64,000 nt of DNA from Desulfacinum sp. (lineage in GTDB: Bacteria > Desulfobacterota > Syntrophobacteria > Syntrophobacterales > DSM-9756). Positions within the stretch are counted from its first letter, which is position 1, and each line of letters begins with the position of its first letter. The position numbers were made by a program, and so were the translations under genes. The DNA is taken from positions 97,001 through 161,000 of the forward strand of contig JACIYN010000017.1 of assembly GCA_014359885.1 (NCBI GenBank), read 5' to 3'. Below, one piece after another: positions 1 to 64,000 of the stretch. The notes under the pieces were generated by a model, which saw only the letters and a program-made list of their open reading frames with translations, was not told the DNA's origin and did not search any database.

Positions 1-603
1 TTGAGGGAGCCGCCGGAAGCCCTTCACCGGGCCCACGTGATCGTCCTCATGGAACCGCCCGGTGGGTTTCCGTGGGAGGACACGGGGAAAGCCGATTCTT
101 CAAGGATCTTTTTGCGCCCCTCCGGCCGAAGGGAGGAAGTGTTCAACCAGTTGGAGCTCCTGGGTTCCCACCTCCGTGCGGGCGACGACGACTCCACCAA
201 GCGAATCGTTTTTCGGGCGCGGCCGGTGATTCGCCGATTTATTCGGGCCGCCACCGGAGATCCCGTGGGCGCAGCGGCTCTGCGAGCCGACGGAAGCGTG
301 GCGGTGTGCGGCATCGCCCGGCCCCGGCGTTTTCTCGATACCTTGAGAGCCCACGGCATCCCGACGAAGGCGACGTGGATTTTCGGCGACCACCACCGGT
401 ACCGGGAGTCCGAATGCCGAAAGATGGTGCGATCTTTGGACAGGCTCAAGGCCCGGTGGATCGTCACCACGGAAAAGGATGCGGTGCGGCTTCCGGCGTT
501 CGTTTTGGAGCGCGCGGTTTTTCCGTTGCTGGACGTGGACTTTGGGCAAGACGGGCCGATGTTCACGGCCCTGCTGGATGCGGTTGGTTCGTTCGGGAAT
601 TGA
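1..603 (+). CDS. lpxK: Tetraacyldisaccharide 4'-kinase, C-terminal part (LpxK), cut by window edge
   Basis: The reading frame is open at the left edge, so the true start lies outside the window and the ORF-track 'start' is only the boundary. LpxK phosphorylates the 4' position of the lipid A disaccharide precursor at the inner face of the inner membrane. The visible ~200 residues match the C-terminal half of the family: GIARPRRF near residue 100, FGDHHRY near 125 and VTTEKDAVRL near 155 are the characteristic family blocks. The N-terminal Walker A region is missing only because of the edge. The gene ends 16 bp before a membrane-protein gene with its own AGGAGG, so the two may be co-transcribed. 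Its presence implies a lipopolysaccharide outer membrane. Confidence 0.88.
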   Translation: MREPPEALHRAHVIVLMEPPGGFPWEDTGKADSSRIFLRPSGRREEVFNQLELLGSHLRAGDDDSTKRIVFRARPVIRRFIRAATGDPVGAAALRADGSVAVCGIARPRRFLDTLRAHGIPTKATWIFGDHHRYRESECRKMVRSLDRLKARWIVTTEKDAVRLPAFVLERAVFPLLDVDFGQDGPMFTALLDAVGSFGN

Positions 604-619
604 CAGGAGGTACACTCCA

Positions 620-1912
620 ATGGGGACGGTTCCCGCCATCGTGCGAGTTCTTTTCGTGTTCATCCTGGTCCTTGCGGCCATCCGGAAAAAGGTTTCGCTG
701 GGAAACGCCTTTTTCTTCGGTGCCTTGGTCCTGGGGCTGGCCTTCGCGATGCCCCCGCTGGATATCGGCCGCTCCGTGTTGGGTTCGCTCACGGAAGCCA
801 AGACCGTCTCCCTCGCCGTCATTGTCTCCCTCATCCTGGTGCTGAGTCACAGCCTGGAAGAAGCCGGGCAGATGGAGCGGCTTCTGGCCGCCTATCGCGG
901 CCTGGTGCGGACGCCTCGCATCAACCTGGTGGTTTTTCCCGCCTTGATCGGACTGCTCCCCATGCCCGGAGGTGCCATCTTTTCCGCCCCCATGGTGAAA
1001 GCCCTGGGGGAAAAGCTCCGGCTTTCCGGGGATCAGCTGAGTTACATCAACTACTGGTTCCGGCACATCTGGGAATACTGGTGGCCCCTTTACCCCGGGG
1101 TGCTGCTCACTACCACGCTGGCCGGCCTGGACCTGTGGGTCTTTGTTCTCTGCCTCTTTCCCATGACCCTGGTGGCCTTGGCCGGGGGCTACTGGTCGCT
1201 GAACATCCCCGTCCAGGATCCCGGACCCGCCGGGGCCGTATCCCGTAGCGCCCAAAGGCCCTCGCTCGGTCCCTTCCTGAAGGAGCTGGCGCCCATCGGC
1301 GCCGTCATCTTCGGCGGCCTGGGCCTGGGTTCCGTCCTTTCCCTGGTCTTGCCCAAGTCGGTTACGGTGAGCAAGGAGTTGGGGCTCATTGCGGCCCTGG
1401 CTTTCTCGATCCAGTGGGTGTGGCACCATAACCGCCTCCCGCTGGAACGGCGTCTCGCCATCTTGAAGCGGAAGCAGCTCCTCCAGATGTTTTACATGGT
1501 GGCTTCCATCCTCATCTTCAAGGGGATCCTGGAAGACAGCCAGGCCGTCCGGGCCATGAGCGACGAACTGCTTGCGTGGCGCATTCCCCTGGTGCCCATC
1601 ACGGTTATCCTGCCGTTCCTGGTGGGGACCGTGGTGGGGATCACCATCGCCTTTGTGGGAAGCACCTTTCCCATCCTGATTTCGCTGGTGCACGGCTTCG
1701 GGGAGGCTCAATGGATGCTCGGCTACATGATGCTGGCCCTGGCCGCCGGGTTCGTGGGCGTGCTTCTCTCCCCCCTGCACCTGTGTCTGCTTCTTTCCAA
1801 CGAATACTTTCAAACGACCCTGGGGAGGGTCTTTCGCTACCTCCTGCGGCCCTGCGCCCTGCTGCTCTTCTGCAGCCTGGGCTACTTCTGGGTACTACAC
1901 CACCTCCTCTAG
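620..1912 (+). CDS. DUF401 family integral membrane protein
   Basis: A 430-residue, very hydrophobic protein with roughly ten predicted membrane segments. It resembles the DUF401 family (TIGR00529 type), whose architecture is permease-like but whose substrate is unknown. The ATG at 620 is preceded by AGGAGG at 605-610; the longer ORF-track start at 479 reads through lpxK in another frame and is rejected. Recognisable blocks are LPMPGGAIFSAPM near residue 115, the WFRHIWEYWWPLYPG stretch near 145, and GTVVGITIAFVGSTFPIL near 340. It follows lpxK by 16 bp, but there is no obvious functional link to lipid A. Family assignment comes from motif recall; the transporter role is inference. Confidence 0.75.
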   Translation: MGTVPAIVRVLFVFILVLAAIRKKVSLGNAFFFGALVLGLAFAMPPLDIGRSVLGSLTEAKTVSLAVIVSLILVLSHSLEEAGQMERLLAAYRGLVRTPRINLVVFPALIGLLPMPGGAIFSAPMVKALGEKLRLSGDQLSYINYWFRHIWEYWWPLYPGVLLTTTLAGLDLWVFVLCLFPMTLVALAGGYWSLNIPVQDPGPAGAVSRSAQRPSLGPFLKELAPIGAVIFGGLGLGSVLSLVLPKSVTVSKELGLIAALAFSIQWVWHHNRLPLERRLAILKRKQLLQMFYMVASILIFKGILEDSQAVRAMSDELLAWRIPLVPITVILPFLVGTVVGITIAFVGSTFPILISLVHGFGEAQWMLGYMMLALAAGFVGVLLSPLHLCLLLSNEYFQTTLGRVFRYLLRPCALLLFCSLGYFWVLHHLL

Positions 1913-1950
1913 CCGCCCATCCCAAGGCGTTCGGGCCGACCGCCTTCCCC

Positions 1951-2070
1951 GTAGCGCGGCCCTTCAGGGCTGCGGAGGAATCACCGGAGATCGGATGGTC
2001 CAGCGGGTATTGCTGGTCGCTTCCTGGGGTTGAATGGCCCCTTTGCGCGGGGCTAAAGCCCTGCGGCGAC
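1951..2070 (-). repeat. GTAG...CTAC multi-hairpin interspersed element, copy 1 (inverted)
   Basis: On the minus strand this is a diverged copy of the ~120-bp element also seen at 9920, 14362, 23894, 24217, 29228, 45415 and 63540. It carries the GCGGGGCTAAAGCCCTGC hairpin at one end and GCAGCCCTGAAGGGC at the other, with a poorly conserved middle. It opens the 573-bp gene-free stretch between the DUF401 and DUF2760 genes. No ORF in it is credible. Confidence 0.75.
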
Positions 2071-2073
2071 ACG

Positions 2074-2207
2074 AACCCCCATCACGGACGGCCTGTGACA
2101 ACGAAGGATGAAACGCGCCTTTGGGATGCAGACCCCTGTAGGGGCGAATGATTATTCGCCCCTACAGGCCGAGCGCACGAACGGAACGAGGCCGCGTTTC
2201 ATATAAA
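2074..2207 (+). repeat. 134-bp interspersed element, copy A
   Basis: The segment from AACCCCCATCACGGACGG to GCGTTTCATATAAA recurs, nearly identical and at the same length, on the opposite strand at 53644-53777 and, shortened, at 57342-57450. It contains an outer inverted repeat, GATGAAACGC near the left and GCGTTTCAT near the right, around a central GTAGGGGCGAATGATTATTC palindrome. It lies directly after the inverted multi-hairpin element, so two repeat types are stacked here. It has no coding potential of its own. Confidence 0.8.
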
Positions 2208-2229
2208 CTACGCCCGTGCCCAACAGGTC

Positions 2230-2333
2230 CATCTGCTTTTGTAGGGGGGCGGGCTGGGAGACGGGGAAAGGGAAACAAGAAGAACATGTGCATCTGCTTT
2301 TGTAGGGGCGGGCTTTATGCCCGCCCGCCGGAA
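2230..2333 (+). repeat. Direct repeats of a GTAGGGGCGGG unit with a hairpin
   Basis: CATCTGCTTTTGTAGGGG occurs twice, at 2230 and 2291. The second copy continues into GGGGCGGGCTTTATGCCCGCC, a strong hairpin at 2304-2329; the first copy has lost the right arm. The unit is related to the 28-bp palindrome family and to the copies at 8860 and 12275. The remaining ~150 bp up to the DUF2760 gene shows no gene and no clear promoter. Confidence 0.6.
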
Positions 2334-2485
2334 CCTCTCGGTGGGGAAGAACTGTCCGATGTGGCGCCGATCAAAACTTTCCGGATAGGCACCTTGTTCC
2401 CGGCGAGGGTTTCCAGTAATCTACACCGTTCCGAAAGGAAGGCGACCCGAGAGATCCAATGGAAGGAAAGGAAGGAGACGGTGGC

Positions 2486-3283
2486 ATGAGCCTCAAAAGC
2501 AAGATGACCTGGCAGACTCTGATCGTCGGGGTTCTCTTTCAGGGCGTGGTCCTGGGAGCTTTTTACTATTTGGCCCGGGATCTGCTGCAAGGGATGGAAT
2601 CGTGGGTGAAACCGTTTCTGGGAGCCGAGGGTGGTGCCCTTCCGCAGGAAGCGGTCAAGGCTTTCAGTAACCTGGAGACGCTCATCACCCAGTCGAAAAA
2701 GTACCTTCCGGCCGTGGTCTTCGGCTTGGGCGGCCTCGGCATTCTGATCACGTGGCTCGTGACCCAGGGCCTGGGAAGAAGCCTCATCGGGCGCGCGGAA
2801 CAGGCGGTCCCCGCTCCCGCAGCTCCTGCGAAGGCCGGCGCCGAGAAGCCCAAGGCGGAAGCCGATGCACTGCCTGAGGACCTGGATCCCAAGACGGTGG
2901 GAGCCGCCCAGATCCTCTCCATCCTGCAGCGACAGGGACGGTTCATCGATTTTCTGGAAGAAGACCTGAGCCTCTATGAAGACGCCCAGATCGGAGCCGC
3001 CGTGCGCACCATCCACGAATCGTGCAAGGCCGCCCTGGCCGAGTACGTCCAGCTGGAAGCCGTGATGGACCAGGAGGAAGGAGCCCAGGTGACGGTGCCG
3101 CAGGGCTTCGATGCGGCGGCCATCCGACTGACCGGCAACGTGGAAGGAGATCCGCCCTTCCGTGGTGTGCTGCGGCACCGGGGCTGGAGGATCCGAAAGA
3201 TCCAATTGCCGCGCATCACGGCGCACCTGGGCAAGGAACGGATCGTGGCTCCGGCGGAAGTGGAAGTGGGCGCGGAATCCTGA
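2486..3283 (+). CDS. DUF2760 domain protein
   Basis: A 265-residue protein. Residues ~10-35 (LIVGVLFQGVVLGAFYYLA) and ~80-100 (VVFGLGGLGILITWLVT) look like two membrane helices; an Ala/Pro/Lys-rich linker follows. The soluble C-terminal domain from about residue 140 holds the DUF2760 core (ILSILQRQGRFIDFLEEDL, RGWRIRKIQLPR). The ATG at 2486 has GAAGGAG eight bases upstream; the longer ORF-track start at 2459 lacks such spacing. It is followed after 26 bp by an Hsp70-like gene and then a second one. From family knowledge, DUF2760 genes regularly sit next to this pair, so the protein is probably the membrane partner of an Hsp70-type system. That role is inference. Confidence 0.8.
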   Translation: MSLKSKMTWQTLIVGVLFQGVVLGAFYYLARDLLQGMESWVKPFLGAEGGALPQEAVKAFSNLETLITQSKKYLPAVVFGLGGLGILITWLVTQGLGRSLIGRAEQAVPAPAAPAKAGAEKPKAEADALPEDLDPKTVGAAQILSILQRQGRFIDFLEEDLSLYEDAQIGAAVRTIHESCKAALAEYVQLEAVMDQEEGAQVTVPQGFDAAAIRLTGNVEGDPPFRGVLRHRGWRIRKIQLPRITAHLGKERIVAPAEVEVGAES

Positions 3284-3309
3284 CCGTGCCGGCACAGGAG
3301 GCGTATTCG

Positions 3310-5127
3310 GTGACAGCAGCGCGTTTTGTGGTGGGGATCGACCTGGGCACCACCCATTCGGTGGTGGCCTACGGGTCCGTGGATACGGACGAGTTCGAAA
3401 GTTTTCCTTTGCATATCCTGCCTATCCCTCAGGTGGTGGCACCCGGCGAGGTGAAGCCGCGGCTCCTTCTTCCTTCCTTTCTGTTCCTCCCCGGCCCCCA
3501 CGATGTGCCCCCGGAAGGGCTGCGGTTGCCGTGGAACGCTGAGGCGTCCTTCGCCGTGGGGGAATTCGCCCGGGATCGGGGAGCCGAGATTCCCCAGCGG
3601 CTGGTGGCCTCGGCCAAATCCTGGTTGTGCCACGGGGGCGTGGACCGCACGGCGCCCATCCTGCCGTGGGATGCGCCGGCCGACGCCCGGAAGGTGTCGC
3701 CCGTGGAAGCATCGGCCCTCTTCCTCGCCCATCTTCGGGACGCCTGGAACCATGTGATGGCCCGGGACGATCCCGGCGCCCGGCTGGAGGAACAGGAGAT
3801 CCTGCTCACCGTGCCGGCCTCCTTCGACGCCGTAGCCCGGGAACTCACGGTGGAGGCGGCCCGGCAGGCCGGCCTGCAGCACTTGACGCTTCTCGAAGAA
3901 CCTCAGGCTTCCGTTTACGCCTGGCTCGCCGACGTGGGCGACGGCTGGCGGGAACGGCTCCGCGTGGGCGACCTGGTGCTCGTCTGCGACGTGGGCGGTG
4001 GCACCACGGACTTCAGCCTCATCCAGGTGGTGGAAGAAGACGGCGCTCTGGCGCTTCGGCGCATGGCCGTGGGCGACCACATCCTGCTGGGAGGCGACAA
4101 CATGGATCTGGCTTTGGCCCATGCGGTCCGGGCCAAACTGGCTTCCCGGGGTACCAACCTGGATTCCTGGCAGTTCCGGTCCCTTTGGTTCCAGTGCCGC
4201 AAGGCCAAGGAAAAGCTCCTGAACCGCCCGGCACTGGAAAGCGTACCCCTTTCCGTACTAGGCCGCGGCAGCTCCCTCATCGGGGGCACCATCCGAACGG
4301 AACTGACGCGGGCCGAGCTGGAATCGATCCTCCTGGAAGGGTTTTTCCCCATCTGTGATGCCCAGGCCGCTCCGGAAGCGAAACCGCGGGTGGGCGTGCG
4401 CGAGATGGGTCTCCCCTACGAATCGGACCCGGCGGTGACCCGCCATCTGGCGGCCTTTTTGTCCCGCCATCTGGGCCCGGCCGGATCGGAAGGCATGTCC
4501 CCCACCCATGTGCTCTTCAACGGCGGCGTCATGAAGCCCGAGCTGGTGCGCCGCCGGATTTTGGACCTTCTGGCGTCCTGGTATCCGCATCGGCCCCCCG
4601 TGGAACTGCCCGCGGAGGATCTGGATCTGGCGGTGGCCAGGGGGGCCGCCGCCTACGGCCTGGTTCGGCGCGGTCGTGGCATCCGCATCCGCGCCGGAGC
4701 GGCCCGAAGCTACTACATCGGGATCGAATCGGCCATGCCCGCCGTTCCCGGCATCCCCTCCCCCGTGAAGGCCCTGTGCGTGGTGCCCTTCGGGCTGGAA
4801 GAAGGGAGCACGGTGCAGATCCGCGAGCGCACCTTCGGGCTCGTGGTGGGAGAACCCGCCGTCTTCTCCCTGCTGGCGTCCACCACCCGGAAAGACGACC
4901 CGCCCGGTGAGGTGGTGGAGGACTGGAGCGGCGAGATCCAGGAGGTGAGCACCATGGAGACGGCCCTGGAAGGGACGGATGCCGACGAGGGCGGAACGGT
5001 GCTGCCCGTATGGCTGGAAGCCCGCTTTACGGAAGTGGGGGTCCTGGAACTTTGGTGCGTAAGCGTTGAGGACGACAACCGCCGGTGGAGACTGGCGTTC
5101 AATTTGAGGGAAAACGAGTCCAAATGA
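3310..5127 (+). CDS. Hsp70 family protein (first of a pair)
   Basis: A 605-residue DnaK-related ATPase. It has the phosphate-1 loop GIDLGTTHS at residues ~9-17, phosphate-2 CDVGGGTTDFS near 225, and the adenosine-side block HVLFNGGVMKP near 400. A GTG at 3310, preceded by CAGGAGG, is the likely start; the ORF-track start at 3022 lies inside DUF2760. The actin-like fold is complete, but the region after ~residue 470 is short and lacks a recognisable DnaK lid and EEVD tail, so substrate handling may differ from DnaK. The stop overlaps the next start as ATGA, indicating translational coupling. It acts presumably in the cytoplasm with the DUF2760 protein. No J-protein or GrpE gene is nearby. Confidence 0.88.
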   Translation: MTAARFVVGIDLGTTHSVVAYGSVDTDEFESFPLHILPIPQVVAPGEVKPRLLLPSFLFLPGPHDVPPEGLRLPWNAEASFAVGEFARDRGAEIPQRLVASAKSWLCHGGVDRTAPILPWDAPADARKVSPVEASALFLAHLRDAWNHVMARDDPGARLEEQEILLTVPASFDAVARELTVEAARQAGLQHLTLLEEPQASVYAWLADVGDGWRERLRVGDLVLVCDVGGGTTDFSLIQVVEEDGALALRRMAVGDHILLGGDNMDLALAHAVRAKLASRGTNLDSWQFRSLWFQCRKAKEKLLNRPALESVPLSVLGRGSSLIGGTIRTELTRAELESILLEGFFPICDAQAAPEAKPRVGVREMGLPYESDPAVTRHLAAFLSRHLGPAGSEGMSPTHVLFNGGVMKPELVRRRILDLLASWYPHRPPVELPAEDLDLAVARGAAAYGLVRRGRGIRIRAGAARSYYIGIESAMPAVPGIPSPVKALCVVPFGLEEGSTVQIRERTFGLVVGEPAVFSLLASTTRKDDPPGEVVEDWSGEIQEVSTMETALEGTDADEGGTVLPVWLEARFTEVGVLELWCVSVEDDNRRWRLAFNLRENESK

Positions 5128-7982
5128 ACAGGCATGACGAACCGATCCACCGCTATGCCGTGGGGATCGATCTGGGCACCACCAATTCGGCGGTGGCCTA
5201 CGTGGATCTTGAGGGAGGGGGCGAGGCGCCGTCCAAGAGGATGCGCGTCTTCCACGTTCCCCAGTTGGTGAATGCGGGGGAAGTGGGCCGACGGCCCCTT
5301 CTGCCGTCCTTTCTCTACCTTCCGGGCCCCTACGACCTGCCGGAAGGGGCCACGGCCCTGCCGTGGGCGCCGGATCGGGACTATGCCGTGGGGGAATTCG
5401 CCCGGGAACAGGGGGCCTTGGTTCCGGGCCGCCTGGTCAGTTCCGCCAAGTCCTGGCTGTGCCACGGGGGCGTGGACCGGGAAGCGCCCATTTTGCCGTG
5501 GGGAGCCGGAAAGGACGTTTCCAAGGTGTCTCCCGTGGAGGCGTCCGCCCGGTATCTGCAGCACATTCGGGAAGCCTGGAACCACGTGATGGCCCAGGGC
5601 CGCGACGAGGCCCTGCTGGAAGAACAACTGGTGGTGCTCACCGTCCCGGCCTCCTTCGACGAAGCGGCTCGGGAACTGACCGTGGAGGCCGCCGCCCGGG
5701 CGGGCCTCAAGAAGGTGGTGCTCCTGGAAGAACCCCTGGCGGCCTTCTATTCCTGGCTGGCACGACACGAAGACCGGTGGGCCGAGCGGATGAGTCCGGA
5801 ACAGATCGTGCTCGTCTGCGACGTGGGCGGTGGCACCACGGATTTCAGCGCCATCGTGGTCCGCTCCGGCGAAAAGGGCCTGCGGTTCGACCGGTTGGCC
5901 GTGGGCGACCACCTGATGTTGGGCGGCGACAACATGGACCTCACCCTGGCGCGCCGGCTGGAAATGAAGCTCATGGGAGCGCCCGGAAAGCTGGACGCCA
6001 AGCGCTGGCATCAGCTCTGCCACGGGTGCCGCCGGGCCAAGGAGCTGCTCCTGGCCCACGTGGACGCCCGGGACACGGTGGATGTCACCGTCATGGGAAC
6101 GGGCGGAAAGCTCATCGCCGGGACTCTCAAGGGAACCCTGGCCCGCGACGAGGTGCACCAGTGGATCCTGGACGGATTCTTCCCCCGGGTGGCCCTGGGC
6201 GAGGAGCCCGAAGGGGGCCGCCGGGCCGGCATCACCGAGTTCGGTCTTCCCTACGTCCAGGACCCGGCCGTGACCCGCCATCTGGCGGCGTTCTGGCGGC
6301 GGCACCAGGCCCTCTTCCGGGATCAGACGGACCGCCCGGATCCGATCCCCGATTTTCTGCTCTTCAACGGCGGGGCGCTCATTCCCGCCACCGTCCGCAC
6401 GCGGATCCTGGAAGTGGTGGCCGGCTGGTTCCGCAACCGTGCCGGCGAGGGCTGGCAACCGGTGCAGCTGGACAACCCCCACCCCGACCTGGCGGTGGCC
6501 CTGGGAGCGGCCTACTACGGGATCGTGCGCCTGGGAGCCGGGGTGCGCGTGGGAGCGGGAACGCCCCGGGCCTATTACGTGGAAGTGGCCCGAACGGGCG
6601 AGGAGACGGGAGGCGATCCAAGTCGGCACGCGGTCTGCCTCATCCCCAGGGGAACGGAGGAGGGATACGAAGGAACCCTGGAGGCCCCGGTCTTCGAAGT
6701 CCTCACCAACCAGCCCGCCTCCTTTCAGATCCTCACGTCCCACACCCGGTTGGGAGACCGGCGCGGGGACGTGGTGGATTTGGACCCGGAGGAGGTGACG
6801 GAACTGCCGCCCGTTCGGACGGCCTTGCGGTTCGGGAAAAAGGGGACGGCCCAGAGACTTCCCGTCCAGCTGGCCACCAAGCTGAGCGAGGTGGGGACCC
6901 TGGAAGTGTGGTGCCGGTCTCTCAAAACACCCCACCAGTGGCGCCTCCGGTTCGATGTGCGCCAGCAGCCCGAAGGGGCTCCCGTGGAAAACGGCCCGGC
7001 CGATACGGTGGACGAGGCCGTCTTGGAAGAGGCCCGCCGATGTGTGGCCGACGTCTTCAACCGGGGAAGCGAGGGAGGGCCCGCCCCCGAGAGTCTTCCC
7101 AAGGAGCTGAGCCGCATCCTGGAGATGCCGAAACAGCGATGGTCCATGGCCGTCATCCGCGTCCTGGCCGATGCGCTCCTGGAATGCCGGGAGGGACGCC
7201 GCCGGAGTTTCCGGCACGAGGCCCGATGGCTCAACCTGCTGGGCTACTGCCTCCGGCCGGGCTACGGCGATCCGGTGGACGAATGGCGCATCCGCGAAGT
7301 CTGGAAGCTCTTTCCCCAGGGGGTCCAGTTCCACCGCCAGGTCCAGTGCCGGCTGGAGTGGTGGATCTTCTGGCGCCGCGTGGCCGGAGGGCTCAGTGCC
7401 GGGCAGCAGTGGCACATCTACCAGCAACTCTCCCCCGCCCTGCTCTCCGGTTCCACCGGCAAGAAGAAGGGGAAAAAGAAACCGTCGCTCCGGTTGAGCC
7501 CCCAGGAGCAGACGGAAGCGTGGATGGCCGTGGCCAATTTCGAGCGGCTTCCCGCAGACGCCAAGGAAGTGCTGGGCGGAGAGGTGCTGGCCCGCGTGCT
7601 GTCGAGGAAACCGAGACCCCAGGACCTGTGGACCCTCACGCGGCTGGGAGCCCGAAAGCCCTTCTACGGGCCGGTGGATCGGGTGGTTCCGGCCGAAACG
7701 GCGGCCCGATGGGTCCGGGAGATCCTGGAAGCCCATCCGGTGGCGGAGGAATCGGTGGCCCATGCGGTGGTGCACCTGGCGGCGAGAACAGGCGACCGCG
7801 TGCGGGATCTTCCCCGGGAGATGCTGGATCGCGTGTCCGCCTGGCTGGACGGCCTGGAAGGCGCCGCCGACCGCTTCCGGGACCTGCTCCTTCGTCCGGA
7901 AAGCACGGCCGCCCGCGACGAAGCCGCCTGGCTTTTCGGCGAATCGCTCCCCGTGGGCCTTCGCCTGGCGGAACCGTCATGA
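5124..7982 (+). CDS. Hsp70 family protein with long C-terminal extension (DUF3731-like)
   Basis: A 952-residue protein whose first ~600 residues parallel the upstream Hsp70 closely (GIDLGTTNS, SWLCHGGVDR, CDVGGGTTDFS, FLLFNGGALIP). This indicates an old tandem duplication. The remaining ~330 residues carry a helical domain, with RRVAGGLSAGQQWHIYQQL near 750, that matches my recollection of DUF3731, the domain known to follow Hsp70 in this gene arrangement. The ATG at 5124 overlaps the previous stop by 4 bp. The final TGA falls at the start of a 7-bp tandem repeat. The pair plus DUF2760 forms a three-gene operon. Substrate and exact role are not known to me. Confidence 0.87.
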   Translation: MNRHDEPIHRYAVGIDLGTTNSAVAYVDLEGGGEAPSKRMRVFHVPQLVNAGEVGRRPLLPSFLYLPGPYDLPEGATALPWAPDRDYAVGEFAREQGALVPGRLVSSAKSWLCHGGVDREAPILPWGAGKDVSKVSPVEASARYLQHIREAWNHVMAQGRDEALLEEQLVVLTVPASFDEAARELTVEAAARAGLKKVVLLEEPLAAFYSWLARHEDRWAERMSPEQIVLVCDVGGGTTDFSAIVVRSGEKGLRFDRLAVGDHLMLGGDNMDLTLARRLEMKLMGAPGKLDAKRWHQLCHGCRRAKELLLAHVDARDTVDVTVMGTGGKLIAGTLKGTLARDEVHQWILDGFFPRVALGEEPEGGRRAGITEFGLPYVQDPAVTRHLAAFWRRHQALFRDQTDRPDPIPDFLLFNGGALIPATVRTRILEVVAGWFRNRAGEGWQPVQLDNPHPDLAVALGAAYYGIVRLGAGVRVGAGTPRAYYVEVARTGEETGGDPSRHAVCLIPRGTEEGYEGTLEAPVFEVLTNQPASFQILTSHTRLGDRRGDVVDLDPEEVTELPPVRTALRFGKKGTAQRLPVQLATKLSEVGTLEVWCRSLKTPHQWRLRFDVRQQPEGAPVENGPADTVDEAVLEEARRCVADVFNRGSEGGPAPESLPKELSRILEMPKQRWSMAVIRVLADALLECREGRRRSFRHEARWLNLLGYCLRPGYGDPVDEWRIREVWKLFPQGVQFHRQVQCRLEWWIFWRRVAGGLSAGQQWHIYQQLSPALLSGSTGKKKGKKKPSLRLSPQEQTEAWMAVANFERLPADAKEVLGGEVLARVLSRKPRPQDLWTLTRLGARKPFYGPVDRVVPAETAARWVREILEAHPVAEESVAHAVVHLAARTGDRVRDLPREMLDRVSAWLDGLEGAADRFRDLLLRPESTAARDEAAWLFGESLPVGLRLAEPS

Positions 7983-8047
7983 GTGATGAGTGACGAGTGA
8001 CGGGTGACGAGTTACGGATTACGGACTACGGATTACGGGTGAGGGGG
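7980..8047 (+). repeat. 7-bp tandem repeat array (GAGTGAT/GAGTGAC, GATTACG)
   Basis: Consecutive 7-mers such as GAGTGAC, GGGTGAC and GGATTAC run from the stop codon of the second Hsp70 gene to within about 10 bp of the end of the converging permease gene. The units are imperfect and change along the array. The first unit contributes the Hsp70 TGA stop. Confidence 0.8.
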
Positions 8048-8057
8048 GCGGGGGGAT

Positions 8058-8810
8058 TTATCGCTCGGTGCGTACCCGGTGCCACCGGCAAAAGAAGCGC
8101 TCCAGAGCATTGACGGCCTCAAAGAGGGCCGCCCCGAGGAGACTCATTCCCAGGATCCCCACAAACATGCCCTGGTAGTCCAGCCGTCCCCAGGCGTCCA
8201 TGATGAGGTAGCCCAATCCCCGGGTGGTGGCGAAGGATTCCACGAAAAAGAGCACGGCCACGCTGGTGCCCGTTCCCAGGCGCAGGGCCGTGAACCCATG
8301 GGGCAGGGCCGCCGGCACCAGGACTTCCCGGAAGAGATCCAGTCGGCCGGCTCCCAGGCTGCGCACCGAATCCAGGTACCTGGGATTCAGGTTGGCCACG
8401 CCGTCCCGGACGGCCACCAGCACCTGGTACCCCAGGATCAGCGAGATGAGGAGCACCTTGGAGAGGTTTCCCAGCCCGAAGAGAAGGAGCACCACGGGGA
8501 GCAGGACGATCTTGGGCACCGGGTAGGTGACGAAGACGAAGGGGGCGAGCCAGGCGTCCACCTTCCGGGAGCTTCCCATGACGATGCCCAGGGGAAAGGC
8601 GGCGGCCCAGGCCAGGGCCATGGATAGAAGAACTCGGCCGGAGCTGGCCGCCAAATGGTTCCAGAACATCGGGGTGCCCAGGGACGCCCCGAAGGCGGAG
8701 AAAGCCTGCACGGGGTCGGGAAGGATGTTCCCGCCCCCGAAGAGGGCCGAAAAAATCCACCAGGTCAGAGCGATCGCCCCAAGCGCCGCCACATAACGGA
8801 CAAACCGCAT
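8058..8810 (-). CDS. ABC transporter permease, sulfonate/nitrate/taurine (SsuC/TauC) type
   Basis: A 250-residue inner-membrane permease with about six hydrophobic segments. The binding-protein-dependent transport signature appears as SVRSLGAGRLDLFREVLVPAALP at residues ~155-175. The length is normal for the SsuC/TauC/NrtB group. Transcription runs from the solute-binding gene (11122) through the ATPase (9753) to this gene, which lies 142 bp after the ATPase; that gap is largely 7-bp repeat. The substrate cannot be read from sequence. Candidates in this family are sulfonates, taurine, nitrate, thiamine precursors or aromatic acids. Confidence 0.88.
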   Translation of the reverse strand: MRFVRYVAALGAIALTWWIFSALFGGGNILPDPVQAFSAFGASLGTPMFWNHLAASSGRVLLSMALAWAAAFPLGIVMGSSRKVDAWLAPFVFVTYPVPKIVLLPVVLLLFGLGNLSKVLLISLILGYQVLVAVRDGVANLNPRYLDSVRSLGAGRLDLFREVLVPAALPHGFTALRLGTGTSVAVLFFVESFATTRGLGYLIMDAWGRLDYQGMFVGILGMSLLGAALFEAVNALERFFCRWHRVRTER

Positions 8811-8857
8811 CGCAAATCCTTTGCCGCATGATTGCGGAGCAAGGTCTCAACCCGATC

Positions 8858-8957
8858 CTGTAGGGGCGGGCTTTATGCCCGGCCTCTCATCCCCCATCCC
8901 CCATCCCCCATCACTCGTCACTCGTCACCCGTCACCCGTCACCCGTCACTCATCACT
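8858..8957 (+). repeat. GTAGGGGCGGGC hairpin plus 7-bp tandem array (CCCCCAT, CACTCGT, CACCCGT)
   Basis: A GGGGCGGGCTTTATGCCCGGCC half-palindrome at about 8863 is followed by 7-mers CCCCCAT, then CACTCGT, then CACCCGT. The array runs into the 3' end of the ATPase gene, read on the minus strand. Reading GAGTGATGAG on that strand, the ATPase stop TGA (8953-8955) is part of the array. Confidence 0.8.
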
Positions 8958-9753
8958 CCCCCCGGGTCGCTCGGTCCAGGGCCCTTCGGACCGCCCGGGC
9001 CATGGCATGGAAGGTTTCCTTGTCGCGGTAGGACGGGTCGCCGAATCCCGGGTTTTCCATCACCTCCACGATAGCGGCGGGCCGCCCCGCCAGGACGAGC
9101 ACCCTTTTCCCCAGGAAGACGGCCTCTTCCACGCTGTGGGTGACCAGCACGTACGGAACCCGGAAGCGATTCCAGATCTCCAGCAGGTGGTGCTGGAGCC
9201 GTTCCCGGGTGATGGCGTCCAGGGAGGAAAAGGGCTCATCCAGCAGCAGAAGGCCGGGATCTCCCACCAGAGCCCGGGCGATGGCCACCCGCTGCTGCTC
9301 CCCGCCGCTCAACTGCGACGGGTAGCGGTCTTCCGTTCCGGCAAGGCCGAGCATCTTCAGCATTACGCGCGCCTTCTGGAGGCGCTCCCGGCGGGGGACG
9401 CCGCGGATCTTGAGCCCCAGCGCCACATTGTCCTGCACCGTTTTCCAGGGAAGAAGCCCGAAGTCCTGGAGCACCACGGCGATCTCGGGATGCGGGCGCA
9501 CGATGGGCTCTCCACGATAGCGGACCGTTCCCGCATCGGGACAAAGAAGACCGCACAAGAGGTAGAGCAGCGTGCTCTTGCCGCAGCCGGAAGGACCCAC
9601 CACCGCGTAGGTGTCCCCCCCGCCCACGGTGATGGACACATTTTTCAGAACGTCCGCGCCGTTGGCGCCGAAGCGCTTGGAGAGGTCGTCGGCCCGAAGG
9701 ACGGTCTCGGTTTCGGAATCCTTCCCATAGCCCACGGCAGCCGGCTGGATCAT
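8953..9753 (-). CDS. ABC transporter ATP-binding protein (SsuB/TauB type)
   Basis: A 266-residue nucleotide-binding subunit. It shows Walker A GPSGCGKST near residue 52, signature LSGGEQQRVAIARAL near 148, Walker B LLLLDEPFSSLDA near 170 and the H-loop THSVEEAV near 205. The ATG at 9753 is preceded by CAGGAAG. The longer ORF-track start at 9825 begins inside a GTAGGGGCGAATGATCATTC palindrome, which happens to encode MIIRPY, and is an artefact. The gene energises the permease at 8058-8810 and presumably works with the binding protein at 10139-11122, although 385 bp of repeats separate it from that gene. The last two codons and stop (GAG TGA) coincide with the 7-bp repeat. Confidence 0.9.
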   Translation of the reverse strand: MIQPAAVGYGKDSETETVLRADDLSKRFGANGADVLKNVSITVGGGDTYAVVGPSGCGKSTLLYLLCGLLCPDAGTVRYRGEPIVRPHPEIAVVLQDFGLLPWKTVQDNVALGLKIRGVPRRERLQKARVMLKMLGLAGTEDRYPSQLSGGEQQRVAIARALVGDPGLLLLDEPFSSLDAITRERLQHHLLEIWNRFRVPYVLVTHSVEEAVFLGKRVLVLAGRPAAIVEVMENPGFGDPSYRDKETFHAMARAVRRALDRATRGE

Positions 9754-9808
9754 GGTTCTTCCTGGACGCACTGAGACATGGCCTTGTGCATTTCCCGCTC
9801 GTGGAACG

Positions 9809-9837
9809 TAGGGGCGAATGATCATTCGCCCCTACAG
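9809..9837 (+). repeat. GTAGGGGC...GCCCCTAC palindrome, GAATGATCATTC centre
   Basis: A perfect 28-bp palindrome upstream of the ABC ATPase gene, on the transcript between binding-protein and ATPase genes. It has the same arms as palindromes at 24078, 24511, 29111 and 45624 but a different centre, shared with the cores of the 134-bp elements. Confidence 0.8.
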
Positions 9838-9919
9838 TTATTGGATTTTTAAAGATCCCTGGGAGCCTTTCCGACCATGGCCCTCCGAAACAAGAGCCCG
9901 GGCTATGGCCGCTCTTTTC

Positions 9920-10039
9920 GTAGCCGCGGGGCTTCAGCCCCGCGGAAAAGGCCATCGCAACCTCATGAAGTGACCGGAAATACGCGAGGGCCCATCCAAC
10001 GTTCGGCGGATCTCCCTCAGCCCCAAAGGGCTGGGCTAC
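9920..10039 (+). repeat. GTAG...CTAC multi-hairpin interspersed element, copy 2
   Basis: The 120-bp core has hairpins CCGCGGGGCTTCAGCCCCGCGG, shortened GGCCATCGC...GCG pairing in the middle, and CAGCCCCAAAGGGCTGGG at the end. Similarity to copy 8 (63540) extends upstream to about 9870 (ATGGCCCTCCGAAACAAGAG) and downstream to about 10075, where GGCCATCCG...CGGACGGCC forms a further stem. It splits the ABC transporter operon. Confidence 0.85.
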
Positions 10040-10138
10040 GAGAGGAAAGGCCATCCGTAACGTTTGCGGACGGCCTCTTTGAATCCTTCGGGGTCGCAAT
10101 TGCCGAAATAGGGCATCCGCTCCCCTTGCGATTTCCTT

Positions 10139-11122
10139 TCATTGAGGGGACCGCCACACCAGGTTCTCGTAGGCCACACGTTCCGGGATCATGCCGCGAT
10201 GCACCATCCAGGACTGCACCTGGTCCACCCGCGCGGGATCCGGAAGTCCCGGAGCGGGAAACGCCGGCATGGGAAAGGTTGCCTGCAGGGACGGAGGGAT
10301 GCGGCAGGTACGGCCCATGAGTTCCCGGTACCTTTCCGGGTGTTCCGCAAGGGCGGACACGGCCTCTTCGTAAGCGGCCAGGAACTTGGCGCCGAAGTTC
10401 GGTTCCGATTCCAGAAGATCCCGGCGCAGGCAGACCACCGTGAGCGGGAGATCCAGATCCCCGTCGGTGAGATAGACCTTGGATCCCTTGGATTCCGCCA
10501 GCGTCACCAGGGGCTCCGGAAGAACCGCCAGGTCCAGTTGTCCCGAAAGGAGCATCTGGAGCCGCAGCGGGATCTTCTTGACCTCCATGCGCTTCCAGGT
10601 GCCGGCTGGGATCTGTGCCCGCTCCTCCAGGGTGTCCAGGAGGAATTCCATGATGGTGGCATTGGAAAGCCCTACCGTGGCGGACCCGATGGCGGCGGCC
10701 GAGGGCGCGTCCAGCCCGGGGCGTCCCACCAGGGCGAACATGCGCCGGCCCGGCCGGCTGGCGTAGGAAACGGTGAGAACCTGCATGGGGATGCCGTTTC
10801 TCACCAGCAGGAGCGTGTTCAAAAGATCGCCGAAATACCCCTGGAGCTGGCCGCCCTGCATGGCCGCGTCCCGCTCCAGGGCGCTGTTGAAAGAAACGAG
10901 CTCCACCCGGATGCCTTTCCTTTCAAAGAACCCCTCGTGGACGGCCACCTGCAACGGAAGGGTATCCAGGACGGGAAGGATCCCCATGCGAACGGGCTTC
11001 CGGGCCTGCGCACGGGCATAGCCGGATGCCAGGATCACGAACAAAAAGGCGGCGAAACAGGAAGTGGTCACCTTCAGGACGCCTTTCCTGCAAGTCGCCG
11101 AGTTTCCAGACCTTCGCTGCAT
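10139..11122 (-). CDS. ABC transporter solute-binding protein, SsuA/NMT1 type
   Basis: A ~327-residue periplasmic binding protein. Residues ~1-36 form a signal peptide: a basic start, then CFAAFLFVILASGYARAQA with a likely cleavage after ARA or AQA. The mature part begins with the family pattern VRMGILPVLDTLPLQVAVHEGFFERKGI, in which the small-molecule carrier is exposed to an 'ageing' sulfonate/nitrate-type ligand. The ATG at 11122 has AAAGGAG five bases upstream; the track start two codons earlier is a GTG too close to that site. It is the first gene of the minus-strand ABC set, followed by 385 bp of repeats before the ATPase. The ligand is unknown. Confidence 0.85.
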   Translation of the reverse strand: MQRRSGNSATCRKGVLKVTTSCFAAFLFVILASGYARAQARKPVRMGILPVLDTLPLQVAVHEGFFERKGIRVELVSFNSALERDAAMQGGQLQGYFGDLLNTLLLVRNGIPMQVLTVSYASRPGRRMFALVGRPGLDAPSAAAIGSATVGLSNATIMEFLLDTLEERAQIPAGTWKRMEVKKIPLRLQMLLSGQLDLAVLPEPLVTLAESKGSKVYLTDGDLDLPLTVVCLRRDLLESEPNFGAKFLAAYEEAVSALAEHPERYRELMGRTCRIPPSLQATFPMPAFPAPGLPDPARVDQVQSWMVHRGMIPERVAYENLVWRSPQ

Positions 11123-11292
11123 GGACACTCCTTTCCTGGGAGCAGAAGTTCCGAACCATGGAATCGCACGATGGTCTCAGCCGTTGGGCAGCCATTTTTC
11201 TTGCATTGCGCCCAAAGGTCAAGGAACATTGCCGGGGGTTCATCTCCCAGGAAGTCTCTCCGAGAAGGCCGCGGGGGTTCCCATGACCCGAT

Positions 11293-11323
11293 GCCGCGGG
11301 GCCGAAGCCCCGCGGCTGCGAAA
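11293..11323 (+). repeat. GCCGCGGGGC...GCCCCGCGGC hairpin
   Basis: An isolated copy of the left hairpin of the multi-hairpin element, with loop CGAA, in the 275-bp gap between the divergent binding-protein and cysteine-cluster genes. The rest of the gap shows no gene. Confidence 0.6.
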
Positions 11324-11397
11324 GAAGGCGGATCCCCTGTCCCTGGATGACGGAATCCCGTTCTCGGACAGCCCTCTGGAAAATTCAAGGGGAAACC

Positions 11398-12078
11398 ATG
11401 TGGCGGGAAAGGCCATTCTGGCAGGACATCCTCAAGGAAATCATTGAGTGGCGGACTCTGGAACTTCGGGAAGAGATTCCGGAACCGCGACTGGAAACCC
11501 GCCGGGCCCTTCGGTCCCTCCTGGCGCACCCCTTCTTCAGCCCTCATGCGCGCACCGTTGAGGCGGCCCTTTGGGACCCCTACTTTCCTCTGGGCATGAT
11601 CCGCCGGACCATCCTGGCTGACGTGACGGGCATGCGCTTTTTCATCCACAAGACCCGCCCGGATATTCAGGAGCCCTTAAGTCTCCAGGTGGCGGCCGCG
11701 GCGGAGCTTTTCCTGGAGGCCAAAAGGGACCTGGTTCGGGTCGCGGATCCCATGACCGTCACCTGTGTTCCCTTGGACGGGCGGCTCCACCCCCTGCCCT
11801 CCGGCGGGTGGTGCAGGCTCTGCGGCACCTGCTGCCAGATCGGCGGCGTACAGGCCGAACCGCCTCCGGGAGTGGCCTACCCTCCCCGCTGGGTCGCCAT
11901 GATCGAAGGCAGCGCCCATCCCTATCAGCAGCTGTGCCCCTTTCTCTTCCAGTATTTCGGCCACGACATCTATTTTTGCGCCATCCACCGCATCAAGCCC
12001 CGGGCCTGCGCCGGGTTCGGAGCCGAAGACTGCGCCCGGTGCCGGACGGACATCGCCCTTCATGGGCGTGATCCGTAA
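11398..12078 (+). CDS. YkgJ-type cysteine-cluster protein
   Basis: A 226-residue protein from ATG 11398 (AAGGGG upstream; the track's ATG at 11347 has no ribosome site). The N-terminal ~130 residues are unremarkable and helical. The C-terminal part has the metal-binding pattern CRLCGTCCQIGG, then CPFLF, then FCAIH...RPxxC-like KPRACAGF and DCARC. This arrangement matches the YkgJ / UPF0153 zinc- or iron-binding family, whose biochemical role is not established. It stands alone between the ABC operon and a repeat-filled gap. The last codons (CGT GAT CCG TAA) lie in the first units of a 7-bp tandem array, so the stop codon comes from the repeat. Confidence 0.75.
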   Translation: MWRERPFWQDILKEIIEWRTLELREEIPEPRLETRRALRSLLAHPFFSPHARTVEAALWDPYFPLGMIRRTILADVTGMRFFIHKTRPDIQEPLSLQVAAAAELFLEAKRDLVRVADPMTVTCVPLDGRLHPLPSGGWCRLCGTCCQIGGVQAEPPPGVAYPPRWVAMIEGSAHPYQQLCPFLFQYFGHDIYFCAIHRIKPRACAGFGAEDCARCRTDIALHGRDP

Positions 12079-12167
12079 TCCGTGATCCGTGACGAGTGAC
12101 GAGTGACGAGTGACGGGGGATGGGTGATGGGAGATGGGTGATGGGAGATGGGTGATGGGGGATGGGA
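12066..12167 (+). repeat. 7-bp tandem repeat array (GATCCGT, GAGTGAC, GATGGGT/GATGGGA)
   Basis: Three heptamer types follow each other: GATCCGT, then GAGTGAC, then alternating GATGGGT and GATGGGA. The array starts inside the last codons of the cysteine-cluster gene. A GTAGGGGCGGGGTTTATCCCCGC hairpin follows at about 12278. Confidence 0.85.
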
Positions 12168-12716
12168 GTTTTTCCGATCGCCGGAGGGGGTGGGATCCGT
12201 GGACGGGGGAAGAGTGTCTTGGGGCGGCCCGGTGTGCGATGGTCGGGCGGAATGGGGACGCGGCGGCGTGTGCTGCGTAGGGGCGGGGTTTATCCCCGCT
12301 CGGTGAAGCCAAAGAACGGGAAATTTTTTCCACCTGGGCGCGGGGAGGCTCTGCTAAGGGGAGCCGGCGAAGAAGGTGGGAATCCGGAAGGTTGACCGGC
12401 CTGTGGTTTTTTCGTAACGTTACCCTGTGCTCCAGTTAAAAGGACCCGGCGCGGATTGAAATCCGGGCGGCGGCACCCGGTGGAACGGTTCCGGTGACTT
12501 CACGCTCCAAAAAATGCCGAGGCGAGCTGCCACAGCCGGACACATCTTGGGCAGCCGAATCTCTCTCGATTCTTCCTTCCGACGTTTCTCCCTTTCCGAC
12601 GGCTGCGGGTGCATTTGTGGCCACCATCCACACGACGCGTCCTTCCTCCGGCTCGGCCTTCTGCCGAAGGGCCGCGGTGATCAAGGTGAAACCCGAAGAT
12701 AAAAGAAGGAGGGGAC
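12168..12716. other. Gene-free interval before the KaiC-like gene
   Basis: About 550 bp without a credible gene. It holds one GTAGGGGCGGGGTTTATCCCCGC hairpin near 12278-12300. The minus-strand ORFs at 12420-12754 overlap one another in different frames and look like chance. No riboswitch pattern that I know was recognised, although the long leader could hold one. Confidence 0.5.
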
Positions 12717-14171
12717 ATGGCCGGAAACGACTCCAAGCGCATCCGAACCGGCATTGCCGGTCTGGACGAAGTCCTTGGCGGGGGCTTTCTTTCCCATCGC
12801 TCCTATCTGGTGCGGGGCGGTCCGGGCGCCGGCAAGACCACGGTGGGCTTTCATTTCGTGACCGCCGATACGGACGGAAAGGAACCCGCCCTGTGGATCA
12901 CCATGGGAGAGCCTCCGTCCGAGCTTCAGGCCAACGCCGCCGCCATGGGCTTCGACCTTTCCCGTGTCCACTTCCTGGACCTAAGCCCCGGACCGGAGTT
13001 CTTCGCCCAATCGGAAAGCTACGACATCTTCTCCCCCGCCGAGGTGGAGCGGGAGCCCACCACCCGGCGGATCGTGGAGGCGGTGGAGTCCGTCCAGCCC
13101 CGGCGGGTGTTCATCGATTCCATGACCCAGTTCCGGTATCTCAGCAGCGATCCGTTCCAGTTCCGGCGCCAGGCGTTGTCCCTCTTTCGGTACCTGGTGG
13201 ACCGGGGGGCCACGGTGGTCTTTACCTCGGAATCCAGCACCGAGGCCCCCGATGCGGATCTCCAATTCCTTTGCGACGGCATCATCGATGTGACCTTCGT
13301 GGGGGATGTTCGAACCGTTCAGATCGCCAAATTCCGGGGTTCCCATTTCCTGGCCGGCCTTCATGAGATGACCATCACCAACCGCGGCGTCGTGGTCTAT
13401 CCCCGGCTCACGCCGGGCGAACGGGCGGCCTCCGTTTCTTTCGATCTCCTTTCCTCCGGCATTCCCGAACTGGACGAACTCCTCCACGGCGGCATCGAGC
13501 GGGGAACGGTCACTCTTGTTACGGGACCCTCCGGCGTGGGGAAAACCACCCTGGGGCTGGTCTTCTTGAAGGAGGCGGCAGGACGCGGTGAACGCTCCTG
13601 TTTTTACACGTTCGAGGAAGATACGGCTCGGGTTCTCACTCGGTGCCGGCAGATCAACATCCCCGCCGAGGACATGCTTCGTCGCGGAATGCTGTTGGTG
13701 GAACGGGTGGAGCCGCTTCAATACAGCGCGGACGCCTTCGGCCGGCGGGTGCTGGACGAGGTGGAGCGAAACGACACGCGGATCGTCATGATCGATAGCA
13801 CCGCCGGATATCGACTCACGGTGCGGGGTGGAGACCTCGTGGGACGCCTGCATGCCCTGACCCAGAGCCTGTGCGCCCTGGGTGTGACCGTCCTTCTGGT
13901 GGAGGAAGTGCAGGAGATCACGGGCGAATTCAAGCCGACAGAACACGGATTCAGCTATCTGGGCGACAACATTGTCTTCCTGCGCTACTTGGAGATGGCC
14001 GGCCATCTGAAGCGGGCCATCGGGGTGCTGAAAAAGCGGCTGGGAAGCTTTGAGGAGACTCTTCGCGAATTCGCCATCACCCGCTATGGCGTCAAGGTGG
14101 GCCGGCCACTCACGGAACTTCGCGGGATCCTGCGGGGTGTGCCCGAACTGGCGGGGCCGGGATCTTCCTGA
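12717..14171 (+). CDS. KaiC-like RecA-fold ATPase with two ATPase domains
   Basis: A 484-residue protein with tandem RecA-type domains. Domain 1 carries Walker A GGPGAGKTT near residue 38. Domain 2 has GPSGVGKTTL near 269 and FEEDTARVL near 300. The C-terminus keeps the KaiC-like stretch HGFSYLGDNIVFLRYLEM near 410-427, in which the usual KaiC Ser-Thr phosphosite pair appears to read Ser-Tyr. The ATG follows GGAGGGGAC. No kaiA or kaiB is present, so this is better called a KaiC-family signalling ATPase than a clock protein. A receiver protein and two histidine kinases follow on the same strand after a 373-bp repeat-filled gap, which suggests a shared signalling role (inference). Confidence 0.88.
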   Translation: MAGNDSKRIRTGIAGLDEVLGGGFLSHRSYLVRGGPGAGKTTVGFHFVTADTDGKEPALWITMGEPPSELQANAAAMGFDLSRVHFLDLSPGPEFFAQSESYDIFSPAEVEREPTTRRIVEAVESVQPRRVFIDSMTQFRYLSSDPFQFRRQALSLFRYLVDRGATVVFTSESSTEAPDADLQFLCDGIIDVTFVGDVRTVQIAKFRGSHFLAGLHEMTITNRGVVVYPRLTPGERAASVSFDLLSSGIPELDELLHGGIERGTVTLVTGPSGVGKTTLGLVFLKEAAGRGERSCFYTFEEDTARVLTRCRQINIPAEDMLRRGMLLVERVEPLQYSADAFGRRVLDEVERNDTRIVMIDSTAGYRLTVRGGDLVGRLHALTQSLCALGVTVLLVEEVQEITGEFKPTEHGFSYLGDNIVFLRYLEMAGHLKRAIGVLKKRLGSFEETLREFAITRYGVKVGRPLTELRGILRGVPELAGPGSS

Positions 14172-14180
14172 AAAACCCGT

Positions 14181-14303
14181 GGGAGCGTGTCCCAGAAAGC
14201 TGTTTTCCCGGGAGCGCGGGCATCTCGCCCTCTTTTCGTGCGAGCGGGAGGCTTGCGCTCCCAGGGGAAAAGGCTTTCGGGTCCGCTTTCGAACAAGCTC
14301 CCA
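14181..14303 (+). repeat. Nested inverted-repeat element (GGGAGCGC/GCGCTCCC)
   Basis: Outer arms GGGAGCGTGTCCC and AACAAGCTCCC enclose a stem TTTTCCCGGGAGCGC (14203-14217) pairing with GCGCTCCCAGGGGAAAA (14255-14271). It lies between the KaiC-like gene and the next repeat and shares the AAGCTCCCAGGAGCTTG junction motif with the elements at 63470. Confidence 0.65.
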
Positions 14304-14361
14304 GGAGCTTGCCCGCCAATGGCTCTCCGGTTCTCAACGACGGGGTATTTTCGTCCTCCCG

Positions 14362-14482
14362 GTAGCCGCGGGGCTCAAGGCCCGTGGGGAAGGGTCATCG
14401 TAACCCTTTGAAGTCGCAAGCCTTATGCGATGGCCTACCCGACGACCGGGGGCTCCTCCGCAACCCTAAAGGGCTGCACTAC
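14362..14482 (+). repeat. GTAG...CTAC multi-hairpin interspersed element, copy 3
   Basis: A 121-bp core with a partly decayed left hairpin (GCGGGGCTCAAGGCCCGTG), a GGTCATCGT...GCGATGGCC middle pairing and the CAACCCTAAAGGGCTGC end. The upstream flank ATGGCTCTCCGG is also conserved. Together with the preceding element it fills the gap before the receiver gene. Confidence 0.8.
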
Positions 14483-14544
14483 CGGAAAAAGGGTCATCCC
14501 CGAAGTTTTCGGAAAGCCTCCCAGGTCCTCGAAAAGGAGATCCC

Positions 14545-14898
14545 ATGATCCTGCTGGTGGAAAGGAATGCCGCCAACCGCCGCCTTCTTCGCCAGGTTCT
14601 GGAAAAGGAAGGCTATGGAGTGTCGGAGGCGGGAAGCGTCCAGGAGATGGAAAAGGTTCTGGGTGAAGGCCTTCCGTTGAGGCTTGCCCTCATCGACCTG
14701 GCGGGACTCGATGCGGGGATCTGGCCCCTGTGCGACGAGCTTCGCAAGCGCAATGTGCCCTTCTTTGTGCTGTCGCCCCGCCAGAGCCGGCAGGTGGAGG
14801 CGGCTTCCTATGCCCACGGCGCCCGGGGAGTGATGGTGAAGGCCCTGGTGATGCAACAGCTCTTGGCCACGGTGAAGGTCCTTTTGGAGGATGCATGA
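14545..14898 (+). CDS. Single-domain response-regulator receiver protein
   Basis: A 117-residue stand-alone receiver-like domain. The probable phospho-acceptor is Asp51 in ALIDLAG, and a lysine appears in VMVKALV near residue 105. The usual pair of acidic residues after the first beta strand is reduced to one Glu (LLVERNAAN), so magnesium binding may be weakened. The start is supported by AAAGGAG upstream. There is no output domain. The stop overlaps the following histidine kinase start (ATGA), so the two are translationally coupled and probably partners. Confidence is high for the fold and moderate for phosphorylation. Confidence 0.8.
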   Translation: MILLVERNAANRRLLRQVLEKEGYGVSEAGSVQEMEKVLGEGLPLRLALIDLAGLDAGIWPLCDELRKRNVPFFVLSPRQSRQVEAASYAHGARGVMVKALVMQQLLATVKVLLEDA

Positions 14899-16046
14899 AC
14901 GCCGACGGCTTCCAAACCGTCCTGTTGCTCCTGGGGCACCGGGAAAACCGAAGGCTTCTCGTGAAGGAACTGGCCGCCTTTCGGCGCTGCTTTGAGCCCG
15001 GCTCGTGGGAGTTCCTTCTCGCGGGAGACAGTGAAGAACTCCCTCTGGTGTTCCTGGAAGGCGTGGAGAATCTGGCGGCTCCCGTGGACCTGATCGTGGC
15101 CGACGGGCCGGGCCTGGCGGAGGCCCGGCAGGCCGTCCTGGACCGGAAAGCGGCGGAACAGCCCCGCTTTCTTCCCGTTCTTCTCATCGCCTCCAAGGCC
15201 GACTTGGGGCTGGCTTCCAGCCAGTTGTGGAAGGTGGTGGACGAGCTCCTCTTTGCGCCCGTTCGTCGCGTGGAGCTCCAGGCACGCCTGGCCGTTCTCC
15301 TTCGAGCCCGCAGCCTTTCGGTTCACATGGAACGAAGAAACCAGGACCTCAAGGCCTTCGTGTATATGATGGCCCATGACCTGAGGGCGCCCGCTCGGGC
15401 GGTGGAGGGCCTGGCGGAGGCCCTGGTGGAGGACTTTGGGAGAGATTTGGCCGGCGGCGGTTTGGAATATGTGAACCGCATGCGCGATGCGGCCTCCGAG
15501 ATGGGGCGCCTCATGGACGCGGCCCTGGATTTCGTGAAACTGGAAAGCCGCGAGCCGATCCTGGCGGTGGTGGATCCGGAGGCGGTGGTGCGAAGGGTGG
15601 TGGAAAGACTCCAGCCCCAGATCGAACAATCCCGGGCCCGCGTGTCCCTGCAGGACGGGCCGTGGCCCAAGGTGCTGGGCGTGGAAGAATTTCTCGTGTC
15701 GGTCCTGCACAACCTGGTGAGCAACGCCCTCAAGTACGTGCCCCCCGACGTGCCTCCCCGGGTGGAGATCGGCTGGGAAGAAACCCCTTCCATCCTGGCA
15801 CGGCTCTATGTGCGGGACCGGGGGATCGGCATCCCGGCGGACAAGCGGGAAACCATCTTCTCCCCCTTCCGGCGGCTCCACAGCCGCGAGGAGTACGAGG
15901 GCCTGGGATTGGGTCTGACCGCCGCCCAGCGCATGGTGCATCTCATGCACGGCCGCCTTTCCGTGCAGTCCGAGCCGGGCGTGGGCAGCACCTTTTTCGT
16001 GGAACTGGTGAGGTGTGATGATGCTGAAAGTCCTCTTGGTGGATGA
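14895..16046 (+). CDS. Sensor histidine kinase with N-terminal receiver-like domain
   Basis: A 383-residue soluble kinase starting at the ATG that overlaps the previous stop. Residues ~1-135 look like a pseudo-receiver. HisKA follows with the H-box MMAHDLRAPARA (His near residue 160). The catalytic domain shows the N-box HNLVSNALKYVP, DRGIGIP and GLGLGLT. No membrane segment is visible, so it senses a cytoplasmic cue or responds to a partner. The bacteriophytochrome-like order of helices fits the HWE-free, HisKA class. Its last 29 bp overlap the hybrid kinase gene, again pointing to one operon with the receiver before it. Confidence 0.87.
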   Translation: MNADGFQTVLLLLGHRENRRLLVKELAAFRRCFEPGSWEFLLAGDSEELPLVFLEGVENLAAPVDLIVADGPGLAEARQAVLDRKAAEQPRFLPVLLIASKADLGLASSQLWKVVDELLFAPVRRVELQARLAVLLRARSLSVHMERRNQDLKAFVYMMAHDLRAPARAVEGLAEALVEDFGRDLAGGGLEYVNRMRDAASEMGRLMDAALDFVKLESREPILAVVDPEAVVRRVVERLQPQIEQSRARVSLQDGPWPKVLGVEEFLVSVLHNLVSNALKYVPPDVPPRVEIGWEETPSILARLYVRDRGIGIPADKRETIFSPFRRLHSREEYEGLGLGLTAAQRMVHLMHGRLSVQSEPGVGSTFFVELVRCDDAESPLGG

Positions 16047-18690
16047 CAACCCCAACGATCGGTTCCTCATATCCCGCCTCCTACTCAAGGAATGGCCCGA
16101 GGCGGAGATCCGGGAGGTCGGAGGATCGGCGGATTTTCACCGGGCCCTGGAAGATTTCCCCTACACGGCGGTGGTCACCGACTACCACCTGCGGTGGTCG
16201 GACGGACTGGAGGTCCTGGCCCGGGTGCGGGAGCGCGACCCCCATGTGCCCGTCATCATGGTCACGGGGACGGGAACGGAAGAGGTGGCGGTCCGGGCCC
16301 TGAAGAACGGCCTGAGCGACTATCTGCTGAAGCGGCACATGAAGCGGCTCCCGGCGGCCATTTCCGAATACATGGAAAAGGCTTTCCTGAAAAAGCAGGT
16401 GGAGGAGGCACACCGGCGGCTGCTGGCGTCCGAACGGCGCTACCGTATGGTGGTGGAATCGGCCAGCGACTGGATCTTCACCCTGGACCTGGAAGGGCGC
16501 TACACCTCGGTAAACAAGCGGGCGTTGGAACCTTTGGGGCTGGAGCCCGAAGATCTCATCGGAAAGCGGGTGGACGAGATCCACGGGGGCGAAGAAGGAT
16601 CCGGGTATCTGGACCGGGTCCGACACGTGATCGAGTCCGGGGAGGCCTTTTCCTTCGAACACGAGTTTCATTGGGGGGACCGGGTCTACTGGCACCTGGA
16701 TACCCTCTATCCCATCCTGGATGAGGAAGGTCGCGTGGAGGCGGTGGGAGGAACCTGCACGGACATCACCCAACAAAAGAACCTGGAGCGGGCCATCCGG
16801 GAATCGGAGGAGCGCTACCGCATCCTGGCGGAACGAAGCCCTGTGGGAGTGATGATCACCCAGGAGGCGCGTTTCATCTATGTGAACAACACGTTGGCCC
16901 GGCTTCTGGGCCGCAGCCCCGAAGAACTGCAAGGGCGCAGTTTCCTTCCCTTCATCCGGGAAGACTACCGGGAGTTTGTGAGGACAGCCCACCTGGACCG
17001 CCTGGCGGGGCGGGAAGCGCCCACCGTGTACGCTATGCCTCTGGCCGGCCCCGGCGAAGAACGCTGGCTGGAGGTCCATTCGTCGCTCATCAGCCACGAA
17101 GGACGGCCGGCGGCCCTGGGAATCGTGGTGGACATCACGGAACGCATCCGGGCCGACCGGCGCAAGCGCCTCTTTGAAGCCGTCATCGAACAGGCCTCCG
17201 AAGGGATCATCATCGCGGACGGGGATGGCGTCATTCAGTACGTGAACCCGGCGTTTCTTTCGGCAACGGGCTACGGCGCCGCGGAACTGGAAAGGAGGCC
17301 CCTGGCGGACCTGTCTTCGGGGGTGCATGAGCCGGCCTACTACGAAGAGATGTGGAAGACGGTCAAGGCGGGCAAGGTATGGACCGGCGACGTCACTCTT
17401 CCCACCAAGGCGGGAGGACGGCGGGATTTCGAGATGACGCTCAGCCCCGTGCGCGACGGGGAAGGCCGGGTCATGAGCGTGGTGGCCATCTGCCGGGACG
17501 TGACCCAAGAGCGGGCGCTGGAAGCCCAGCTCATCCAGGCGCAGAAGATGGAAGCCCTGGGGACCTTGGCCGGCGGCATCGCCCATGACTTCAACAACAT
17601 CCTGGGAGCCATCGTGGGCTACACGGAACTGGCCCGGATGGAAATCCCCAAAGAGAGCAAGGCCCATCAGCACCTGGAACGGGTTCTTGCTTCGGGACGC
17701 CGCGCCCGGGACCTGGTCCAGCAAATCCTCACCTTCAGCCGCCAGAAGGAGATGGAAAAACGGCCGGTGCACCTGCGCTATCTCATCAAGGAAGCGGTGA
17801 AGATGCTCCGGGCGTCCATCCCCAGCACCATCGAGATCCGGGAGTACGCCCCCTCGGAAGTGCCTCCGGTCCTGGGAGATCCCACCCAGCTCCACCAGGT
17901 GGTCATGAACCTCTGCACCAACGCCTACCATGCCATGCGCGAGGCCGGAGGAGAGCTGGAGCTGCGCCTGGAAAGGGTGCGCGTGGAGGGAGACGACCTG
18001 CTTCACCTTGCGGAACTTAGGGAGGGCGACTACGTGGTGCTCACCGTGCGGGACACCGGCTGTGGCATTCCCCAGGAAATTCTGGACCGCATCTTTGAGC
18101 CCTATTTCACCACCAAGGAGGTGGGGGAAGGCACGGGGCTGGGCCTGGCGGTGGTCCACGGGATCGTGAGGGGCCTCAACGGGGCCGTGCGGGTGGAAAG
18201 TCAAGTGGGCCGGGGCACCACGTTTCGCATCTATCTGCCGGCACTCCTGGAAGGTGCGACGGACGGCCCGGCAACGGAACAGAAGATGGACCTTCCCCGG
18301 GGGACCGAGCGAATCCTGGTGGTGGACGACGAGCCCGCCCTGGTGGAGATGGCCCGCCAGATCCTCACCCGGCTGGGCTACCAGGTGACGGGCTTTTCCG
18401 ATCCCCGCGAGGCCTTGGCCCGGTTTCAGGATGCGCCCCACGCCTTCGATCTGGTCATCACGGACATGACCATGCCCAAGATCACGGGAAGGAAGCTGGC
18501 CCATGCGGTGCGCCAGGTGCGGCGGGACCTCCCGGTGATCCTCACTTCAGGCTACAGCAATTCCATCGGGGACGAGGAAGCCCGGCAGGCGGGCTTTTCC
18601 GCCTTTCTCAAGAAGCCCTACGGCGCCCTGGCCCTGGCCGAGACGGTCCGCCGGGTGTTGGACGATGCCGCGGCGAGCCGTATGGCGTAG
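16018..18690 (+). CDS. Hybrid histidine kinase: receiver - PAS x3 - HisKA - HATPase - receiver
   Basis: An ~890-residue soluble hybrid kinase. The N-terminal receiver has LLVDDNPND and a phospho-acceptor in VVTDYHL. Three PAS/PAC modules lie at roughly residues 135-260, 265-380 and 385-505. HisKA has AGGIAHDFNNILG (His near 522) and is followed by HATPase blocks LCTNAYHAM, DTGCGIP and GTGLGLAVV. The C-terminal receiver (~765-880) has VVDDEP and ITDMTMPK. Two in-frame ATGs lie at 16018 and 16021 behind GAGGTG; the track's first codon is a GTG. The gene overlaps the upstream kinase by 29 bp. Receivers at both ends allow phosphorelay input and output. No DNA-binding regulator is nearby. Confidence 0.88.
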   Translation: MMLKVLLVDDNPNDRFLISRLLLKEWPEAEIREVGGSADFHRALEDFPYTAVVTDYHLRWSDGLEVLARVRERDPHVPVIMVTGTGTEEVAVRALKNGLSDYLLKRHMKRLPAAISEYMEKAFLKKQVEEAHRRLLASERRYRMVVESASDWIFTLDLEGRYTSVNKRALEPLGLEPEDLIGKRVDEIHGGEEGSGYLDRVRHVIESGEAFSFEHEFHWGDRVYWHLDTLYPILDEEGRVEAVGGTCTDITQQKNLERAIRESEERYRILAERSPVGVMITQEARFIYVNNTLARLLGRSPEELQGRSFLPFIREDYREFVRTAHLDRLAGREAPTVYAMPLAGPGEERWLEVHSSLISHEGRPAALGIVVDITERIRADRRKRLFEAVIEQASEGIIIADGDGVIQYVNPAFLSATGYGAAELERRPLADLSSGVHEPAYYEEMWKTVKAGKVWTGDVTLPTKAGGRRDFEMTLSPVRDGEGRVMSVVAICRDVTQERALEAQLIQAQKMEALGTLAGGIAHDFNNILGAIVGYTELARMEIPKESKAHQHLERVLASGRRARDLVQQILTFSRQKEMEKRPVHLRYLIKEAVKMLRASIPSTIEIREYAPSEVPPVLGDPTQLHQVVMNLCTNAYHAMREAGGELELRLERVRVEGDDLLHLAELREGDYVVLTVRDTGCGIPQEILDRIFEPYFTTKEVGEGTGLGLAVVHGIVRGLNGAVRVESQVGRGTTFRIYLPALLEGATDGPATEQKMDLPRGTERILVVDDEPALVEMARQILTRLGYQVTGFSDPREALARFQDAPHAFDLVITDMTMPKITGRKLAHAVRQVRRDLPVILTSGYSNSIGDEEARQAGFSAFLKKPYGALALAETVRRVLDDAAASRMA

Positions 18691-18837
18691 CGCACGGGGC
18701 GAGGGAAAAGGTAAAAGGCGAAAGGGCATCCCCCGATCCGGAGTGGACGATTCTTTTGCAGGCGGTGGTCCCGACGGGCGGGCATAGAGCCCGGACCCAC
18801 GAGAGCACATGGGCCCCCTGGGTAGGGACGTGTTCCA

Positions 18838-19073
18838 TCATTCGCAACTCATCACTCCATCCACCCACGACCCACGGCTCACGCATCACGGACCACGGAC
18901 CACGGATCACGGATCACGGACCACGGATCACGGACCACGGATCACGGATCACGGACCACGGATCACGGACCACGGATCACGGATCACGGACCACGGATCA
19001 CGGACCACGGATCCCTTGGAAACTGGGGAGAATCATGGCCCGTCACTCGTTACTCGTCACCCGTCACTCATAA
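18838..19073 (+). repeat. Long 7-bp tandem repeat array (ATCACGG/ACCACGG)
   Basis: The longest heptamer array in the window. From about 18890 to 19013, ATCACGG and ACCACGG units alternate almost without interruption. Looser CACTCGT-type units occur on the right, up to the livK Shine-Dalgarno. With the preceding ~150 bp, which shows no gene, it occupies the gap between the hybrid kinase and livK genes. Confidence 0.9.
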
Positions 19074-19106
19074 TTCACCAAATAACTCACCAAAGGAGGT
19101 AGGCTT

Positions 19107-20336
19107 ATGAAACGGTCGGTTGGAATGTGGCTCATGGTCTGGCTTCTGGCGATGGGACTGATGGCGGTGCCGGCGGCCGGCCGGGCGGCCGATCCCGTGA
19201 AGATCGGCTTTGTCTACATCATGTCCGGCCCCTTCGCCACCTACGGACAGTTCGCCAAGCAGGGGGCCGAGATGGCCGTGGATGAGATCAACGCCGCGGG
19301 CGGCATCCTGGGGCGGCCGGTGGAGGCCTTCTTCGAGGATTCCACGGGCAAGCCCGACGTGGCGGTGCGGGCCATTCGAAAGCTCGTGTATCAGGACGGC
19401 GTGGATTGCGTCATCGGCCTGGATTCCAGCGGTGTGGCCAAGACGGTGGTGCCTCTCATGCCCGAGATGAAGACCCCTCTCATCATCACCCACGCCGCCA
19501 CGCCGGACGTGACGGGAAGTGTTTGCAACAAGTACACGTTCCGCGTGTCGGTCAACCTGGCCCAGAACGTGAAAGCCGCGGCCCTGCTGGCGGCGGAGAC
19601 GAAAGCCAAGGTGTGGACCACCGTGGGACCGGACTACGCCTTCGGGCACCAGTCCTGGGAATACTTCCAGAAGTACCTGAAGGCCCTGCGCGCGGACGTG
19701 ACCTTCCTTCCCGATGATCAGGCGGCCTTCGCCCCCATCAAGACCACCGACTTCAGTTCCTACATCACCAAGATCATGCAGGCCAAGCCGGAGGGCGTGC
19801 TCATCTCCCTCTGGGGCGGCAATCTCATCGACTTCGTCCGCCAGGCCTCGGAGATGGGATTTTTCAACGGGGACTGGGAGGTGCTCATGACCCTGGGCGC
19901 GGCCACGGAGGTCCTCTACGCCCTGGGGGACAAGATGCCCGAAGGCCTTTGGGTGGGCACCCGCTATTGGTTTCTGGGCAATGATTCACCGAAGAACGTG
20001 GCCTTCCGGGATAGCTACGTGAAGCGCTACGGCCAGTTCCCGTCCTACAACGCCCACGGGGCCTATGCGGCGCTCTATACCTACAAGACCGCGGCGGAAA
20101 AGGCGAAATCGGTGGAAAAGGACGCCGTGATCGCCGCCCTGGAAGGCCTCACGGTGGAGCTTCCCGTGGGAACGGTAACGATCCGCCCCGAGGACCATCA
20201 GGCCCTCACGGACGCCACCTGGGGAAAAACCGCGGCGGATCCCAACTACCCCATCCGGATCCTGAAGCCGGTGAAGATCTTTCCAGCCAAGGATGTGACC
20301 CCTGCGCCCGAGGAAACCGGCTGCACCATGAAGTAG
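19107..20336 (+). CDS. livK: Branched-chain amino acid-type ABC transporter solute-binding protein
   Basis: A 409-residue periplasmic binding protein. It has a signal peptide (basic start, then MVWLLAMGLMAVPAAGRAA). The mature protein opens with VKIGFVYIMSGPFATYGQ and AVDEINAAGGILGRPVE, hallmarks of the LivJ/LivK peripheral-binding family. The ATG is preceded by AAAGGAGG. It is the first gene of a five-gene set with permeases livH and livM and ATPases livG and livF on the same strand. The ligand may be a branched-chain amino acid or another small amide or organic acid, since the family is broad. A 250-bp repeat-rich gap separates it from livH. Confidence 0.87.
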   Translation: MKRSVGMWLMVWLLAMGLMAVPAAGRAADPVKIGFVYIMSGPFATYGQFAKQGAEMAVDEINAAGGILGRPVEAFFEDSTGKPDVAVRAIRKLVYQDGVDCVIGLDSSGVAKTVVPLMPEMKTPLIITHAATPDVTGSVCNKYTFRVSVNLAQNVKAAALLAAETKAKVWTTVGPDYAFGHQSWEYFQKYLKALRADVTFLPDDQAAFAPIKTTDFSSYITKIMQAKPEGVLISLWGGNLIDFVRQASEMGFFNGDWEVLMTLGAATEVLYALGDKMPEGLWVGTRYWFLGNDSPKNVAFRDSYVKRYGQFPSYNAHGAYAALYTYKTAAEKAKSVEKDAVIAALEGLTVELPVGTVTIRPEDHQALTDATWGKTAADPNYPIRILKPVKIFPAKDVTPAPEETGCTMK

Positions 20337-20343
20337 AAAGACG

Positions 20344-20486
20344 GAGCCTGTCCGAGAACGATTGATTTGCGCCGTTCAACGCCCATTCGTCATCCCCGCG
20401 GAAGCGGGGATCCTGACTTTTCTGTAAGTTATGGACTCCCGCTTGCGCGGGAGTGACGGTTCGGCGAGTTCTCGGACAAGCTCCCA
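20344..20486 (+). repeat. TIR-bounded palindromic element, copy 1 (GGAGCCTGTCCGAGAAC ends)
   Basis: The ends GGAGCCTGTCCGAGAAC (left) and GTTCTCGGACAAGCTCC (right) are inverted repeats. Inside are GTCATCCCCGC...GCGGGGATCC and GGACTCCCGC...GCGGGAGTGACGG hairpins. Copies occur at 29357-29482 (inverted) and 63338-63479. It lies between livK and livH. Confidence 0.85.
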
Positions 20487-20523
20487 GCGATCTGCTGATA
20501 ACCGCCAACCGAAAGCGGAAAAC

Positions 20524-20582
20524 GGACAACGCATCACGCATCACGGATAACGGATCACGGATCACGGACAACGGATCACGAA
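20524..20582 (+). repeat. 7-bp tandem repeat array (ATCACGG and variants) at the livH start
   Basis: CGCATCACGGATAACGGATCACGG-type heptamers run to within 5 bp of the livH ATG, so the array occupies the place where a ribosome-binding site would be. Confidence 0.8.
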
Positions 20583-20586
20583 AACC

Positions 20587-21447
20587 ATGGAATCCCTTCT
20601 CACCAACGCTCTGAACGGCCTGAGCTGGGGCATGCTGCTCTTTCTCATCTCCGTGGGTCTCACCACGATCTTCGGCGTCCTGGGGGTCCTCAATTTCGCC
20701 CACGGCTCCCTTTTCATGTTGGGAGCCTACGGCACCATGACGGTGATGCACCTCTTCCCCTCCTTCTGGGCGGGGGTGCTCATTGCGCCGGTGGCCACGG
20801 CGCTACTGGGCATGGCGCTGGAAGTGACCCTCCTTCGGCGGGTGTACGGACGCGATGTGAGCTATCAACTGCTCCTGACCTTCGCTGTCCTCCTGGTCTT
20901 GGATGACGCCGTGCGCATCGTCTGGGGACCGGCCTACCACGTGGTGGACCCCCCTGCCCTGCTGGCCGGAACCGTGCCCCTCTTTGCCCATTCCTACCCC
21001 GTTTACCGGCTCTTTCTCATCGCCGTGGGGCCGGTGCTGGGCCTGGCCCTGTGGGCCTTCTTTTCCTGGACGCGCTGGGGGAAAATCATCCGGGCGGCGG
21101 CCCAGGATCGGGAGATGGCCGAAGGGGTGGGCATCCGCGTGCCGCTCCTCTTCACGCTGGTCTTCGGCCTGGGGGCGTGGCTGGCCGCCTTGGGAGGCGC
21201 CCTGGCGGCCCCCCACCAGAGTGTGGGGCCGGCCATGGGCGAAAGGATCATCATCGAAAGCTTCATCGTGGTGGTGGTGGGAGGCCTGGGGAGCTTTCCC
21301 GGGGCGTTTGCTGGCGCCCTGCTCCTGGGGCTCCTGGAGGCCTTCGGCACCACCTTTGCCGGTCGGGTGCAGATGGCGCTGCCCTATCTGCTGCTGGCCC
21401 TGGTGCTGTTGGTGAGGCCGCGGGGGCTTTTGGGAAGGGAGGTGTGA
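20587..21447 (+). CDS. livH: Branched-chain amino acid-type ABC permease LivH
   Basis: A 286-residue inner-membrane permease with about eight hydrophobic segments. It carries the LivH pattern GLTTIFGVLGVLNFAHGSLFMLGAY at residues ~28-52 and the conserved EAA-like loop AAAQDREMAEGVGI near 170. It normally pairs with LivM, which starts on the last base of this gene's stop (TGATG). There is no Shine-Dalgarno before the ATG, because a 7-bp tandem array ends 4 bp upstream. Expression may therefore depend on leaderless or weak initiation, or the true start may differ. Assignment to the family is secure; the substrate is not. Confidence 0.88.
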   Translation: MESLLTNALNGLSWGMLLFLISVGLTTIFGVLGVLNFAHGSLFMLGAYGTMTVMHLFPSFWAGVLIAPVATALLGMALEVTLLRRVYGRDVSYQLLLTFAVLLVLDDAVRIVWGPAYHVVDPPALLAGTVPLFAHSYPVYRLFLIAVGPVLGLALWAFFSWTRWGKIIRAAAQDREMAEGVGIRVPLLFTLVFGLGAWLAALGGALAAPHQSVGPAMGERIIIESFIVVVVGGLGSFPGAFAGALLLGLLEAFGTTFAGRVQMALPYLLLALVLLVRPRGLLGREV

Positions 21448-22415
21448 TGGTGAAACGACCTTCCCTTTCCGGCTGGCCTGGGGCCCTGGTTCTGCTCCTT
21501 TTTCTTGCGGCGGCGCCTTCTTTTCTGCCCGTCTACTGGGTTCTTCTGGGGACGGAGATCCTCATCATGGGCCTCTTTGCCATGAGCTTCAACCTGCTCT
21601 TCGGCTACACCGGCCTGCTTTCCTTCGGCCAGGCGGGTCTGTTGGGGGTGGGCGCCTACACGGCTGCGCTCCTCATGACCCATGGGGTCACGTCCCTTTG
21701 GCTCGTTCTTCTCGGTTCCGTGGGCGCGGCCGCCGTGACGGCCCTCCTGGTGGGGTTTCTTTGCGTGCGCCGCGACGAGATCTTTTTCGCCATGTTGTCC
21801 CTGGCCCTGGGGATGATGCTCTTTACCGTGGCCCACAACTGGCGGGAAGTCACGGGGGGAAGCGACGGACTGCCGGTCTTTTCCGTCCCTCCGGTGGTGC
21901 TGGGACCCTGGAAGGTATCACTTTTCGCCCCCACATCGGCCTACTACTTCGTACTCTTCTGGGCCGTGGCGGGAGCGCTCTTCCTGTGGGCGGTGGTCCG
22001 GTCCCCTTTCGGCCTCATCCTGAAGGCGGTAAGGGAGAACAAGGAACGCCTTTCCTTTTCGGGCGCCAACGTCAAGGCCGTTCGGCTGGCGGCGTTCGTC
22101 ACGGCGGGAGCCCTGGCGGGCCTGGCTGGCTTCCTTCTTTGCCTCTTCAACCGCATGGCGACTCCGGACATGCTCCATTGGAGTTTTTCCGCACGGCCGG
22201 TTCTCATGACCATCCTGGGTGGTGCCGGCACGTTCCTGGGGCCGGCGGTGGGAGCGGCCATCTTCTTCGTGCTGGAACATTGGGTCACCACCTTTACGGA
22301 AAACTGGATGATCGTGCTGGGAGCCATCCTCATCCCCGTGGTTCTCTTTTTCCCGGAAGGCATTTGGGGCACGCTGCTCCACGCCTTCCGCAGCCGGAGG
22401 CGGAGCACCCCATGA
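21447..22415 (+). CDS. livM: Branched-chain amino acid-type ABC permease LivM
   Basis: A 322-residue permease beginning at the ATG that shares one base with the livH stop; GGGAGGTG lies just upstream. It has a LivM-type core: SFNLLFGYTGLLSFGQAGLLGVGAYTAA at ~residues 45-72, and LKAVRENKERLSFSGANV near 195, the EAA-like loop. About nine membrane segments are visible. It forms the heterodimeric pore with LivH, energised by the LivG and LivF ATPases that follow with overlapping start and stop codons. The ORF-track start at 21051 reads livH in a wrong frame and is not used. Confidence 0.88.
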   Translation: MVKRPSLSGWPGALVLLLFLAAAPSFLPVYWVLLGTEILIMGLFAMSFNLLFGYTGLLSFGQAGLLGVGAYTAALLMTHGVTSLWLVLLGSVGAAAVTALLVGFLCVRRDEIFFAMLSLALGMMLFTVAHNWREVTGGSDGLPVFSVPPVVLGPWKVSLFAPTSAYYFVLFWAVAGALFLWAVVRSPFGLILKAVRENKERLSFSGANVKAVRLAAFVTAGALAGLAGFLLCLFNRMATPDMLHWSFSARPVLMTILGGAGTFLGPAVGAAIFFVLEHWVTTFTENWMIVLGAILIPVVLFFPEGIWGTLLHAFRSRRRSTP

Positions 22416-23176
22416 AACAGCGGCCGATCCTCAGTGTGGAAGACGTGCATCACTCCTTCGGAAAGTTCGCGGCCCTTTCCGGGGTGTCGCTCCAGGTCCC
22501 GGAAGGGCGGCTCACGGCCCTCATCGGGCCCAACGGCGCCGGCAAAACCACCTTCTACAACGTGGTTTCCGGGCGCTATCGGCCCAGCCGGGGGAAGGTC
22601 CGTTTTCGGGGCCGGGATGTGACGGGTCTGCCCCCCCATCGGGTGTGCGCCCGGGGCCTGGCGCGATCGTTCCAAATCACCAATATCTTTGAACGATTGA
22701 CGGTATTGGAAAACGTTCTGGTGCCCCTGGTGGTGAAAAACGGGGGAACGTTCTGTTTCTGGCGCCGTCTGAAAGGGGACAAGGCACTGGAAAGGGCGGC
22801 CTTGGAGGTCCTGGCCATGGTGGGCCTGGAGGACAAGGCCCACCTGGACGTGCACGAACTTCCCTATGGGGATAAGCGCCTGGTGGAAATGGCCATCGTG
22901 CTGGCCGGTCGGCCTCAGATGGTCCTCCTGGACGAACCCACGGCAGGAATGAATCCCGAGGAGACGGACCACATGATCCGGCTCATCAAGAGCCTGGCCG
23001 AAACCTCCGGGACCACCTTTTTCATTACCGAGCACGACATGAAGGTGGTCTTTTCCGTGGCCGACTATATCTACGTGCTCCATCAGGGAAAGCTCCTTGC
23101 CGAAGGAACTCCGGAGCAAATCCGCGCCGACCGCCGGGTGAAGGAAGCCTATCTGGGAGGAACCAGTGAGCCTTGA
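22412..23176 (+). CDS. livG: Branched-chain amino acid-type ABC ATPase LivG
   Basis: A 254-residue ATPase that starts in the ATGA overlap with livM. It has Walker A GPNGAGKTTFYN near residue 37. In place of the canonical LSGG signature it reads LPYGDKRLVEMAIVLA near 150, a typical LivG variant. Walker B MVLLDEPTAGMNPEE is near 170 and the H-loop TEHDMKVV near 205. The extra LivG-specific block ARGLARSFQITNIFERLTVLENV near 80 separates it from LivF. It overlaps livF by 11 bp. It couples ATP hydrolysis to transport by LivHM. Confidence 0.92.
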   Translation: MKQRPILSVEDVHHSFGKFAALSGVSLQVPEGRLTALIGPNGAGKTTFYNVVSGRYRPSRGKVRFRGRDVTGLPPHRVCARGLARSFQITNIFERLTVLENVLVPLVVKNGGTFCFWRRLKGDKALERAALEVLAMVGLEDKAHLDVHELPYGDKRLVEMAIVLAGRPQMVLLDEPTAGMNPEETDHMIRLIKSLAETSGTTFFITEHDMKVVFSVADYIYVLHQGKLLAEGTPEQIRADRRVKEAYLGGTSEP

Positions 23177-23867
23177 AGTGGTGGATATCCATGTGTACTA
23201 CGGCGACAGCTACGTCCTGCAGGGGATCAGCCTGGAGGTTGGCGAGGAGGAGATCGTCTGTCTGCTGGGCCGAAACGGTGCGGGAAAGACCACGACCCTT
23301 CGGAGCATCGTGGGGTACGCCCCGCCCCGGCGCGGCGAGGTACGCTTCCGGGGAAAGGTGATCAGCGGCCGGCCGGTGCACGAGATCGTTCTGGCCGGCA
23401 TCGGTTATGTGCCGGAAGACCGGCGCATCTTTCCGGGGCTTACGGTGGAAGAGAATCTGGAGGTGGCCGTGCTGCCGGAACGCCCGGGCCGGAAACCCTG
23501 GACTCCGGAGAGGATCTTTAAGGAATTTCCCCTTCTCGAGCGGCTTCGCAAAAAGCGGGGAGGCGAGCTGAGCGGCGGGGAGCAGCAGCTTTTGGCCATC
23601 GCTCGGGCCCTGGTGGGCAATCCCGCTCTTCTGCTTCTGGACGAGCCCTGCGAAGGGTTGGCTCCCGTGGTGGTGGAATTTCTCGCCGAGGTGATTTCGG
23701 GGCTCAAAAATGAGATGCCCATCCTGCTCGCCGAACAGAACGCCCGGTTCGCCCTGTCCGTGGCGGACCGGGGATATGTGATTGAAAAGGGCCGCGTGCA
23801 ATGTGAGGGCCCCGTGGAGGGACTCCGGGAGGACCGAGAGGTCCAGGAGCGGTACCTGGCGGTGTAG
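23166..23867 (+). CDS. livF: Branched-chain amino acid-type ABC ATPase LivF
   Basis: A 233-residue ATPase starting at a GTG that overlaps the end of livG. It has Walker A GRNGAGKTTTLRSI near residue 38, the LivF pattern GYVPEDRRIFPGLTVEENL near 85-100, signature LSGGEQQLLAIARAL near 140, and Walker B LLLLDEPCEGLAP near 160. Length and motif order match the family. It is the last gene of the livKHMGF operon, after which an 856-bp repeat-rich gap begins. No substrate clue is present, but the five-gene complement is complete and all reading frames are intact. Confidence 0.92.
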   Translation: MSLEVVDIHVYYGDSYVLQGISLEVGEEEIVCLLGRNGAGKTTTLRSIVGYAPPRRGEVRFRGKVISGRPVHEIVLAGIGYVPEDRRIFPGLTVEENLEVAVLPERPGRKPWTPERIFKEFPLLERLRKKRGGELSGGEQQLLAIARALVGNPALLLLDEPCEGLAPVVVEFLAEVISGLKNEMPILLAEQNARFALSVADRGYVIEKGRVQCEGPVEGLREDREVQERYLAV

Positions 23868-23893
23868 GAGGCCTGGAAACTTTCCTTCTCATG

Positions 23894-24014
23894 GTAGCCG
23901 CGGGGCTTCCGCCCTGCGGGGAAGGGCCATCGCAACTTCATGAAGTGCCGGGGAATAGGCGACGGCCCGTCCAACGTCTGGGGCTTCCTCCGCAGCCCTG
24001 AAGGGCTGCGCTAC
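23894..24014 (+). repeat. GTAG...CTAC multi-hairpin interspersed element, copy 4
   Basis: A 121-bp core 27 bp after livF. The left hairpin is GCCGCGGGGCTTCCGCCCTGCGG, the middle stem GGGCCATCGC...GCGACGGCCC and the right hairpin GCAGCCCTGAAGGGCTGC. A CCGCAGCG...-type stem follows downstream. First of four repeats in the 856-bp livF to crotonase interval. Confidence 0.88.
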
Positions 24015-24077
24015 GGGAAAGGCGATGATCCGCAGCGTTTCCGCACCGGCCCCTGGAGCCGCTATCGAGGGTTGGAT

Positions 24078-24105
24078 GTAGGGGCGGTTCGCGAACCGCC
24101 CCTAC
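24078..24105 (+). repeat. GTAGGGGC...GCCCCTAC palindrome, GGTTCGCGAACC centre
   Basis: A perfect 28-bp palindrome (arms GTAGGGGC and GCCCCTAC). The same centre is used at 29111 and 45624. Confidence 0.85.
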
Positions 24106-24216
24106 GCCAGTGACATCCGGTTCTTGGACCATTTGGGCGGAAGCCGGGTGGGCCCACGAGCTTGTGCGCCAAGGGCATTGCGCCACCAGATCCCGGGCGG
24201 CCGCAGCGCTCTTTTC

Positions 24217-24339
24217 GTAGCCGCAGGGCTTCCGCCCCGGGGAAAAGGTCCTTCGTAGCCCAATGACACAACAGGCGATAGGCCCCGATAGCCCACCCGA
24301 AGTTCGGAAGTCTTCCGCAGCCCTGAAGGGCTGCGCTAC
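24217..24339 (+). repeat. GTAG...CTAC multi-hairpin interspersed element, copy 5
   Basis: A 123-bp core with a somewhat decayed left hairpin (CCGCAGGGCTTCCGCCCCGG) and an intact right hairpin GCAGCCCTGAAGGGCTGC. The downstream stem GGCCATCGG...TTGGACGGCC is also conserved. The sequence between copies 4 and 5 shows no gene. Confidence 0.85.
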
Positions 24340-24510
24340 GAGAAAATCGGCCATCGGTAACGTTTTGGACGGCCCCATAGAGCCTTAAGGGCGGTGCGAC
24401 GATGAAAAGTCCGCCCGGCGATTCATCGCACCCAACGCCCGGCCAATGCGCTCCCGATCCGGGTCAACCGCCATGCCCCCGCATGCAAAAGCCTCTGATC
24501 CCGCCCCTCG

Positions 24511-24538
24511 GTAGGGGCGAAGGATCCTTCGCCCCTAC
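24511..24538 (+). repeat. GTAGGGGC...GCCCCTAC palindrome, GAAGGATCCTTC centre
   Basis: A perfect 28-bp palindrome with a third centre type. The remaining ~185 bp to the crotonase gene end shows nothing I can assign. Confidence 0.85.
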
Positions 24539-24723
24539 AACCACGTGGAGGCCCCTCTTTTCGTTGATGGGCCCGCCGAACGGCAGCACGTCGGAGCCTT
24601 TCGAACGGCGGGAGGCTCCGCCGCCCTTGTGGGGGCGTGCTTCGCTTCTGCCCTTCAAAACCCCACGACAGCAAAGAATCGCCCGATTCGGGTGGGAGCC
24701 GGCCTCGGAGCTCGCCGGTTCCG

Positions 24724-25500
24724 CTACCGATGCTTCCAGATGGGAGCGCGCTTCTCCACGAACGCCCGCATGCCTTCCTGGGCGTCATCGGCCAGGCAGT
24801 TCATGACGATGGCTTCCTTGGCGAAATCGTAGGCGGCCCGTTCGTCCAGATCCACCTGGCTGTAGAAGGCCTCCTTCCCAAAGGCGAGGGTAAACCGGCT
24901 GAAGGACGCGATGGATTCGGCCAGCTCCAGGGTTTCTTCCGAAAGCCGCTCCAGGGGCACCACCCGGTTCACCAGGCCCCAGTCCAGGGCCTCCTGGGCG
25001 GAGACGAACCGGCCCGTGACGAGCATCTCCAAGGCGCGACGCCTTCCGATCACCCGGACCAGAGGTACCATGGGGGTGGAGCAGAAAAGCCCGATCTTGA
25101 CCCCCGGCGTGGCGAACTTGGCTCCGGTTTCGGCCACCGCCAGGTCGCAGGCGGCCACCAGCTGGCAGCCGGCCGCCGTGGCGATCCCGTGCACCTGGGC
25201 GATCACCACCTGGGGCAGGCGGTGCAGCTGGAGCATCATCTTGGAACAGGTGCTGAAGAGCCGGCGGTGGGCGTGAAGATCCGCTTCGGGAGCGACCATG
25301 TCCTTGAGATTGTGGCCGGCACAGAAGGCCGATCCTTCGCCCCGGACGATGAGAACGCGTACGCCGGGATCCCGGGCCACCTCGTCCAGGTGGGTCAGGA
25401 TGGATTGGATCACGGGCAGCGACAAAGCGTTTCGGGTGGCGGGGTTGTTCAGGATCAGATGGGCGATGGGTCCCATCCGTTCCAGGATCACTTCCTTCAT
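24724..25500 (-). CDS. Enoyl-CoA hydratase/isomerase (crotonase) family protein, ECHDC3-like
   Basis: A 258-residue crotonase-fold protein. The oxyanion-hole segments are present as FCAGHNLKDM near residue 63 and HGIATAAGCQLVAACDLA near 115. The region that normally carries a catalytic glutamate reads ATPGVKIGLFCSTP, as in ECHDC3-type members, so hydratase activity is uncertain. The ATG at 25500 has GGAGGTG six bases upstream. That site overlaps the earlier ATG (25515) used by the ORF track, so the internal start is preferred. It stands alone on the minus strand, flanked by repeats and the DegT gene. A role in acyl-CoA metabolism is inference from the fold. Confidence 0.83.
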   Translation of the reverse strand: MKEVILERMGPIAHLILNNPATRNALSLPVIQSILTHLDEVARDPGVRVLIVRGEGSAFCAGHNLKDMVAPEADLHAHRRLFSTCSKMMLQLHRLPQVVIAQVHGIATAAGCQLVAACDLAVAETGAKFATPGVKIGLFCSTPMVPLVRVIGRRRALEMLVTGRFVSAQEALDWGLVNRVVPLERLSEETLELAESIASFSRFTLAFGKEAFYSQVDLDERAAYDFAKEAIVMNCLADDAQEGMRAFVEKRAPIWKHR

Positions 25501-25675
25501 GGGCGGCACCTCCATGGGGTGGCGGGTCTGCGGGTGAGTCGGCGTGGGCGAAGGACGGCCTGGAAAAACGGCATTTTGCTAAAGCTTTCTCCTTGCCCCT
25601 TCGCCCCTTCGCCTTTAACCTTGCTGGGTTTCACACGGATGCCCTCACTCTTAGCACAGGAAAAAGGTGGACGAA

Positions 25676-26836
25676 ATGGAATTTATCGATCTGAAAGCCC
25701 AGCAGAAGCGGATCCGCCTTTTGTTGGAAAAGCGGATCGGCGCGGTTCTGGACCACGGCCGGTACGTCCTGGGGCCGGAAGTCATCGAACTGGAAGAGGA
25801 GCTGGCCCGCTACGTGGGGGTGCGCCACGCGGTGAGCTGCGCCTCCGGCACGGACGCGCTCCTCATGGTCCTCATGGCCTGGGGCGTGGGGCCCGGCCAC
25901 GTGGTCTTCACCACCCCGTTTACCTTCATTGCCACGGCGGAGGTGGTGGCCCTGTTGGGAGCGGTTCCGGTCTTCGTGGACGTGGATCCCGAAACGTTCA
26001 ACATGGACCCGGAGAAGCTCCGCCTGGCCGCGGAAGCTCTGGACCGGGACGACCCGTCGCTGCACCCCCTGCCCCAAGCGGCCCGGGGATGCCGGGCCAA
26101 GGCCGTCATTCCCGTGGACCTTTTCGGCCTTCCCGCCGACTACCCGGAGATCGAGCAGGTGGCGACCGAGCGTGGGCTGAAGGTTCTGGAGGATGCGGCC
26201 CAGTCCTTCGGGGCGTCCCTGGGAGGTATCCGGGCGGGCCGGTTCGGCCATGGGGCGGCCACGAGCTTTTTCCCCGCCAAACCCCTGGGAGGCTACGGCG
26301 ACGGGGGCATGTGCTTGACCGACGACGGCGAGCTGGCGGAACGGCTCCGCTCCATCCGGGTCCATGGCCAGGGAAGCCATCGCTACGACCATGTGCGGCT
26401 GGGAATCAACGGGCGCCTGGATACGCTGCAGGCGGCGGTGCTGCTGGCCAAGATGACGATCTTCGACGAGGAGCTGATGCTCCGCCAACAGGCCGCCGAA
26501 CGCTACCGGGAGCTCCTGGAACGCCACCGGCCCGATCTGCAGCTCCAGCACATCCCGGACGGCGCCGTGTCCGCCTGGGCCCAATTTTCCGTCGTCGCCC
26601 CCAGCGAACAGGATCGGGACGCCCTCCGGAAACGCCTGGAGGATGCCGGAATCCCCACGGCCGTCTACTACCCGGTGCCGCTCCACCTGCAGCCCGCCTT
26701 CGCGCATCTGGGCTACAAGGAAGGGGACTTCCCGGTAAGCGAGGACCTGGCCCGACGCATCTTCGCCCTGCCCATGCATCCGTATTTGTCGGCGGAAGAG
26801 CAGCAACACATAGTGGGAGTGATGAGTGATGAGTGA
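25676..26836 (+). CDS. DegT/DnrJ/EryC1/StrS family PLP-dependent aminotransferase
   Basis: A ~386-residue sugar-type aminotransferase. Visible blocks are FIDLKAQQKRI at the start, GPEVIELEEELARYVGVRHAVSCASGTDAL near 30-55, DAAQSFGASLGG near 182, and the PLP lysine in TSFFPAKPLGGYGDGG near 203. It converts a keto-sugar nucleotide to an amino sugar in the known family. The ATG at 25676 has GGTG upstream; an earlier in-frame GTG at 25667 is possible. No other nucleotide-sugar gene is next to it, so the pathway is unknown. Its last codons (GTG ATG AGT GAT GAG TGA) are already part of a 7-bp tandem array. Confidence 0.87.
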   Translation: MEFIDLKAQQKRIRLLLEKRIGAVLDHGRYVLGPEVIELEEELARYVGVRHAVSCASGTDALLMVLMAWGVGPGHVVFTTPFTFIATAEVVALLGAVPVFVDVDPETFNMDPEKLRLAAEALDRDDPSLHPLPQAARGCRAKAVIPVDLFGLPADYPEIEQVATERGLKVLEDAAQSFGASLGGIRAGRFGHGAATSFFPAKPLGGYGDGGMCLTDDGELAERLRSIRVHGQGSHRYDHVRLGINGRLDTLQAAVLLAKMTIFDEELMLRQQAAERYRELLERHRPDLQLQHIPDGAVSAWAQFSVVAPSEQDRDALRKRLEDAGIPTAVYYPVPLHLQPAFAHLGYKEGDFPVSEDLARRIFALPMHPYLSAEEQQHIVGVMSDE

Positions 26837-26886
26837 TGAGTGATGAGTGATGGGTGATGGGTGATGAGAGATGGGGGATGGAGGTG
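26818..26886 (+). repeat. 7-bp tandem repeat array (GAGTGAT, GGGTGAT, GGGGGAT)
   Basis: About nine units of GAGTGAT changing to GGGTGAT and GAGATGG-type heptamers. It starts within the DegT-gene C-terminal codons and ends against the stop of the converging four-helix-bundle gene. Confidence 0.88.
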
Positions 26887-26889
26887 GAG

Positions 26890-27312
26890 TCAGGTGGGGG
26901 GATGTTGCTTGAAATGGCGCAGGAGTCCTAAAAGAAGCTTGCGCACCTGTTCGATCTTGCTTTCCAGGCTTTCGTCCCGGGCTAGGCCCAAATCGGTGGC
27001 AAGTATCCATTGGGTTTCCAGCTCGGCCAGCGAACCCAGGGCAACGTAAAGAAATTGAATGAATTCCTTTCTGGAATTGCGTGCGGCACCTTCGGCGATG
27101 TTGCAGGGAACGGACACCGCAGCGCGCCTCATCTGGGCCGTCATCCCATAAACTTCTTCCTTGGGGAACCGTGAGGTGACTAGGTAGACGGCCTTGGCCA
27201 AATCCATGGCGGCTTTCCAGAGTTCCAGATCCTTGTGGGTGCGCACCTCCGCCTCCTGCCTTCTACCTTCCTGGGCTTCCCTGCTCACCTGTATGTCATC
27301 TGTATCAAGCAT
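26890..27312 (-). CDS. Four helix bundle protein (S23-like)
   Basis: A 140-residue protein matching the four-helix-bundle / 23S rRNA intervening-sequence (TIGR02436) family. It shows HKDLELWKAAMDLAKAVY near residue 27, RRAAVSVPCNIAEGAAR near 62 and FIQFLYVALGSLAELETQ near 84. The fold is known, the function is not. In some bacteria relatives are encoded inside rRNA genes; here it lies alone after purN, separated from it by 7-bp repeats, and in the same direction. The C-terminal residues (HPPT) approach another heptamer array. The start ATG at 27312 lacks a strong ribosome site. Confidence 0.8.
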   Translation of the reverse strand: MLDTDDIQVSREAQEGRRQEAEVRTHKDLELWKAAMDLAKAVYLVTSRFPKEEVYGMTAQMRRAAVSVPCNIAEGAARNSRKEFIQFLYVALGSLAELETQWILATDLGLARDESLESKIEQVRKLLLGLLRHFKQHPPT

Positions 27313-27325
27313 TACGGCAGTCCTT

Positions 27326-27357
27326 TACCCATCACTCGTCACTCATCACTCGTCACC
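27326..27357 (+). repeat. Short 7-bp tandem array (CACTCGT, CACTCAT)
   Basis: About four CATCACT/CGTCACT heptamers between the four-helix-bundle and purN genes. On the minus strand the purN stop (GGG TGA) is part of the first unit. Confidence 0.75.
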
Positions 27358-28168
27358 CTCTAAACCGAAACGCCGACTCCACCCAGGAGCCGATGATTTC
27401 TCGGTAGTTGGGGTCGGCGATGCGCACACGCGGGCGGGATCCCGGCCCGGGTTCCACCCGCACCCTACCGTCGGCGATCCAGTTGATCACCTGGGCGTAG
27501 ATCTTGTACTCCAGATGGAGCCCTCGGTTCTGCACGGTGCGCTCGTCGTCTTCGTCGAAGATGGGATAGACGGCCTGGGCGATGACGGGTCCCGAATCCT
27601 CTCCTTCGTCCACGAAGTGGACGGTCACGCCGCCCCACTTGCAGCCGTAACGGAAGGTATCCCGGTAGCCGTGCCGTCCGGGAAAGGCGGGAAGGAGCGC
27701 CGGGTGGATGTTGACCACCCGGAAGGCGCCCGACGTGTTGTAGTGGTCCAGGAAGTGGGGGGTGAGAAGCCGCATGAAGCCCGCCAGGCAGATGAGATCG
27801 GGCTGGTGCGCGTCCAGCTGGGCCATGAGCTCCCGTTCGGCGCCGATGAGGCGCTGAACGCGCGCACGGGCCGCCTCCGGGGAAACCCCGGGGCTCAGGA
27901 TCCGCTGGCGGTCCAGGACCTGATCCACCAGCGCTTCGTCCAGGGCCGGCATGGGTTCGGAAGTCATGTGGCGGGCGTAATCCACCACGAACGTGGGGAT
28001 TCCGGCCATGCGGGCCCGTTCCAGGCCGTAGGCGTCCGCGCGGTCGCTTCCGACGCAGACGATCCGGGCCCTGAGGGATCCGTCGTTCATCCGGTCGATC
28101 AGGGCCTGCAGGTTGGTCCCGCCGCCGGAAAGAAGAACGGCGATGCGCAGGGGCTGGGAAGTGTTCAT
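27353..28168 (-). CDS. purN: Phosphoribosylglycinamide formyltransferase (GART)
   Basis: A 271-residue folate-dependent formyltransferase for the third step of purine synthesis. Key features are LLSGGGTNLQALI near residue 12, the catalytic-region VNIHPALLPAFPG near 153 and GVTVHFVDEGEDSGPVI near 180. It is longer than the usual ~190-220 residues. An insert (residues ~65-110, VDQVLDRQRILSPG...) and a C-terminal tail account for the difference. The gene follows purQ after 18 bp, in an operon purSL-purQ-purN. The stop codon is supplied by a heptamer repeat (GGG TGA). Confidence 0.9.
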   Translation of the reverse strand: MNTSQPLRIAVLLSGGGTNLQALIDRMNDGSLRARIVCVGSDRADAYGLERARMAGIPTFVVDYARHMTSEPMPALDEALVDQVLDRQRILSPGVSPEAARARVQRLIGAERELMAQLDAHQPDLICLAGFMRLLTPHFLDHYNTSGAFRVVNIHPALLPAFPGRHGYRDTFRYGCKWGGVTVHFVDEGEDSGPVIAQAVYPIFDEDDERTVQNRGLHLEYKIYAQVINWIADGRVRVEPGPGSRPRVRIADPNYREIIGSWVESAFRFRG

Positions 28169-28186
28169 GGCTTCCTCCCTCTGGGG

Positions 28187-29017
28187 TCAGGCAACGAACT
28201 GTTCGCCGGTGCGGGCGAAGTGCACCGCGTTTCGGAAAAGGAGGACCCCGGCGCCTTCCTCCGGCAGGGGCTCACCGGCCCGGCATCGCCTTTCCTTTTC
28301 CAGGGTCCAGTCGGGGTGGTTGGTCCAGTGGTTGAACGCTTCCGGGTGGGGCATGAGGCCCAGGATACGTCCCGTGGGGTCGCAGATGCCCGCGATGTCG
28401 TTAATGGATCCGTTGGGATTGGCGGGGAAGGATCCGCCCGCAGGGCGCCCGTCTTCCGTGGCGTAACGGAGCACCACCTGATGGTTCCGCTCCAGCCTTT
28501 CGATCACCTCCGGCTCGGCAAAGAATTTTCCTTCGCCATGGCGCACGGGCAGGTCCATGGTGTGCAAACCCCGGGTGAAGACGCAGGGGGATTGGTCGTT
28601 GAAGACCACATGGACCCACTGGTCCCGAAACGTTCCGCAGTCGTTGGTCACCAGGGCCGCCTGCCGTTCCCATGATCCCGGTTCGAAACCGGGCAGGAGC
28701 CCTGTGTTGACCAACACCTGGAAGCCGTTGCAGATCCCCAGGACCAGACCGCCTCGGTCCACGAAGGACAGGATCTGGTCCCGCAGGCGGTGTTTGAGGC
28801 GTATGGCCAGGATGACGCCGGCCCCGTGTTCGTCGGCCCAAGAGAATCCGCCTCCGATGACGAAGATCTGGTAGTCCTCCAGCCGTTGGACACCGGAGAT
28901 GATGGCGTTGAGGTGAACCCGCTCGGCCTTGGCCCCGGCCAGGTTGAGAATATGGGCCGTTTCCCAGTCGCAGTTGAGGCCGAAGCCGGTGAGTACCAGA
29001 GCTCGTACGTCCTTCAT
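28187..29017 (-). CDS. purQ: Phosphoribosylformylglycinamidine synthase, glutaminase subunit PurQ
   Basis: A 276-residue class I glutamine amidotransferase that supplies ammonia to PurL. It contains the nucleophile-elbow GICNGFQVLVNTG (Cys near residue 95), and GLMPHPEAFNHW near 223, which holds the His and Glu of the triad. The length is between the small (~230) and fused eukaryotic-type forms. It lies between purSL (452-bp repeat-filled gap upstream) and purN (18 bp downstream). The catalytic residues are all visible, so it should be active. Operon membership supports the assignment. Confidence 0.92.
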   Translation of the reverse strand: MKDVRALVLTGFGLNCDWETAHILNLAGAKAERVHLNAIISGVQRLEDYQIFVIGGGFSWADEHGAGVILAIRLKHRLRDQILSFVDRGGLVLGICNGFQVLVNTGLLPGFEPGSWERQAALVTNDCGTFRDQWVHVVFNDQSPCVFTRGLHTMDLPVRHGEGKFFAEPEVIERLERNHQVVLRYATEDGRPAGGSFPANPNGSINDIAGICDPTGRILGLMPHPEAFNHWTNHPDWTLEKERRCRAGEPLPEEGAGVLLFRNAVHFARTGEQFVA

Positions 29018-29110
29018 GGGTTGGTTGTCCTCCCAGGGATTAAGGTACGATTTTCAGAAAGTCATGAAATCCCGCGCGCGGAAATAACGTATCGAGAAAG
29101 TAGGGTCCCT

Positions 29111-29138
29111 GTGGGGGCGGTTCGCGAACCGCCCCCAC
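29111..29138 (+). repeat. GTGGGGGC...GCCCCCAC palindrome, GGTTCGCGAACC centre
   Basis: A 28-bp palindrome with an arm variant (GTGGGGGC matched by GCCCCCAC). Both arms carry the change, so it is compensatory. It lies between purQ and the repeats that fill the purSL-purQ gap. Confidence 0.85.
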
Positions 29139-29227
29139 AGGGTGGGTGTCGGTTTTGGGTCCCGGGGCTGGGAGCTTTTCTGAGAATGGCTCCCCGGCCC
29201 AAGAGGCCCGGGATCTCCGTTCTTCTT

Positions 29228-29351
29228 GTAGCCGCGGGGCTTCAGCCCCGCGGGAAAAAGCCGTCATACCTCCATATCGTGATGGAGATCATGCCCGGTG
29301 GCCTATCCGACGTCCGGGGATCTCCTCCGCAGCCCTAAAGGGCTGCGCTAC
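29228..29351 (+). repeat. GTAG...CTAC multi-hairpin interspersed element, copy 6
   Basis: A 124-bp core with intact left hairpin (CCGCGGGGCTTCAGCCCCGCGG) and right hairpin (GCAGCCCTAAAGGGCTGC). The middle is more diverged. Its right end runs without a break into the inverted TIR-bounded element at 29357. Confidence 0.85.
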
Positions 29352-29356
29352 GAGAA

Positions 29357-29482
29357 CTCTGCAAACCGTCACTCCCGCGCAAGCGGGAGTCCATAGGTTT
29401 CCGGAAATCCTGGATCCCAGCTTTCGCGGGGATGACGGATGCAGACAAAACGACGCAAAGAACCCATTGTCAGACAGCCTCC
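29357..29482 (-). repeat. TIR-bounded palindromic element, copy 2 (inverted), overlapping the purSL stop
   Basis: Read on the minus strand this starts GGAGGCTGTCTGACAATGG, as in the copy at 63338, and carries the GTCATCCCCGC...GGATCC and GGACTCCCGC...GTGACGG hairpins. Its outer inverted repeat contains the purSL stop codon (GAG GCT GTC TGA), so the last three or four residues of PurSL are encoded by the repeat. Confidence 0.85.
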
Positions 29483-32475
29483 TGGCCCTTTCGGCCGCAC
29501 CAGGCCTGCCGGAGGGTTTCCAGCGGCACGTTCAGAAGCTCCTTTCCGTCGCTTGTCCGGATTCGAAAGGCGGGCGCCTCGGTCACCTCCCCGATCCGGC
29601 CCGCGGGAAGCCCCTTCATGAGTTCTTCGAAGGCGGTGATCCCATGGGGCGGCACGGTCACCAGAAAGCGCCCCAGGGACTCGCTGAAGAGCAAAGCGGA
29701 AGGGGAAAGATCGCCATCCGCCGGCACGCGGCTCAGGTCCCACACCATGCCCAGCCGCCCGGCAAACGCCGCCATGGCCCCATGCACGGCGAGGCCCCCC
29801 CTTCCCACGGCGCGGCAGGAAGCGCAAAGCCCTCGGGCCACGGCCTGTTCCAGGGCGCGGTAGAGCTTGAGAAAGTCTTCCGGGCGGGCGCGCGGAACGT
29901 TCAGGCCCACGTGGCCCAAATGCTCGTAGTATTCGGACGCCCCCAGCTCGTTTCGGGTGATCCCCAGCACGTAGACCGCATCCCCGGGCATCTTCACGTC
30001 CATGGTGAGGCAGCGGTTCACGTCGGGCACCACCGTGGTGGCGGTGAACTGCATGGTGGGAAGCCCCGACACCTTGTGGCGTTCGCCGTAGGCTCCGGGA
30101 AGGTGGCCGTCCACGTACATGCTGTCCTTTCCGGAAAGGAGCGGGATGCCGTAGGCCAGGCACATGTCCCGCAGCGCCCAGTTGGCCCGCACCAGCTGGG
30201 CCGCCTTGTATCGCCCGTCCGGGTTCTTTTCCGGATCGTACTGGATGTTGGGCCAGCAGAAGTTGTCCACCCCGCCGATCTCATCCAGGATCCCGCCCAC
30301 GGCGAGAAGCCGGCGCACGCATTCGTCGATGGACGCTTCCACCATGTGGTAGGTGTCGATCTGCGAATAGGTAGGGTGGAGCGCCTGGGTGACGGCCAGT
30401 CCCCGGTTGGAGGTGAGCACCGGCCGGATGACCGCCGCATCGTTGGGTACGTCCCGATCGCGGCCCACCAGGAACTTCACCGCGCTGGTTCCCTGCACTT
30501 CGTGATCGTATTGGCGCTGGATCCACTCCCGGCTGCACAGGTTGGGCGAGGCCAGAAGATCGCACAGGAGGCGGCCGAAATCCTGCGGTTCGCTCAACAC
30601 GGGTTCCGTCAGGCCTCTCGATTGGGGCGACCGCCACTGGGCGTCGAACTCCCACTGGGGAAAATCCTCGCGGAAGAAGCTCAGGTCCAGGTAGGCGCAG
30701 GTGCGGCCTTCGTAGGTGAGGTGGAGCTTTCCCGAATCTTCGTAGCGACCGATCACGGTGCATTCCACCTCATGGAGGCGGGCCAGTTCCATGAACCGGT
30801 CCAGGTTCTCCGGCCGCACGGCCACCGTCATGCGCTCCTGGGATTCGGAAACCCAGATCTCCCACACGTCCAGGCCCTCGTACTTGAGCGGTACCTTGTC
30901 CAGCTCCACCACGGCGCCCCCGGCCATCTGAGCCGATTCGCCGATGGACGACGAGAGCCCGCCGCCTCCGTTGTCGGTGATGAAGGTGATGAGCCCCTCG
31001 TCCCGGGCTTCCAGGAGAAAGTCGTGCATCTTCTTCTGGGTGTAGGGATCGCCGATCTGCACGTGGCCCGCCGGGGTGTGTTCGCTGTAGCTTTCGCTGG
31101 AGGCCGTGACCCCGTGGATGCCGTCCTTCCCCACCCGGCCCCCGGCCATGATGATGAGATCTCCGGGGTTGGGTTTCTTCCGCTCCGTGGGTTCCCCTTT
31201 CACGGTCTTGGGCATGAGGCCGATGGCGCCCACGAAGACCAGGCATTTTCCAAGGTAGGAGGGGTGATACAGGAGGTTTCCGAAGACCGTGGGAACCCCG
31301 TGCTTGTTGCCCCCGTCGCGCACACCTTCCACCACGCCGTCCAGGAGCCGGCGCGGATGCAGGTGCGGGCGGAGCGGGCCGGCGTAGTCCCGGGGGCCCA
31401 CGCAGTAGCCGTAGAGGCCGGCGATGAGGCGCGAGCCCTTTCCGGTTCCCATGGGATCCCGGTAGACGCCCACGATGCCGGTGAGGGCCCCGCCGTAGGC
31501 TTCCATGTTGGAGGGGCTGTTGTGGGTTTCTCCCGTGATCACGTAGTGGTGGTCGTCGTCGAAGCGGGCCACCCCGGCGTTGTCCCACAGGACCGACACC
31601 ACCCAGTCCTTTTCCTGTTGGATCTTCAGGGTGGGAGCTTCGATGCAGGTCCTGAAGAGGCTGTCCACCACGGCTTCTTCGCCGGAATCGGGATCGCGGT
31701 AGAAGAATTTCCCCCGGAAGGTGTTGTGGTTGCAGTGGTCGCTTCGGGCCTGGCTGATGGCTTCCAGCTCCACGTCCGTGGGAAGATCAAGGCCCACCTT
31801 GCGCCGCTCTTCCACCACCTCCGGCCGGAGGAAGTAGGCCCGGATCACGGGGATGTCCCGGGGATGGAGCGCCAGGTTTCGTTCATCGCTCAGCCTCTTG
31901 AGCTCTTCGTCGCTGCCGATGGCGAGGGTCTGCACCGTCGGTGTGTGGGCCAGGTCCACCTTGGGGAGAATGAAGCCGATGCCATGCCGGGAATCCCAGT
32001 CCTTCGGGGCGTAGATGCGCCACTGCTGGATGATGTCGTTGGCCAGCAGTTCCCGGGCGATGGTGTCCACCTGTTCGCGGCTGAGTGGGGCGTCCCGGAG
32101 CAGCACCAATTTGGAGGTGTAGGCGGCCGCATGGGGAGGCAACGGCCGTTGCAGGAAGTCGGTGATGGCCTCCAGGGCCACGCTTCCGGCCGTATCCCGC
32201 ACACCCGGGCGGAACCCCACCCAGACGGCCCAGTCGAAATCCTCAGGTCTTGCCAGGGGCCCATAACTGGAAACCTGGGTCACAGGGTTGGTGAAGATCT
32301 CCGTGCGAACGGCTTCCAGCTCCGATTCGTTCAGACCGGCGTCCAGCATGAGCACATGGATCACACGGGCGCTTCCCACGTGCCAGCCGAAATAGTCGTG
32401 GATCATCCGGCACAGGCCGGATCCTTCCGCATCGAAAAGGTGAGGCTTGAGAGCGATCTCCAATCTGGCTGCCAT
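29470..32475 (-). CDS. purL: Phosphoribosylformylglycinamidine synthase, PurS-PurL fusion
   Basis: A 1001-residue ATP-dependent amidotransferase for the fourth step of purine synthesis. The PurL core begins near residue 200 and includes EAISQARSDHCNHNTFRG near 235 and the ATP-site GGRVGKDGIHG near 455. The first ~200 residues resemble PurS-type domains (GLNESELEAVRTEIFTNPVTQ), which fits the fused PurSL form known in sulfate reducers. The ATG at 32475 matches the family; the ORF track's extra 23 residues overlap mntP. It is followed by purQ and purN. The C-terminal EAV and stop lie in a repeat end. Confidence 0.9.
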   Translation of the reverse strand: MAARLEIALKPHLFDAEGSGLCRMIHDYFGWHVGSARVIHVLMLDAGLNESELEAVRTEIFTNPVTQVSSYGPLARPEDFDWAVWVGFRPGVRDTAGSVALEAITDFLQRPLPPHAAAYTSKLVLLRDAPLSREQVDTIARELLANDIIQQWRIYAPKDWDSRHGIGFILPKVDLAHTPTVQTLAIGSDEELKRLSDERNLALHPRDIPVIRAYFLRPEVVEERRKVGLDLPTDVELEAISQARSDHCNHNTFRGKFFYRDPDSGEEAVVDSLFRTCIEAPTLKIQQEKDWVVSVLWDNAGVARFDDDHHYVITGETHNSPSNMEAYGGALTGIVGVYRDPMGTGKGSRLIAGLYGYCVGPRDYAGPLRPHLHPRRLLDGVVEGVRDGGNKHGVPTVFGNLLYHPSYLGKCLVFVGAIGLMPKTVKGEPTERKKPNPGDLIIMAGGRVGKDGIHGVTASSESYSEHTPAGHVQIGDPYTQKKMHDFLLEARDEGLITFITDNGGGGLSSSIGESAQMAGGAVVELDKVPLKYEGLDVWEIWVSESQERMTVAVRPENLDRFMELARLHEVECTVIGRYEDSGKLHLTYEGRTCAYLDLSFFREDFPQWEFDAQWRSPQSRGLTEPVLSEPQDFGRLLCDLLASPNLCSREWIQRQYDHEVQGTSAVKFLVGRDRDVPNDAAVIRPVLTSNRGLAVTQALHPTYSQIDTYHMVEASIDECVRRLLAVGGILDEIGGVDNFCWPNIQYDPEKNPDGRYKAAQLVRANWALRDMCLAYGIPLLSGKDSMYVDGHLPGAYGERHKVSGLPTMQFTATTVVPDVNRCLTMDVKMPGDAVYVLGITRNELGASEYYEHLGHVGLNVPRARPEDFLKLYRALEQAVARGLCASCRAVGRGGLAVHGAMAAFAGRLGMVWDLSRVPADGDLSPSALLFSESLGRFLVTVPPHGITAFEELMKGLPAGRIGEVTEAPAFRIRTSDGKELLNVPLETLRQAWCGRKGQEAV

Positions 32476-32500
32476 GGATCCATCCCGTTTTTTGCTGACG

Positions 32501-33046
32501 TTAACCTTTGAGAAGTTTGAAGGCGATGAGTATGAGGATGCCACCGCCCACGACGCCCATGCGGCGGCCCCACAGGGCGGAGAGGCGATCGCCGATCCGC
32601 ATGGCCGCCCAGGTCATGAGCCCGGCGGTGATCCCGATGCAGACGGCGGCTCCCAGAAGGCGCCTGCCCAGAAGGCCCAGGCTGAACCCCACTCCCAAGG
32701 CGTCCAGGCTGGTGGCGACCGAAAGGACGACCAGGCTCATGCCCCGGGTGGGGTCGGCGCAGGCCTCCTCTTCCTCACCGCCCCGCAGACTTTCGTAAGC
32801 CATCTTGGAGCCGATGAAAAGGAGGATGGCAAAGGCGACCCACGGGCCCCAGGTGCGGGCCGTTTCCACCAGGGTGGTTCCCAGCACCCATCCGATGAGG
32901 GGCATGGCGAACTGAAAGAAGCCGAAATGGAAGGAAAGGCGGAAGATGTGGCGGGGTGTGCAGAAGCGGGTGCCCACGCCGAGGCCCACGGCAAAGGCAT
33001 CACAGCCGAGCGCCACGGCCACCAGCAGGGTCTCCCATACGGACAT
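32501..33046 (-). CDS. mntP: Putative manganese efflux pump MntP
   Basis: A 181-residue membrane protein with six hydrophobic segments. Conserved acidic residues lie in membrane helices, as in ALGCDAFAVGLGVG (residues ~12-25) and SVATSLDALGVGFSLG (~105-120), the duplicated motif of MntP. It exports manganese in characterised species. The start has AAGGAG eight bases upstream. It lies 26 bp before purSL and 31 bp after the PilZ gene, on the same strand. No yybP-ykoY manganese riboswitch is recognisable, since the upstream space is only 31 bp, so any metal control would act further up. Confidence 0.9.
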   Translation of the reverse strand: MSVWETLLVAVALGCDAFAVGLGVGTRFCTPRHIFRLSFHFGFFQFAMPLIGWVLGTTLVETARTWGPWVAFAILLFIGSKMAYESLRGGEEEEACADPTRGMSLVVLSVATSLDALGVGFSLGLLGRRLLGAAVCIGITAGLMTWAAMRIGDRLSALWGRRMGVVGGGILILIAFKLLKG

Positions 33047-33077
33047 GATTCTCCTTCGTGCAGTTTCGGACTGGCCC

Positions 33078-33458
33078 TTAGGTGTAATAAATCTCGTACT
33101 GTGTGCCGTAGCTCTGGTACTGGAGGCTCAGATCCCCCAGGATCCGAGCGATGCTGGAATCGAGTTGCAGGAACTTGATCCCCATGCCCCGTGGCGTGGC
33201 CGCGTCGTCCGGGCCGTACAGGTTGGACCAGATCACCTCCCCCTCCACCTCCAGGGGCTTCTGGAAGCCGGGAAAGAGAAGGCTCAATCGAACGCGGGTC
33301 TGGATGGGCGCCGGGTCCTTGCAAAGAACGAGCATGCCCCTTTCATTGAAATGGATCGCCCGCCCCAGGCCCTTGTTGTCGCCGTAGATGAAGGCCACCT
33401 GGCAAGGCTTGGGCCTCTTTTCCCCTCCATCGCCTCCCGCGTTGGCGCCGTTGAGCAT
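33078..33458 (-). CDS. PilZ domain protein
   Basis: A 126-residue single-domain protein. The central beta-rich region (RAIHFNERGMLVLC, TRVRLSLLFPG, LEVEGEVIWSNLYGPDDAATPRGMGIKFLQLD) fits PilZ domains, which in many cases bind cyclic di-GMP. The canonical RxxxR / DxSxxG motifs are only partly recognisable (NERGMLVLC replaces DxSxxG), so ligand binding is uncertain. The start ATG at 33458 has GGAGG upstream. The longer track start at 33575 is a translation of 7-bp tandem repeats (TTDHGPRFTDYG) and is not real. It is followed by mntP after 31 bp. Confidence 0.7.
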   Translation of the reverse strand: MLNGANAGGDGGEKRPKPCQVAFIYGDNKGLGRAIHFNERGMLVLCKDPAPIQTRVRLSLLFPGFQKPLEVEGEVIWSNLYGPDDAATPRGMGIKFLQLDSSIARILGDLSLQYQSYGTQYEIYYT

Positions 33459-33465
33459 GGAGATC

Positions 33466-33525
33466 CTCCGTGATCCGTAATCCGTGAACCGTGGTCCGTG
33501 ATCCGTGGTCCGTGGTCCTGGGGGA
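33466..33525 (+). repeat. 7-bp tandem repeat array (GATCCGT/GGTCCGT)
   Basis: About eight GATCCGT, AATCCGT and GGTCCGT heptamers just upstream of the PilZ gene. The units are the complement of those at 18890-19013. Confidence 0.85.
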
Positions 33526-33582
33526 ATCGGGGGCACTGACACGCGTTCCCACGGCCGTACCCTGGAAAATCGCACACCGCGT

Positions 33583-33641
33583 TACCCCTCTACCCTACCC
33601 CTCTAATCCTTAATCCTTTAATCCTTCAATCCTTCAATCCT
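33583..33641 (+). repeat. 7-8-bp tandem repeat array (TACCCTC, AATCCTT)
   Basis: TACCCCTC units followed by AATCCTT/CAATCCTT units, ending at the pheT stop region. A distinct unit type from the other arrays. Confidence 0.7.
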
Positions 33642-33643
33642 GA

Positions 33644-36055
33644 TCAGCGAAGCTGCGCGTCGAAGGCGGCCAGCACCTTTTCGGTAATCCGCTCGTGCAG
33701 GGCGTTGACCTCTTCGTCGGTCAGGTTCCGGTCCGGAGCGCGGTACACGATGCGATACCCCACGCTCTTTCTCCCCGCCCCCAGTTGCTTGCCCCGGTAC
33801 AGGTCGAAGAGGTCCACCTGTTCCACCAGCGGTTCCCGGAGGGACCGGATGTAGTCCAGCGGAGCGGCCACCGGCAGATCGTCGGCCACGATGAGGGCCA
33901 TGTCCCGGGTGACCGAGGGAAATTTGGGAAGGGGCGAAAAACCGGGATGGGGCCGCTTCAGTTGGTAGAGGGTTTCAAAATCCAGTTCGAAGTAGAAGGT
34001 GTCCCTCTTGAGGTCGAACGCCTCCTGCACGTCGGGGTGGACCCTTCCCACCGATCCCACCAACGTGGCCGCCACATGGACGGCGGCACCCACGGACGGG
34101 TCGCAGTACGGGGGAAGCGGCTCCCGGGAAAAGCGAACGGCGTCCGGGCCCAGGTGAAACCGTTCCAGCACGGCTTCCACCGCTCCCTTGGCGTCCGCAT
34201 AGTCCACCGTTTCCTCGGATCCATACAACGGGTGGGGGACGCGGCGTCCGGCCAGGATGCCCACGAGATGGTGGTCCTCCTGCGGCAGGGCTTCCCCCTC
34301 TCGGGGCAGGAAGACCTTGCTCAATTCAAAGAGCCGAAAATCCGTGTTGGCCCGATCGAAGTTGTGGCGGGCCGTCAAGAGCAGCCCGGGGAGGAGTGAC
34401 GTACGCATGACCGCCTGCTCCTCGCTCAAGGGATTCAAAAGCCGTACGGGCTGCAGGCGCGGGTCTCCTTCGGGTAGCCCGAGGTCTTGCAGGGTCTTTT
34501 CGGGGATGAAGGAGTACGTCAAGACTTCGTCGAACCCGATGGCCGTCAGGGTCTCCTTGAGCTTCTGGCGCAAGGTGGCATGGGGGTCCGGCGGATCGGC
34601 GTAAAGCGGCGCCGTGGCGTGGGTGACCGGCACCCGATCGTAGCCCACGAGGCGGGCCACCTCTTCGGCCAGGTCCACTTCCCGCGTCACGTCGGAGCGG
34701 CAGGAAGGGGGTGTGACCAGGAGGGTCTCTGAATCCTTCCGCTCCACCTGCATTTCGATGGATTCCAGGACACGTGCCATGGCACCGGCATCCAGGTCGA
34801 GGCCCAGGAAGCGGTTCACCTTGGGAACGCGCAGTTCAATGGTGGGGCGGGCGATGGGCGCCGGGTATTCGTCGATGACCCCCTTGGCCAGAACCCCCCC
34901 GGCCAGCTGGACCATGAGCTGGGCCGCACGATCCACCGCCCGGATGACGCCCTCCGGGTCGATGCCCCGCTCGAAACGGTAGCTCGACTCCGTTCGAAGG
35001 CCCAGTTTGCGGCTGGAGCGCCGGATGCCTTCCGGCTGGAAATAAGCGCTTTCGATGAGCACCTGGGTGGTCTGATCGGTGATTTCCGAGTCGAGGCCGC
35101 CCATGATGCCGGCGATGGCCACGGGACCTACGCCGTCGCAAATCAGAAGCGTATCGTCGAAAAGGGTCCGTTCCACTCCGTCCAGCGTGGAGAACCGCTC
35201 TCCGGCATGGGCCCGGCGCACCACGATCCGTCCTTCCCGCAGGCGCTCGTAGTCGAAGGCATGGAGCGGCTGGCCTAGTTCCATCATCACGTAGTTGGTC
35301 ACGTCCACCACATTGTTGATGGACCGGATGCCGGCGGCTTCCAGGCGGCGCTTCATCCACTGGGGAGACGGCCCGATGCGCACACCCCGGATGAGGCGGG
35401 CCGCATAGCGCGGGCAACCCACGGGGTCCTGGATGGTGACGGAGGCGGTGTCGTGGATGGGGGGGCCGTCTTCGGCCAGGGTGATTTCCGGGTAGCGCAG
35501 TTGCGTGCCGCAGATGGCTGCGACCTCGCGGGCCACGCCGACCATGGAAAGGCAGTCGCCCCGGTTGGGGGTGATGGAAACGTCCAGGACGGCGTCGTCC
35601 AGGTCCATGGCCTCCAGCAAGGTCTTTCCCAGGGGCAGATGGGGATCGAGAACCCAGATGCCGGAAGCGTCCTCACCCAGGAGAAGCTCCCGTTGGCTGC
35701 AAAGCATGCCCTCGGACAACTGACCGCGGATCTTGGCTTCGGAAAGTTTCTGGCCGTTGGGAAGGACGGCTCCCGGAAGCGCCAGGGCCACCACCTGCCC
35801 CGGGGCCACGTTGGGAGCCCCGCAGACCACCTGCCGGATGCGGGTGCCGTCGTGAACGTCGCACAACCGGAGCTTGTCCGCGTTGGGATGGGGTCGAACG
35901 GCATCCACCCGCGCCACGACCACTTGCCTAAGAAAGGCATGGGGGCGTTCGACGGACTCCACCTCCAGGCCCGCCATGGTGAGGCGGTCCGCAAGGGTGT
36001 CGGCGTCCACGGTGAGGTCCACATAGTCCTTGAGCCACTGGGTGCTTACACGCAT
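33644..36055 (-). CDS. pheT: Phenylalanyl-tRNA synthetase beta subunit
   Basis: An 803-residue beta subunit of the (alpha-beta)2 PheRS, normal in length. It contains the N-terminal tRNA-binding domain (VVVARVDAVRPHPNADKLRLC near residue 45), the B3/B4 editing region (YAARLIRGVRIG near 215), the B5 domain, the catalytic-like core (LRTESSYRFERGIDPEG near 360) and the C-terminal anticodon-binding FDX-ACB domain (FPSVTRDMALIV near 705). The ATG at 36055 follows GAGAGGGGAA; the track start at 36112 is not supported. It follows pheS by 131 bp, in which an 11-bp stem hairpin lies. It is the last gene of the thrS-pheT set. Confidence 0.95.
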   Translation of the reverse strand: MRVSTQWLKDYVDLTVDADTLADRLTMAGLEVESVERPHAFLRQVVVARVDAVRPHPNADKLRLCDVHDGTRIRQVVCGAPNVAPGQVVALALPGAVLPNGQKLSEAKIRGQLSEGMLCSQRELLLGEDASGIWVLDPHLPLGKTLLEAMDLDDAVLDVSITPNRGDCLSMVGVAREVAAICGTQLRYPEITLAEDGPPIHDTASVTIQDPVGCPRYAARLIRGVRIGPSPQWMKRRLEAAGIRSINNVVDVTNYVMMELGQPLHAFDYERLREGRIVVRRAHAGERFSTLDGVERTLFDDTLLICDGVGPVAIAGIMGGLDSEITDQTTQVLIESAYFQPEGIRRSSRKLGLRTESSYRFERGIDPEGVIRAVDRAAQLMVQLAGGVLAKGVIDEYPAPIARPTIELRVPKVNRFLGLDLDAGAMARVLESIEMQVERKDSETLLVTPPSCRSDVTREVDLAEEVARLVGYDRVPVTHATAPLYADPPDPHATLRQKLKETLTAIGFDEVLTYSFIPEKTLQDLGLPEGDPRLQPVRLLNPLSEEQAVMRTSLLPGLLLTARHNFDRANTDFRLFELSKVFLPREGEALPQEDHHLVGILAGRRVPHPLYGSEETVDYADAKGAVEAVLERFHLGPDAVRFSREPLPPYCDPSVGAAVHVAATLVGSVGRVHPDVQEAFDLKRDTFYFELDFETLYQLKRPHPGFSPLPKFPSVTRDMALIVADDLPVAAPLDYIRSLREPLVEQVDLFDLYRGKQLGAGRKSVGYRIVYRAPDRNLTDEEVNALHERITEKVLAAFDAQLR

Positions 36056-36104
36056 CGATGTTCCCCTCTCAGTGCCTGATGGAGCGCCCTCGCCGTTTAC
36101 GACA

Positions 36105-36132
36105 AAGGGCACGACCCGGTCGTCGTGCCCTT
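36105..36132 (-). other. Hairpin between pheS and pheT
   Basis: AAGGGCACGAC pairs perfectly with GTCGTGCCCTT around a 6-base loop. On the transcript it is followed by TTTGTCG, a weak U run, so it could be a partial terminator or a processing or stability hairpin. It lies in the 131-bp spacer between the two PheRS subunit genes. Confidence 0.6.
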
Positions 36133-36186
36133 CGTGGGGGAGCGGCGGAAGATGAAAACGGTGAGGCCCGGCGATGACTCTCCCCG

Positions 36187-37197
36187 CTAGAACTGCCTCA
36201 AGAATCGGACGTCGTTTTCGAAAAAGAGCCGCAGGTCGTTGATCCCGTAGCGAAGCATGGCGATCCGTTCGATGCCCATCCCGAAGGCGAAGCCGGTCAC
36301 TTCATCGGGATCGTAACCGACCATTTTGAAGACCTCCGGGTCCACCATGCCGGATCCCAGGATCTCCAGCCAGCCGGTCTGGGAGCAGACCCGGCACCCG
36401 GCCCCCCGGCACATGACGCACTGGATGTCCACTTCCGCACTGGGCTCGGTGAACGGAAAGAAGCTGGGGCGGAAGCGAAGGCCCACATGAGGGCCGAACA
36501 TTTGATGGACAAAGACGGTGAGAACGCCCTTGAGGTCCCCGAAGGAGATGTCGCGCCCCACCATGAGGCCTTCCACCTGATGGAACATGGGCGTGTGGGT
36601 GACGTCCGAATCGCATCGGTAGGCCTTGCCGGGCGCGATGATCTTGATGGGCGGGCGCTTCTTTTCCATGGTGCGGATCTGAAGCGGAGACGTATGGGTG
36701 CGCAGGACCACCTCGTCCGACACGTAGAAGGTGTCTTGCATGTCGCGGGCCGGGTGGTCCTTGGGGATGTTGAGGGCCTCGAAGTTGTAGTAGTCCAGCT
36801 CGACTTCCGGTCCTTCCACGGTCTCAAAGCCCAGGCGGTTGAAGATGGCCGCGATGTCCATGGCCGTCTGCGTGATGGGGTGCAACCGGCCGGAAAGGGG
36901 ACGTCGTCCGGGAACCGTTACGTCCAGCACGGACTTGGGGCGCTTGGCCTCCTCTTTGGCCTTGCGGATCGCTTCGGCAAGACGTTCCTCGAGGGCCGCC
37001 TTCACCTCGTTCAAGACCCGGCCGGCCTCAGGCCGGGCCTCCGCGGGCACCGCGCCGAGGCGCTTGAAGAGGGCCGTGAGCTTGCCCTTGCGGCCCAAAA
37101 AGCCCACGCGGACCGCATCCAGGGCCTTCAGGTCTGCGCCCGCCGCCGCGATGGCCCCTTCCGCCTCCCGAAGAAGTGTGCGCGCATCCTCTTCCAT
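36187..37197 (-). CDS. pheS: Phenylalanyl-tRNA synthetase alpha subunit
   Basis: A 336-residue catalytic subunit. Class II motifs include [13 protein letters not shown] (residues ~205-218) and the glycine-rich [14 protein letters not shown] near 305-318. A cysteine cluster, [14 protein letters not shown] near 255, is common in bacterial PheS. The N-terminal ~85 residues form the coiled-coil that contacts tRNA. The gene is 6 bp after rplT, making co-transcription near certain, and precedes pheT as in most bacteria. Everything matches an intact enzyme. Confidence 0.95.
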
Positions 37198-37203
37198 GGG
37201 TCC

Positions 37204-37557
37204 CTACGCCGCTTCCTTGGCAACGGCCACCAGTTGGGCGAAGGCCTGGGGATCGGACACGGCCAAGCCCGCCAGCACCTTGCGGTCCAACTCCACGTTG
37301 GCCTTCTTCAGTCCGCTCATGAAGGCGGAATAGCTCAGTCCGTGTTGGCGCGCCGCTGCATTGATGCGCATGATCCACAGGCTTCGGAAGTTGCGCTTCT
37401 TGGCCCGGCGATCCCGATAGGCGTAAACCAGGGCGCGACTGACGGTTTCCTTGGCGGTGCGCAACAGCCGGCCGCGACCACCGCGGTAGCCCTTGGCCAT
37501 ATTGAGAATCTTTTTGCGGCGCTGACGTGATTTCACCGCCTTTTTGACTCGAGGCAT
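37204..37557 (-). CDS. rplT: 50S ribosomal protein L20
   Basis: A 117-residue protein starting [18 protein letters not shown]. The conserved blocks are [18 protein letters not shown] and [21 protein letters not shown]20 binds 23S rRNA early in assembly and in some bacteria represses rpmI-rplT translation through a leader RNA. Length and sequence are as expected. It lies 54 bp after rpmI and 6 bp before pheS, in the standard infC-rpmI-rplT arrangement. An AAGGAG-type site precedes the ATG. Confidence 0.97.
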
Positions 37558-37611
37558 CTTTCCACTCCTTGAACGTCACAAGTGTCTGTATGGAACAGGC
37601 CCTGCCGGCGC

Positions 37612-37809
37612 CTAGAGGTACGGCAGCATCCTCTGCAGACCCTTCACATTGGCGGGGTCCACGATGGTGGATCGGCGAAGCGCCCGCTTGCGTTTGGAGC
37701 TCTTCTTGGTGAGGATGTGACTCTTGTAGGCTTTGGCTCGCGCAAAGCGTCCGCCTCCGGTCTTGCGAAAGCGCTTCGCGGCTCCACGGTTGGTTTTGAG
37801 CTTTGGCAT
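37612..37809 (-). CDS. rpmI: 50S ribosomal protein L35
   Basis: A 65-residue basic protein starting [18 protein letters not shown] and containing [12 protein letters not shown]; it is a complete L35. The ATG at 37809 is preceded by CGGAGGA. The ORF track starts nine codons earlier (37836), which is not supported. It is separated from infC by 198 bp. That interval contains a promoter-like sequence and a strong stem, so rpmI-rplT may be expressed separately from infC and could be subject to L20-type feedback (inference). Confidence 0.97.
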
Positions 37810-37871
37810 GGATTCCTCCGAATGGTCTCGTTTCACAAAGTCTCAGACCGGGCTCTTTCGGCACAAAACAG

Positions 37872-37899
37872 CGCAACCCCGCACAAGGGCGGTGTTGCG
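37872..37899 (-). other. Hairpin in the rpmI leader (possible L20-type leader)
   Basis: CGCAACACCGC on the transcript pairs with GCGGGGTTGCG, with one mismatch, around CCTTGT. It sits in the ~150-nt leader between the putative promoter and rpmI. I cannot confirm that it matches a known L20 leader consensus. Confidence 0.4.
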
Positions 37900-37961
37900 T
37901 CCGGCACGGGGACGGGCGTACGCGTCGGAAAGCCTCGTCCCCGCGGTGGATCGAGGCGTGT

Positions 37962-37990
37962 AATCTATTGACACCCCTGGGGTGTGTCAA
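37962..37990 (-). promoter_or_regulatory. Putative sigma-70 promoter overlapping a palindrome, upstream of rpmI
   Basis: On the minus strand TTGACA (37990-37985) is followed after exactly 17 bp by TAGATT (37967-37962). The -35 box and spacer form a near-perfect inverted repeat, TTGACACACCCC and GGGGTGTCAA. It is placed after the infC stop and before rpmI, so it could give separate rpmI-rplT-pheST transcription under a repressor. Confidence 0.5.
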
Positions 37991-38007
37991 GCTTTTTGTG
38001 AGGAAGG

Positions 38008-38520
38008 TTAGGCCTTTGGCGCCAGGATCATGACCATGTTGCGCCCTTCCATCTTGGGCGGCATCTCCACGACCGCTTCGTCCTGGAGCTCATCGAGGAT
38101 CTTCTGGAGCACCATGGCCCCGCGCTCCTTGAAGGCGATCTCCCGGCCGCGGAAGATGACCGTCACCTTGGCCTTGTCCTTCTGGGCCAAAAAGCGCCGG
38201 ATGTGACGCAACTTGGTCTGGATGTCGTGGTCATCGGTCTTGGGGCGCACCTTCACTTCCTTGACCTGGATGACCGTCTGCTTCTTCTTGGCTTCCTGAG
38301 ATCTCTTGCTCTGCAAGTACTTGAACTTCCCGTAGTCCATGATCTTGCAGACGGGAGGATCGGCATTGGGGGCCACTTCCACCAGGTCCAAGCCTTCCTC
38401 TCGGGCCGCCTCCAGCGCCTGTTGAAGGGGCATGATCCCTAGTTGGGCGCCGTCGGAACCAATGACGCGCACTTCGCGAGCCCGAATCCTCTCGTTCACG
38501 TTGCCTTCTTGCTTTTTCAG
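38008..38520 (-). CDS. infC: Translation initiation factor IF-3, probable CTG start
   Basis: IF-3 prevents premature 70S assembly and checks initiator tRNA. The product has [34 protein letters not shown], and [15 protein letters not shown] in the linker to the C-domain; the length is normal. The ORF track gives a GTG start at 38499, which has no Shine-Dalgarno. An AAGGAGG (38535-38529) lies 8 bases before an in-frame CTG at 38520. Starting there adds seven residues (KKQEGN...), comparable with other IF-3 N-termini. Unusual infC start codons (AUU in E. coli) are known to allow autoregulation. The downstream GTG remains an alternative. It is followed by rpmI. Confidence 0.93.
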
Positions 38521-38679
38521 GGCCTTCTCCTCCTTGCTGGATGTTCTTTTTGGAATGGGTCCAAGTAAGCAGCTGCGGAACTCTATCCGCCGCCGCGGGA
38601 TGAAAGCTGTGTTCGTCTATTGGCCTCTCTGTGCGGCTCCGGTTCTTTCTCCCATGAGCCTAGCGGACCCCACAGGGGG

Positions 38680-40626
38680 TCACACGGCGCCGAGGCCGAT
38701 GCGCCCGCCGGAGCCTTCCAGGCATTCCTTTTCCACCAGCTGGACGAACTCTTCCACGGGCATGAGGTCCAGTTGCGTGCCGTCCCGGCGCCTCGGCCGC
38801 ACGCCGCCGGCCTCCACTTCCTTGTCGCCCACCACCAACATGTAGGGAACCTTCTGGAGCTGGGCCTCGCGGATCTTGAATCCCAGCTTCTCGTTTCTCT
38901 CATCGATTTCCGCCCGCACCCCGGCGTCGCGGAGTTGCCCGTACACTCTGCGCGCGAAGTCCAGCTGGCTGTCGGTGACGGTCACCACCACGGCCTGCAC
39001 GGGGGCCAGCCAGGTGGGGAACGCGCCGGCGTAATGCTCGATGAGCACCCCCATGAAGCGCTCGATGGCCCCCAGAATGACCCGGTGGAGCATCACGGGC
39101 CGATGGCGGTTGCCGTCCGGACCCACGTAGGTAAGATCGAAGCGTTCCGGCAGGGTGAAGTCGCACTGGATGGTGGCGCATTGCCACTTGCGTTCCAGGG
39201 CGTCCTTGAGCTTCACGTCGATCTTGGGACCGTAGAAGGCGCCTTCCCCTTCGCAGATGTGATAGGGAATGCCCTTGTCCTGGAGGGCGTCCATGAGCGC
39301 CCTGGTGGCCCGTTCCCAGTCTTCGTCGGTTCCGATGGACTTCTCCGGGCGGGTGCTGATTTCCATCTCGTAGTCGAAGCCGAAAAGGCCCATGACCTCA
39401 ATGACGAAATCCACGATGCCCTGGATTTCCGAATGGAGCTGTTCCGGCGTGCACAGGATGTGGGCATCGTCCTGGGTGAACTGACGGACGCGCAACAACC
39501 CGTGGAGAACGCCCGACTTCTCATGGCGGTGCACGGTGCCCAGTTCGAAAAACCGCAGGGGCAGGTCCCGGTAGCTGCGGACCTTGGACTTGTAGATGAT
39601 CATGTGCGACAGACAGTTCATGGGCTTGATGCCGTAGGACTGCCCGTCGATTTCGGTGAAGTACATGTTTTCGCGGTAGTTGTCGAAATGGCCGGATCGC
39701 TTCCACAGCTCGGTCTTGAGCAGGGTCGGCCCCATGACGATCTGGTAGCCGCGGCGGAGATGTTCCCGCTTTTCGAAGGTCTCCAGGATGTGGCGGAGCA
39801 GAGCGCCCTTGGGATGGTAGATGACCATCCCGGCTCCCACCTCGTCGGAAAAGCTGAAAAGATCCAGTTCGCGCCCCAGCTTGCGGTGATCGCGCTTTTG
39901 GGCTTCCTCCAGGAACTGCAGGTACTTCTTGAGGGCCTTGATGTCGGCGAAGGCCGTTCCGTAGATGCGCTGGAGCATGGGGTTTCGTTCGTCGCCCCGC
40001 CAGTAGGCGCCGGCCACGGAAAGGAGCTTGCACGCCTTGATGTAGCCGGTGTGGGGGATGTGGGGACCCCGGCAAAGGTCCACAAAGTCTCCCTGGCGAT
40101 AGATGGAGATGGTGGGCTCTTCCAGTTCTTCCAGGAGCTCCACCTTGTACTTTTCGCCCTTTTGGCGAAAGAGCTCGATGGCCTCCTCCCGGGCCACCTC
40201 CTGCCGTTCAAAGGGAACCTTCGCCTGGATGATCTCCTGCATCTTGGCTTCGATCTTGGCGAGATCGGCGGGGCTGAAGGGCTGCGGCACGTCGAAATCG
40301 TAGTAGAATCCGTTTTCGATGGCCGGTCCGATGGCCACCTTGGCCTCCGGAAAGAGGCTGAGCACGGCCTGGGCCATCACATGGGAGGTGCTGTGGCGGA
40401 GGATTTCGAGCCCTTCCGGACTGTCGGCCGCCACCGGTTCCAGCACGGCGTCCTGTTCCACGGGCCGGGTGAGATCCACAAGGCGACCATTGAGTCGTGC
40501 CGCGATCCATTGGTTGCCCTTGACTCCCAGGTCCCGAAGAGCGTCCTGGACGGTTTGGCCAGCCGGCAACTCCACACTTTTGCCATCCGGCAAAGACACT
40601 CGTACGTGTTCCGATTCTTCGTGCAT
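38680..40626 (-). CDS. thrS: Threonyl-tRNA synthetase
   Basis: A 648-residue class II synthetase, normal in length. It has the TGS domain ([23 protein letters not shown], residues ~8-30), the editing domain ([23 protein letters not shown] near 75), then catalytic motifs ([48 protein letters not shown] near 355-390), and the C-terminal anticodon domain. The ATG at 40626 matches the family; the track start at 40914 lies inside tRNA-Val read in frame. It is the first gene of thrS-infC-rpmI-rplT-pheS-pheT. A terminator hairpin lies 60 bp upstream in the leader, so attenuation is possible. Confidence 0.95.
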
Positions 40627-40686
40627 TCCCTGTTCATCCCCTTTCTTGGCATCCGCCGGCGGGCCCCCTTGCGGCTCCGGCGAAAC

Positions 40687-40726
40687 AAAAAGAGCATCAG
40701 CCGCCGCAAGACGGGACTGATGCTCT
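40687..40726 (-). terminator. Intrinsic terminator between tRNA-Val and thrS
   Basis: On the minus strand AGAGCATCAG (40726-40717) pairs with CTGATGCTCT (40700-40691), followed by a short U run (TTTTTG). It may end the tRNA-Val transcript, or act as an attenuator in the thrS leader, since it lies ~60 bp before the thrS ATG. Confidence 0.7.
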
Positions 40727-40853
40727 GTGATGTTCAATCGGCTTGCGCGCTGGATTGTGATACGCGTGCTGGTTTGCGCTTCACCCGATGGCCTTGCGTA
40801 TCTGTGTCGGTGTGCGTCTCGGATTCCGTGACCCGTTCCCCCTTCGAAAGGGG

Positions 40854-40928
40854 TGGTAGGCACGGGCGGGATTGAACCGCCGACTTCTACCGCGTCAAGG
40901 TAGCGCTCTCCCACTGAGCTACGTGCCT
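40854..40928 (-). tRNA. tRNA-Val (anticodon GAC)
   Basis: A 75-nt tRNA including encoded CCA. The acceptor AGGCACG pairs with CGTGCCT, followed by discriminator A and CCA. The D arm starts TAGCTCAG, the anticodon stem CTACC/GGTAG encloses TTGACGC, and the T arm has GGCGG, TTCAATC, CCGCC. Anticodon GAC reads GUC/GUU valine codons. A sigma-70 promoter lies just upstream. Confidence 0.95.
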
Positions 40929-40942
40929 ACAAAGTTGGTCTC

Positions 40943-40971
40943 CCTATAGCGAAACAGCCCGAGGGTGTCAA
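40943..40971 (-). promoter_or_regulatory. Sigma-70 promoter for tRNA-Val (and possibly thrS operon)
   Basis: TTGACA (40971-40966), a 17-bp spacer and TATAGG (40948-40943) on the minus strand. The tRNA 5' end follows about 14 nt after the -10, ideal for tRNA transcription. It lies between the pgsA stop and the tRNA. Confidence 0.75.
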
Positions 40972-40985
40972 GGAAAATGCAAGCC

Positions 40986-41534
40986 TCAGGCGGTGCCGCC
41001 GCTCGTGTCCCCCTCCCAGAGGCGGAAGGCGATGAGGATGTAGTGGATGCCGCTGGTGATGGTCAGAAGTCCCGTGACCACGTAAAGGCTCTGCTTGGCC
41101 CAGATGGGAAGCGTCAGCAGGGGCGTGGCCAGGGTTGCCAGCACGGTGACGATTTGGGACAAGGTCGTGAATTTGCTCACCCAACTGGGGCGGATCTCCA
41201 CCCGCACCTGAAAGAACATGAGCGTCATGACGCCGATGACGATGAGGGCGTCCCGGCTGACGGCGATCACCACCAGGGAGGTGGGAAGGAGCTTGAGACG
41301 GCCCAGGAGAATGAAACTGCTCACCAGGAGGATCTTGTCGGCCAGTGGATCCAGGTAGGCCCCGAGTCGGCTCTTTTGGTGAAAGACCCGGGCGATGAAG
41401 CCGTCCAGTCCGTCGGTGATCCCGGCCAAGAAGAAGACGAGAAGCGCTTCCGTGAGCCGGGATCCCAGCAGGAGCCACACCAGGAGCGGGGTGAGCAAGA
41501 TCCGGATAAGCGTCAGGAGGTTGGGAACGGTCAT
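40986..41534 (-). CDS. pgsA: CDP-diacylglycerol-glycerol-3-phosphate 3-phosphatidyltransferase
   Basis: A 182-residue membrane enzyme making phosphatidylglycerol phosphate from CDP-diacylglycerol. It contains the CDP-alcohol phosphatidyltransferase signature DGLDGFIARVFHQKSRLGAY followed by LDPLADK, with all conserved aspartates in place (residues ~40-67), and about five to six membrane helices. The start MTVPNLLTLIRI is typical of PgsA. Its ATG overlaps by 4 bp the end of the upstream secreted-protein gene, so the two are co-translated. It ends 15 bp before the promoter of tRNA-Val. Confidence 0.92.
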   Translation of the reverse strand: MTVPNLLTLIRILLTPLLVWLLLGSRLTEALLVFFLAGITDGLDGFIARVFHQKSRLGAYLDPLADKILLVSSFILLGRLKLLPTSLVVIAVSRDALIVIGVMTLMFFQVRVEIRPSWVSKFTTLSQIVTVLATLATPLLTLPIWAKQSLYVVTGLLTITSGIHYILIAFRLWEGDTSGGTA

Positions 41535-42811
41535 GGCTTCGAGGGCGTCTCCTCGGCTGCGTCAGCGGTGGATTCCGGTGCAGGAAGGAGGATAAAGCCC
41601 AGGCGCCGGCCCACGGGGTCGTATTCCTTGAGACGAAGGATTTGGCGGGGGCCCACGCGGGTTCCGTCCGCAGCGGCCGCCTGCCCGGCTGCATCCGAAT
41701 CCAGGTCTACGGTGAGAGAGCGTGGCTGGAAGGTCATGGAGGCCGCCTGCAGGCCCGGACCGGAATCGGCCAATAAAGCTTGCAGGTTCAACCAGGCGGC
41801 GTAGGGGTGGTCACCCGTGATGGTGATCTGCCAGAGTCCCGGTGCCGGCCCTCCCGCCGGGGGTGAAGGGGCAGCCTCCGTGGTGGCAGGCCGGAGCACC
41901 TGGTCCAGGGAGGGAACCAGAAGAGCCGCCAACTGTAGGGCGGCCTCCTGGCGGCTCCCTTGGGCCGGCGCCCGCTGTTCCACGATTCCCAGGGTGATCC
42001 CATCCGGTACGGCGTAGACGGTGCACCGGGCCACGTAGGCATCTCCTTCCCGGGCTGCGGTCCCCACGATGGCGTAGCGCCTTCCTTCCCGGCGCGCTTC
42101 GTCCAGGACGGCCTGGACCCTTTGGGGGGCAGAGGGGTCGGAGATCCGGCCTGAATCCAGGGTGGGATATCCCATGGTCCAGAGATAGTCCGAGGCTTCG
42201 TCCCGGACCATGGGGGCTAGAACCACTGCAGCTGACGTGTCCGGCTGCGGGATCACCCAGTGGCCTTCCCAGTTTTCCGCCACCGCCCACAGGACGTCCT
42301 TGACGGTGGTGGGCATCGGCGCACCCTGCGTCCCTCCGGTTTCGGTCACAGGCCCCGCCGCCGGCCCCGCAGAAGCCTCCGGTTCCGGAGGCGTCCCCTG
42401 CGGCAGCCAGGGTTTCAAGTCCTCCGTCAATGCCTTCATGTCGATGGAAACGGATCCCTGCAGACGGTACAAAGGATCTTCGGGCGTCTCGGATACGATC
42501 TGGTAGCTGGGGACGTAGCGGTCGGGAGATGCCAGGATGTTCGTTTCCAGCTCACTTCGATGGCGGGCGATCCCACCGGCGTCGAGAACGGTGCCCACGG
42601 CTTGGAGCACCGCCTGGCGCAGGAGATCCTCCAGCGCCTTCTGGCGGGACTGGGCCGGGTTCGCCGGGTCGTACGGGGCGACACCCTGGGCCCAAAAGGA
42701 TTGTGGAGCGTCCTGCGCCACGGCCGCCGGCGCACCTGAGATAGCAAGGCACAAGGCAAGGACCATGAGCAGATATCGTCGAAGGTCGAAGTCCAGGCGA
42801 TCCCTATCCAT
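41531..42811 (-). CDS. Secreted protein of unknown function, co-translated with pgsA
   Basis: A 426-residue protein with a signal peptide (YLLMVLALCLAISGAPAAVAQ, cleavage after AVA/AQ). After the signal, LEDLLRQAVLQAVGTVLDAGG (residues ~60-80) resembles the N-terminal domain of flagellar assembly FlgT-type proteins, but this is only a faint likeness. A Pro/Ala-rich linker near 155-185 separates it from a C-terminal half with no family I recognise. The last 4 bp overlap pgsA. The coupling might point to an envelope role. No flagellar gene is nearby. Confidence 0.6.
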   Translation of the reverse strand: MDRDRLDFDLRRYLLMVLALCLAISGAPAAVAQDAPQSFWAQGVAPYDPANPAQSRQKALEDLLRQAVLQAVGTVLDAGGIARHRSELETNILASPDRYVPSYQIVSETPEDPLYRLQGSVSIDMKALTEDLKPWLPQGTPPEPEASAGPAAGPVTETGGTQGAPMPTTVKDVLWAVAENWEGHWVIPQPDTSAAVVLAPMVRDEASDYLWTMGYPTLDSGRISDPSAPQRVQAVLDEARREGRRYAIVGTAAREGDAYVARCTVYAVPDGITLGIVEQRAPAQGSRQEAALQLAALLVPSLDQVLRPATTEAAPSPPAGGPAPGLWQITITGDHPYAAWLNLQALLADSGPGLQAASMTFQPRSLTVDLDSDAAGQAAAADGTRVGPRQILRLKEYDPVGRRLGFILLPAPESTADAAEETPSKP

Positions 42812-42928
42812 CCTTCACCACTCCCATCCGAGACGCAATCCAACTTTTCCTTCTTTTCGCAGATTCCACTTGCTATCATAGGTCGTCAGCGCGGCCAAAG
42901 CCAAAAGTTTCCCCGGGAGAAAGAACGG

Positions 42929-43171
42929 ATGGTTCCCCGTCATTGCGTCATCTATGAGGTGGTGCTGAATCCCGCCTCCATCCACCTGCTGACATCCATC
43001 GTCGAAGCCTACGAAGGGGTGGGCACGGTGACCACTTTGGACCGGCGATTGGCCTTGGTGCATATCCGCACGGCGCCCGGTTGTGAGGACGTGGTGCGGG
43101 CCGTTGTGGAAGCAGAAAGGCTTCGGCTGGGCATCCGCTCCGTGCGGGAAACCAATCGTTTCGCACCTTGA
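42929..43171 (+). CDS. Small DUF4911-like protein
   Basis: An 80-residue protein (ATG at 42929, GGAGAAAG upstream). The composition and blocks YEVVLNPASIHLLTSIVEAYEGVGTV and LALVHIRTAPGCEDVV fit the short DUF4911 family described mainly in deltaproteobacteria, but I rely on memory. It looks like a compact alpha-beta domain without signal peptide or metal motif. It is followed after 49 bp by the twin cNMP-domain gene and may share an operon with it and miaB. Function is unknown. Confidence 0.6.
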   Translation: MVPRHCVIYEVVLNPASIHLLTSIVEAYEGVGTVTTLDRRLALVHIRTAPGCEDVVRAVVEAERLRLGIRSVRETNRFAP

Positions 43172-43220
43172 AATGCGCCGGGCCATTGGATATGGAAACG
43201 GGTGAACGAGCGAGGAGACC

Positions 43221-43985
43221 ATGGACTACCAAGCGGAAGCCGGCTACCGGGTGGAGGCCCGGACGTATCAGGAAGGGGAACTGATCCTGTCGGAAAAGGA
43301 TCCCCTGGATGCCTTTTTCGTGGTGCTTTCCGGGCGTGTGAAGGTCTTCCACAAAGGGCGCAAGATCCGGGTGCTGGGCGAGCAGGATGTATTCGGACTG
43401 GAGGGTGTGCTGGGAAAGCGGACGTCGGCCTTCGACGTGCGAGCTTCCGAACCCTGCCGGGTCATGGTCTATGAATACGAAGCGTTGGATGACTTCTTCG
43501 AGAACGATCCCCGCCGGGCTCGGTCCCTTCTCAACTCCGTATTGAAGCAGCTCCTGGAAACCACGCTGGCGCTCCAGGGGGAAGAGGTGGTGGTGCTCCC
43601 CCAGGACATGGAGGTCCGCTACTATGACGAAGGGGAGGTGGTGGTTCGGGAGGGGGATTCCAGCAAGGAATTTTACCGCCTGGTGTCCAGTGACGCCGGT
43701 CTTCTGGTGACCCGCTCGGGCCGGGAGATCGGGCGGATCGAGCTTCCGGGCGAGTTTTTCGGCGAGATGGCCTGCGTGCTGGGCGGCAAGCGGCAGGCCA
43801 CGGTGACCAGCATCGGCCGGAGCGTGATCCAGGTCTTCAACGGATCCATGATGGAACAGATCCTCACGGAAAACCCCCAACTGGCCGTGAAGCTGATCCG
43901 CACCCTGGCCGGCCGGTTGATCCGGGCCAATGTTCAACTGACGGAAGGAGACTTACGGACGTACCAATGGAAGGACTTTGTGTAG
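43221..43985 (+). CDS. Protein with two cyclic-nucleotide-binding domains
   Basis: A 254-residue protein with two tandem cNMP-binding beta rolls: residues ~5-115 (GELILSEKDPLDAFFVVLSGRVKVF) and ~130-245 (GEVVVREGDSSKEFYRL, PGEFFGEMACVLGGKRQATVT). The second retains the phosphate-binding-cassette-like FGEMA; the first has FGLEG instead, so its ligand binding is doubtful. There is no helix-turn-helix, in contrast to CRP/FNR. It lies 49 bp after the DUF4911-like gene and its last 19 bp overlap miaB in another frame. A sensory or regulatory role for a partner is inference. Confidence 0.82.
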   Translation: MDYQAEAGYRVEARTYQEGELILSEKDPLDAFFVVLSGRVKVFHKGRKIRVLGEQDVFGLEGVLGKRTSAFDVRASEPCRVMVYEYEALDDFFENDPRRARSLLNSVLKQLLETTLALQGEEVVVLPQDMEVRYYDEGEVVVREGDSSKEFYRLVSSDAGLLVTRSGREIGRIELPGEFFGEMACVLGGKRQATVTSIGRSVIQVFNGSMMEQILTENPQLAVKLIRTLAGRLIRANVQLTEGDLRTYQWKDFV

Positions 43986-45340
43986 AAAAAGGGCAGCGTT
44001 CCCGGACCCTCTCCGTGTACGTGCACACCTTCGGCTGCCAGATGAACGAATACGACTCCCTGCGCGTGGAGCGGATGCTTGCTCAGGAAGGCTACGAGGG
44101 CACCGATGACCCGGCGTCGGCGGATGTGATCTTCATCAATACCTGCTCGGTGCGGGAGAAGGCGGAGCAAAAGGTTTTTTCGCTCTTGGGCCGTCTTCGC
44201 CGCCTCAAGAACAAGAATCCCCGCTTGAAGATCGTGGTGGCGGGCTGCGTGGCCCAGCAACTGGGCGACGCGCTTCTGGCCCGGTTCCCTCATGTGGACA
44301 TCGTGCTGGGAACACGGGCCATCGGAGCTCTTCCGCGCCTGTTGCGCCGAAGCACGGAGGAGGACGCCCGCGCGGCCCATCTGCCCGAGCACGACGAAGA
44401 AGGCTGGAAGGAGCTCTTTCACCAGGACCATCCCTGGGAAAGCCCGGTGGTGGCCCCGGTGACCATCATGCAGGGCTGCGACAACTTCTGCACCTACTGC
44501 ATCGTTCCCTACGTGCGGGGGCGGGAGCGAAGTCGGCCCGCGGACGAGATCCTCCGTGAAATCCACATCATCACACGGAAGGGCACCCGGGAGGTGTTGC
44601 TGCTGGGACAAAACGTCAATTCCTACGGGAAGGGGCTGGCTGACGGCATGAACTTCGCCCGGCTGCTCCGGCGCATCGAAGAGGAAACCGATCTGGTGCG
44701 CATCCGCTTCACCACTTCCCATCCCAAGGATCTCAACGACGAACTCATCGAATGCTTTGCCCGTTTGAAAAAGCTGTGCCGGCACATCCACCTACCCTTC
44801 CAGGCCGGTTCCGACCGTATTTTGGCCCGCATGAACCGACACTACACGGCCGCCGATTACCTGGACAAGGTGGCCCGGCTGCGCTCGGCCTGCCCGGATA
44901 TGGGGATTTCGGCCGACGTGATGGTGGGCTTTCCCGGCGAGACGGAAGAGGACTTTCAGGCCACCCTGGAGCTGATCGAAACCGTTCGGTTCGACTCCCT
45001 CTTCTCCTTTCGCTATTCGGATCGCCCCTTCGCCAAGTCCGGCGCCTTTCCGGGCAAGGTGCCGGAAGAGGTCAAGGCCCGCCGTCTCACGGAACTGCAG
45101 GCGCTTCAGGCGGCCATCACCTTGGAGAAAAACCGCCGGGAGGTGGGCCGGACCCGGGAGGTGCTGGTGGAGTCGGAGAGCAAGGCGGGCAACGGGCAGA
45201 TGACCGGAAGGACGTCCCAGAACCGCATCGTCAATTTCCCCGGGTCCCCAGAGCTGGTGGGGACACTGGTGCCCGTGAGGATTCGGGAGGCCTACTCCCA
45301 TTCCCTCAAAGGGGAACTGGCGGACGGGGGCGCCTGCTGA
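43967..45340 (+). CDS. miaB: tRNA-2-methylthio-N6-dimethylallyladenosine synthase MiaB
   Basis: A 457-residue radical SAM methylthiotransferase that adds methylthio to i6A37 of tRNA. It carries the UPF0004 cysteines in FGCQMNEYDS, NTCSVREKAE and VAGCVAQQ, the radical SAM CxxxCxxC as CDNFCTYCIVP near residue 165, and a C-terminal TRAM domain. The sequence is full length. The ATG at 43967 lies inside the cNMP-domain gene (19-bp overlap), so the first codons should be treated with some caution; no better start is seen. It is followed by 467 bp of repeats, then the bifunctional nuclease gene. Confidence 0.94.
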   Translation: MEGLCVEKGQRSRTLSVYVHTFGCQMNEYDSLRVERMLAQEGYEGTDDPASADVIFINTCSVREKAEQKVFSLLGRLRRLKNKNPRLKIVVAGCVAQQLGDALLARFPHVDIVLGTRAIGALPRLLRRSTEEDARAAHLPEHDEEGWKELFHQDHPWESPVVAPVTIMQGCDNFCTYCIVPYVRGRERSRPADEILREIHIITRKGTREVLLLGQNVNSYGKGLADGMNFARLLRRIEEETDLVRIRFTTSHPKDLNDELIECFARLKKLCRHIHLPFQAGSDRILARMNRHYTAADYLDKVARLRSACPDMGISADVMVGFPGETEEDFQATLELIETVRFDSLFSFRYSDRPFAKSGAFPGKVPEEVKARRLTELQALQAAITLEKNRREVGRTREVLVESESKAGNGQMTGRTSQNRIVNFPGSPELVGTLVPVRIREAYSHSLKGELADGGAC

Positions 45341-45414
45341 TGACCCTCCGGGAGCTGTGGCCTTGCCCGAAAACGGGCTTCCGTCTGAAACCGGTGAGGA
45401 TCCTGACCTCCTTC

Positions 45415-45536
45415 GTAGCCCCGGGGCTTCAGCCCCGGGAAAAAGGGGCCATCGGAACCCTCTGAACTGACGGGCAATACCCGATGGTCCGCCCGACATC
45501 CGGGGATTCCTCCGCATCCCTGAAGGGCTGCGCTAC
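45415..45536 (+). repeat. GTAG...CTAC multi-hairpin interspersed element, copy 7
   Basis: A 122-bp core: left hairpin CCCCGGGGCTTCAGCCCCGGG, middle GGCCATCGG...CCGATGGTCC (both arms changed together relative to copy 8), and right hairpin GCATCCCTGAAGGGCTGC. It lies in the 467-bp miaB to bifunctional nuclease gap; downstream is another palindrome at 45624 and then sequence with no assignable content. Confidence 0.85.
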
Positions 45537-45623
45537 GAGAAAGGCGGTGACCTCCGGCCTTTTCAGACAAGCTCCATGGCCTTGGGAAATTCCGCCTCAA
45601 AGGATCATCCGTCCGGAATCGGT

Positions 45624-45651
45624 GTAGGGGCGGTTCGCGAACCGCCCCTAC
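45624..45651 (+). repeat. GTAGGGGC...GCCCCTAC palindrome, GGTTCGCGAACC centre
   Basis: A perfect 28-bp palindrome identical to that at 24078-24105. About 155 bp follow before the next gene. Confidence 0.85.
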
Positions 45652-45807
45652 AGGGGGCCCGCCATCGACTGGAATGTTCGTTCCCGCGGAACCTTATGCA
45701 AACACGCTTCCGGGCTGGGTCCGGCCGAGCTCCGGACCGGAACGTACCTGAAGAGAGTCGGGGGATGGGAGCGGCCGCATCGCTCACCCCGGCCATAAGG
45801 AGACGTT

Positions 45808-46308
45808 ATGTATCGACGCATGCAAGTGGCCGGCTTGGTGATGGATCCCCAGAGCAACACGCCCATCGTCATCCTGAACGACCCCGAAGGGGATGAGCAC
45901 CTTCCCATCTGGATCGGTCTCTTGGAGGCCACTTCCATCGCCACGGAACTGGAAAAGATCAAATTCCCGCGTCCCATGACCCACGATCTTTTCAAGAGCG
46001 TTCTCGACCATCTCGACGTGGTGGTGGAAAAGATCGAAGTCTGCGACCTTCGGGATAACACCTACTATGCCCTGATCCACCTGCGCACCTCCAGCGGAGT
46101 GAGTACCATCGACTCCAGGCCCAGTGACGCCATCGCCATCGCGTTGCGCACCGACGCGCCCATCTTCGTCAAAGAAGATGTGCTCCGAAGGTCCCAGAAG
46201 ATGCCGGAAGACAAGGATCATCCGGTGTTCCGCCGGGAGGACAAGGAAAACCTGGACGAGCTTCTCGAAAAATTGGACCCGGAAGACTTCGGCAAGTACA
46301 AGATGTGA
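45808..46308 (+). CDS. Bifunctional nuclease family protein (DUF151)
   Basis: A 166-residue protein with LPIWIGLLEATSIATELEKI near residue 32, TYYALIHLRTSSG near 85, and IDSRPSDAIAIALRTDAPIFV near 100-120; these are the conserved blocks of the DUF151 / bifunctional nuclease family. Plant and archaeal relatives have nuclease activity, but bacterial roles are little known. The ATG has AAGGAG upstream. It sits 6 bp before the adenine deaminase gene, so the two are likely co-transcribed. There is an acidic C-terminal tail (EKLDPEDFGKYKM). Confidence 0.87.
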   Translation: MYRRMQVAGLVMDPQSNTPIVILNDPEGDEHLPIWIGLLEATSIATELEKIKFPRPMTHDLFKSVLDHLDVVVEKIEVCDLRDNTYYALIHLRTSSGVSTIDSRPSDAIAIALRTDAPIFVKEDVLRRSQKMPEDKDHPVFRREDKENLDELLEKLDPEDFGKYKM

Positions 46309-46314
46309 GAGGGA

Positions 46315-48066
46315 GTGGCGGACGGCATGCTGGACTTGGCAGCGTTGTCGCAGTGGATCCGGGTGGCACGTGGGCTGGAGCCCGCCGACCTTTGCCTGAA
46401 GAACGTGCGCATCGTCAATGTGTTCACCGGCGGCATCCAGGAAGGGGACCTGGCGGTCCACGGCGGCCGCTTCGTGGGCTGGGGGCATTATCGCGGCCGC
46501 CGGGAAGTGGATCTCGAAGGGGCCTATGTGGCGCCCGGCTTCATCGACGGGCACCTGCACATGGAAAGCACGCTCCTGGGCCCCCGGGCCTTTTGCCGGG
46601 CCGTGCTTCCCCGGGGCACCACGGCGGTCGTCCTGGACCCCCACGAAATCGCCAATGTGCTGGGAGGGGCCGGCATCCGCCACCTGCTGCAAGTGGCGGA
46701 GGACATGCCCGTGGACCTCTTTTTCATGCTCCCCAGCTGCGTGCCCGCCTCGCCCCTGGAAACCTCCGGGGCCGAACTCCGGGGGGCGGACCTGCACACC
46801 CTGCGATCCCATCCGCGGGTTCTGGGCCTGGCGGAAGTGATGAACTTCCCCGGGGTGCTGGCCGGCGATCCGCAGGTCCTGGAAAAGGTGGTGCTTTTCC
46901 AGGACGGGCCCATGGACGGCCATGCCCCGATGCTTTCGGGGAAAGACTTGAATGCCTATGCCGGTGCGGGCATCCGAACGGACCATGAAGCCACCAGCCT
47001 GGACGAAGCCCGGGAAAAGCTGGCCAAGGGCATGGTGCTCATGATCCGTGAGGGAAGCCAGTCCAAGGACCTGGAAGCCCTGGTGGGGGCCGTGACCGAC
47101 GCCACATGGCCCCGGTGCCTGCTGGTGAGCGATGACCGCCACCCCACGGATCTCCTGGCCCACGGGCACATGGATGCCGTGGTGAACCGCGCCGTCTCCT
47201 TGGGCCTGGACCCCGTGCGGGCCATCGCCATGGCGAGTCTCAATCCTGCGCGGCACTTCGGGCTGCGGGATCGCGGCGCCGTGGCCCCGGGATTTCGGGC
47301 CGATTTTTCTGTGAGCCCCACGCTGCATCCCTGGACGCCCGTGCGGGTTTTCAAAGACGGGGTGGAGATGGCTCGCGACGGCGCTCCGATCGACCGCGAC
47401 GGGGAGAAGACCGACTTCCCGCCCGGCCTTCCCGAAAGCCCCATGCACCTCCCGCCCTTGCGTGAGGAGGACCTGAAGGTGCGGGCGAAGGGCGGGCGCC
47501 TTCGGGCCCTGGGGGTCCGTGCCGGGACCCTCCTCACGGACCACGAAGTGGTGCAGGTTCAAAGTACGGACGGCTTCGTCCACGCCGATCCGGCGCGGGA
47601 CCTTTTGAAGGTGGCCGTCTACAACCGATATTCCCAGGAGAGTCCTCCCAAACCTGCCGTGGGCTTCGTGAGGGGCTTCGGCCTCCGGCGCGGTGCCCTG
47701 GCGAGTACGGTGGCCCACGATTCCCACAACCTGGTGGTGGTGGGAGCTTCCGATTCCGCCATGATCGCGGCCGCGCGGGCGGTGGCCGAAAGTGGGGGGG
47801 GGCTGGCGGTGGCTGATGATCAGCGCGTGCTGGCCTCCCTCCCCCTTCCCATCGCCGGGCTCATGAGTCCGCGGCCGTTGGAGGAGGTGTGTCGGGCATT
47901 GGAGGCCCTCAACCGGGCGGCGCGCTCTCTGGGATCTCCCCTGCCCCATCCCTTCATGGCGCTTTCCTTTGTGGCTCTTCCCGTCATTCCGCGCCTGAAG
48001 ATCACGGACCGAGGGCTGGTGGACGTGGAGGCATTTCGAGTGGTCCCGCTTTTCGTGGGGCACTAA
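46315..48066 (+). CDS. ade: Adenine deaminase
   Basis: A 583-residue amidohydrolase converting adenine to hypoxanthine. It has the metal-binding GFIDGHLHMEST near residue 74, LDPHEIANVLGGAG near 105, GKELNAY-like GKDLNAY near 208, and the C-terminal VAHDSHNLVVVGAS near 466 and LPLPIAGLMS near 506. Length and motif order follow E. coli Ade. A GTG at 46315 is the track start; an ATG at 46327 with GGGAG upstream is a slightly better-spaced alternative. With the purine genes elsewhere it serves purine salvage. It is the second gene after the bifunctional nuclease gene. Confidence 0.92.
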   Translation: MADGMLDLAALSQWIRVARGLEPADLCLKNVRIVNVFTGGIQEGDLAVHGGRFVGWGHYRGRREVDLEGAYVAPGFIDGHLHMESTLLGPRAFCRAVLPRGTTAVVLDPHEIANVLGGAGIRHLLQVAEDMPVDLFFMLPSCVPASPLETSGAELRGADLHTLRSHPRVLGLAEVMNFPGVLAGDPQVLEKVVLFQDGPMDGHAPMLSGKDLNAYAGAGIRTDHEATSLDEAREKLAKGMVLMIREGSQSKDLEALVGAVTDATWPRCLLVSDDRHPTDLLAHGHMDAVVNRAVSLGLDPVRAIAMASLNPARHFGLRDRGAVAPGFRADFSVSPTLHPWTPVRVFKDGVEMARDGAPIDRDGEKTDFPPGLPESPMHLPPLREEDLKVRAKGGRLRALGVRAGTLLTDHEVVQVQSTDGFVHADPARDLLKVAVYNRYSQESPPKPAVGFVRGFGLRRGALASTVAHDSHNLVVVGASDSAMIAAARAVAESGGGLAVADDQRVLASLPLPIAGLMSPRPLEEVCRALEALNRAARSLGSPLPHPFMALSFVALPVIPRLKITDRGLVDVEAFRVVPLFVGH

Positions 48067-48127
48067 GCCGGAATCCGCTGCCGCTGGTAGGCTGTTCGCA
48101 AACGCCGGGGCTGAGCCCGACTCTCGG

Positions 48128-48153
48128 AGCGCAACCCTTCAGGGCTGCGCTAG
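48128..48153 (+). repeat. Isolated right hairpin of the multi-hairpin element
   Basis: GCAACCCTTCAGGGCTGC followed by GCTAG, a decayed partial copy. The rest of the 278-bp ade to ferritin-like gap shows no gene, only a weak promoter. Confidence 0.6.
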
Positions 48154-48248
48154 GAATTAGGGAAGCGCATGGACCGATTGGATGGGGGGAGGCGGGGTCT
48201 ATTGCCGCCTGCTGATCACCCGGTTAGAGAGAAAGCCGAGGAAAGAGG

Positions 48249-48278
48249 TTGCCCACGGGCCGCGGCTCTTGCTATGAG
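48249..48278 (+). promoter_or_regulatory. Possible promoter for the ferritin-like gene
   Basis: TTGCCC, an 18-bp spacer and TATGAG, ~65 bp before the start codon. Matches are only 4/6 in each box. Confidence 0.3.
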
Positions 48279-48344
48279 AGCGCATGCCCATTGGGTGGAA
48301 ACGAAACAACGGCTGATGCCAAGCAAGCGCAGAGGAGGCCCGTT

Positions 48345-48806
48345 ATGTCCACATTGAGTTGCCGCTCTTTTGACGATGTGGTGAATTTCGCCATCCGCAA
48401 GGAAGAACTGGCCATGGATTTCTACCAGAAGTGCGCCGATCGGGCCAAGAACCCGGGCATTCGGGAATTCTTCCTGGAGATGGTGGAAGAGGAAAAAAAG
48501 CACCGCAAGCTCCTACAGGATCTGGATCCCGCCGGTCTGAAGGATTTCACCCTGGACAAGGTGGAAGATCTCAAGATCAGCGACTACCTCATGGACGTGG
48601 AGTTCCGGGAGGACATGACCTACCAAGAGGCCTTGACCCTGGCCATGAAGAAGGAAGAGAAGGCCCATCTCTTCTATTCCGCCTGGAAGGACAAGTGCCT
48701 GCACGAAAAGACCGCCAAGGTCTTCGAGATGCTGGCTCAGGAAGAGATCAAGCACAAGCGGAAGATCGAAAACATCTACGACGAGGAAATCCTGAGCTGG
48801 GACTAG
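48345..48806 (+). CDS. Ferritin-like (rubrerythrin-type) diiron protein
   Basis: A 153-residue four-helix-bundle protein. The helices carry diiron ligands, EELAMDFYQK and EMVEEEKKHRKLL in the first half, then KKEEKAHLFYSAWKDK and LAQEEIKHKRKIE, two ExxH pairs. It lacks the C-terminal rubredoxin domain of full rubrerythrin, so electron transfer needs another partner. It probably takes part in peroxide or iron stress handling (inference). The ATG at 48345 has GAGGAGG upstream, the track start is 96 bp earlier and unsupported. It is a single-gene unit: a promoter-like site lies upstream and a perfect terminator follows. Confidence 0.85.
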   Translation: MSTLSCRSFDDVVNFAIRKEELAMDFYQKCADRAKNPGIREFFLEMVEEEKKHRKLLQDLDPAGLKDFTLDKVEDLKISDYLMDVEFREDMTYQEALTLAMKKEEKAHLFYSAWKDKCLHEKTAKVFEMLAQEEIKHKRKIENIYDEEILSWD

Positions 48807-48831
48807 ACCTCCTTTCCACCCGTGCCTGCTG

Positions 48832-48863
48832 CCTGGGCGGTTGGTCCGCCCGGGTTTTTTTTT
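48832..48863 (+). terminator. Intrinsic terminator after the ferritin-like gene
   Basis: CCTGGGCGG, loop TTGGT, CCGCCCGGG and a run of nine T. It is the cleanest terminator in the window and ends 12 bp before the EamA start. Confidence 0.92.
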
Positions 48864-48874
48864 GAAGGATGCCC

Positions 48875-49921
48875 ATGCAACCAACGGCCAAGGCCTACCT
48901 CGCCGCCCTGGGGGCGGTGACCATCTGGGGAATGTCTTTCGTGGCCACCAAGGTGGCCCTGACTTCCTTTCCTCCCTACAGCCTCCTCACGGCCCGGTTC
49001 CTGCTGGCGGGAGGCCTGCTCGCCCTGCTCTGGATTTTCCGGTCCAGGGAAAGGATTCATGGGCGGGATCTGGGGCTCTTTTTCCTTCTCGGGATCATGG
49101 ATCCCGGGCTCTATTTCGTGTGTGAGACCTACGGGCTGCTTCGCACCAGCGCGTCGGTGGCCTCGCTCATCATCGCCAGCATACCGGTTTTCGTGGCCCT
49201 TCTCGCTTCCGTCTTTCTCAAGGAACGCACGGGGCTTCAAGGGGCCATGGGCATCCTGCTGACGCTGGCGGGCGTCGGCCTCCTGGTGAAAAACGGTGCC
49301 GACCCGGCGGCTTCCTCTTCGCTCGCCGGAAATCTCCTGATTCTGGGGGCGGCCCTTTGCGCAGCCGTCTACACCGTCGTGAGCCGCACCCTGGGCGGGC
49401 GCTACGGCGCCGTCACGGTCACGACCCTCCAGGCGTTCTTCGCCGTCGGCTTCTTCCTGCCCTTCGCCGTCGGGGAATGGGACGGCGGCTGGGTTCACCG
49501 CGTTTCGACCCAGGGAGCTTTGGCCGTGGGCTTCCTGGGCCTCTTTGCCAGCCTGGGCGCCTTTCTCCTCTACAACCGCGCCTTGGGGTCCCTTCCCGCA
49601 TCCAGCGTGGCCGTCTTCATCAACCTTATTCCCGTTGTCACGGTCGTCACCGCCTGGCTGGTGTTGGGAGAACGTCTCTCGGCGGGTCAGGTGGGAGGCG
49701 GCCTGCTGGTGGTGGTCGGAGTCGTGCTCAGCGCCCGCGGGCGTGCGGAGGCCGGGAGCCCATGGGGCGTGGGGTTGCGGCGCCGGCTGCTCGCCGTCTT
49801 CCTAAAGCGCGGGGGAGCGTACGGGGGCTTTTCCCTGGCCTCGGCGGAGCAGCACGTAAAAGGCCCCGGCGCCCCCGTCCCAGGTGCGGGCGCTGGCAAA
49901 GGCGAGCACGAGGCGCTTTAG
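48875..49921 (+). CDS. EamA family (drug/metabolite) transporter
   Basis: A ~348-residue inner-membrane protein with two EamA repeats and about ten helices. It has TIWGMSFVATKVAL near residue 18, PVFVALLASVFLKERTG near 105, FLGLFASLGAFLLYNRALG near 225 and NLIPVVTVVTAWLVLGE near 253. The ATG at 48875 has GAAGG six bases upstream, which is better than the ATG two codons earlier. Family homology ends near residue 290; the last ~45 residues (RAEAGSPWG...) are not family-like. They overlap by 120 bp the conserved end of the converging Smr gene. The substrate is unknown. Confidence 0.87.
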   Translation: MQPTAKAYLAALGAVTIWGMSFVATKVALTSFPPYSLLTARFLLAGGLLALLWIFRSRERIHGRDLGLFFLLGIMDPGLYFVCETYGLLRTSASVASLIIASIPVFVALLASVFLKERTGLQGAMGILLTLAGVGLLVKNGADPAASSSLAGNLLILGAALCAAVYTVVSRTLGGRYGAVTVTTLQAFFAVGFFLPFAVGEWDGGWVHRVSTQGALAVGFLGLFASLGAFLLYNRALGSLPASSVAVFINLIPVVTVVTAWLVLGERLSAGQVGGGLLVVVGVVLSARGRAEAGSPWGVGLRRRLLAVFLKRGGAYGGFSLASAEQHVKGPGAPVPGAGAGKGEHEAL

Positions 49922-50581
49922 GGGCGCCTGGGTGAACCACTGCACCAGCACCCGTTTTAGGACCGGTTCCTTGCCCTTGGAATTGAGCCCCCGGCCGCAG
50001 ATCACCAGAACGCAGCGAAGCCCCCGGGCGTGGCTTTCTTGCAGGAATCGGAGGACGGACTCCCTGGCTTCATGGCGGTTCAGGCCGTGGAGATCCACAT
50101 GGTCCTGGTAACTGAAGTCCCCGTTGCGGAGGCCCTTGAGAATGGAGGGGGGAAGCCCCACCACGGCCCCGTCCATGTATTCATCGGACAAGGTGAGCTC
50201 GAAGCGGCATTCCCCCCGGACGAGCTCCCCCAGGTGCCGGAGAACCTCCCAGTCTTCCGCTTCCGCAAAACGCGGAAAATCAGAGGGGCCACGGAACCGC
50301 GGGACCCGCGAACGGTCCTCGGGCGAGAGAGGAATCACGTCGGAGACTTCGCGCAAAAAGAGCTCCTCGTCCGGCCCGGTGTCGGGGCCCGGCCCACGGC
50401 CCGTGGGGGAATCCGGCGGCGGAGGAACGCGGCGGCGGGCCTTTTTCTGCTCCTTTCGCACCTTTGCAATCTGTTGATCCAGCTCCTGGAAAGGGGTATA
50501 GAAGCCTGTGTTTTTCGGCCGGGGATGAGGATGAGACCGAAAGGCGCGGCCGGACTGCGATGCCTTTTTCCTTTTTCCCAT
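49802..50581 (-). CDS. Smr (MutS2-type) domain protein
   Basis: A 259-residue protein with a basic N-terminus and a Pro-rich linker. The Smr domain at residues ~165-255 contains DLHGLNRHEARESVL, the VICGRGLNSKG loop and the ending ASARTWDGGAGAFYVLLRR. Such domains show nicking or RNase activity in known cases. The ATG at 50581 is preceded by AAAGGAG; the track start at 50641 is not supported. It diverges from RNase D (58 bp between starts) and converges on EamA with a 120-bp overlap of coding ends. Assignment is firm; the role is unknown. Confidence 0.87.
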   Translation of the reverse strand: MGKRKKASQSGRAFRSHPHPRPKNTGFYTPFQELDQQIAKVRKEQKKARRRVPPPPDSPTGRGPGPDTGPDEELFLREVSDVIPLSPEDRSRVPRFRGPSDFPRFAEAEDWEVLRHLGELVRGECRFELTLSDEYMDGAVVGLPPSILKGLRNGDFSYQDHVDLHGLNRHEARESVLRFLQESHARGLRCVLVICGRGLNSKGKEPVLKRVLVQWFTQAPLKRLVLAFASARTWDGGAGAFYVLLRRGQGKAPVRSPAL

Positions 50582-50639
50582 GGATTCGCTCCTTTCACCA
50601 GCATCTGATAACACAGGCTCAGAAGGCAGGAAACCGCTC

Positions 50640-51539
50640 ATGCGCCCGTACCAACTGATCGACTCCGATGAACAGCTCCAGGAGCTGGTTGAGAACTTGC
50701 TGCGTCAAAGGCACATCGCCGTGGATACGGAATCCAACGGCTACTACGCCTACTACGAAAAGGTCTGCCTGATCCAGATCTCCACCGAGGATGAGGACTA
50801 CATCCTGGACACCCTCGCCCTGAAGTCCATCCCCCTTCTGGGAGAGGTCTTCCGGTCGGCAAAAGTGGAAAAGATTCTGCATGCCGCCGCCAACGACATC
50901 GGCTCCCTCAAGCGCGACTATGGGTTCCGCTTTCGCAATGTCTTCGATACGGCTCTGGCCTGTAAGATACTGGGAGAAAAACAACTGGGGCTTGCCGGCA
51001 TCCTGGAGACCCGCTTCCAGGTGCAGCTGGACAAGAAGTGGCAGCGCTGCGACTGGGGAAAACGCCCCCTGAAGCCGGAGCAGCTCCACTATGCACGGCT
51101 CGATACACACTATCTCATCCCGCTTCGTCGGCAACTCCACGAGGAACTGACGGAGAAAGGCCTCTTGGAGCAGGCCCGGGAAGCCTTTGGCAAGGTCTGT
51201 TCCCAGGCCCCTCCCCGGGAGCGCTTTCCGGAGGACGGTTACCGGCGAATCCGGGGGGCGCGGAGCCTGCCCAAGGAGGGCTGGAGGGTCCTTCAGGAAG
51301 TGTATACGTTCCGGGATCGGGAAGCCCGGCGCCTGGATCGGGCCCCGTTTCGCGTTCTTTCCAACGAGGCCCTGCTTCGGCTCGCCAAGGTTCGGCCCAC
51401 CACCCTGCCCCAATTGGAGGCGGTCCAGGGACTTTCCAGAGCCTACCGCACCGGCCGTCCCGCCCGGCGCCTGGTCCAGACCATCCGGCGGGCCGTGGAA
51501 GCGGCGGAAACCGAAGAGCTCACCCGGGCCCTTCCGTGA
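50640..51539 (+). CDS. rnd: Ribonuclease D
   Basis: A 299-residue 3'-5' exonuclease for tRNA 3' processing. The DEDD residues are in IAVDTESNGYY near residue 27, LHAAANDIGSL near 82 and LHYARLDTHYLIPL near 150. The C-terminal HRDC region spans ~215-290 (FRDREARRLDRAPFRVLSNEALLRLA). The length is shorter than the E. coli enzyme (~375) because only one HRDC domain is present. The ATG at 50640 matches the family start; AGGCAGGAAA is a weak ribosome site. It is divergent from Smr. The following 241 bp shows no gene. Confidence 0.9.
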   Translation: MRPYQLIDSDEQLQELVENLLRQRHIAVDTESNGYYAYYEKVCLIQISTEDEDYILDTLALKSIPLLGEVFRSAKVEKILHAAANDIGSLKRDYGFRFRNVFDTALACKILGEKQLGLAGILETRFQVQLDKKWQRCDWGKRPLKPEQLHYARLDTHYLIPLRRQLHEELTEKGLLEQAREAFGKVCSQAPPRERFPEDGYRRIRGARSLPKEGWRVLQEVYTFRDREARRLDRAPFRVLSNEALLRLAKVRPTTLPQLEAVQGLSRAYRTGRPARRLVQTIRRAVEAAETEELTRALP

Positions 51540-51780
51540 TCCCCCATGGCCTCGTGCCGCCGGACGCCAACCGCGACGTCTGGGCTGTTTCAATAGGTAA
51601 CGCAGATGGCGGAGGCGAGGGACCGTGCGCCCGCATCGTTCGACCTGTCCGGTGGTGTAAGGATCCGTTCCGTGCAAAGTCTACTGGAAAAGTAGGAAAC
51701 AAGCGGTTAAGGTGCCCGGTGCCCGGCCGGTTCCCCCTGCAGGCGCGGAGGCACCATTTCCATAGGAAGAAAGGGAAGTT

Positions 51781-53535
51781 ATGGTTCCAGATGCCAAGAT
51801 TCGGATTCAGGACAGTTTCAAGACGTTCCGTCACGACCAGGAAAAGACGAGGCGGCCCGAAGAGACGGTGCAATGGGTTCGGGAGCGGCTCAAGAGCGTA
51901 AACATTCGGATTCTCGCCAAGACCTTGAGGATCGACACGGGGCGTTTGGACATCCCCGTCTACATCAGCCTGTGCGGCGAGGACGCCACGGCCTTTACGG
52001 GAACCAAGAAGCAGATGGGGAAAGGCGCCACGCCGGCCCAGTCGGAAGCCAGCGCCGTCATGGAACTCATGGAGCGCTTCAGCTTCTTTTCCTTTATTCA
52101 CGGCGCCGATTTTCGAAAGGCTCGGGCGACGGACCTGGGCGGGCACGCCGTGGGGGCCCGAATGCTGTTGCGCTCAGTCTTTGATGAAAAGACCCCCGTG
52201 GAAAAGGCGGAGGCCTTCCTTTCCCAATGCCCGCTCCGATGGGTTCCCGTGCGGAACCTGACCCGGGGGGCCGATCAATGGGCCCCCATCGACTGGTTCT
52301 ACCTGATCAACGAGTACAACGGGCCCGCCGCCGGAAACACCCTGGAGGAAGCGGTTTTGCAGGCCTTGTGCGAAGTGGTGGAGCGCCATGTGGGCTCGGT
52401 GATCTGCCATGACGAGCTGGTGACACCCGCCATCGACCCCGAGAGCCTGGCCGATCCCGCTTCCCGGGAGCTGGTGGAGAAGTTTCAACGACACGGGATC
52501 CGGCTCTATCTCCGGGATTTTTCCCTGGATACGGGAATCCCCACCGTGGGGGTGCTGGCCTACGACCCGGCCACGTTTCCGGAAAAGAGTGAAATCGTCT
52601 TCACGGCGGGCACCACGTCGCACCCGGAAAAATCCCTGTGCCGGGCTCTGACGGAGGTGGCCCAGTTGGCCGGAGACTTCGAAAACCGCACCACCTACCG
52701 CCCCACCCTTCCCAAGTACCCCAACCTGGAGGCGGCGGCCTACCTGATGGCACACGACGGCACCGTGCCCATTCAGGCCCTTCCCGACATCAGCCACGAC
52801 AACATGAAGGTGGAAATCGAACGGGCGGTGGCTGCCTTGTCACGCATCGGAATGGAGGTACTGGTTCTCAACGTCACCCATCCGCAGCTGCAGGTTCCGG
52901 CCGTTTACGTGATGATCCCCGGCGCCCATTTCCTGGAGCACACGCGCAACACGGACTTTGCCCAGCACATGGCTCGAACGCTGATCCGCGGCCTGGAACC
53001 AGTGGAGGCGGCCCGGCACCTGGAAAGCCTGGACGCGATGTTCGGGCCGCGGTTCGACCTCACCTTCTTCCGGGCCCACAGTCTGGAGGCCCTGGGAAAT
53101 CCGGGCGAGGCATTGAGCCTCTTTTCCCGATCCCTGGAACAGGATCCCGATCCGGGGGAGCTGGCCAGCATCTATGTGCACATGGCGTCCTGTCACAAGG
53201 ACCTGGGCGACTACCGCCGTGCGCTGGATGCCCTGGAAAAGGCGGAGAGCCACAACCCGGAGCTGAAAGAGATCTACAATCTGCGGGGTTTCTGCCTTTA
53301 CCAGCTCAAGGAACACCACCGGGCCATCGAGGCCTTCGAGCGCGCCATCGAGTTGGATCCCGGATCGGCCATCGACTATGCGAATATCGGCTCCAACCTG
53401 CGCGAGCTGGGCCACATCCGGGAGGCGGTGCGGCTCTACAAGATGGCCCTGGAGCTGGATCCCACCATCCAGTTCGCACGGGATAACATCGAAAAACTTG
53501 AAAAGCACCTGGCCCGCGAAGCCGCCGGGGCGTAG
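51781..53535 (+). CDS. YcaO-like domain protein with C-terminal TPR
   Basis: A 584-residue fusion. YcaO ATP-binding blocks lie at ~100 (QSEASAVMELMERFSFF), ~195 (EEAVLQALCEVVERH) and ~285 (SLCRALTEVAQLAG), so the ATP site looks intact. Residues ~435-575 form three or four TPR units (GEALSLFSRSLEQDP, RRALDALEKAESHNP, HRAIEAFERAIELDP, REAVRLYKMALELDP). YcaO proteins phosphorylate or thio-amidate backbone amides. No TfuA, no E1-like partner and no clear precursor peptide are next to it, and the RiPP-type PxPxP end is absent. RBS: AAGGGAAG. The substrate is unknown and may be recognised by the TPR. Confidence 0.9.
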   Translation: MVPDAKIRIQDSFKTFRHDQEKTRRPEETVQWVRERLKSVNIRILAKTLRIDTGRLDIPVYISLCGEDATAFTGTKKQMGKGATPAQSEASAVMELMERFSFFSFIHGADFRKARATDLGGHAVGARMLLRSVFDEKTPVEKAEAFLSQCPLRWVPVRNLTRGADQWAPIDWFYLINEYNGPAAGNTLEEAVLQALCEVVERHVGSVICHDELVTPAIDPESLADPASRELVEKFQRHGIRLYLRDFSLDTGIPTVGVLAYDPATFPEKSEIVFTAGTTSHPEKSLCRALTEVAQLAGDFENRTTYRPTLPKYPNLEAAAYLMAHDGTVPIQALPDISHDNMKVEIERAVAALSRIGMEVLVLNVTHPQLQVPAVYVMIPGAHFLEHTRNTDFAQHMARTLIRGLEPVEAARHLESLDAMFGPRFDLTFFRAHSLEALGNPGEALSLFSRSLEQDPDPGELASIYVHMASCHKDLGDYRRALDALEKAESHNPELKEIYNLRGFCLYQLKEHHRAIEAFERAIELDPGSAIDYANIGSNLRELGHIREAVRLYKMALELDPTIQFARDNIEKLEKHLAREAAGA

Positions 53536-53565
53536 GAGCCCGCAAGCATGGGGACCCATTCATGT

Positions 53566-53630
53566 GGGGACGGTTCGCCAACCGCCCCGACCGCCCTTTC
53601 CCGCGGGGCTAAAGCCCCGCGGGTACGCAA
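53566..53630 (+). repeat. Two degenerate hairpin repeats after the YcaO gene
   Basis: A decayed GTGGGGACGGTTCGCCAACCGCCCC palindrome is followed by the left hairpin CCGCGGGGCTAAAGCCCCGCGG, in a 561-bp gene-free gap that also holds the elements at 53644 and 54053. Confidence 0.65.
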
Positions 53631-53643
53631 GAAGCCGGCTCTC

Positions 53644-53777
53644 TTTATATGAAACGCGAGGTCGTTCCATTCGCGCGCGCGGCCTGTAGGGGCGAATAAT
53701 CATTCGCCCCTACAGGGGTCTGCTTGCCAAAGGGGCGTTTCATCCTTCGTTGTCACGGGCCGTCCGTGATGGGGGTT
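53644..53777 (-). repeat. 134-bp interspersed element, copy B (inverted)
   Basis: Reverse complement of copy A (2074-2207) with the same length and only scattered differences. It includes the GTGACAACGAAGGATGAAACGC and GCGTTTCATATAAA arms. It is followed by a GTGAAAGAAAACCGCGAATG motif (53780) that also occurs, inverted, next to copy C. Confidence 0.85.
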
Positions 53778-54052
53778 AATGTGAAAGAAAACCGCGAATG
53801 AACGCGAATAGACGCAAATCTTTTTAGTTGTAGAAACCGCGAAGGCCGCAATGAGGGTGCCCGGCCATGCAAGGGGCGCGCAGCGACTCCTAGAGAATGG
53901 CCTATTGCGGGGTTCCGACAAATGCCCTTGCTCCGGCCCGCTCTTTCATCCATGCGAGGTGGCGCGCGGGGAGCCATGACTGTTAGAAAGATTCACGTCT
54001 ATTGCCGTTCAGTGGCGGTTGCCCTTCACCTTACCCCCATCACCAGGCGCCT

Positions 54053-54080
54053 GTAGGGGCGAATGATGATGCGCCCCTAG
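54053..54080 (+). repeat. Degenerate GTAGGGGC palindrome
   Basis: GTAGGGGCGAATGATGATGCGCCCCTAG. Mutations have broken the centre. It lies 16 bp from the end of the M16 peptidase gene. The remaining ~270 bp of the gap has no recognisable feature. Confidence 0.65.
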
Positions 54081-54096
54081 TAAAGACGGCGGCACG

Positions 54097-56823
54097 TCAC
54101 GGATGCCGCGGGCGAGGCGCGTCCAGGGGCAACGCCTGGGCCGGATTGCGGGGAAGGGTGCGGACGATCAGACGCCCCGAAAAGAGATCCCGCGCCAATT
54201 CCAGGACATCCCGGGCCGTCACCTTGCGGACCAGGTCGGGATAGCGACGGTCGTAATCGAATCCCAACCCCAGGGCCTCGTGGACGGCGGCGCTTTGGGC
54301 TCTGGCGTGCAGCCCCTCCAGGTCCAGGGCGTGCATGGTGAGCACCATGTCCTTGGCCCGTTCCAACTCCGCAGGGCTCATTTCCTCCCGGGTCAGCTCC
54401 TCCAATTTCTCGAGCACGATCTGTTCCACGCGGTCGGCGTTGTCCAGGGTGGTCTGCGTGATCACGCCGAAGAATCCCCCGTTGAGGCCGTAAAAGGGAA
54501 AGGCGTGGACCACGTAAACCAGGTTGTTGATGCCGCCCCGCAGGGCTTCGTGAAGGCGCCCGCCGGGATAGCCGATACCGGAAAGCGCCGCGTCCAGCAC
54601 ATCGAGGACGGGACGGCGCGGATCCCGCAGGTCCAAGCCACCAGTTCCCACGAAGAGACCCAGGGACGTCTTGTCGGTTTCCTGTTCCACCACCCGGGAG
54701 CCTTGGAACGGTTGGGTTTCTCGCGGTAGATTTGGGATCGCCGGCTGCGGCCGTTTCCAGGATCCCAGGGCCTTCTCAAGACGCTTCAGCAGCTTTTCCC
54801 TGTCGAAATCTCCGTAGATGGCCAGGACCGACGATTGGGGGGCGACCATCTTTTCATAAAAATCCAACACTTGGTCGCGAGTGAAGGCCGCGACGCTCTC
54901 GGGCGTACCCAATCGATCGTGACGATAGGGATGCCGGGTGAAGTAGTGCTCTTTGAAAAGGCGCACCAGCTCCATCTGCCAATTCTCGTCCCGGCGCTTG
55001 ATGGCCAGGAGGGTCTCCTCCTTCTTCTTGCGGATCTCCTCCGGAGGAAAGACCGGATGGGTGATCACGTCGGCCAGGATGTCCACGGCCAGGTCCACAT
55101 CGTCGCTCAGGACCTTGGAGGTGACGAAGTAGGTGTTGCTTTGGGATCCCGATGCGATGCTGCCTCCCACTTCCTCCAGGGCCTGGGCGATCTCCAGCTT
55201 GCTTCGCTTCTTGGTCCCGGCGGTGAGGAGCGACGCCGTGAAGGCTGCCAGGCCCTCCTGCCCGGGGCCTTCCAGGAGCAGCCCGCCTATCCCGTACAGT
55301 TGAAGGGTCACCACGGGGAGGCGGTGATCTTCGAGGAGCAGCACGCGCAGCCCGTTGTCCAGGCGCACGAGAGACGGGCCTTTGTCCTTCGGGGCCGAGG
55401 CAAGCGGCGCCGGGGCGGTCGTTTCGGACGGTGTGGAGACGGGCAGAACGGCGGCCACCGTCATGGCCTCCGGAACCAGGTAACGCCGGGCCACCCGAAG
55501 CACATCCTCCCGGGTGACCTGCCGGACCTTTTCCACGTAATGCTCGTCGAAGTAGGGATCTCCCGTGTCGAAGTAAGAGGACGCCAGGGAAGAGGCCATC
55601 TCTTCGGCCGTTTCCTTGCCGAAGATGTGGTCGGCGATCACCTTCTTTTTCGCCTTTTCCAACTCGCTTCGGGAGACCTTTTGGGATCCAACGGCTTCCA
55701 GTTCCTCTTTAAGAGGTTCCAGGACCGCCGGCCAGTTCTCGGGGGCCAGGCTCATGGAAACCACCCACTGGCCGGGAACATAGGCGGGCGTCCAGTTGAA
55801 CGCTCCGACGGAAAGAACCAGGTTCTCTTTTTCTTTGAGTCTCTGATGGAGGCGGCCGGTACGGCCGTCGCCCATGAGAATGGCCAGGACGTCCAGGGCG
55901 TACAGGTCCTCGTGGGCCAGAGGAACGGAACGGAACCCCACCATGGCTTGGACCATGCGGGCCAAGGGCAGACGTTTTTCCGCCCACCGCCGGCCCAAGG
56001 GCGGAGGTTCGCTGGGAAGGACCACCGGAGGGGCCTCTCCCCGGGGCATCTTCCCCACCCTTTCGCCCACGAAGGCTAGAACGCGATGGGGATCCACGGG
56101 TCCCGCCACCGCCACCACCAGGTGCTGGGGCTGGTAACGGGCGCGGTAGTAGGCTTGGAGGTCCTCCCGAGTTTGGCGGACGAAGACGTCTTCGTAGCCG
56201 ATGACCGGATGTCGAACGGGGTGGATTCGGTAGGCCGTCTGCATGAAGAGCTTCCACAGGACACGGCCGGGATCGTTTTCTCCCATGCGGATTTCCTGCT
56301 GGATCACGGCCTTCTCCCGGACCACCTCCTGCTCCGCAAGGCTGCATTCCGTCACGTAGGAAAGCAGCAGATCCAGACTCTCCTCCCAGTGGGCGGCGGT
56401 GGTGGTGATGTAATAGACCGTTCGGTCGTGGCTGGTATAGGCATTGCTCGCTCCGCCCATGCGCTCCAAACGCCTCCGGGCTTCCTCCTCGCTGAAGGAC
56501 CGGGTGGTTCCCCCCGCCACCACGTGTTCCAGGTAGTGGGACAGACCGGCCCCCATGTGGTCGCCTTCGTAGATGGATCCGGCTCGGACGTAGACTCTTG
56601 CGGAAACCACCTGGGAGTCGGGGATGGAGCGGACCAGCAAGGTGAGTCCGTTGTGGAAGACGGCGAAGGTGTCGCCCGGCTTGCTTTCAAGAAAACGTTC
56701 CAGGAAGGGAGCTTCCCGGCTGACGGGTGCTTCCCGGGCCTGGCCGGCCGGGCAGGGAAAGGTGACCAACAAGCCGGTGACAAACAGCAGGGCCGCTCGG
56801 AAGACCATTCGCCGCAGGTGCAT
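54097..56823 (-). CDS. Secreted M16 family zinc peptidase, two-domain
   Basis: A 908-residue insulinase-like protein. A signal peptide spans residues ~1-28 (VFRAALLFVTGLLVTFPCPAGQA). The N-terminal M16 half carries the inverted zinc motif HYLEH near residue 92 and a downstream glutamate (VREKAVIQQE). The C-terminal half (~470-900, RLDNGLRVLLLEDHRLPVVT) is a second M16 unit without HxxEH, as usual. It is probably periplasmic and cleaves peptides. The ATG at 56823 follows GAGGTGG; the track start 66 codons earlier is unsupported. It is downstream of the 70-residue ORF by 106 bp. Confidence 0.9.
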   Translation of the reverse strand: MHLRRMVFRAALLFVTGLLVTFPCPAGQAREAPVSREAPFLERFLESKPGDTFAVFHNGLTLLVRSIPDSQVVSARVYVRAGSIYEGDHMGAGLSHYLEHVVAGGTTRSFSEEEARRRLERMGGASNAYTSHDRTVYYITTTAAHWEESLDLLLSYVTECSLAEQEVVREKAVIQQEIRMGENDPGRVLWKLFMQTAYRIHPVRHPVIGYEDVFVRQTREDLQAYYRARYQPQHLVVAVAGPVDPHRVLAFVGERVGKMPRGEAPPVVLPSEPPPLGRRWAEKRLPLARMVQAMVGFRSVPLAHEDLYALDVLAILMGDGRTGRLHQRLKEKENLVLSVGAFNWTPAYVPGQWVVSMSLAPENWPAVLEPLKEELEAVGSQKVSRSELEKAKKKVIADHIFGKETAEEMASSLASSYFDTGDPYFDEHYVEKVRQVTREDVLRVARRYLVPEAMTVAAVLPVSTPSETTAPAPLASAPKDKGPSLVRLDNGLRVLLLEDHRLPVVTLQLYGIGGLLLEGPGQEGLAAFTASLLTAGTKKRSKLEIAQALEEVGGSIASGSQSNTYFVTSKVLSDDVDLAVDILADVITHPVFPPEEIRKKKEETLLAIKRRDENWQMELVRLFKEHYFTRHPYRHDRLGTPESVAAFTRDQVLDFYEKMVAPQSSVLAIYGDFDREKLLKRLEKALGSWKRPQPAIPNLPRETQPFQGSRVVEQETDKTSLGLFVGTGGLDLRDPRRPVLDVLDAALSGIGYPGGRLHEALRGGINNLVYVVHAFPFYGLNGGFFGVITQTTLDNADRVEQIVLEKLEELTREEMSPAELERAKDMVLTMHALDLEGLHARAQSAAVHEALGLGFDYDRRYPDLVRKVTARDVLELARDLFSGRLIVRTLPRNPAQALPLDAPRPRHP

Positions 56824-56929
56824 GATCCACCTCACACGAACGCATGGAGATACGAAACCGTGGAAGAAAGGAAACGGCCCTACGCCTCGGGAGGCGTGAG
56901 GGCGCAGGGGCGAGGGCGGCAGGCGTGGG

Positions 56930-57142
56930 TCAACGGGATTCAGCTTCCATGGACGCCAGCTCGTCCAGGATCCATCGGATCTTGTCCTTGTCCTGCAAAT
57001 CTTCGGGCTTTTCCTGTTCAATGCGGAGCAAGTCCTCCAGTTCCAGGCGGCGGCGGTCGCGAAACCCGCCCACGTCCTTTCGGAAGTGGCGCTGGGCCAT
57101 GTACTGGGACTTTTCGTATTCCTTTTCCAGATCGTCGTTCAT
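56930..57142 (-). CDS. Hypothetical small charged protein
   Basis: A 70-residue, strongly charged and helical protein (DRRRLELEDLLRIEQEKPEDLQDKDKIRWILDEL) with no cysteine, signal or membrane segment. I do not recognise a family. The ATG has AAGGAG upstream with normal spacing and codon use is like its neighbours, so it is likely real. It precedes the M16 peptidase gene by 106 bp on the same strand and may be co-transcribed. Confidence 0.6.
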   Translation of the reverse strand: MNDDLEKEYEKSQYMAQRHFRKDVGGFRDRRRLELEDLLRIEQEKPEDLQDKDKIRWILDELASMEAESR

Positions 57143-57341
57143 GAGACCCTACTCCTTCTTTCTGGCGCTCGGGGCAGTCCTTGCCAGTTCCGCTGCGTGT
57201 CGAGCTCTTTCATCCCGGGGTCCATTCCGCCGGAAGACTGACTCTAGGGATGAGGCTCTCTCGTGTCAAGCTCCGATTGCCCCGCCGCTCATGGGAACCA
57301 CAGGAGGGAAAGCAAGGTTTGAACTTGGCTATCCTGTGGAG

Positions 57342-57450
57342 CCCGTGACAACGAAGGATGAAACGCACCTCTGGAAAGCAGGCCCCTGTGGGGGCGAAGG
57401 ATCATTCGCCCCTACAGGCCGCGGACACGGACGGAACGAGGTCGCGTTTC
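57342..57450 (+). repeat. 134-bp interspersed element, copy C (shortened)
   Basis: From CCCGTGACAACGAAGGATGAAACGC to GGTCGCGTTTC; the left AACCCCC end and the right TATAAA are missing. It is followed by GGCGTTCATTCGCGGTTTTC, which also flanks copy B inverted. It fills much of the 368-bp gap before the ATP-grasp-like gene. Nothing else is seen there. Confidence 0.8.
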
Positions 57451-57510
57451 CCATTGGCGTTTATTGGCGTTCATTCGCGGTTTTCTTTCCTAACAAACAT
57501 CAAGCCCCCA

Positions 57511-58314
57511 TCAAAGAATTCGCCGCTCCAGGAAATGGGCGACGACTGCAAACCGATCCAGCGTGCCTTTTTCGTCATGCCAAACACGGGGCGGCCGGGC
57601 AAGGCCCCCAAACAACCATCGGTCTTCCGACCATTGGAAACGCACCACGGCCTCGGAGAGGAGAACCTCTCGGCACAGCTGCAGGGCCATGTGGACGGCT
57701 CCGTCCAAGGAGAATCCGGGTAAGAGAAGCGAGCGGCCTTCGGGGGCCGTGAAGCGGGAGCCCACCGCCCTGCCCTGCACGCAATAGACCTCCGCCGTAC
57801 AGAGCGTGGGAACGGGCTTCCAGACCACCAGCGGGTCGTGACGGGCGCAGGCGTCCCGCCACTGGTCCGGGCGGGCGGCACGGATCACCGGGTCTTTGGC
57901 GGCGTTGGGCCCCGCCGCGTTCAAGGGAAGTCCTAGGCGTTCCAGGGCCTGCTCCTTGGCGCGGTATCCATAACAGATCCGGTGCGGCGGCGCGGGAATT
58001 CGGGCGTAGGCTGCCGCTCGCCACTGCAGGGGACGGTCCTTCCAAATCGTGTAGGTGAAGGCGGTGGGAAAACAGCGGCATCCGGCCGCTTCCAGAACCG
58101 GGGCTAGGCGCGGCGTGGGGTAGAGAATCCATTCGGCCCGCAGAATGGCCTCCCGTTCGTCCGGGGCGTAATCGGCAGGAGCCGGCCGGATTCCAAGGGT
58201 CCGCACCGCGGCCACATGGGACAAAAAAGGGGCCAGAGCCACCACCCGCCCCCAACGGGCAGGGGCCGCTCCGGCCGCCGGTTCGCGTCGTTCCGATCCC
58301 ACAGGCCGCCCCAT
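57511..58314 (-). CDS. ATP-grasp-like protein of unknown function
   Basis: A 267-residue protein. The order of elements (GCRCFPTAFTYTIWKDR near residue 80, ALERLGLPL near 125, LVVWKPVPTLC near 165, EVYCVQGRAVG near 178) is reminiscent of RimK-like ATP-grasp ligases, but the metal-binding segment is not clear. The assignment is tentative. The ATG at 58314 shares one base with the stop of the SF2-ATPase gene (TGATG), so the two are translationally coupled. The track's TTG start one codon earlier is less likely. A two-gene operon of a degenerate helicase and an ATP-grasp-like protein is unfamiliar to me. Confidence 0.6.
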   Translation of the reverse strand: MGRPVGSERREPAAGAAPARWGRVVALAPFLSHVAAVRTLGIRPAPADYAPDEREAILRAEWILYPTPRLAPVLEAAGCRCFPTAFTYTIWKDRPLQWRAAAYARIPAPPHRICYGYRAKEQALERLGLPLNAAGPNAAKDPVIRAARPDQWRDACARHDPLVVWKPVPTLCTAEVYCVQGRAVGSRFTAPEGRSLLLPGFSLDGAVHMALQLCREVLLSEAVVRFQWSEDRWLFGGLARPPRVWHDEKGTLDRFAVVAHFLERRIL

Positions 58315-59786
58315 CAATTGGGATTCAGCAGCACGTCCGGATGGACCCCGTAGTTGTAGCTGCGCATGCGGAAATAGTTTTCCAGCAGCCCCACCTTCTG
58401 ATCCACGTAGTCGTAGATCTTCAGGCGGCGTCCGTTGGAGCCGTTCCCGTTGCCCCCGTGGCCGTTGCCCCCGTCTCCGTTCTTGTAGAGGTTCCGGATG
58501 GCATGGGCCAAGCCCTTCTTGAAAAAGAGGGGAACGGCCAGGAAGAGGACGTCCGTGGACACCTGCTGGTAGCAGCGCATCAGGCTTTGGGGAGTGAAAA
58601 GAATGGCGGTGGGGCCTGCCTCCGGCAGGTCCTGACAGCAGGTGGGCGCTTCCCGCCCCGGTTGGTCGTCGTCCCCTTCTTCCTCGTCCAGTCCCGGGGA
58701 CGCCGGCCGGGGAATATGGACCGGTATGCCGCGCCGTTCCAGTTCCTGTCCCAGTACCCTCTGCTGCGCATCTCCGCCGCAGATCACCACCAGGGGCCTC
58801 TCCCCGGCCGAAAGCTCTTCCTGGATGTCGTCGGCGATGAGGCGCGTTCGCTCTTCATCGGTCATGAGCGCGTGGAGCATGGGGGAATAATCGTCTTCAC
58901 CTGCGTAGGGGTAATCGAAATCGGTGGGACGCGCCACCACGTGGGCTCGGATGATGCCCTTGCCGTCGCGGGCATCCTTTTCGCTGATGCTGTAGACCAC
59001 ATCGCCCATGTAGAAGTAGATGAAGCGGGACAGGTTGTCCCGGCGCTGAGCGGTGTTGGCCAGTCCCAACAGATAGCGACTGTCGAAATTGGGGATGAGC
59101 TGGGTCAGGACCTTCGCGGGGCTACGCTGGCATTCGTCCAGTACCACGAAGCCCACCTTTTCCTTCACGTCCTTCCAAGCGCGCATCATCTCCGCGGTGT
59201 GGGCCACCGTGATCTTCTCTCCCAACTTGTGGTGCCCTTGGACGAAGACGCCGATCTGTTCCAGTGGCACCTGCAGGAAATTCACTATCTTGGTCATCCA
59301 GCCTTCCAGGAGGTCCATGCGCGGGATGAGGACCAAGGTGGGCTGCTTTCGCTGGGCGATGACGTAAAGGGCCGTAACGGTCTTGCCGCTCTTGTAGCCG
59401 CCGATGAGAGTGGCCGAATCGCGGGTCAGGATCTCTTCCGCCGCCTGGAGCTGATATTCCTTGAGACGGCCGTGGAATTCCAGTTCGACGGGGTCCAAGG
59501 TCCGTCTGCGGTCGATCAGCTTGAAGGGCTGATTGAATTTCCGGCAGAGCTCCAGGAGTTGATCCAGGAATCCGCGGGGGAGCAGGTAATTGCGGCCGGC
59601 CTTGCGGATGCAGTTGATCTGGGGCGGGATGCCGCCGATCCACTCTCCCCGGAGATGCCGCGCCTCATACTCGGGGTTTGTGAACACCAAACGTTCCTGG
59701 ATCTTTCGCATGACGGGCGGAATCACATCCCCGTAGGGAATTCGGATTCTTTCTGCTACCGTAATCTTGAGGGTCTTTGCATACAT
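58314..59786 (-). CDS. SF2 helicase-like ATPase with degenerate C-terminal motifs
   Basis: A 490-residue protein. Lobe 1 shows a Q-tip-like FHGRLKEYQLQAAEEIL, Walker A GGYKSGKT near residue 130, motif Ia LVLIPRMD, DEAD-box-type DECQ near 215, and a motif III GLANTAQRRDN near 242. Lobe 2 (from ~295) keeps VVICGGDAQQR but has no QxxGRxxR arginine finger; instead it reads AIRNLYKNG. A Gly/Asn-rich linker (NGDGGNGHGGNGNGSNG) and a basic tail follow. It may therefore be an ATPase/translocase rather than a canonical helicase. The ATG at 59786 follows GGAAGGTGG; 59912 is a TTG and less likely. Coupled to the ATP-grasp-like gene. Confidence 0.75.
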   Translation of the reverse strand: MYAKTLKITVAERIRIPYGDVIPPVMRKIQERLVFTNPEYEARHLRGEWIGGIPPQINCIRKAGRNYLLPRGFLDQLLELCRKFNQPFKLIDRRRTLDPVELEFHGRLKEYQLQAAEEILTRDSATLIGGYKSGKTVTALYVIAQRKQPTLVLIPRMDLLEGWMTKIVNFLQVPLEQIGVFVQGHHKLGEKITVAHTAEMMRAWKDVKEKVGFVVLDECQRSPAKVLTQLIPNFDSRYLLGLANTAQRRDNLSRFIYFYMGDVVYSISEKDARDGKGIIRAHVVARPTDFDYPYAGEDDYSPMLHALMTDEERTRLIADDIQEELSAGERPLVVICGGDAQQRVLGQELERRGIPVHIPRPASPGLDEEEGDDDQPGREAPTCCQDLPEAGPTAILFTPQSLMRCYQQVSTDVLFLAVPLFFKKGLAHAIRNLYKNGDGGNGHGGNGNGSNGRRLKIYDYVDQKVGLLENYFRMRSYNYGVHPDVLLNPN

Positions 59787-59901
59787 GGGAACCAAACCAC
59801 CTTCCATGGGAATTCGAGCTCTCGACATCTGCGCGGGGTCATGATGCTTCCGAAGATCCTTTTGAGAGTGAAATCGCACAGTCTTTTTGAGCCCGTTAAA
59901 C

Positions 59902-59926
59902 AAACTATACAAAAAAAGTATGGTTT
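59902..59926 (-). promoter_or_regulatory. AT-rich palindrome upstream of the SF2-ATPase gene
   Basis: AAACCATAC and GTATAGTTT on the minus strand flank seven T, giving an 8/9 inverted repeat. TATAGT could act as a -10 box. It is conspicuous in otherwise GC-rich DNA and looks like a repressor operator or promoter. The 5' side to 60207 (the rest of the 421-bp gap) holds only a degraded GTAGGG...CCCCTGC palindrome at 60149. Confidence 0.45.
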
Positions 59927-60207
59927 AAGAAAGCCTCTTCCGCACCTCCTCCGAATCACGAAGAAGGAAGGTTTCGCCCTCTTGTGGAGCTTGCCTTCTC
60001 CGTCTCCCTAAGGTAGTCACTGCTCGGAGCGTGTCAGGCCCGTGCGATAAATGGCTCCCGGCACGAGGCCTCGGCACCGGGCATGCCGTCTCGGCGTTGG
60101 TTCCGGACCGAGTCCTGGCCCGCCCGGCGCGTGGAGTCCGCAATCTCCGTAGGGTCGAAAGATTTTTCGCCCCTGCGGCCACCTAGAAAAGCAAGGAGTA
60201 GACCGAA

Positions 60208-60528
60208 ATGGCCCGCCCCCCGAAAAAAGCCCTGGAACAATTGCTGTCATTGGCCAAGGAATACGAATCCAAACAGAAACAGCTTGACGAACTGGCGGCC
60301 CGAGTTCCCCCTCGGGAGCTTCGGCCCAGTCTCATCGCCATGGGCGAACGGGCCACCGATCGGTTCCGAACCGCACAACAGATTCTCCTGAACCACCTCT
60401 ATTCGGACGAGACGGCTTCAACGCCCGCCGAACCTGTCCGGGAAGCGGCCGCCGCCATGTGTCGGTCCTTTGACGAATTGGTGCTCCTCTTTCACCGGCT
60501 GCTCGACGAGGGGCCCGCTCCGGAATAG
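60208..60528 (+). CDS. Hypothetical helical protein
   Basis: A 106-residue, probably all-helical and cytoplasmic protein (LEQLLSLAKEYESKQKQLDELAARVP; FRTAQQILLNHLYSDE). No motif that I know is present. AAGGAG lies 10 bases before the ATG, supporting a real gene. It converges on mltA with 24 bp between stops. It is transcribed away from the SF2-ATPase gene, leaving a 421-bp divergent region. It could be a regulator or a structural protein, but nothing in the sequence decides this. Confidence 0.6.
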   Translation: MARPPKKALEQLLSLAKEYESKQKQLDELAARVPPRELRPSLIAMGERATDRFRTAQQILLNHLYSDETASTPAEPVREAAAAMCRSFDELVLLFHRLLDEGPAPE

Positions 60529-60552
60529 GGTGGAGCGGCGGCCCGGGACTGC

Positions 60553-61827
60553 TTAATCCAGGACATCGGCAGGTTCGTCGATTTTCTTGAGCACGATATA
60601 GAGATTCCCCGGATGCTTGAGTCGGCCGGCCACGGCTTCGGCCGCGTCGCCGGTGCCGCAGTAAAGGTCCACGCGATGGGGGCCGCGGATGGCACCGCCG
60701 CTGTCCTGGTGGACCACCCAGCGCTGAAACGGCCTGGTCCGGTGGGTTCCGTCCCCGAGCGGCAGGCGCCCCGTCAGGACGGCCGGCACACCGTCCGGGT
60801 ACCAGGCGCTGTCGGCGGCGATGGAACGGCCCGGGGTCAGAGGGACGTGAAGACTTCCCAGAGGCCCTTCCTCGACCCACCGGAAGAAGACGTAGCTGGG
60901 GTTGTGCCAAAGGATCTCCTGCAGCCGTTCCGGATGGTCGTTCAGGAACCGGCGAAGCGTCGGAAGGCTCATCTCTTCGCGTGGAATCCAGCCCCGGGCG
61001 ATGGCGTAGGCTCCGATGCTCCGATAGGGCCGTCCGTTGCCGGCGGCGTAACCCACGCGCCGGGTCGTCCCGTCGGAAAGACGCAGGACTCCAGAGCCCT
61101 GCACGTGGAGGATGAAGGCGTCCACCGGATCCTTCAGCCAGGCCAGCTCCAGGCCTCGCCCCTGCAAGGCTCCCTGCCCGTCGATCTGCCTGCGATCGAA
61201 GTAAGGAACCAGACGATTCCCCTCGATCCTTCCCAGCACCCGGCGCGGCCCGGTCTCGGGAGCCGAAAGCCAGGGAAACTCCTCCAGGGCCACCTGGATC
61301 AGGTCCGGAGGCGGTGAGTACAACGGATAGCGAAAGACGTGGTCGGGCTCCAGGCGCGCTTCCAGAACGGGTTCGTAATACCCCGTGACCAGGACGTTCC
61401 CACCTGAGTGCGCCTGCCTGGGGTATGCGTAGAGATCAAAGTTCCGGGAGAGCGCCGGGAGGCGGAGCTCGCCCCTTTCGAGCATCTCCCTGAGCGATAG
61501 AAGCGTCCGCCGGATCCCATCGGCCGACACCTTCCGGCCCTCCACCTCAAAGGAGATCTCCCGCCCGCCCCTTTCAAAATAGCTGAGCGATCGGGCCAGG
61601 GCTTCTTCCAGGCCTTCCAGTTGCAAGTCGTCTTCCGCGCCGGCCAAGGCGTCCCAGGAGACCCGGGTGAGTTGCGGCTTGGATGGCGTGACCGATGGGG
61701 GCTTGGGAGCGCATCCGGCCAGGAAGAGGAGCGCGGCCAGGAGCGTGGCCATGCGCCGGCTGGGCCCAAGGATCTTGCCTGTCCCGGTGCCGGTCCGGGA
61801 AGCGGGATGGGGTTTTTGCATCGCCAT
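60553..61827 (-). CDS. mltA: Membrane-bound lytic murein transglycosylase A
   Basis: A ~424-residue outer-membrane lipoprotein enzyme that cleaves peptidoglycan. A lipoprotein signal with lipobox LFLAGC lies near residues 34-40. The MltA barrel includes VTGYYEPVLEARLEPD near 148 and RGLELAWLKDPVDAFILHVQGSG near 240. The C-terminal 3D domain has DSGGAIRGPHRVDLYCG with three conserved aspartates. The ATG at 61827 is a reasonable start, as is an ATG at 61752 just before the signal; the 691-residue track ORF runs antisense through ahcY and is not used. It converges on the 106-residue gene. Confidence 0.92.
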   Translation of the reverse strand: MAMQKPHPASRTGTGTGKILGPSRRMATLLAALLFLAGCAPKPPSVTPSKPQLTRVSWDALAGAEDDLQLEGLEEALARSLSYFERGGREISFEVEGRKVSADGIRRTLLSLREMLERGELRLPALSRNFDLYAYPRQAHSGGNVLVTGYYEPVLEARLEPDHVFRYPLYSPPPDLIQVALEEFPWLSAPETGPRRVLGRIEGNRLVPYFDRRQIDGQGALQGRGLELAWLKDPVDAFILHVQGSGVLRLSDGTTRRVGYAAGNGRPYRSIGAYAIARGWIPREEMSLPTLRRFLNDHPERLQEILWHNPSYVFFRWVEEGPLGSLHVPLTPGRSIAADSAWYPDGVPAVLTGRLPLGDGTHRTRPFQRWVVHQDSGGAIRGPHRVDLYCGTGDAAEAVAGRLKHPGNLYIVLKKIDEPADVLD

Positions 61828-61924
61828 GGTGTAGGGAATCTCCCGGTCTTGAAACGGCCCGGGGCACGGCCTGGCGGCGTGCCCCGGAGGGGTGTGCTCC
61901 ATTGTTGATTGGGGTGCCATTCCT

Positions 61925-61952
61925 GTAGGCAGGGTTCGCGAACCGTCCCTAC
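61925..61952 (+). repeat. Degenerate GTAGGGGC palindrome, GGTTCGCGAACC centre
   Basis: GTAGGCAGGGTTCGCGAACCGTCCCTAC with an arm mutated on the left, between mltA and ahcY. Confidence 0.6.
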
Positions 61953-62006
61953 CCTTCAGGAGGAGGCACGATCCCGGACGCGGGGAAATGGCATTGGGAC
62001 AACTTC

Positions 62007-63479
<1,473 letters not shown>

Positions 63480-63539
63480 AGGAGCTTGTCTGACAATGGC
63501 TCTCCGAGACAAGAGCCCGAGCTATGGGCCCTCTTTTCG

Positions 63540-63659
63540 TAGCCGCGGGGCTTCAGCCCCGCGGAAAGGGCCATCGCAACTGCATGAAGCGACAGGAAAT
63601 ACGCGATGGCCCATCCAACGTTCGGGGGGTTCTTTCGCAGCCCTAAAGGGCTGCGCTAC
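63540..63659 (+). repeat. GTAG...CTAC multi-hairpin interspersed element, copy 8
   Basis: The best-preserved copy. The left hairpin is CCGCGGGGCTTCAGCCCCGCGG, the middle GGCCATCGC...GCGATGGCC, the right GCAGCCCTAAAGGGCTGC. With the flanks the unit reaches from about 63480 to 63697, where it abuts the metK stop codon. Confidence 0.9.
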
Positions 63660-63697
63660 GAGAAAAGAGATCATCCGCGGCGTTCTCGGGCGGTCTC

Positions 63698-64000
63698 CTA
63701 CGCCCCCAGCTTGCCGGCCTTCTCGATGAGGATGTCCACCTTGTCCGTCTTTTCCCAGGTGAAGTCCGGATCGTTTCGGCCGAAGTGGCCGTAGCACGAG
63801 GTCTTCTTGTAGATGGGGCGAAGCAGCTTGAGATCCCGGATCATGTTGGCCGGCTTGAAGCTGAAGACCTCCCGCACGATCTTGGCGATCTCGTCGGGCG
63901 GAATCTTGGCGGTGCCGTAGGTGTCGATCATGAGCGACACCGGTTCGGCCACGCCGATGCTGTAGGCCACCTGCACTTCCACCCGGTCGGCCAGGCCGGC
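63698..64000 (-). CDS. metK: S-adenosylmethionine synthetase, C-terminal part, cut by window edge
   Basis: The minus-strand frame runs off the right edge, so only the last ~100 residues are seen. MetK forms S-adenosylmethionine from methionine and ATP. The C-terminal domain blocks are [49 protein letters not shown] and [12 protein letters not shown]. It starts outside the window; the ORF-track start at 63982 is internal. The stop (TAG) lies against the end of repeat copy 8. The next gene downstream on this strand is ahcY, a pathway neighbour. Confidence 0.93.

Follow-up and report, generated by a model that had tools for sequence, protein, structure and literature searches.

Background

GTAG-tagged REPs arranged as head-to-head dimers were described by Di Nocera et al. 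2013 (PMC3733652), who noted that in Anabaena and others such dimers lie inside longer palindromes, and REPINs were described by Bertels and Rainey 2011 (PMC3116915). One member of the IS1182 family has been reported to target inverted repeats (PMC5678879); we found nothing direct in the literature on IS1182 MITEs at CTAG. Neither the way in which REPs and REPINs spread nor the reason why hosts retain them has been settled.

In a 64,000-nucleotide stretch of a Desulfacinum sp. genome, hereafter the window, we analysed a repeated multi-hairpin element that is, with a probability of roughly 0.7, a MITE of about 220 bp with IS1182-family ends, mobilised in trans and carrying a REPIN-like interior that matches the REPs of a RAYT gene in D. 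infernum. Like the GTAG REP dimers (PMC3733652), the element is extragenic, has GTAG outside two inverted hairpins, is a heterodimer (REP1 and REP2) with a structured spacer in the range of 20-100 bp, and shares its REPs with the flanks of a RAYT gene. Unlike them, the Desulfacinum dimer is almost never alone: a pattern search of ~1.7 Mb returned 87 REP1-REP2 pairs and no REP1-REP1 or REP2-REP2 pairs, against 38 unpaired matches, many of which lie within units that are decayed or were half-missed by the pattern. Its outer palindrome, moreover, is the end of a mobile element and is common to core-less elements and an insertion sequence. With REPINs (PMC3116915) it shares an inverted REP doublet whose spacer is far less conserved than its ends, together with compensatory changes and a single-copy RAYT with matching REPs, but the doublet consists of two different REPs inside a larger unit that appears to move by other ends. 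IS1182-derived MITEs are likewise short and non-coding, with a CTAG-type target, and the ~16-bp inverted ends are common to IS1182-family insertion sequences of the same genus; unlike such MITEs, the Desulfacinum unit carries REPIN cargo, and a 140/163-bp sister family represents the ordinary form. Escherichia coli BIMEs are also mosaics of inverted REPs in intergenic DNA, from which the present element is set apart by layout, with two REPs fixed in a TIR-bound unit. The REP pair and the MITE are thus both known kinds, and their fusion into one unit is unusual. Because REP dimers inside palindromes have been noted before, we regard the combination as a variation on known systems and not as a separate kind.

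The REP pair core

The original prediction placed eight copies of a core element in the window, and a covariance model of the core finds all eight (114-156 bits, E ~4e-38 or better). Seven are on the plus strand (9920-10039, 14362-14482, 23894-24014, 24217-24339, 29228-29351, 45415-45536 and 63539-63659, the last previously placed at 63540) and one is on the minus strand (1951-2072). All are intergenic, as had been proposed, relative to a crude codon-bias gene set that covers 79% of the window and gives approximate gene positions. The same model also matches weaker relics on the minus strand at 11195-11327 (38.9 bits), 53556-53634 and 48118-48277. The relic at 48118-48277 is very degenerate, and a similarly degenerate one occupies the corresponding place in the third Desulfacinum genome (G002 C7:32861-32995), which suggests that the element family is older than the split between the two genomes.

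The core is REPIN-like: two different GTAG REPs lie in inverted orientation with their tails outward. In the copy on which the prediction was centred, REP1 (9920-9945, plus strand) consists of GTAG followed by CCGCGGGGC, a loop and GCCCCGCGG; a spacer containing an imperfect internal hairpin follows (GGCCATCGC ..., 9949-9993, limits approximate), and then REP2 in inverted orientation (10016-10039, minus strand), which in most copies reads GCAGCCC, a loop, GGGCTGC and GCTAC. The GTAG tail adjoins a hairpin of 6-13 bp, and the doublet is inverted, extragenic and present at high copy number, as is characteristic of GTAG REPs and REPINs. When the core is folded as single-stranded DNA both hairpins form, and GTAG and CTAC remain unpaired beside them. 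Of the predicted GTAG...CTAC ends, the inverted copy at 1951-2072 has lost GTAG and reads GTGTCG. Three of the predicted three to four hairpins recur, including the GGCCATCGC-type internal hairpin, but the fourth, downstream hairpin, which is seen at 9920-10080, is not general, and the stretch in which it lies forms a longer unit's right arm.

The full unit and its sister elements

The shared core had been put at 120-124 bp, which sets the boundaries too narrowly: the unit proper measures about 220 bp and terminates at outer inverted repeats. In an alignment of the flanks of 89 copies, conservation breaks off abruptly some 53 bases upstream of the core model and some 34 bases downstream of it, at CTAGGAGCCTGTCCGA on the left and TCGGACAGGCTCCTAG on the right. 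These inverted ends are ~16 bp long, and their positions relative to the core are fixed (-53/-52 and +34). Allowing at most 4 mismatches in 16, a threshold that shuffled sequence passes at 3% per end, 58 of 92 copies possess both ends, 28 possess one and 6 neither. The median unit, with flanking tetramers included, is 223 bp, but these tetramers are identical in only 11 of the 50 better-preserved copies, which counts against the MITE reading. Being short, non-coding and bounded by terminal inverted repeats, the unit has the form expected of a MITE, and the reach of the conserved block to fixed inverted ends led us to reject, as a full account, a simple REP/BIME in which the GTAG...CTAC core is the mobile unit.

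The predicted copy is a full unit on the plus strand (9859-10081), made up of a left inverted end (9859-9874, matching the consensus CTAGGAGCCTGTCCGA with few mismatches), left arm, REP pair core, right arm and right inverted end. Further full units on the same strand surround the cores at 14362-14482 (14301-14524), 24217-24339 (24154-24380, ends decayed), 45415-45536 (45355-45578) and 63539-63659 (63478-63701). The plus-strand core at 23894-24014 has decayed outer inverted ends, the plus-strand unit around core 29228-29351 (29168-29359) has only a left inverted end and adjoins a sister element, and the outer ends of the degenerate minus-strand copy at 1951-2072 are unrecognisable.

The inverted ends of the unit also bound sister elements of 140/163 bp, which lack the REP core. 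CTAG is the commonest flanking tetramer on both sides of these elements, and the two tetramers are identical in 15 of 24. Within the window they occur at 63338-63477 (140 bp), at 20343-20487 and at 29351-29483; the last is related to the one at 63336-63468, in the opposite orientation, and is mostly absent at the corresponding D. infernum site. Representatives of a third family with the same inverted ends, of 117-118 bp and containing a long inner GC-rich hairpin, are found elsewhere (L222 4799-4916, L233 2266-2383 and L172 4984-5100).

Copy number and distribution

The original prediction called for a covariance-model search of the genome and its relatives, and this yielded many copies in Desulfacinum and few elsewhere. 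At least 150 strong copies are present in the window's genome, all candidates scored having matched the core model, and 47 copies lie in the 864 kb that we examined in detail; these numbers exclude chance. Extrapolation to 4.33 Mb gives about 235 copies per genome, numbers above 150 being extrapolated throughout. The density in D. infernum is similar, with 51 distinct matches in ~880 kb (52 match rows, of which one place was read twice from overlapping stretches), and the third genome of the genus contains weaker copies. Outside Desulfacinum, core-model matches are rare among 60 relatives. A single strong and isolated match (98 bits) was encountered in another family of the same order (G008 C9:67809-67942, L036), which reflects either recent transfer or contamination.

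Filled and empty sites

Comparison with D. infernum identified orthologous sites that differ in occupancy, from which sites with messier differences were left out. The clearest case (G000 C40) is a filled site with TCCTAG on either side, whereas the empty D. infernum site has TCCTAG once, and a reverse case, filled in D. infernum and empty in G000, was also observed. Within the window, the 364-bp tandem at 63338-63701, of which the 140-bp sister element forms the first half and the full unit the latter half, is replaced in D. infernum by a single CTAG. The predicted copy corresponds to a 231-bp gap (9862-10092) relative to an uninterrupted D. infernum site, with one gap edge not exactly at the right inverted end; the counterpart in the third genome gave no core-model match, in a stretch that aligns poorly. 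Other sites are occupied in both species: those of the copies at 1951-2072 and 14301-14524 are also filled in D. infernum, which likewise has an orthologous copy of 45355-45578. The clean filled and empty sites terminate at the outer inverted ends, outside the REP doublet. Empty sites and a target-site duplication, as expected of a MITE, are both represented, the duplication being CTAG in the clearest cases and decayed in many copies. Parsimony is the sole guide to which state is ancestral at these sites.

Relationship to IS1182-family insertion sequences

IS1182-family fragments in two related genomes end in the inverted repeat sequence of the unit, so that these ends are shared with an autonomous type of element. 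In the third Desulfacinum genome the ends read CTAGGAGCTTGTCCGAGAAT on the left and ATTCTCGGACAAGCTCCTAG on the right, and the inverted repeat of IS1182-type fragments is found at seven contig ends on the right side and two on the left; in D. infernum, GTTCTCGGACAGCCTCCTAG occurs at three contig ends. Contig breaks at such ends suggest a multi-copy element. The right ends of the elements match the D. infernum insertion sequence end far beyond chance, and one D. infernum end directly adjoins a unit copy. Both transposase fragments have NCBIfam IS1182 as their best-matching family, with scores that, as expected of fragments, fall far under the full-length cut-off; the elements are read as end fragments only, and the transposase was never recovered whole. 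The 119-contig assembly to which the window belongs yielded no IS1182 copy, although repeats can drop out of an assembly of this kind, and the assemblies examined are fragmented. No transposase framed by the unit's inverted ends was evident in 1.7 Mb; long inverted-end pairs in the same 1.7 Mb, considered as transposase carriers, enclose apparently unrelated host genes.

A RAYT with the same REPs

The original prediction also proposed a hunt for a RAYT with matching flanks, and D. infernum provides one that is flanked by exactly these two REPs. The 161-aa protein scores 106 bits against NCBIfam REP_Tyr_transpos (cut-off 80), contains an intact HLH motif and the tyrosine motif YIFENPVR, and has TnpA-REP (4er8) as its nearest solved structure. 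A full unit lies just upstream of the gene start (model match 87 bp upstream), and downstream there is a lone REP2 16 bp past the stop and a lone REP1 further out. Since lone REPs are rare, those at this gene are unlikely to be accidental.

The 119-contig assembly that holds the window yielded no intact cognate RAYT. The only short RAYT of that genome (L001 1378-1884, minus strand) is the nearest homologue there of the D. infernum protein (38% identity); it was rejected as a driver, as it carries other REPs (GTAGGGGCGGGC) and has lost the HUH histidine, the motif reading HIR. Its D. infernum counterpart (L109) is broken, and both are flanked by GTAGGGGCGGGC-type REPs. Three long Y1_Tnp genes (316 aa, 334 aa and one cut by a contig end) were rejected because they have no adjoining GTAG REPs, and RAYT homologues from elsewhere in the class share only 36-40% identity and lack these REPs. 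In another subgroup, two Y1_Tnp-like genes (L167 3658-4170, minus strand; L113 1102-1746, plus strand) each contain a GTAGGGGCG...CGCCCCTAC palindrome in the coding region and have another just outside.

Divergence within the unit and its possible origin

Mean pairwise distances among copies with both ends are lowest in the two REPs, at 0.088 and 0.077. The spacer stands at 0.29, the inverted ends at 0.29 and 0.33, and the arms at 0.49 and 0.40, which puts divergence in the REPs three- to six-fold below that in the surrounding parts of the unit. Distances in the arms and core are correlated (Mantel r 0.27 on the left, P 0.0005; 0.18 on the right, P 0.03), as expected for a unit copied as one block. 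A divergence of about 0.3 in the inverted ends, against 0.08-0.09 in the REP hairpins, is nevertheless odd if recognition had recently depended on these ends alone.

The element had been described as non-autonomous, REP/BIME- or MITE-like and mobilised in trans; it appears to be both at once, the outer inverted repeats that match IS1182 having been missed. We suggest that an IS1182-type MITE acquired a REPIN and then spread with it as cargo, an IS1182-type DDE transposase most likely having inserted the unit in trans at CTAG-like sites. The REP hairpins, which may derive from, or still be recognised by, the RAYT, would have been preserved afterwards or meanwhile by a further process, for which RAYT recognition, a function that the hairpins serve in single-stranded DNA or in mRNA, and homogenisation are candidates; selection may keep the hairpins. 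A stronger version is conceivable, though we hold it to be doubtful: the unit would be a chimera readable by both HUH and DDE transposases, in which a REPIN spread inside an IS1182 MITE and its REP ends were selected for RAYT recognition or host function.

It is unlikely that the GTAG...CTAC core itself moves as a RAYT-mobilised REPIN and inserts into a particular palindrome, which we have read as inverted ends. The REP ends are the best conserved parts (0.088 and 0.077, against 0.29-0.49 elsewhere), as in REPINs (PMC3116915), their tags stay unpaired in the single-stranded fold, a RAYT with the same REPs exists, and REP dimers within palindromes are on record (PMC3733652). However, no unit with joined arms and no core was found in ~1.7 Mb, the same ends serve sister elements that move without the core, and the edges of presence and absence, as judged from sequence comparison, appear to fall outside the doublet that a RAYT would mobilise. 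Still less probable is a structured RNA or transcription element, such as a terminator or mRNA 3'-end stabiliser, whose function would account for its spread or retention. Several copies fold strongly (z to -5.1), their location is intergenic, and in a stem alignment fitted to the structure 93% of cells are paired, with 8 pairs changed on both sides against 3.7 in shuffles; covariation is therefore present above shuffles but modest, as one slid control (slide -2) also gave 8. The folded RNA offered earlier as an alternative gained no positive support, as no curated RNA family in Rfam was matched and the interval 9700-10300 around the predicted copy showed neither a promoter-like nor a terminator-like site, and occupancy varies between close relatives. 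Simple decayed duplications with no mobility mechanism, to which the original prediction would have yielded had both covariation and orthologous sites with and without the element been absent, are very improbable: degeneration, or the loss of one end, in several copies would fit them, but this reading is contradicted by the fixed ends, the CTAG flanks, the match to insertion sequence ends and the unit-sized presence and absence at loci unrelated to one another.

On the preferred reading of an IS1182-type MITE with REPIN cargo, a REP pair has been dispersed to ~235 sites by an apparently different transposition system, yet the REPs are the least diverged part of the unit. The case helps to separate REP conservation by recent copying from conservation by REP function, and Desulfacinum offers closely related genomes suited to testing the cause.

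Other repeats in the window

A second repeat family in the window consists of the palindrome GTAGGGGCGAATGATNATTCGCCCCTAC, with symmetric GTAG...CTAC (2122-2167, 9792-9837, 24495-24540, 53670-53715, 54037-54082 and 57372-57417). Some copies lie within longer repeats of 110-139 bp (2069-2207, 53644-53782 and 57341-57450). Tandem heptamers of the GATCACG/GGTGATG type occur in plus orientation at 7962-8045, 12064-12166, 18850-19051, 20484-20615 and 26815-26895, and inverted at 8884-8973 and 33467-33518.
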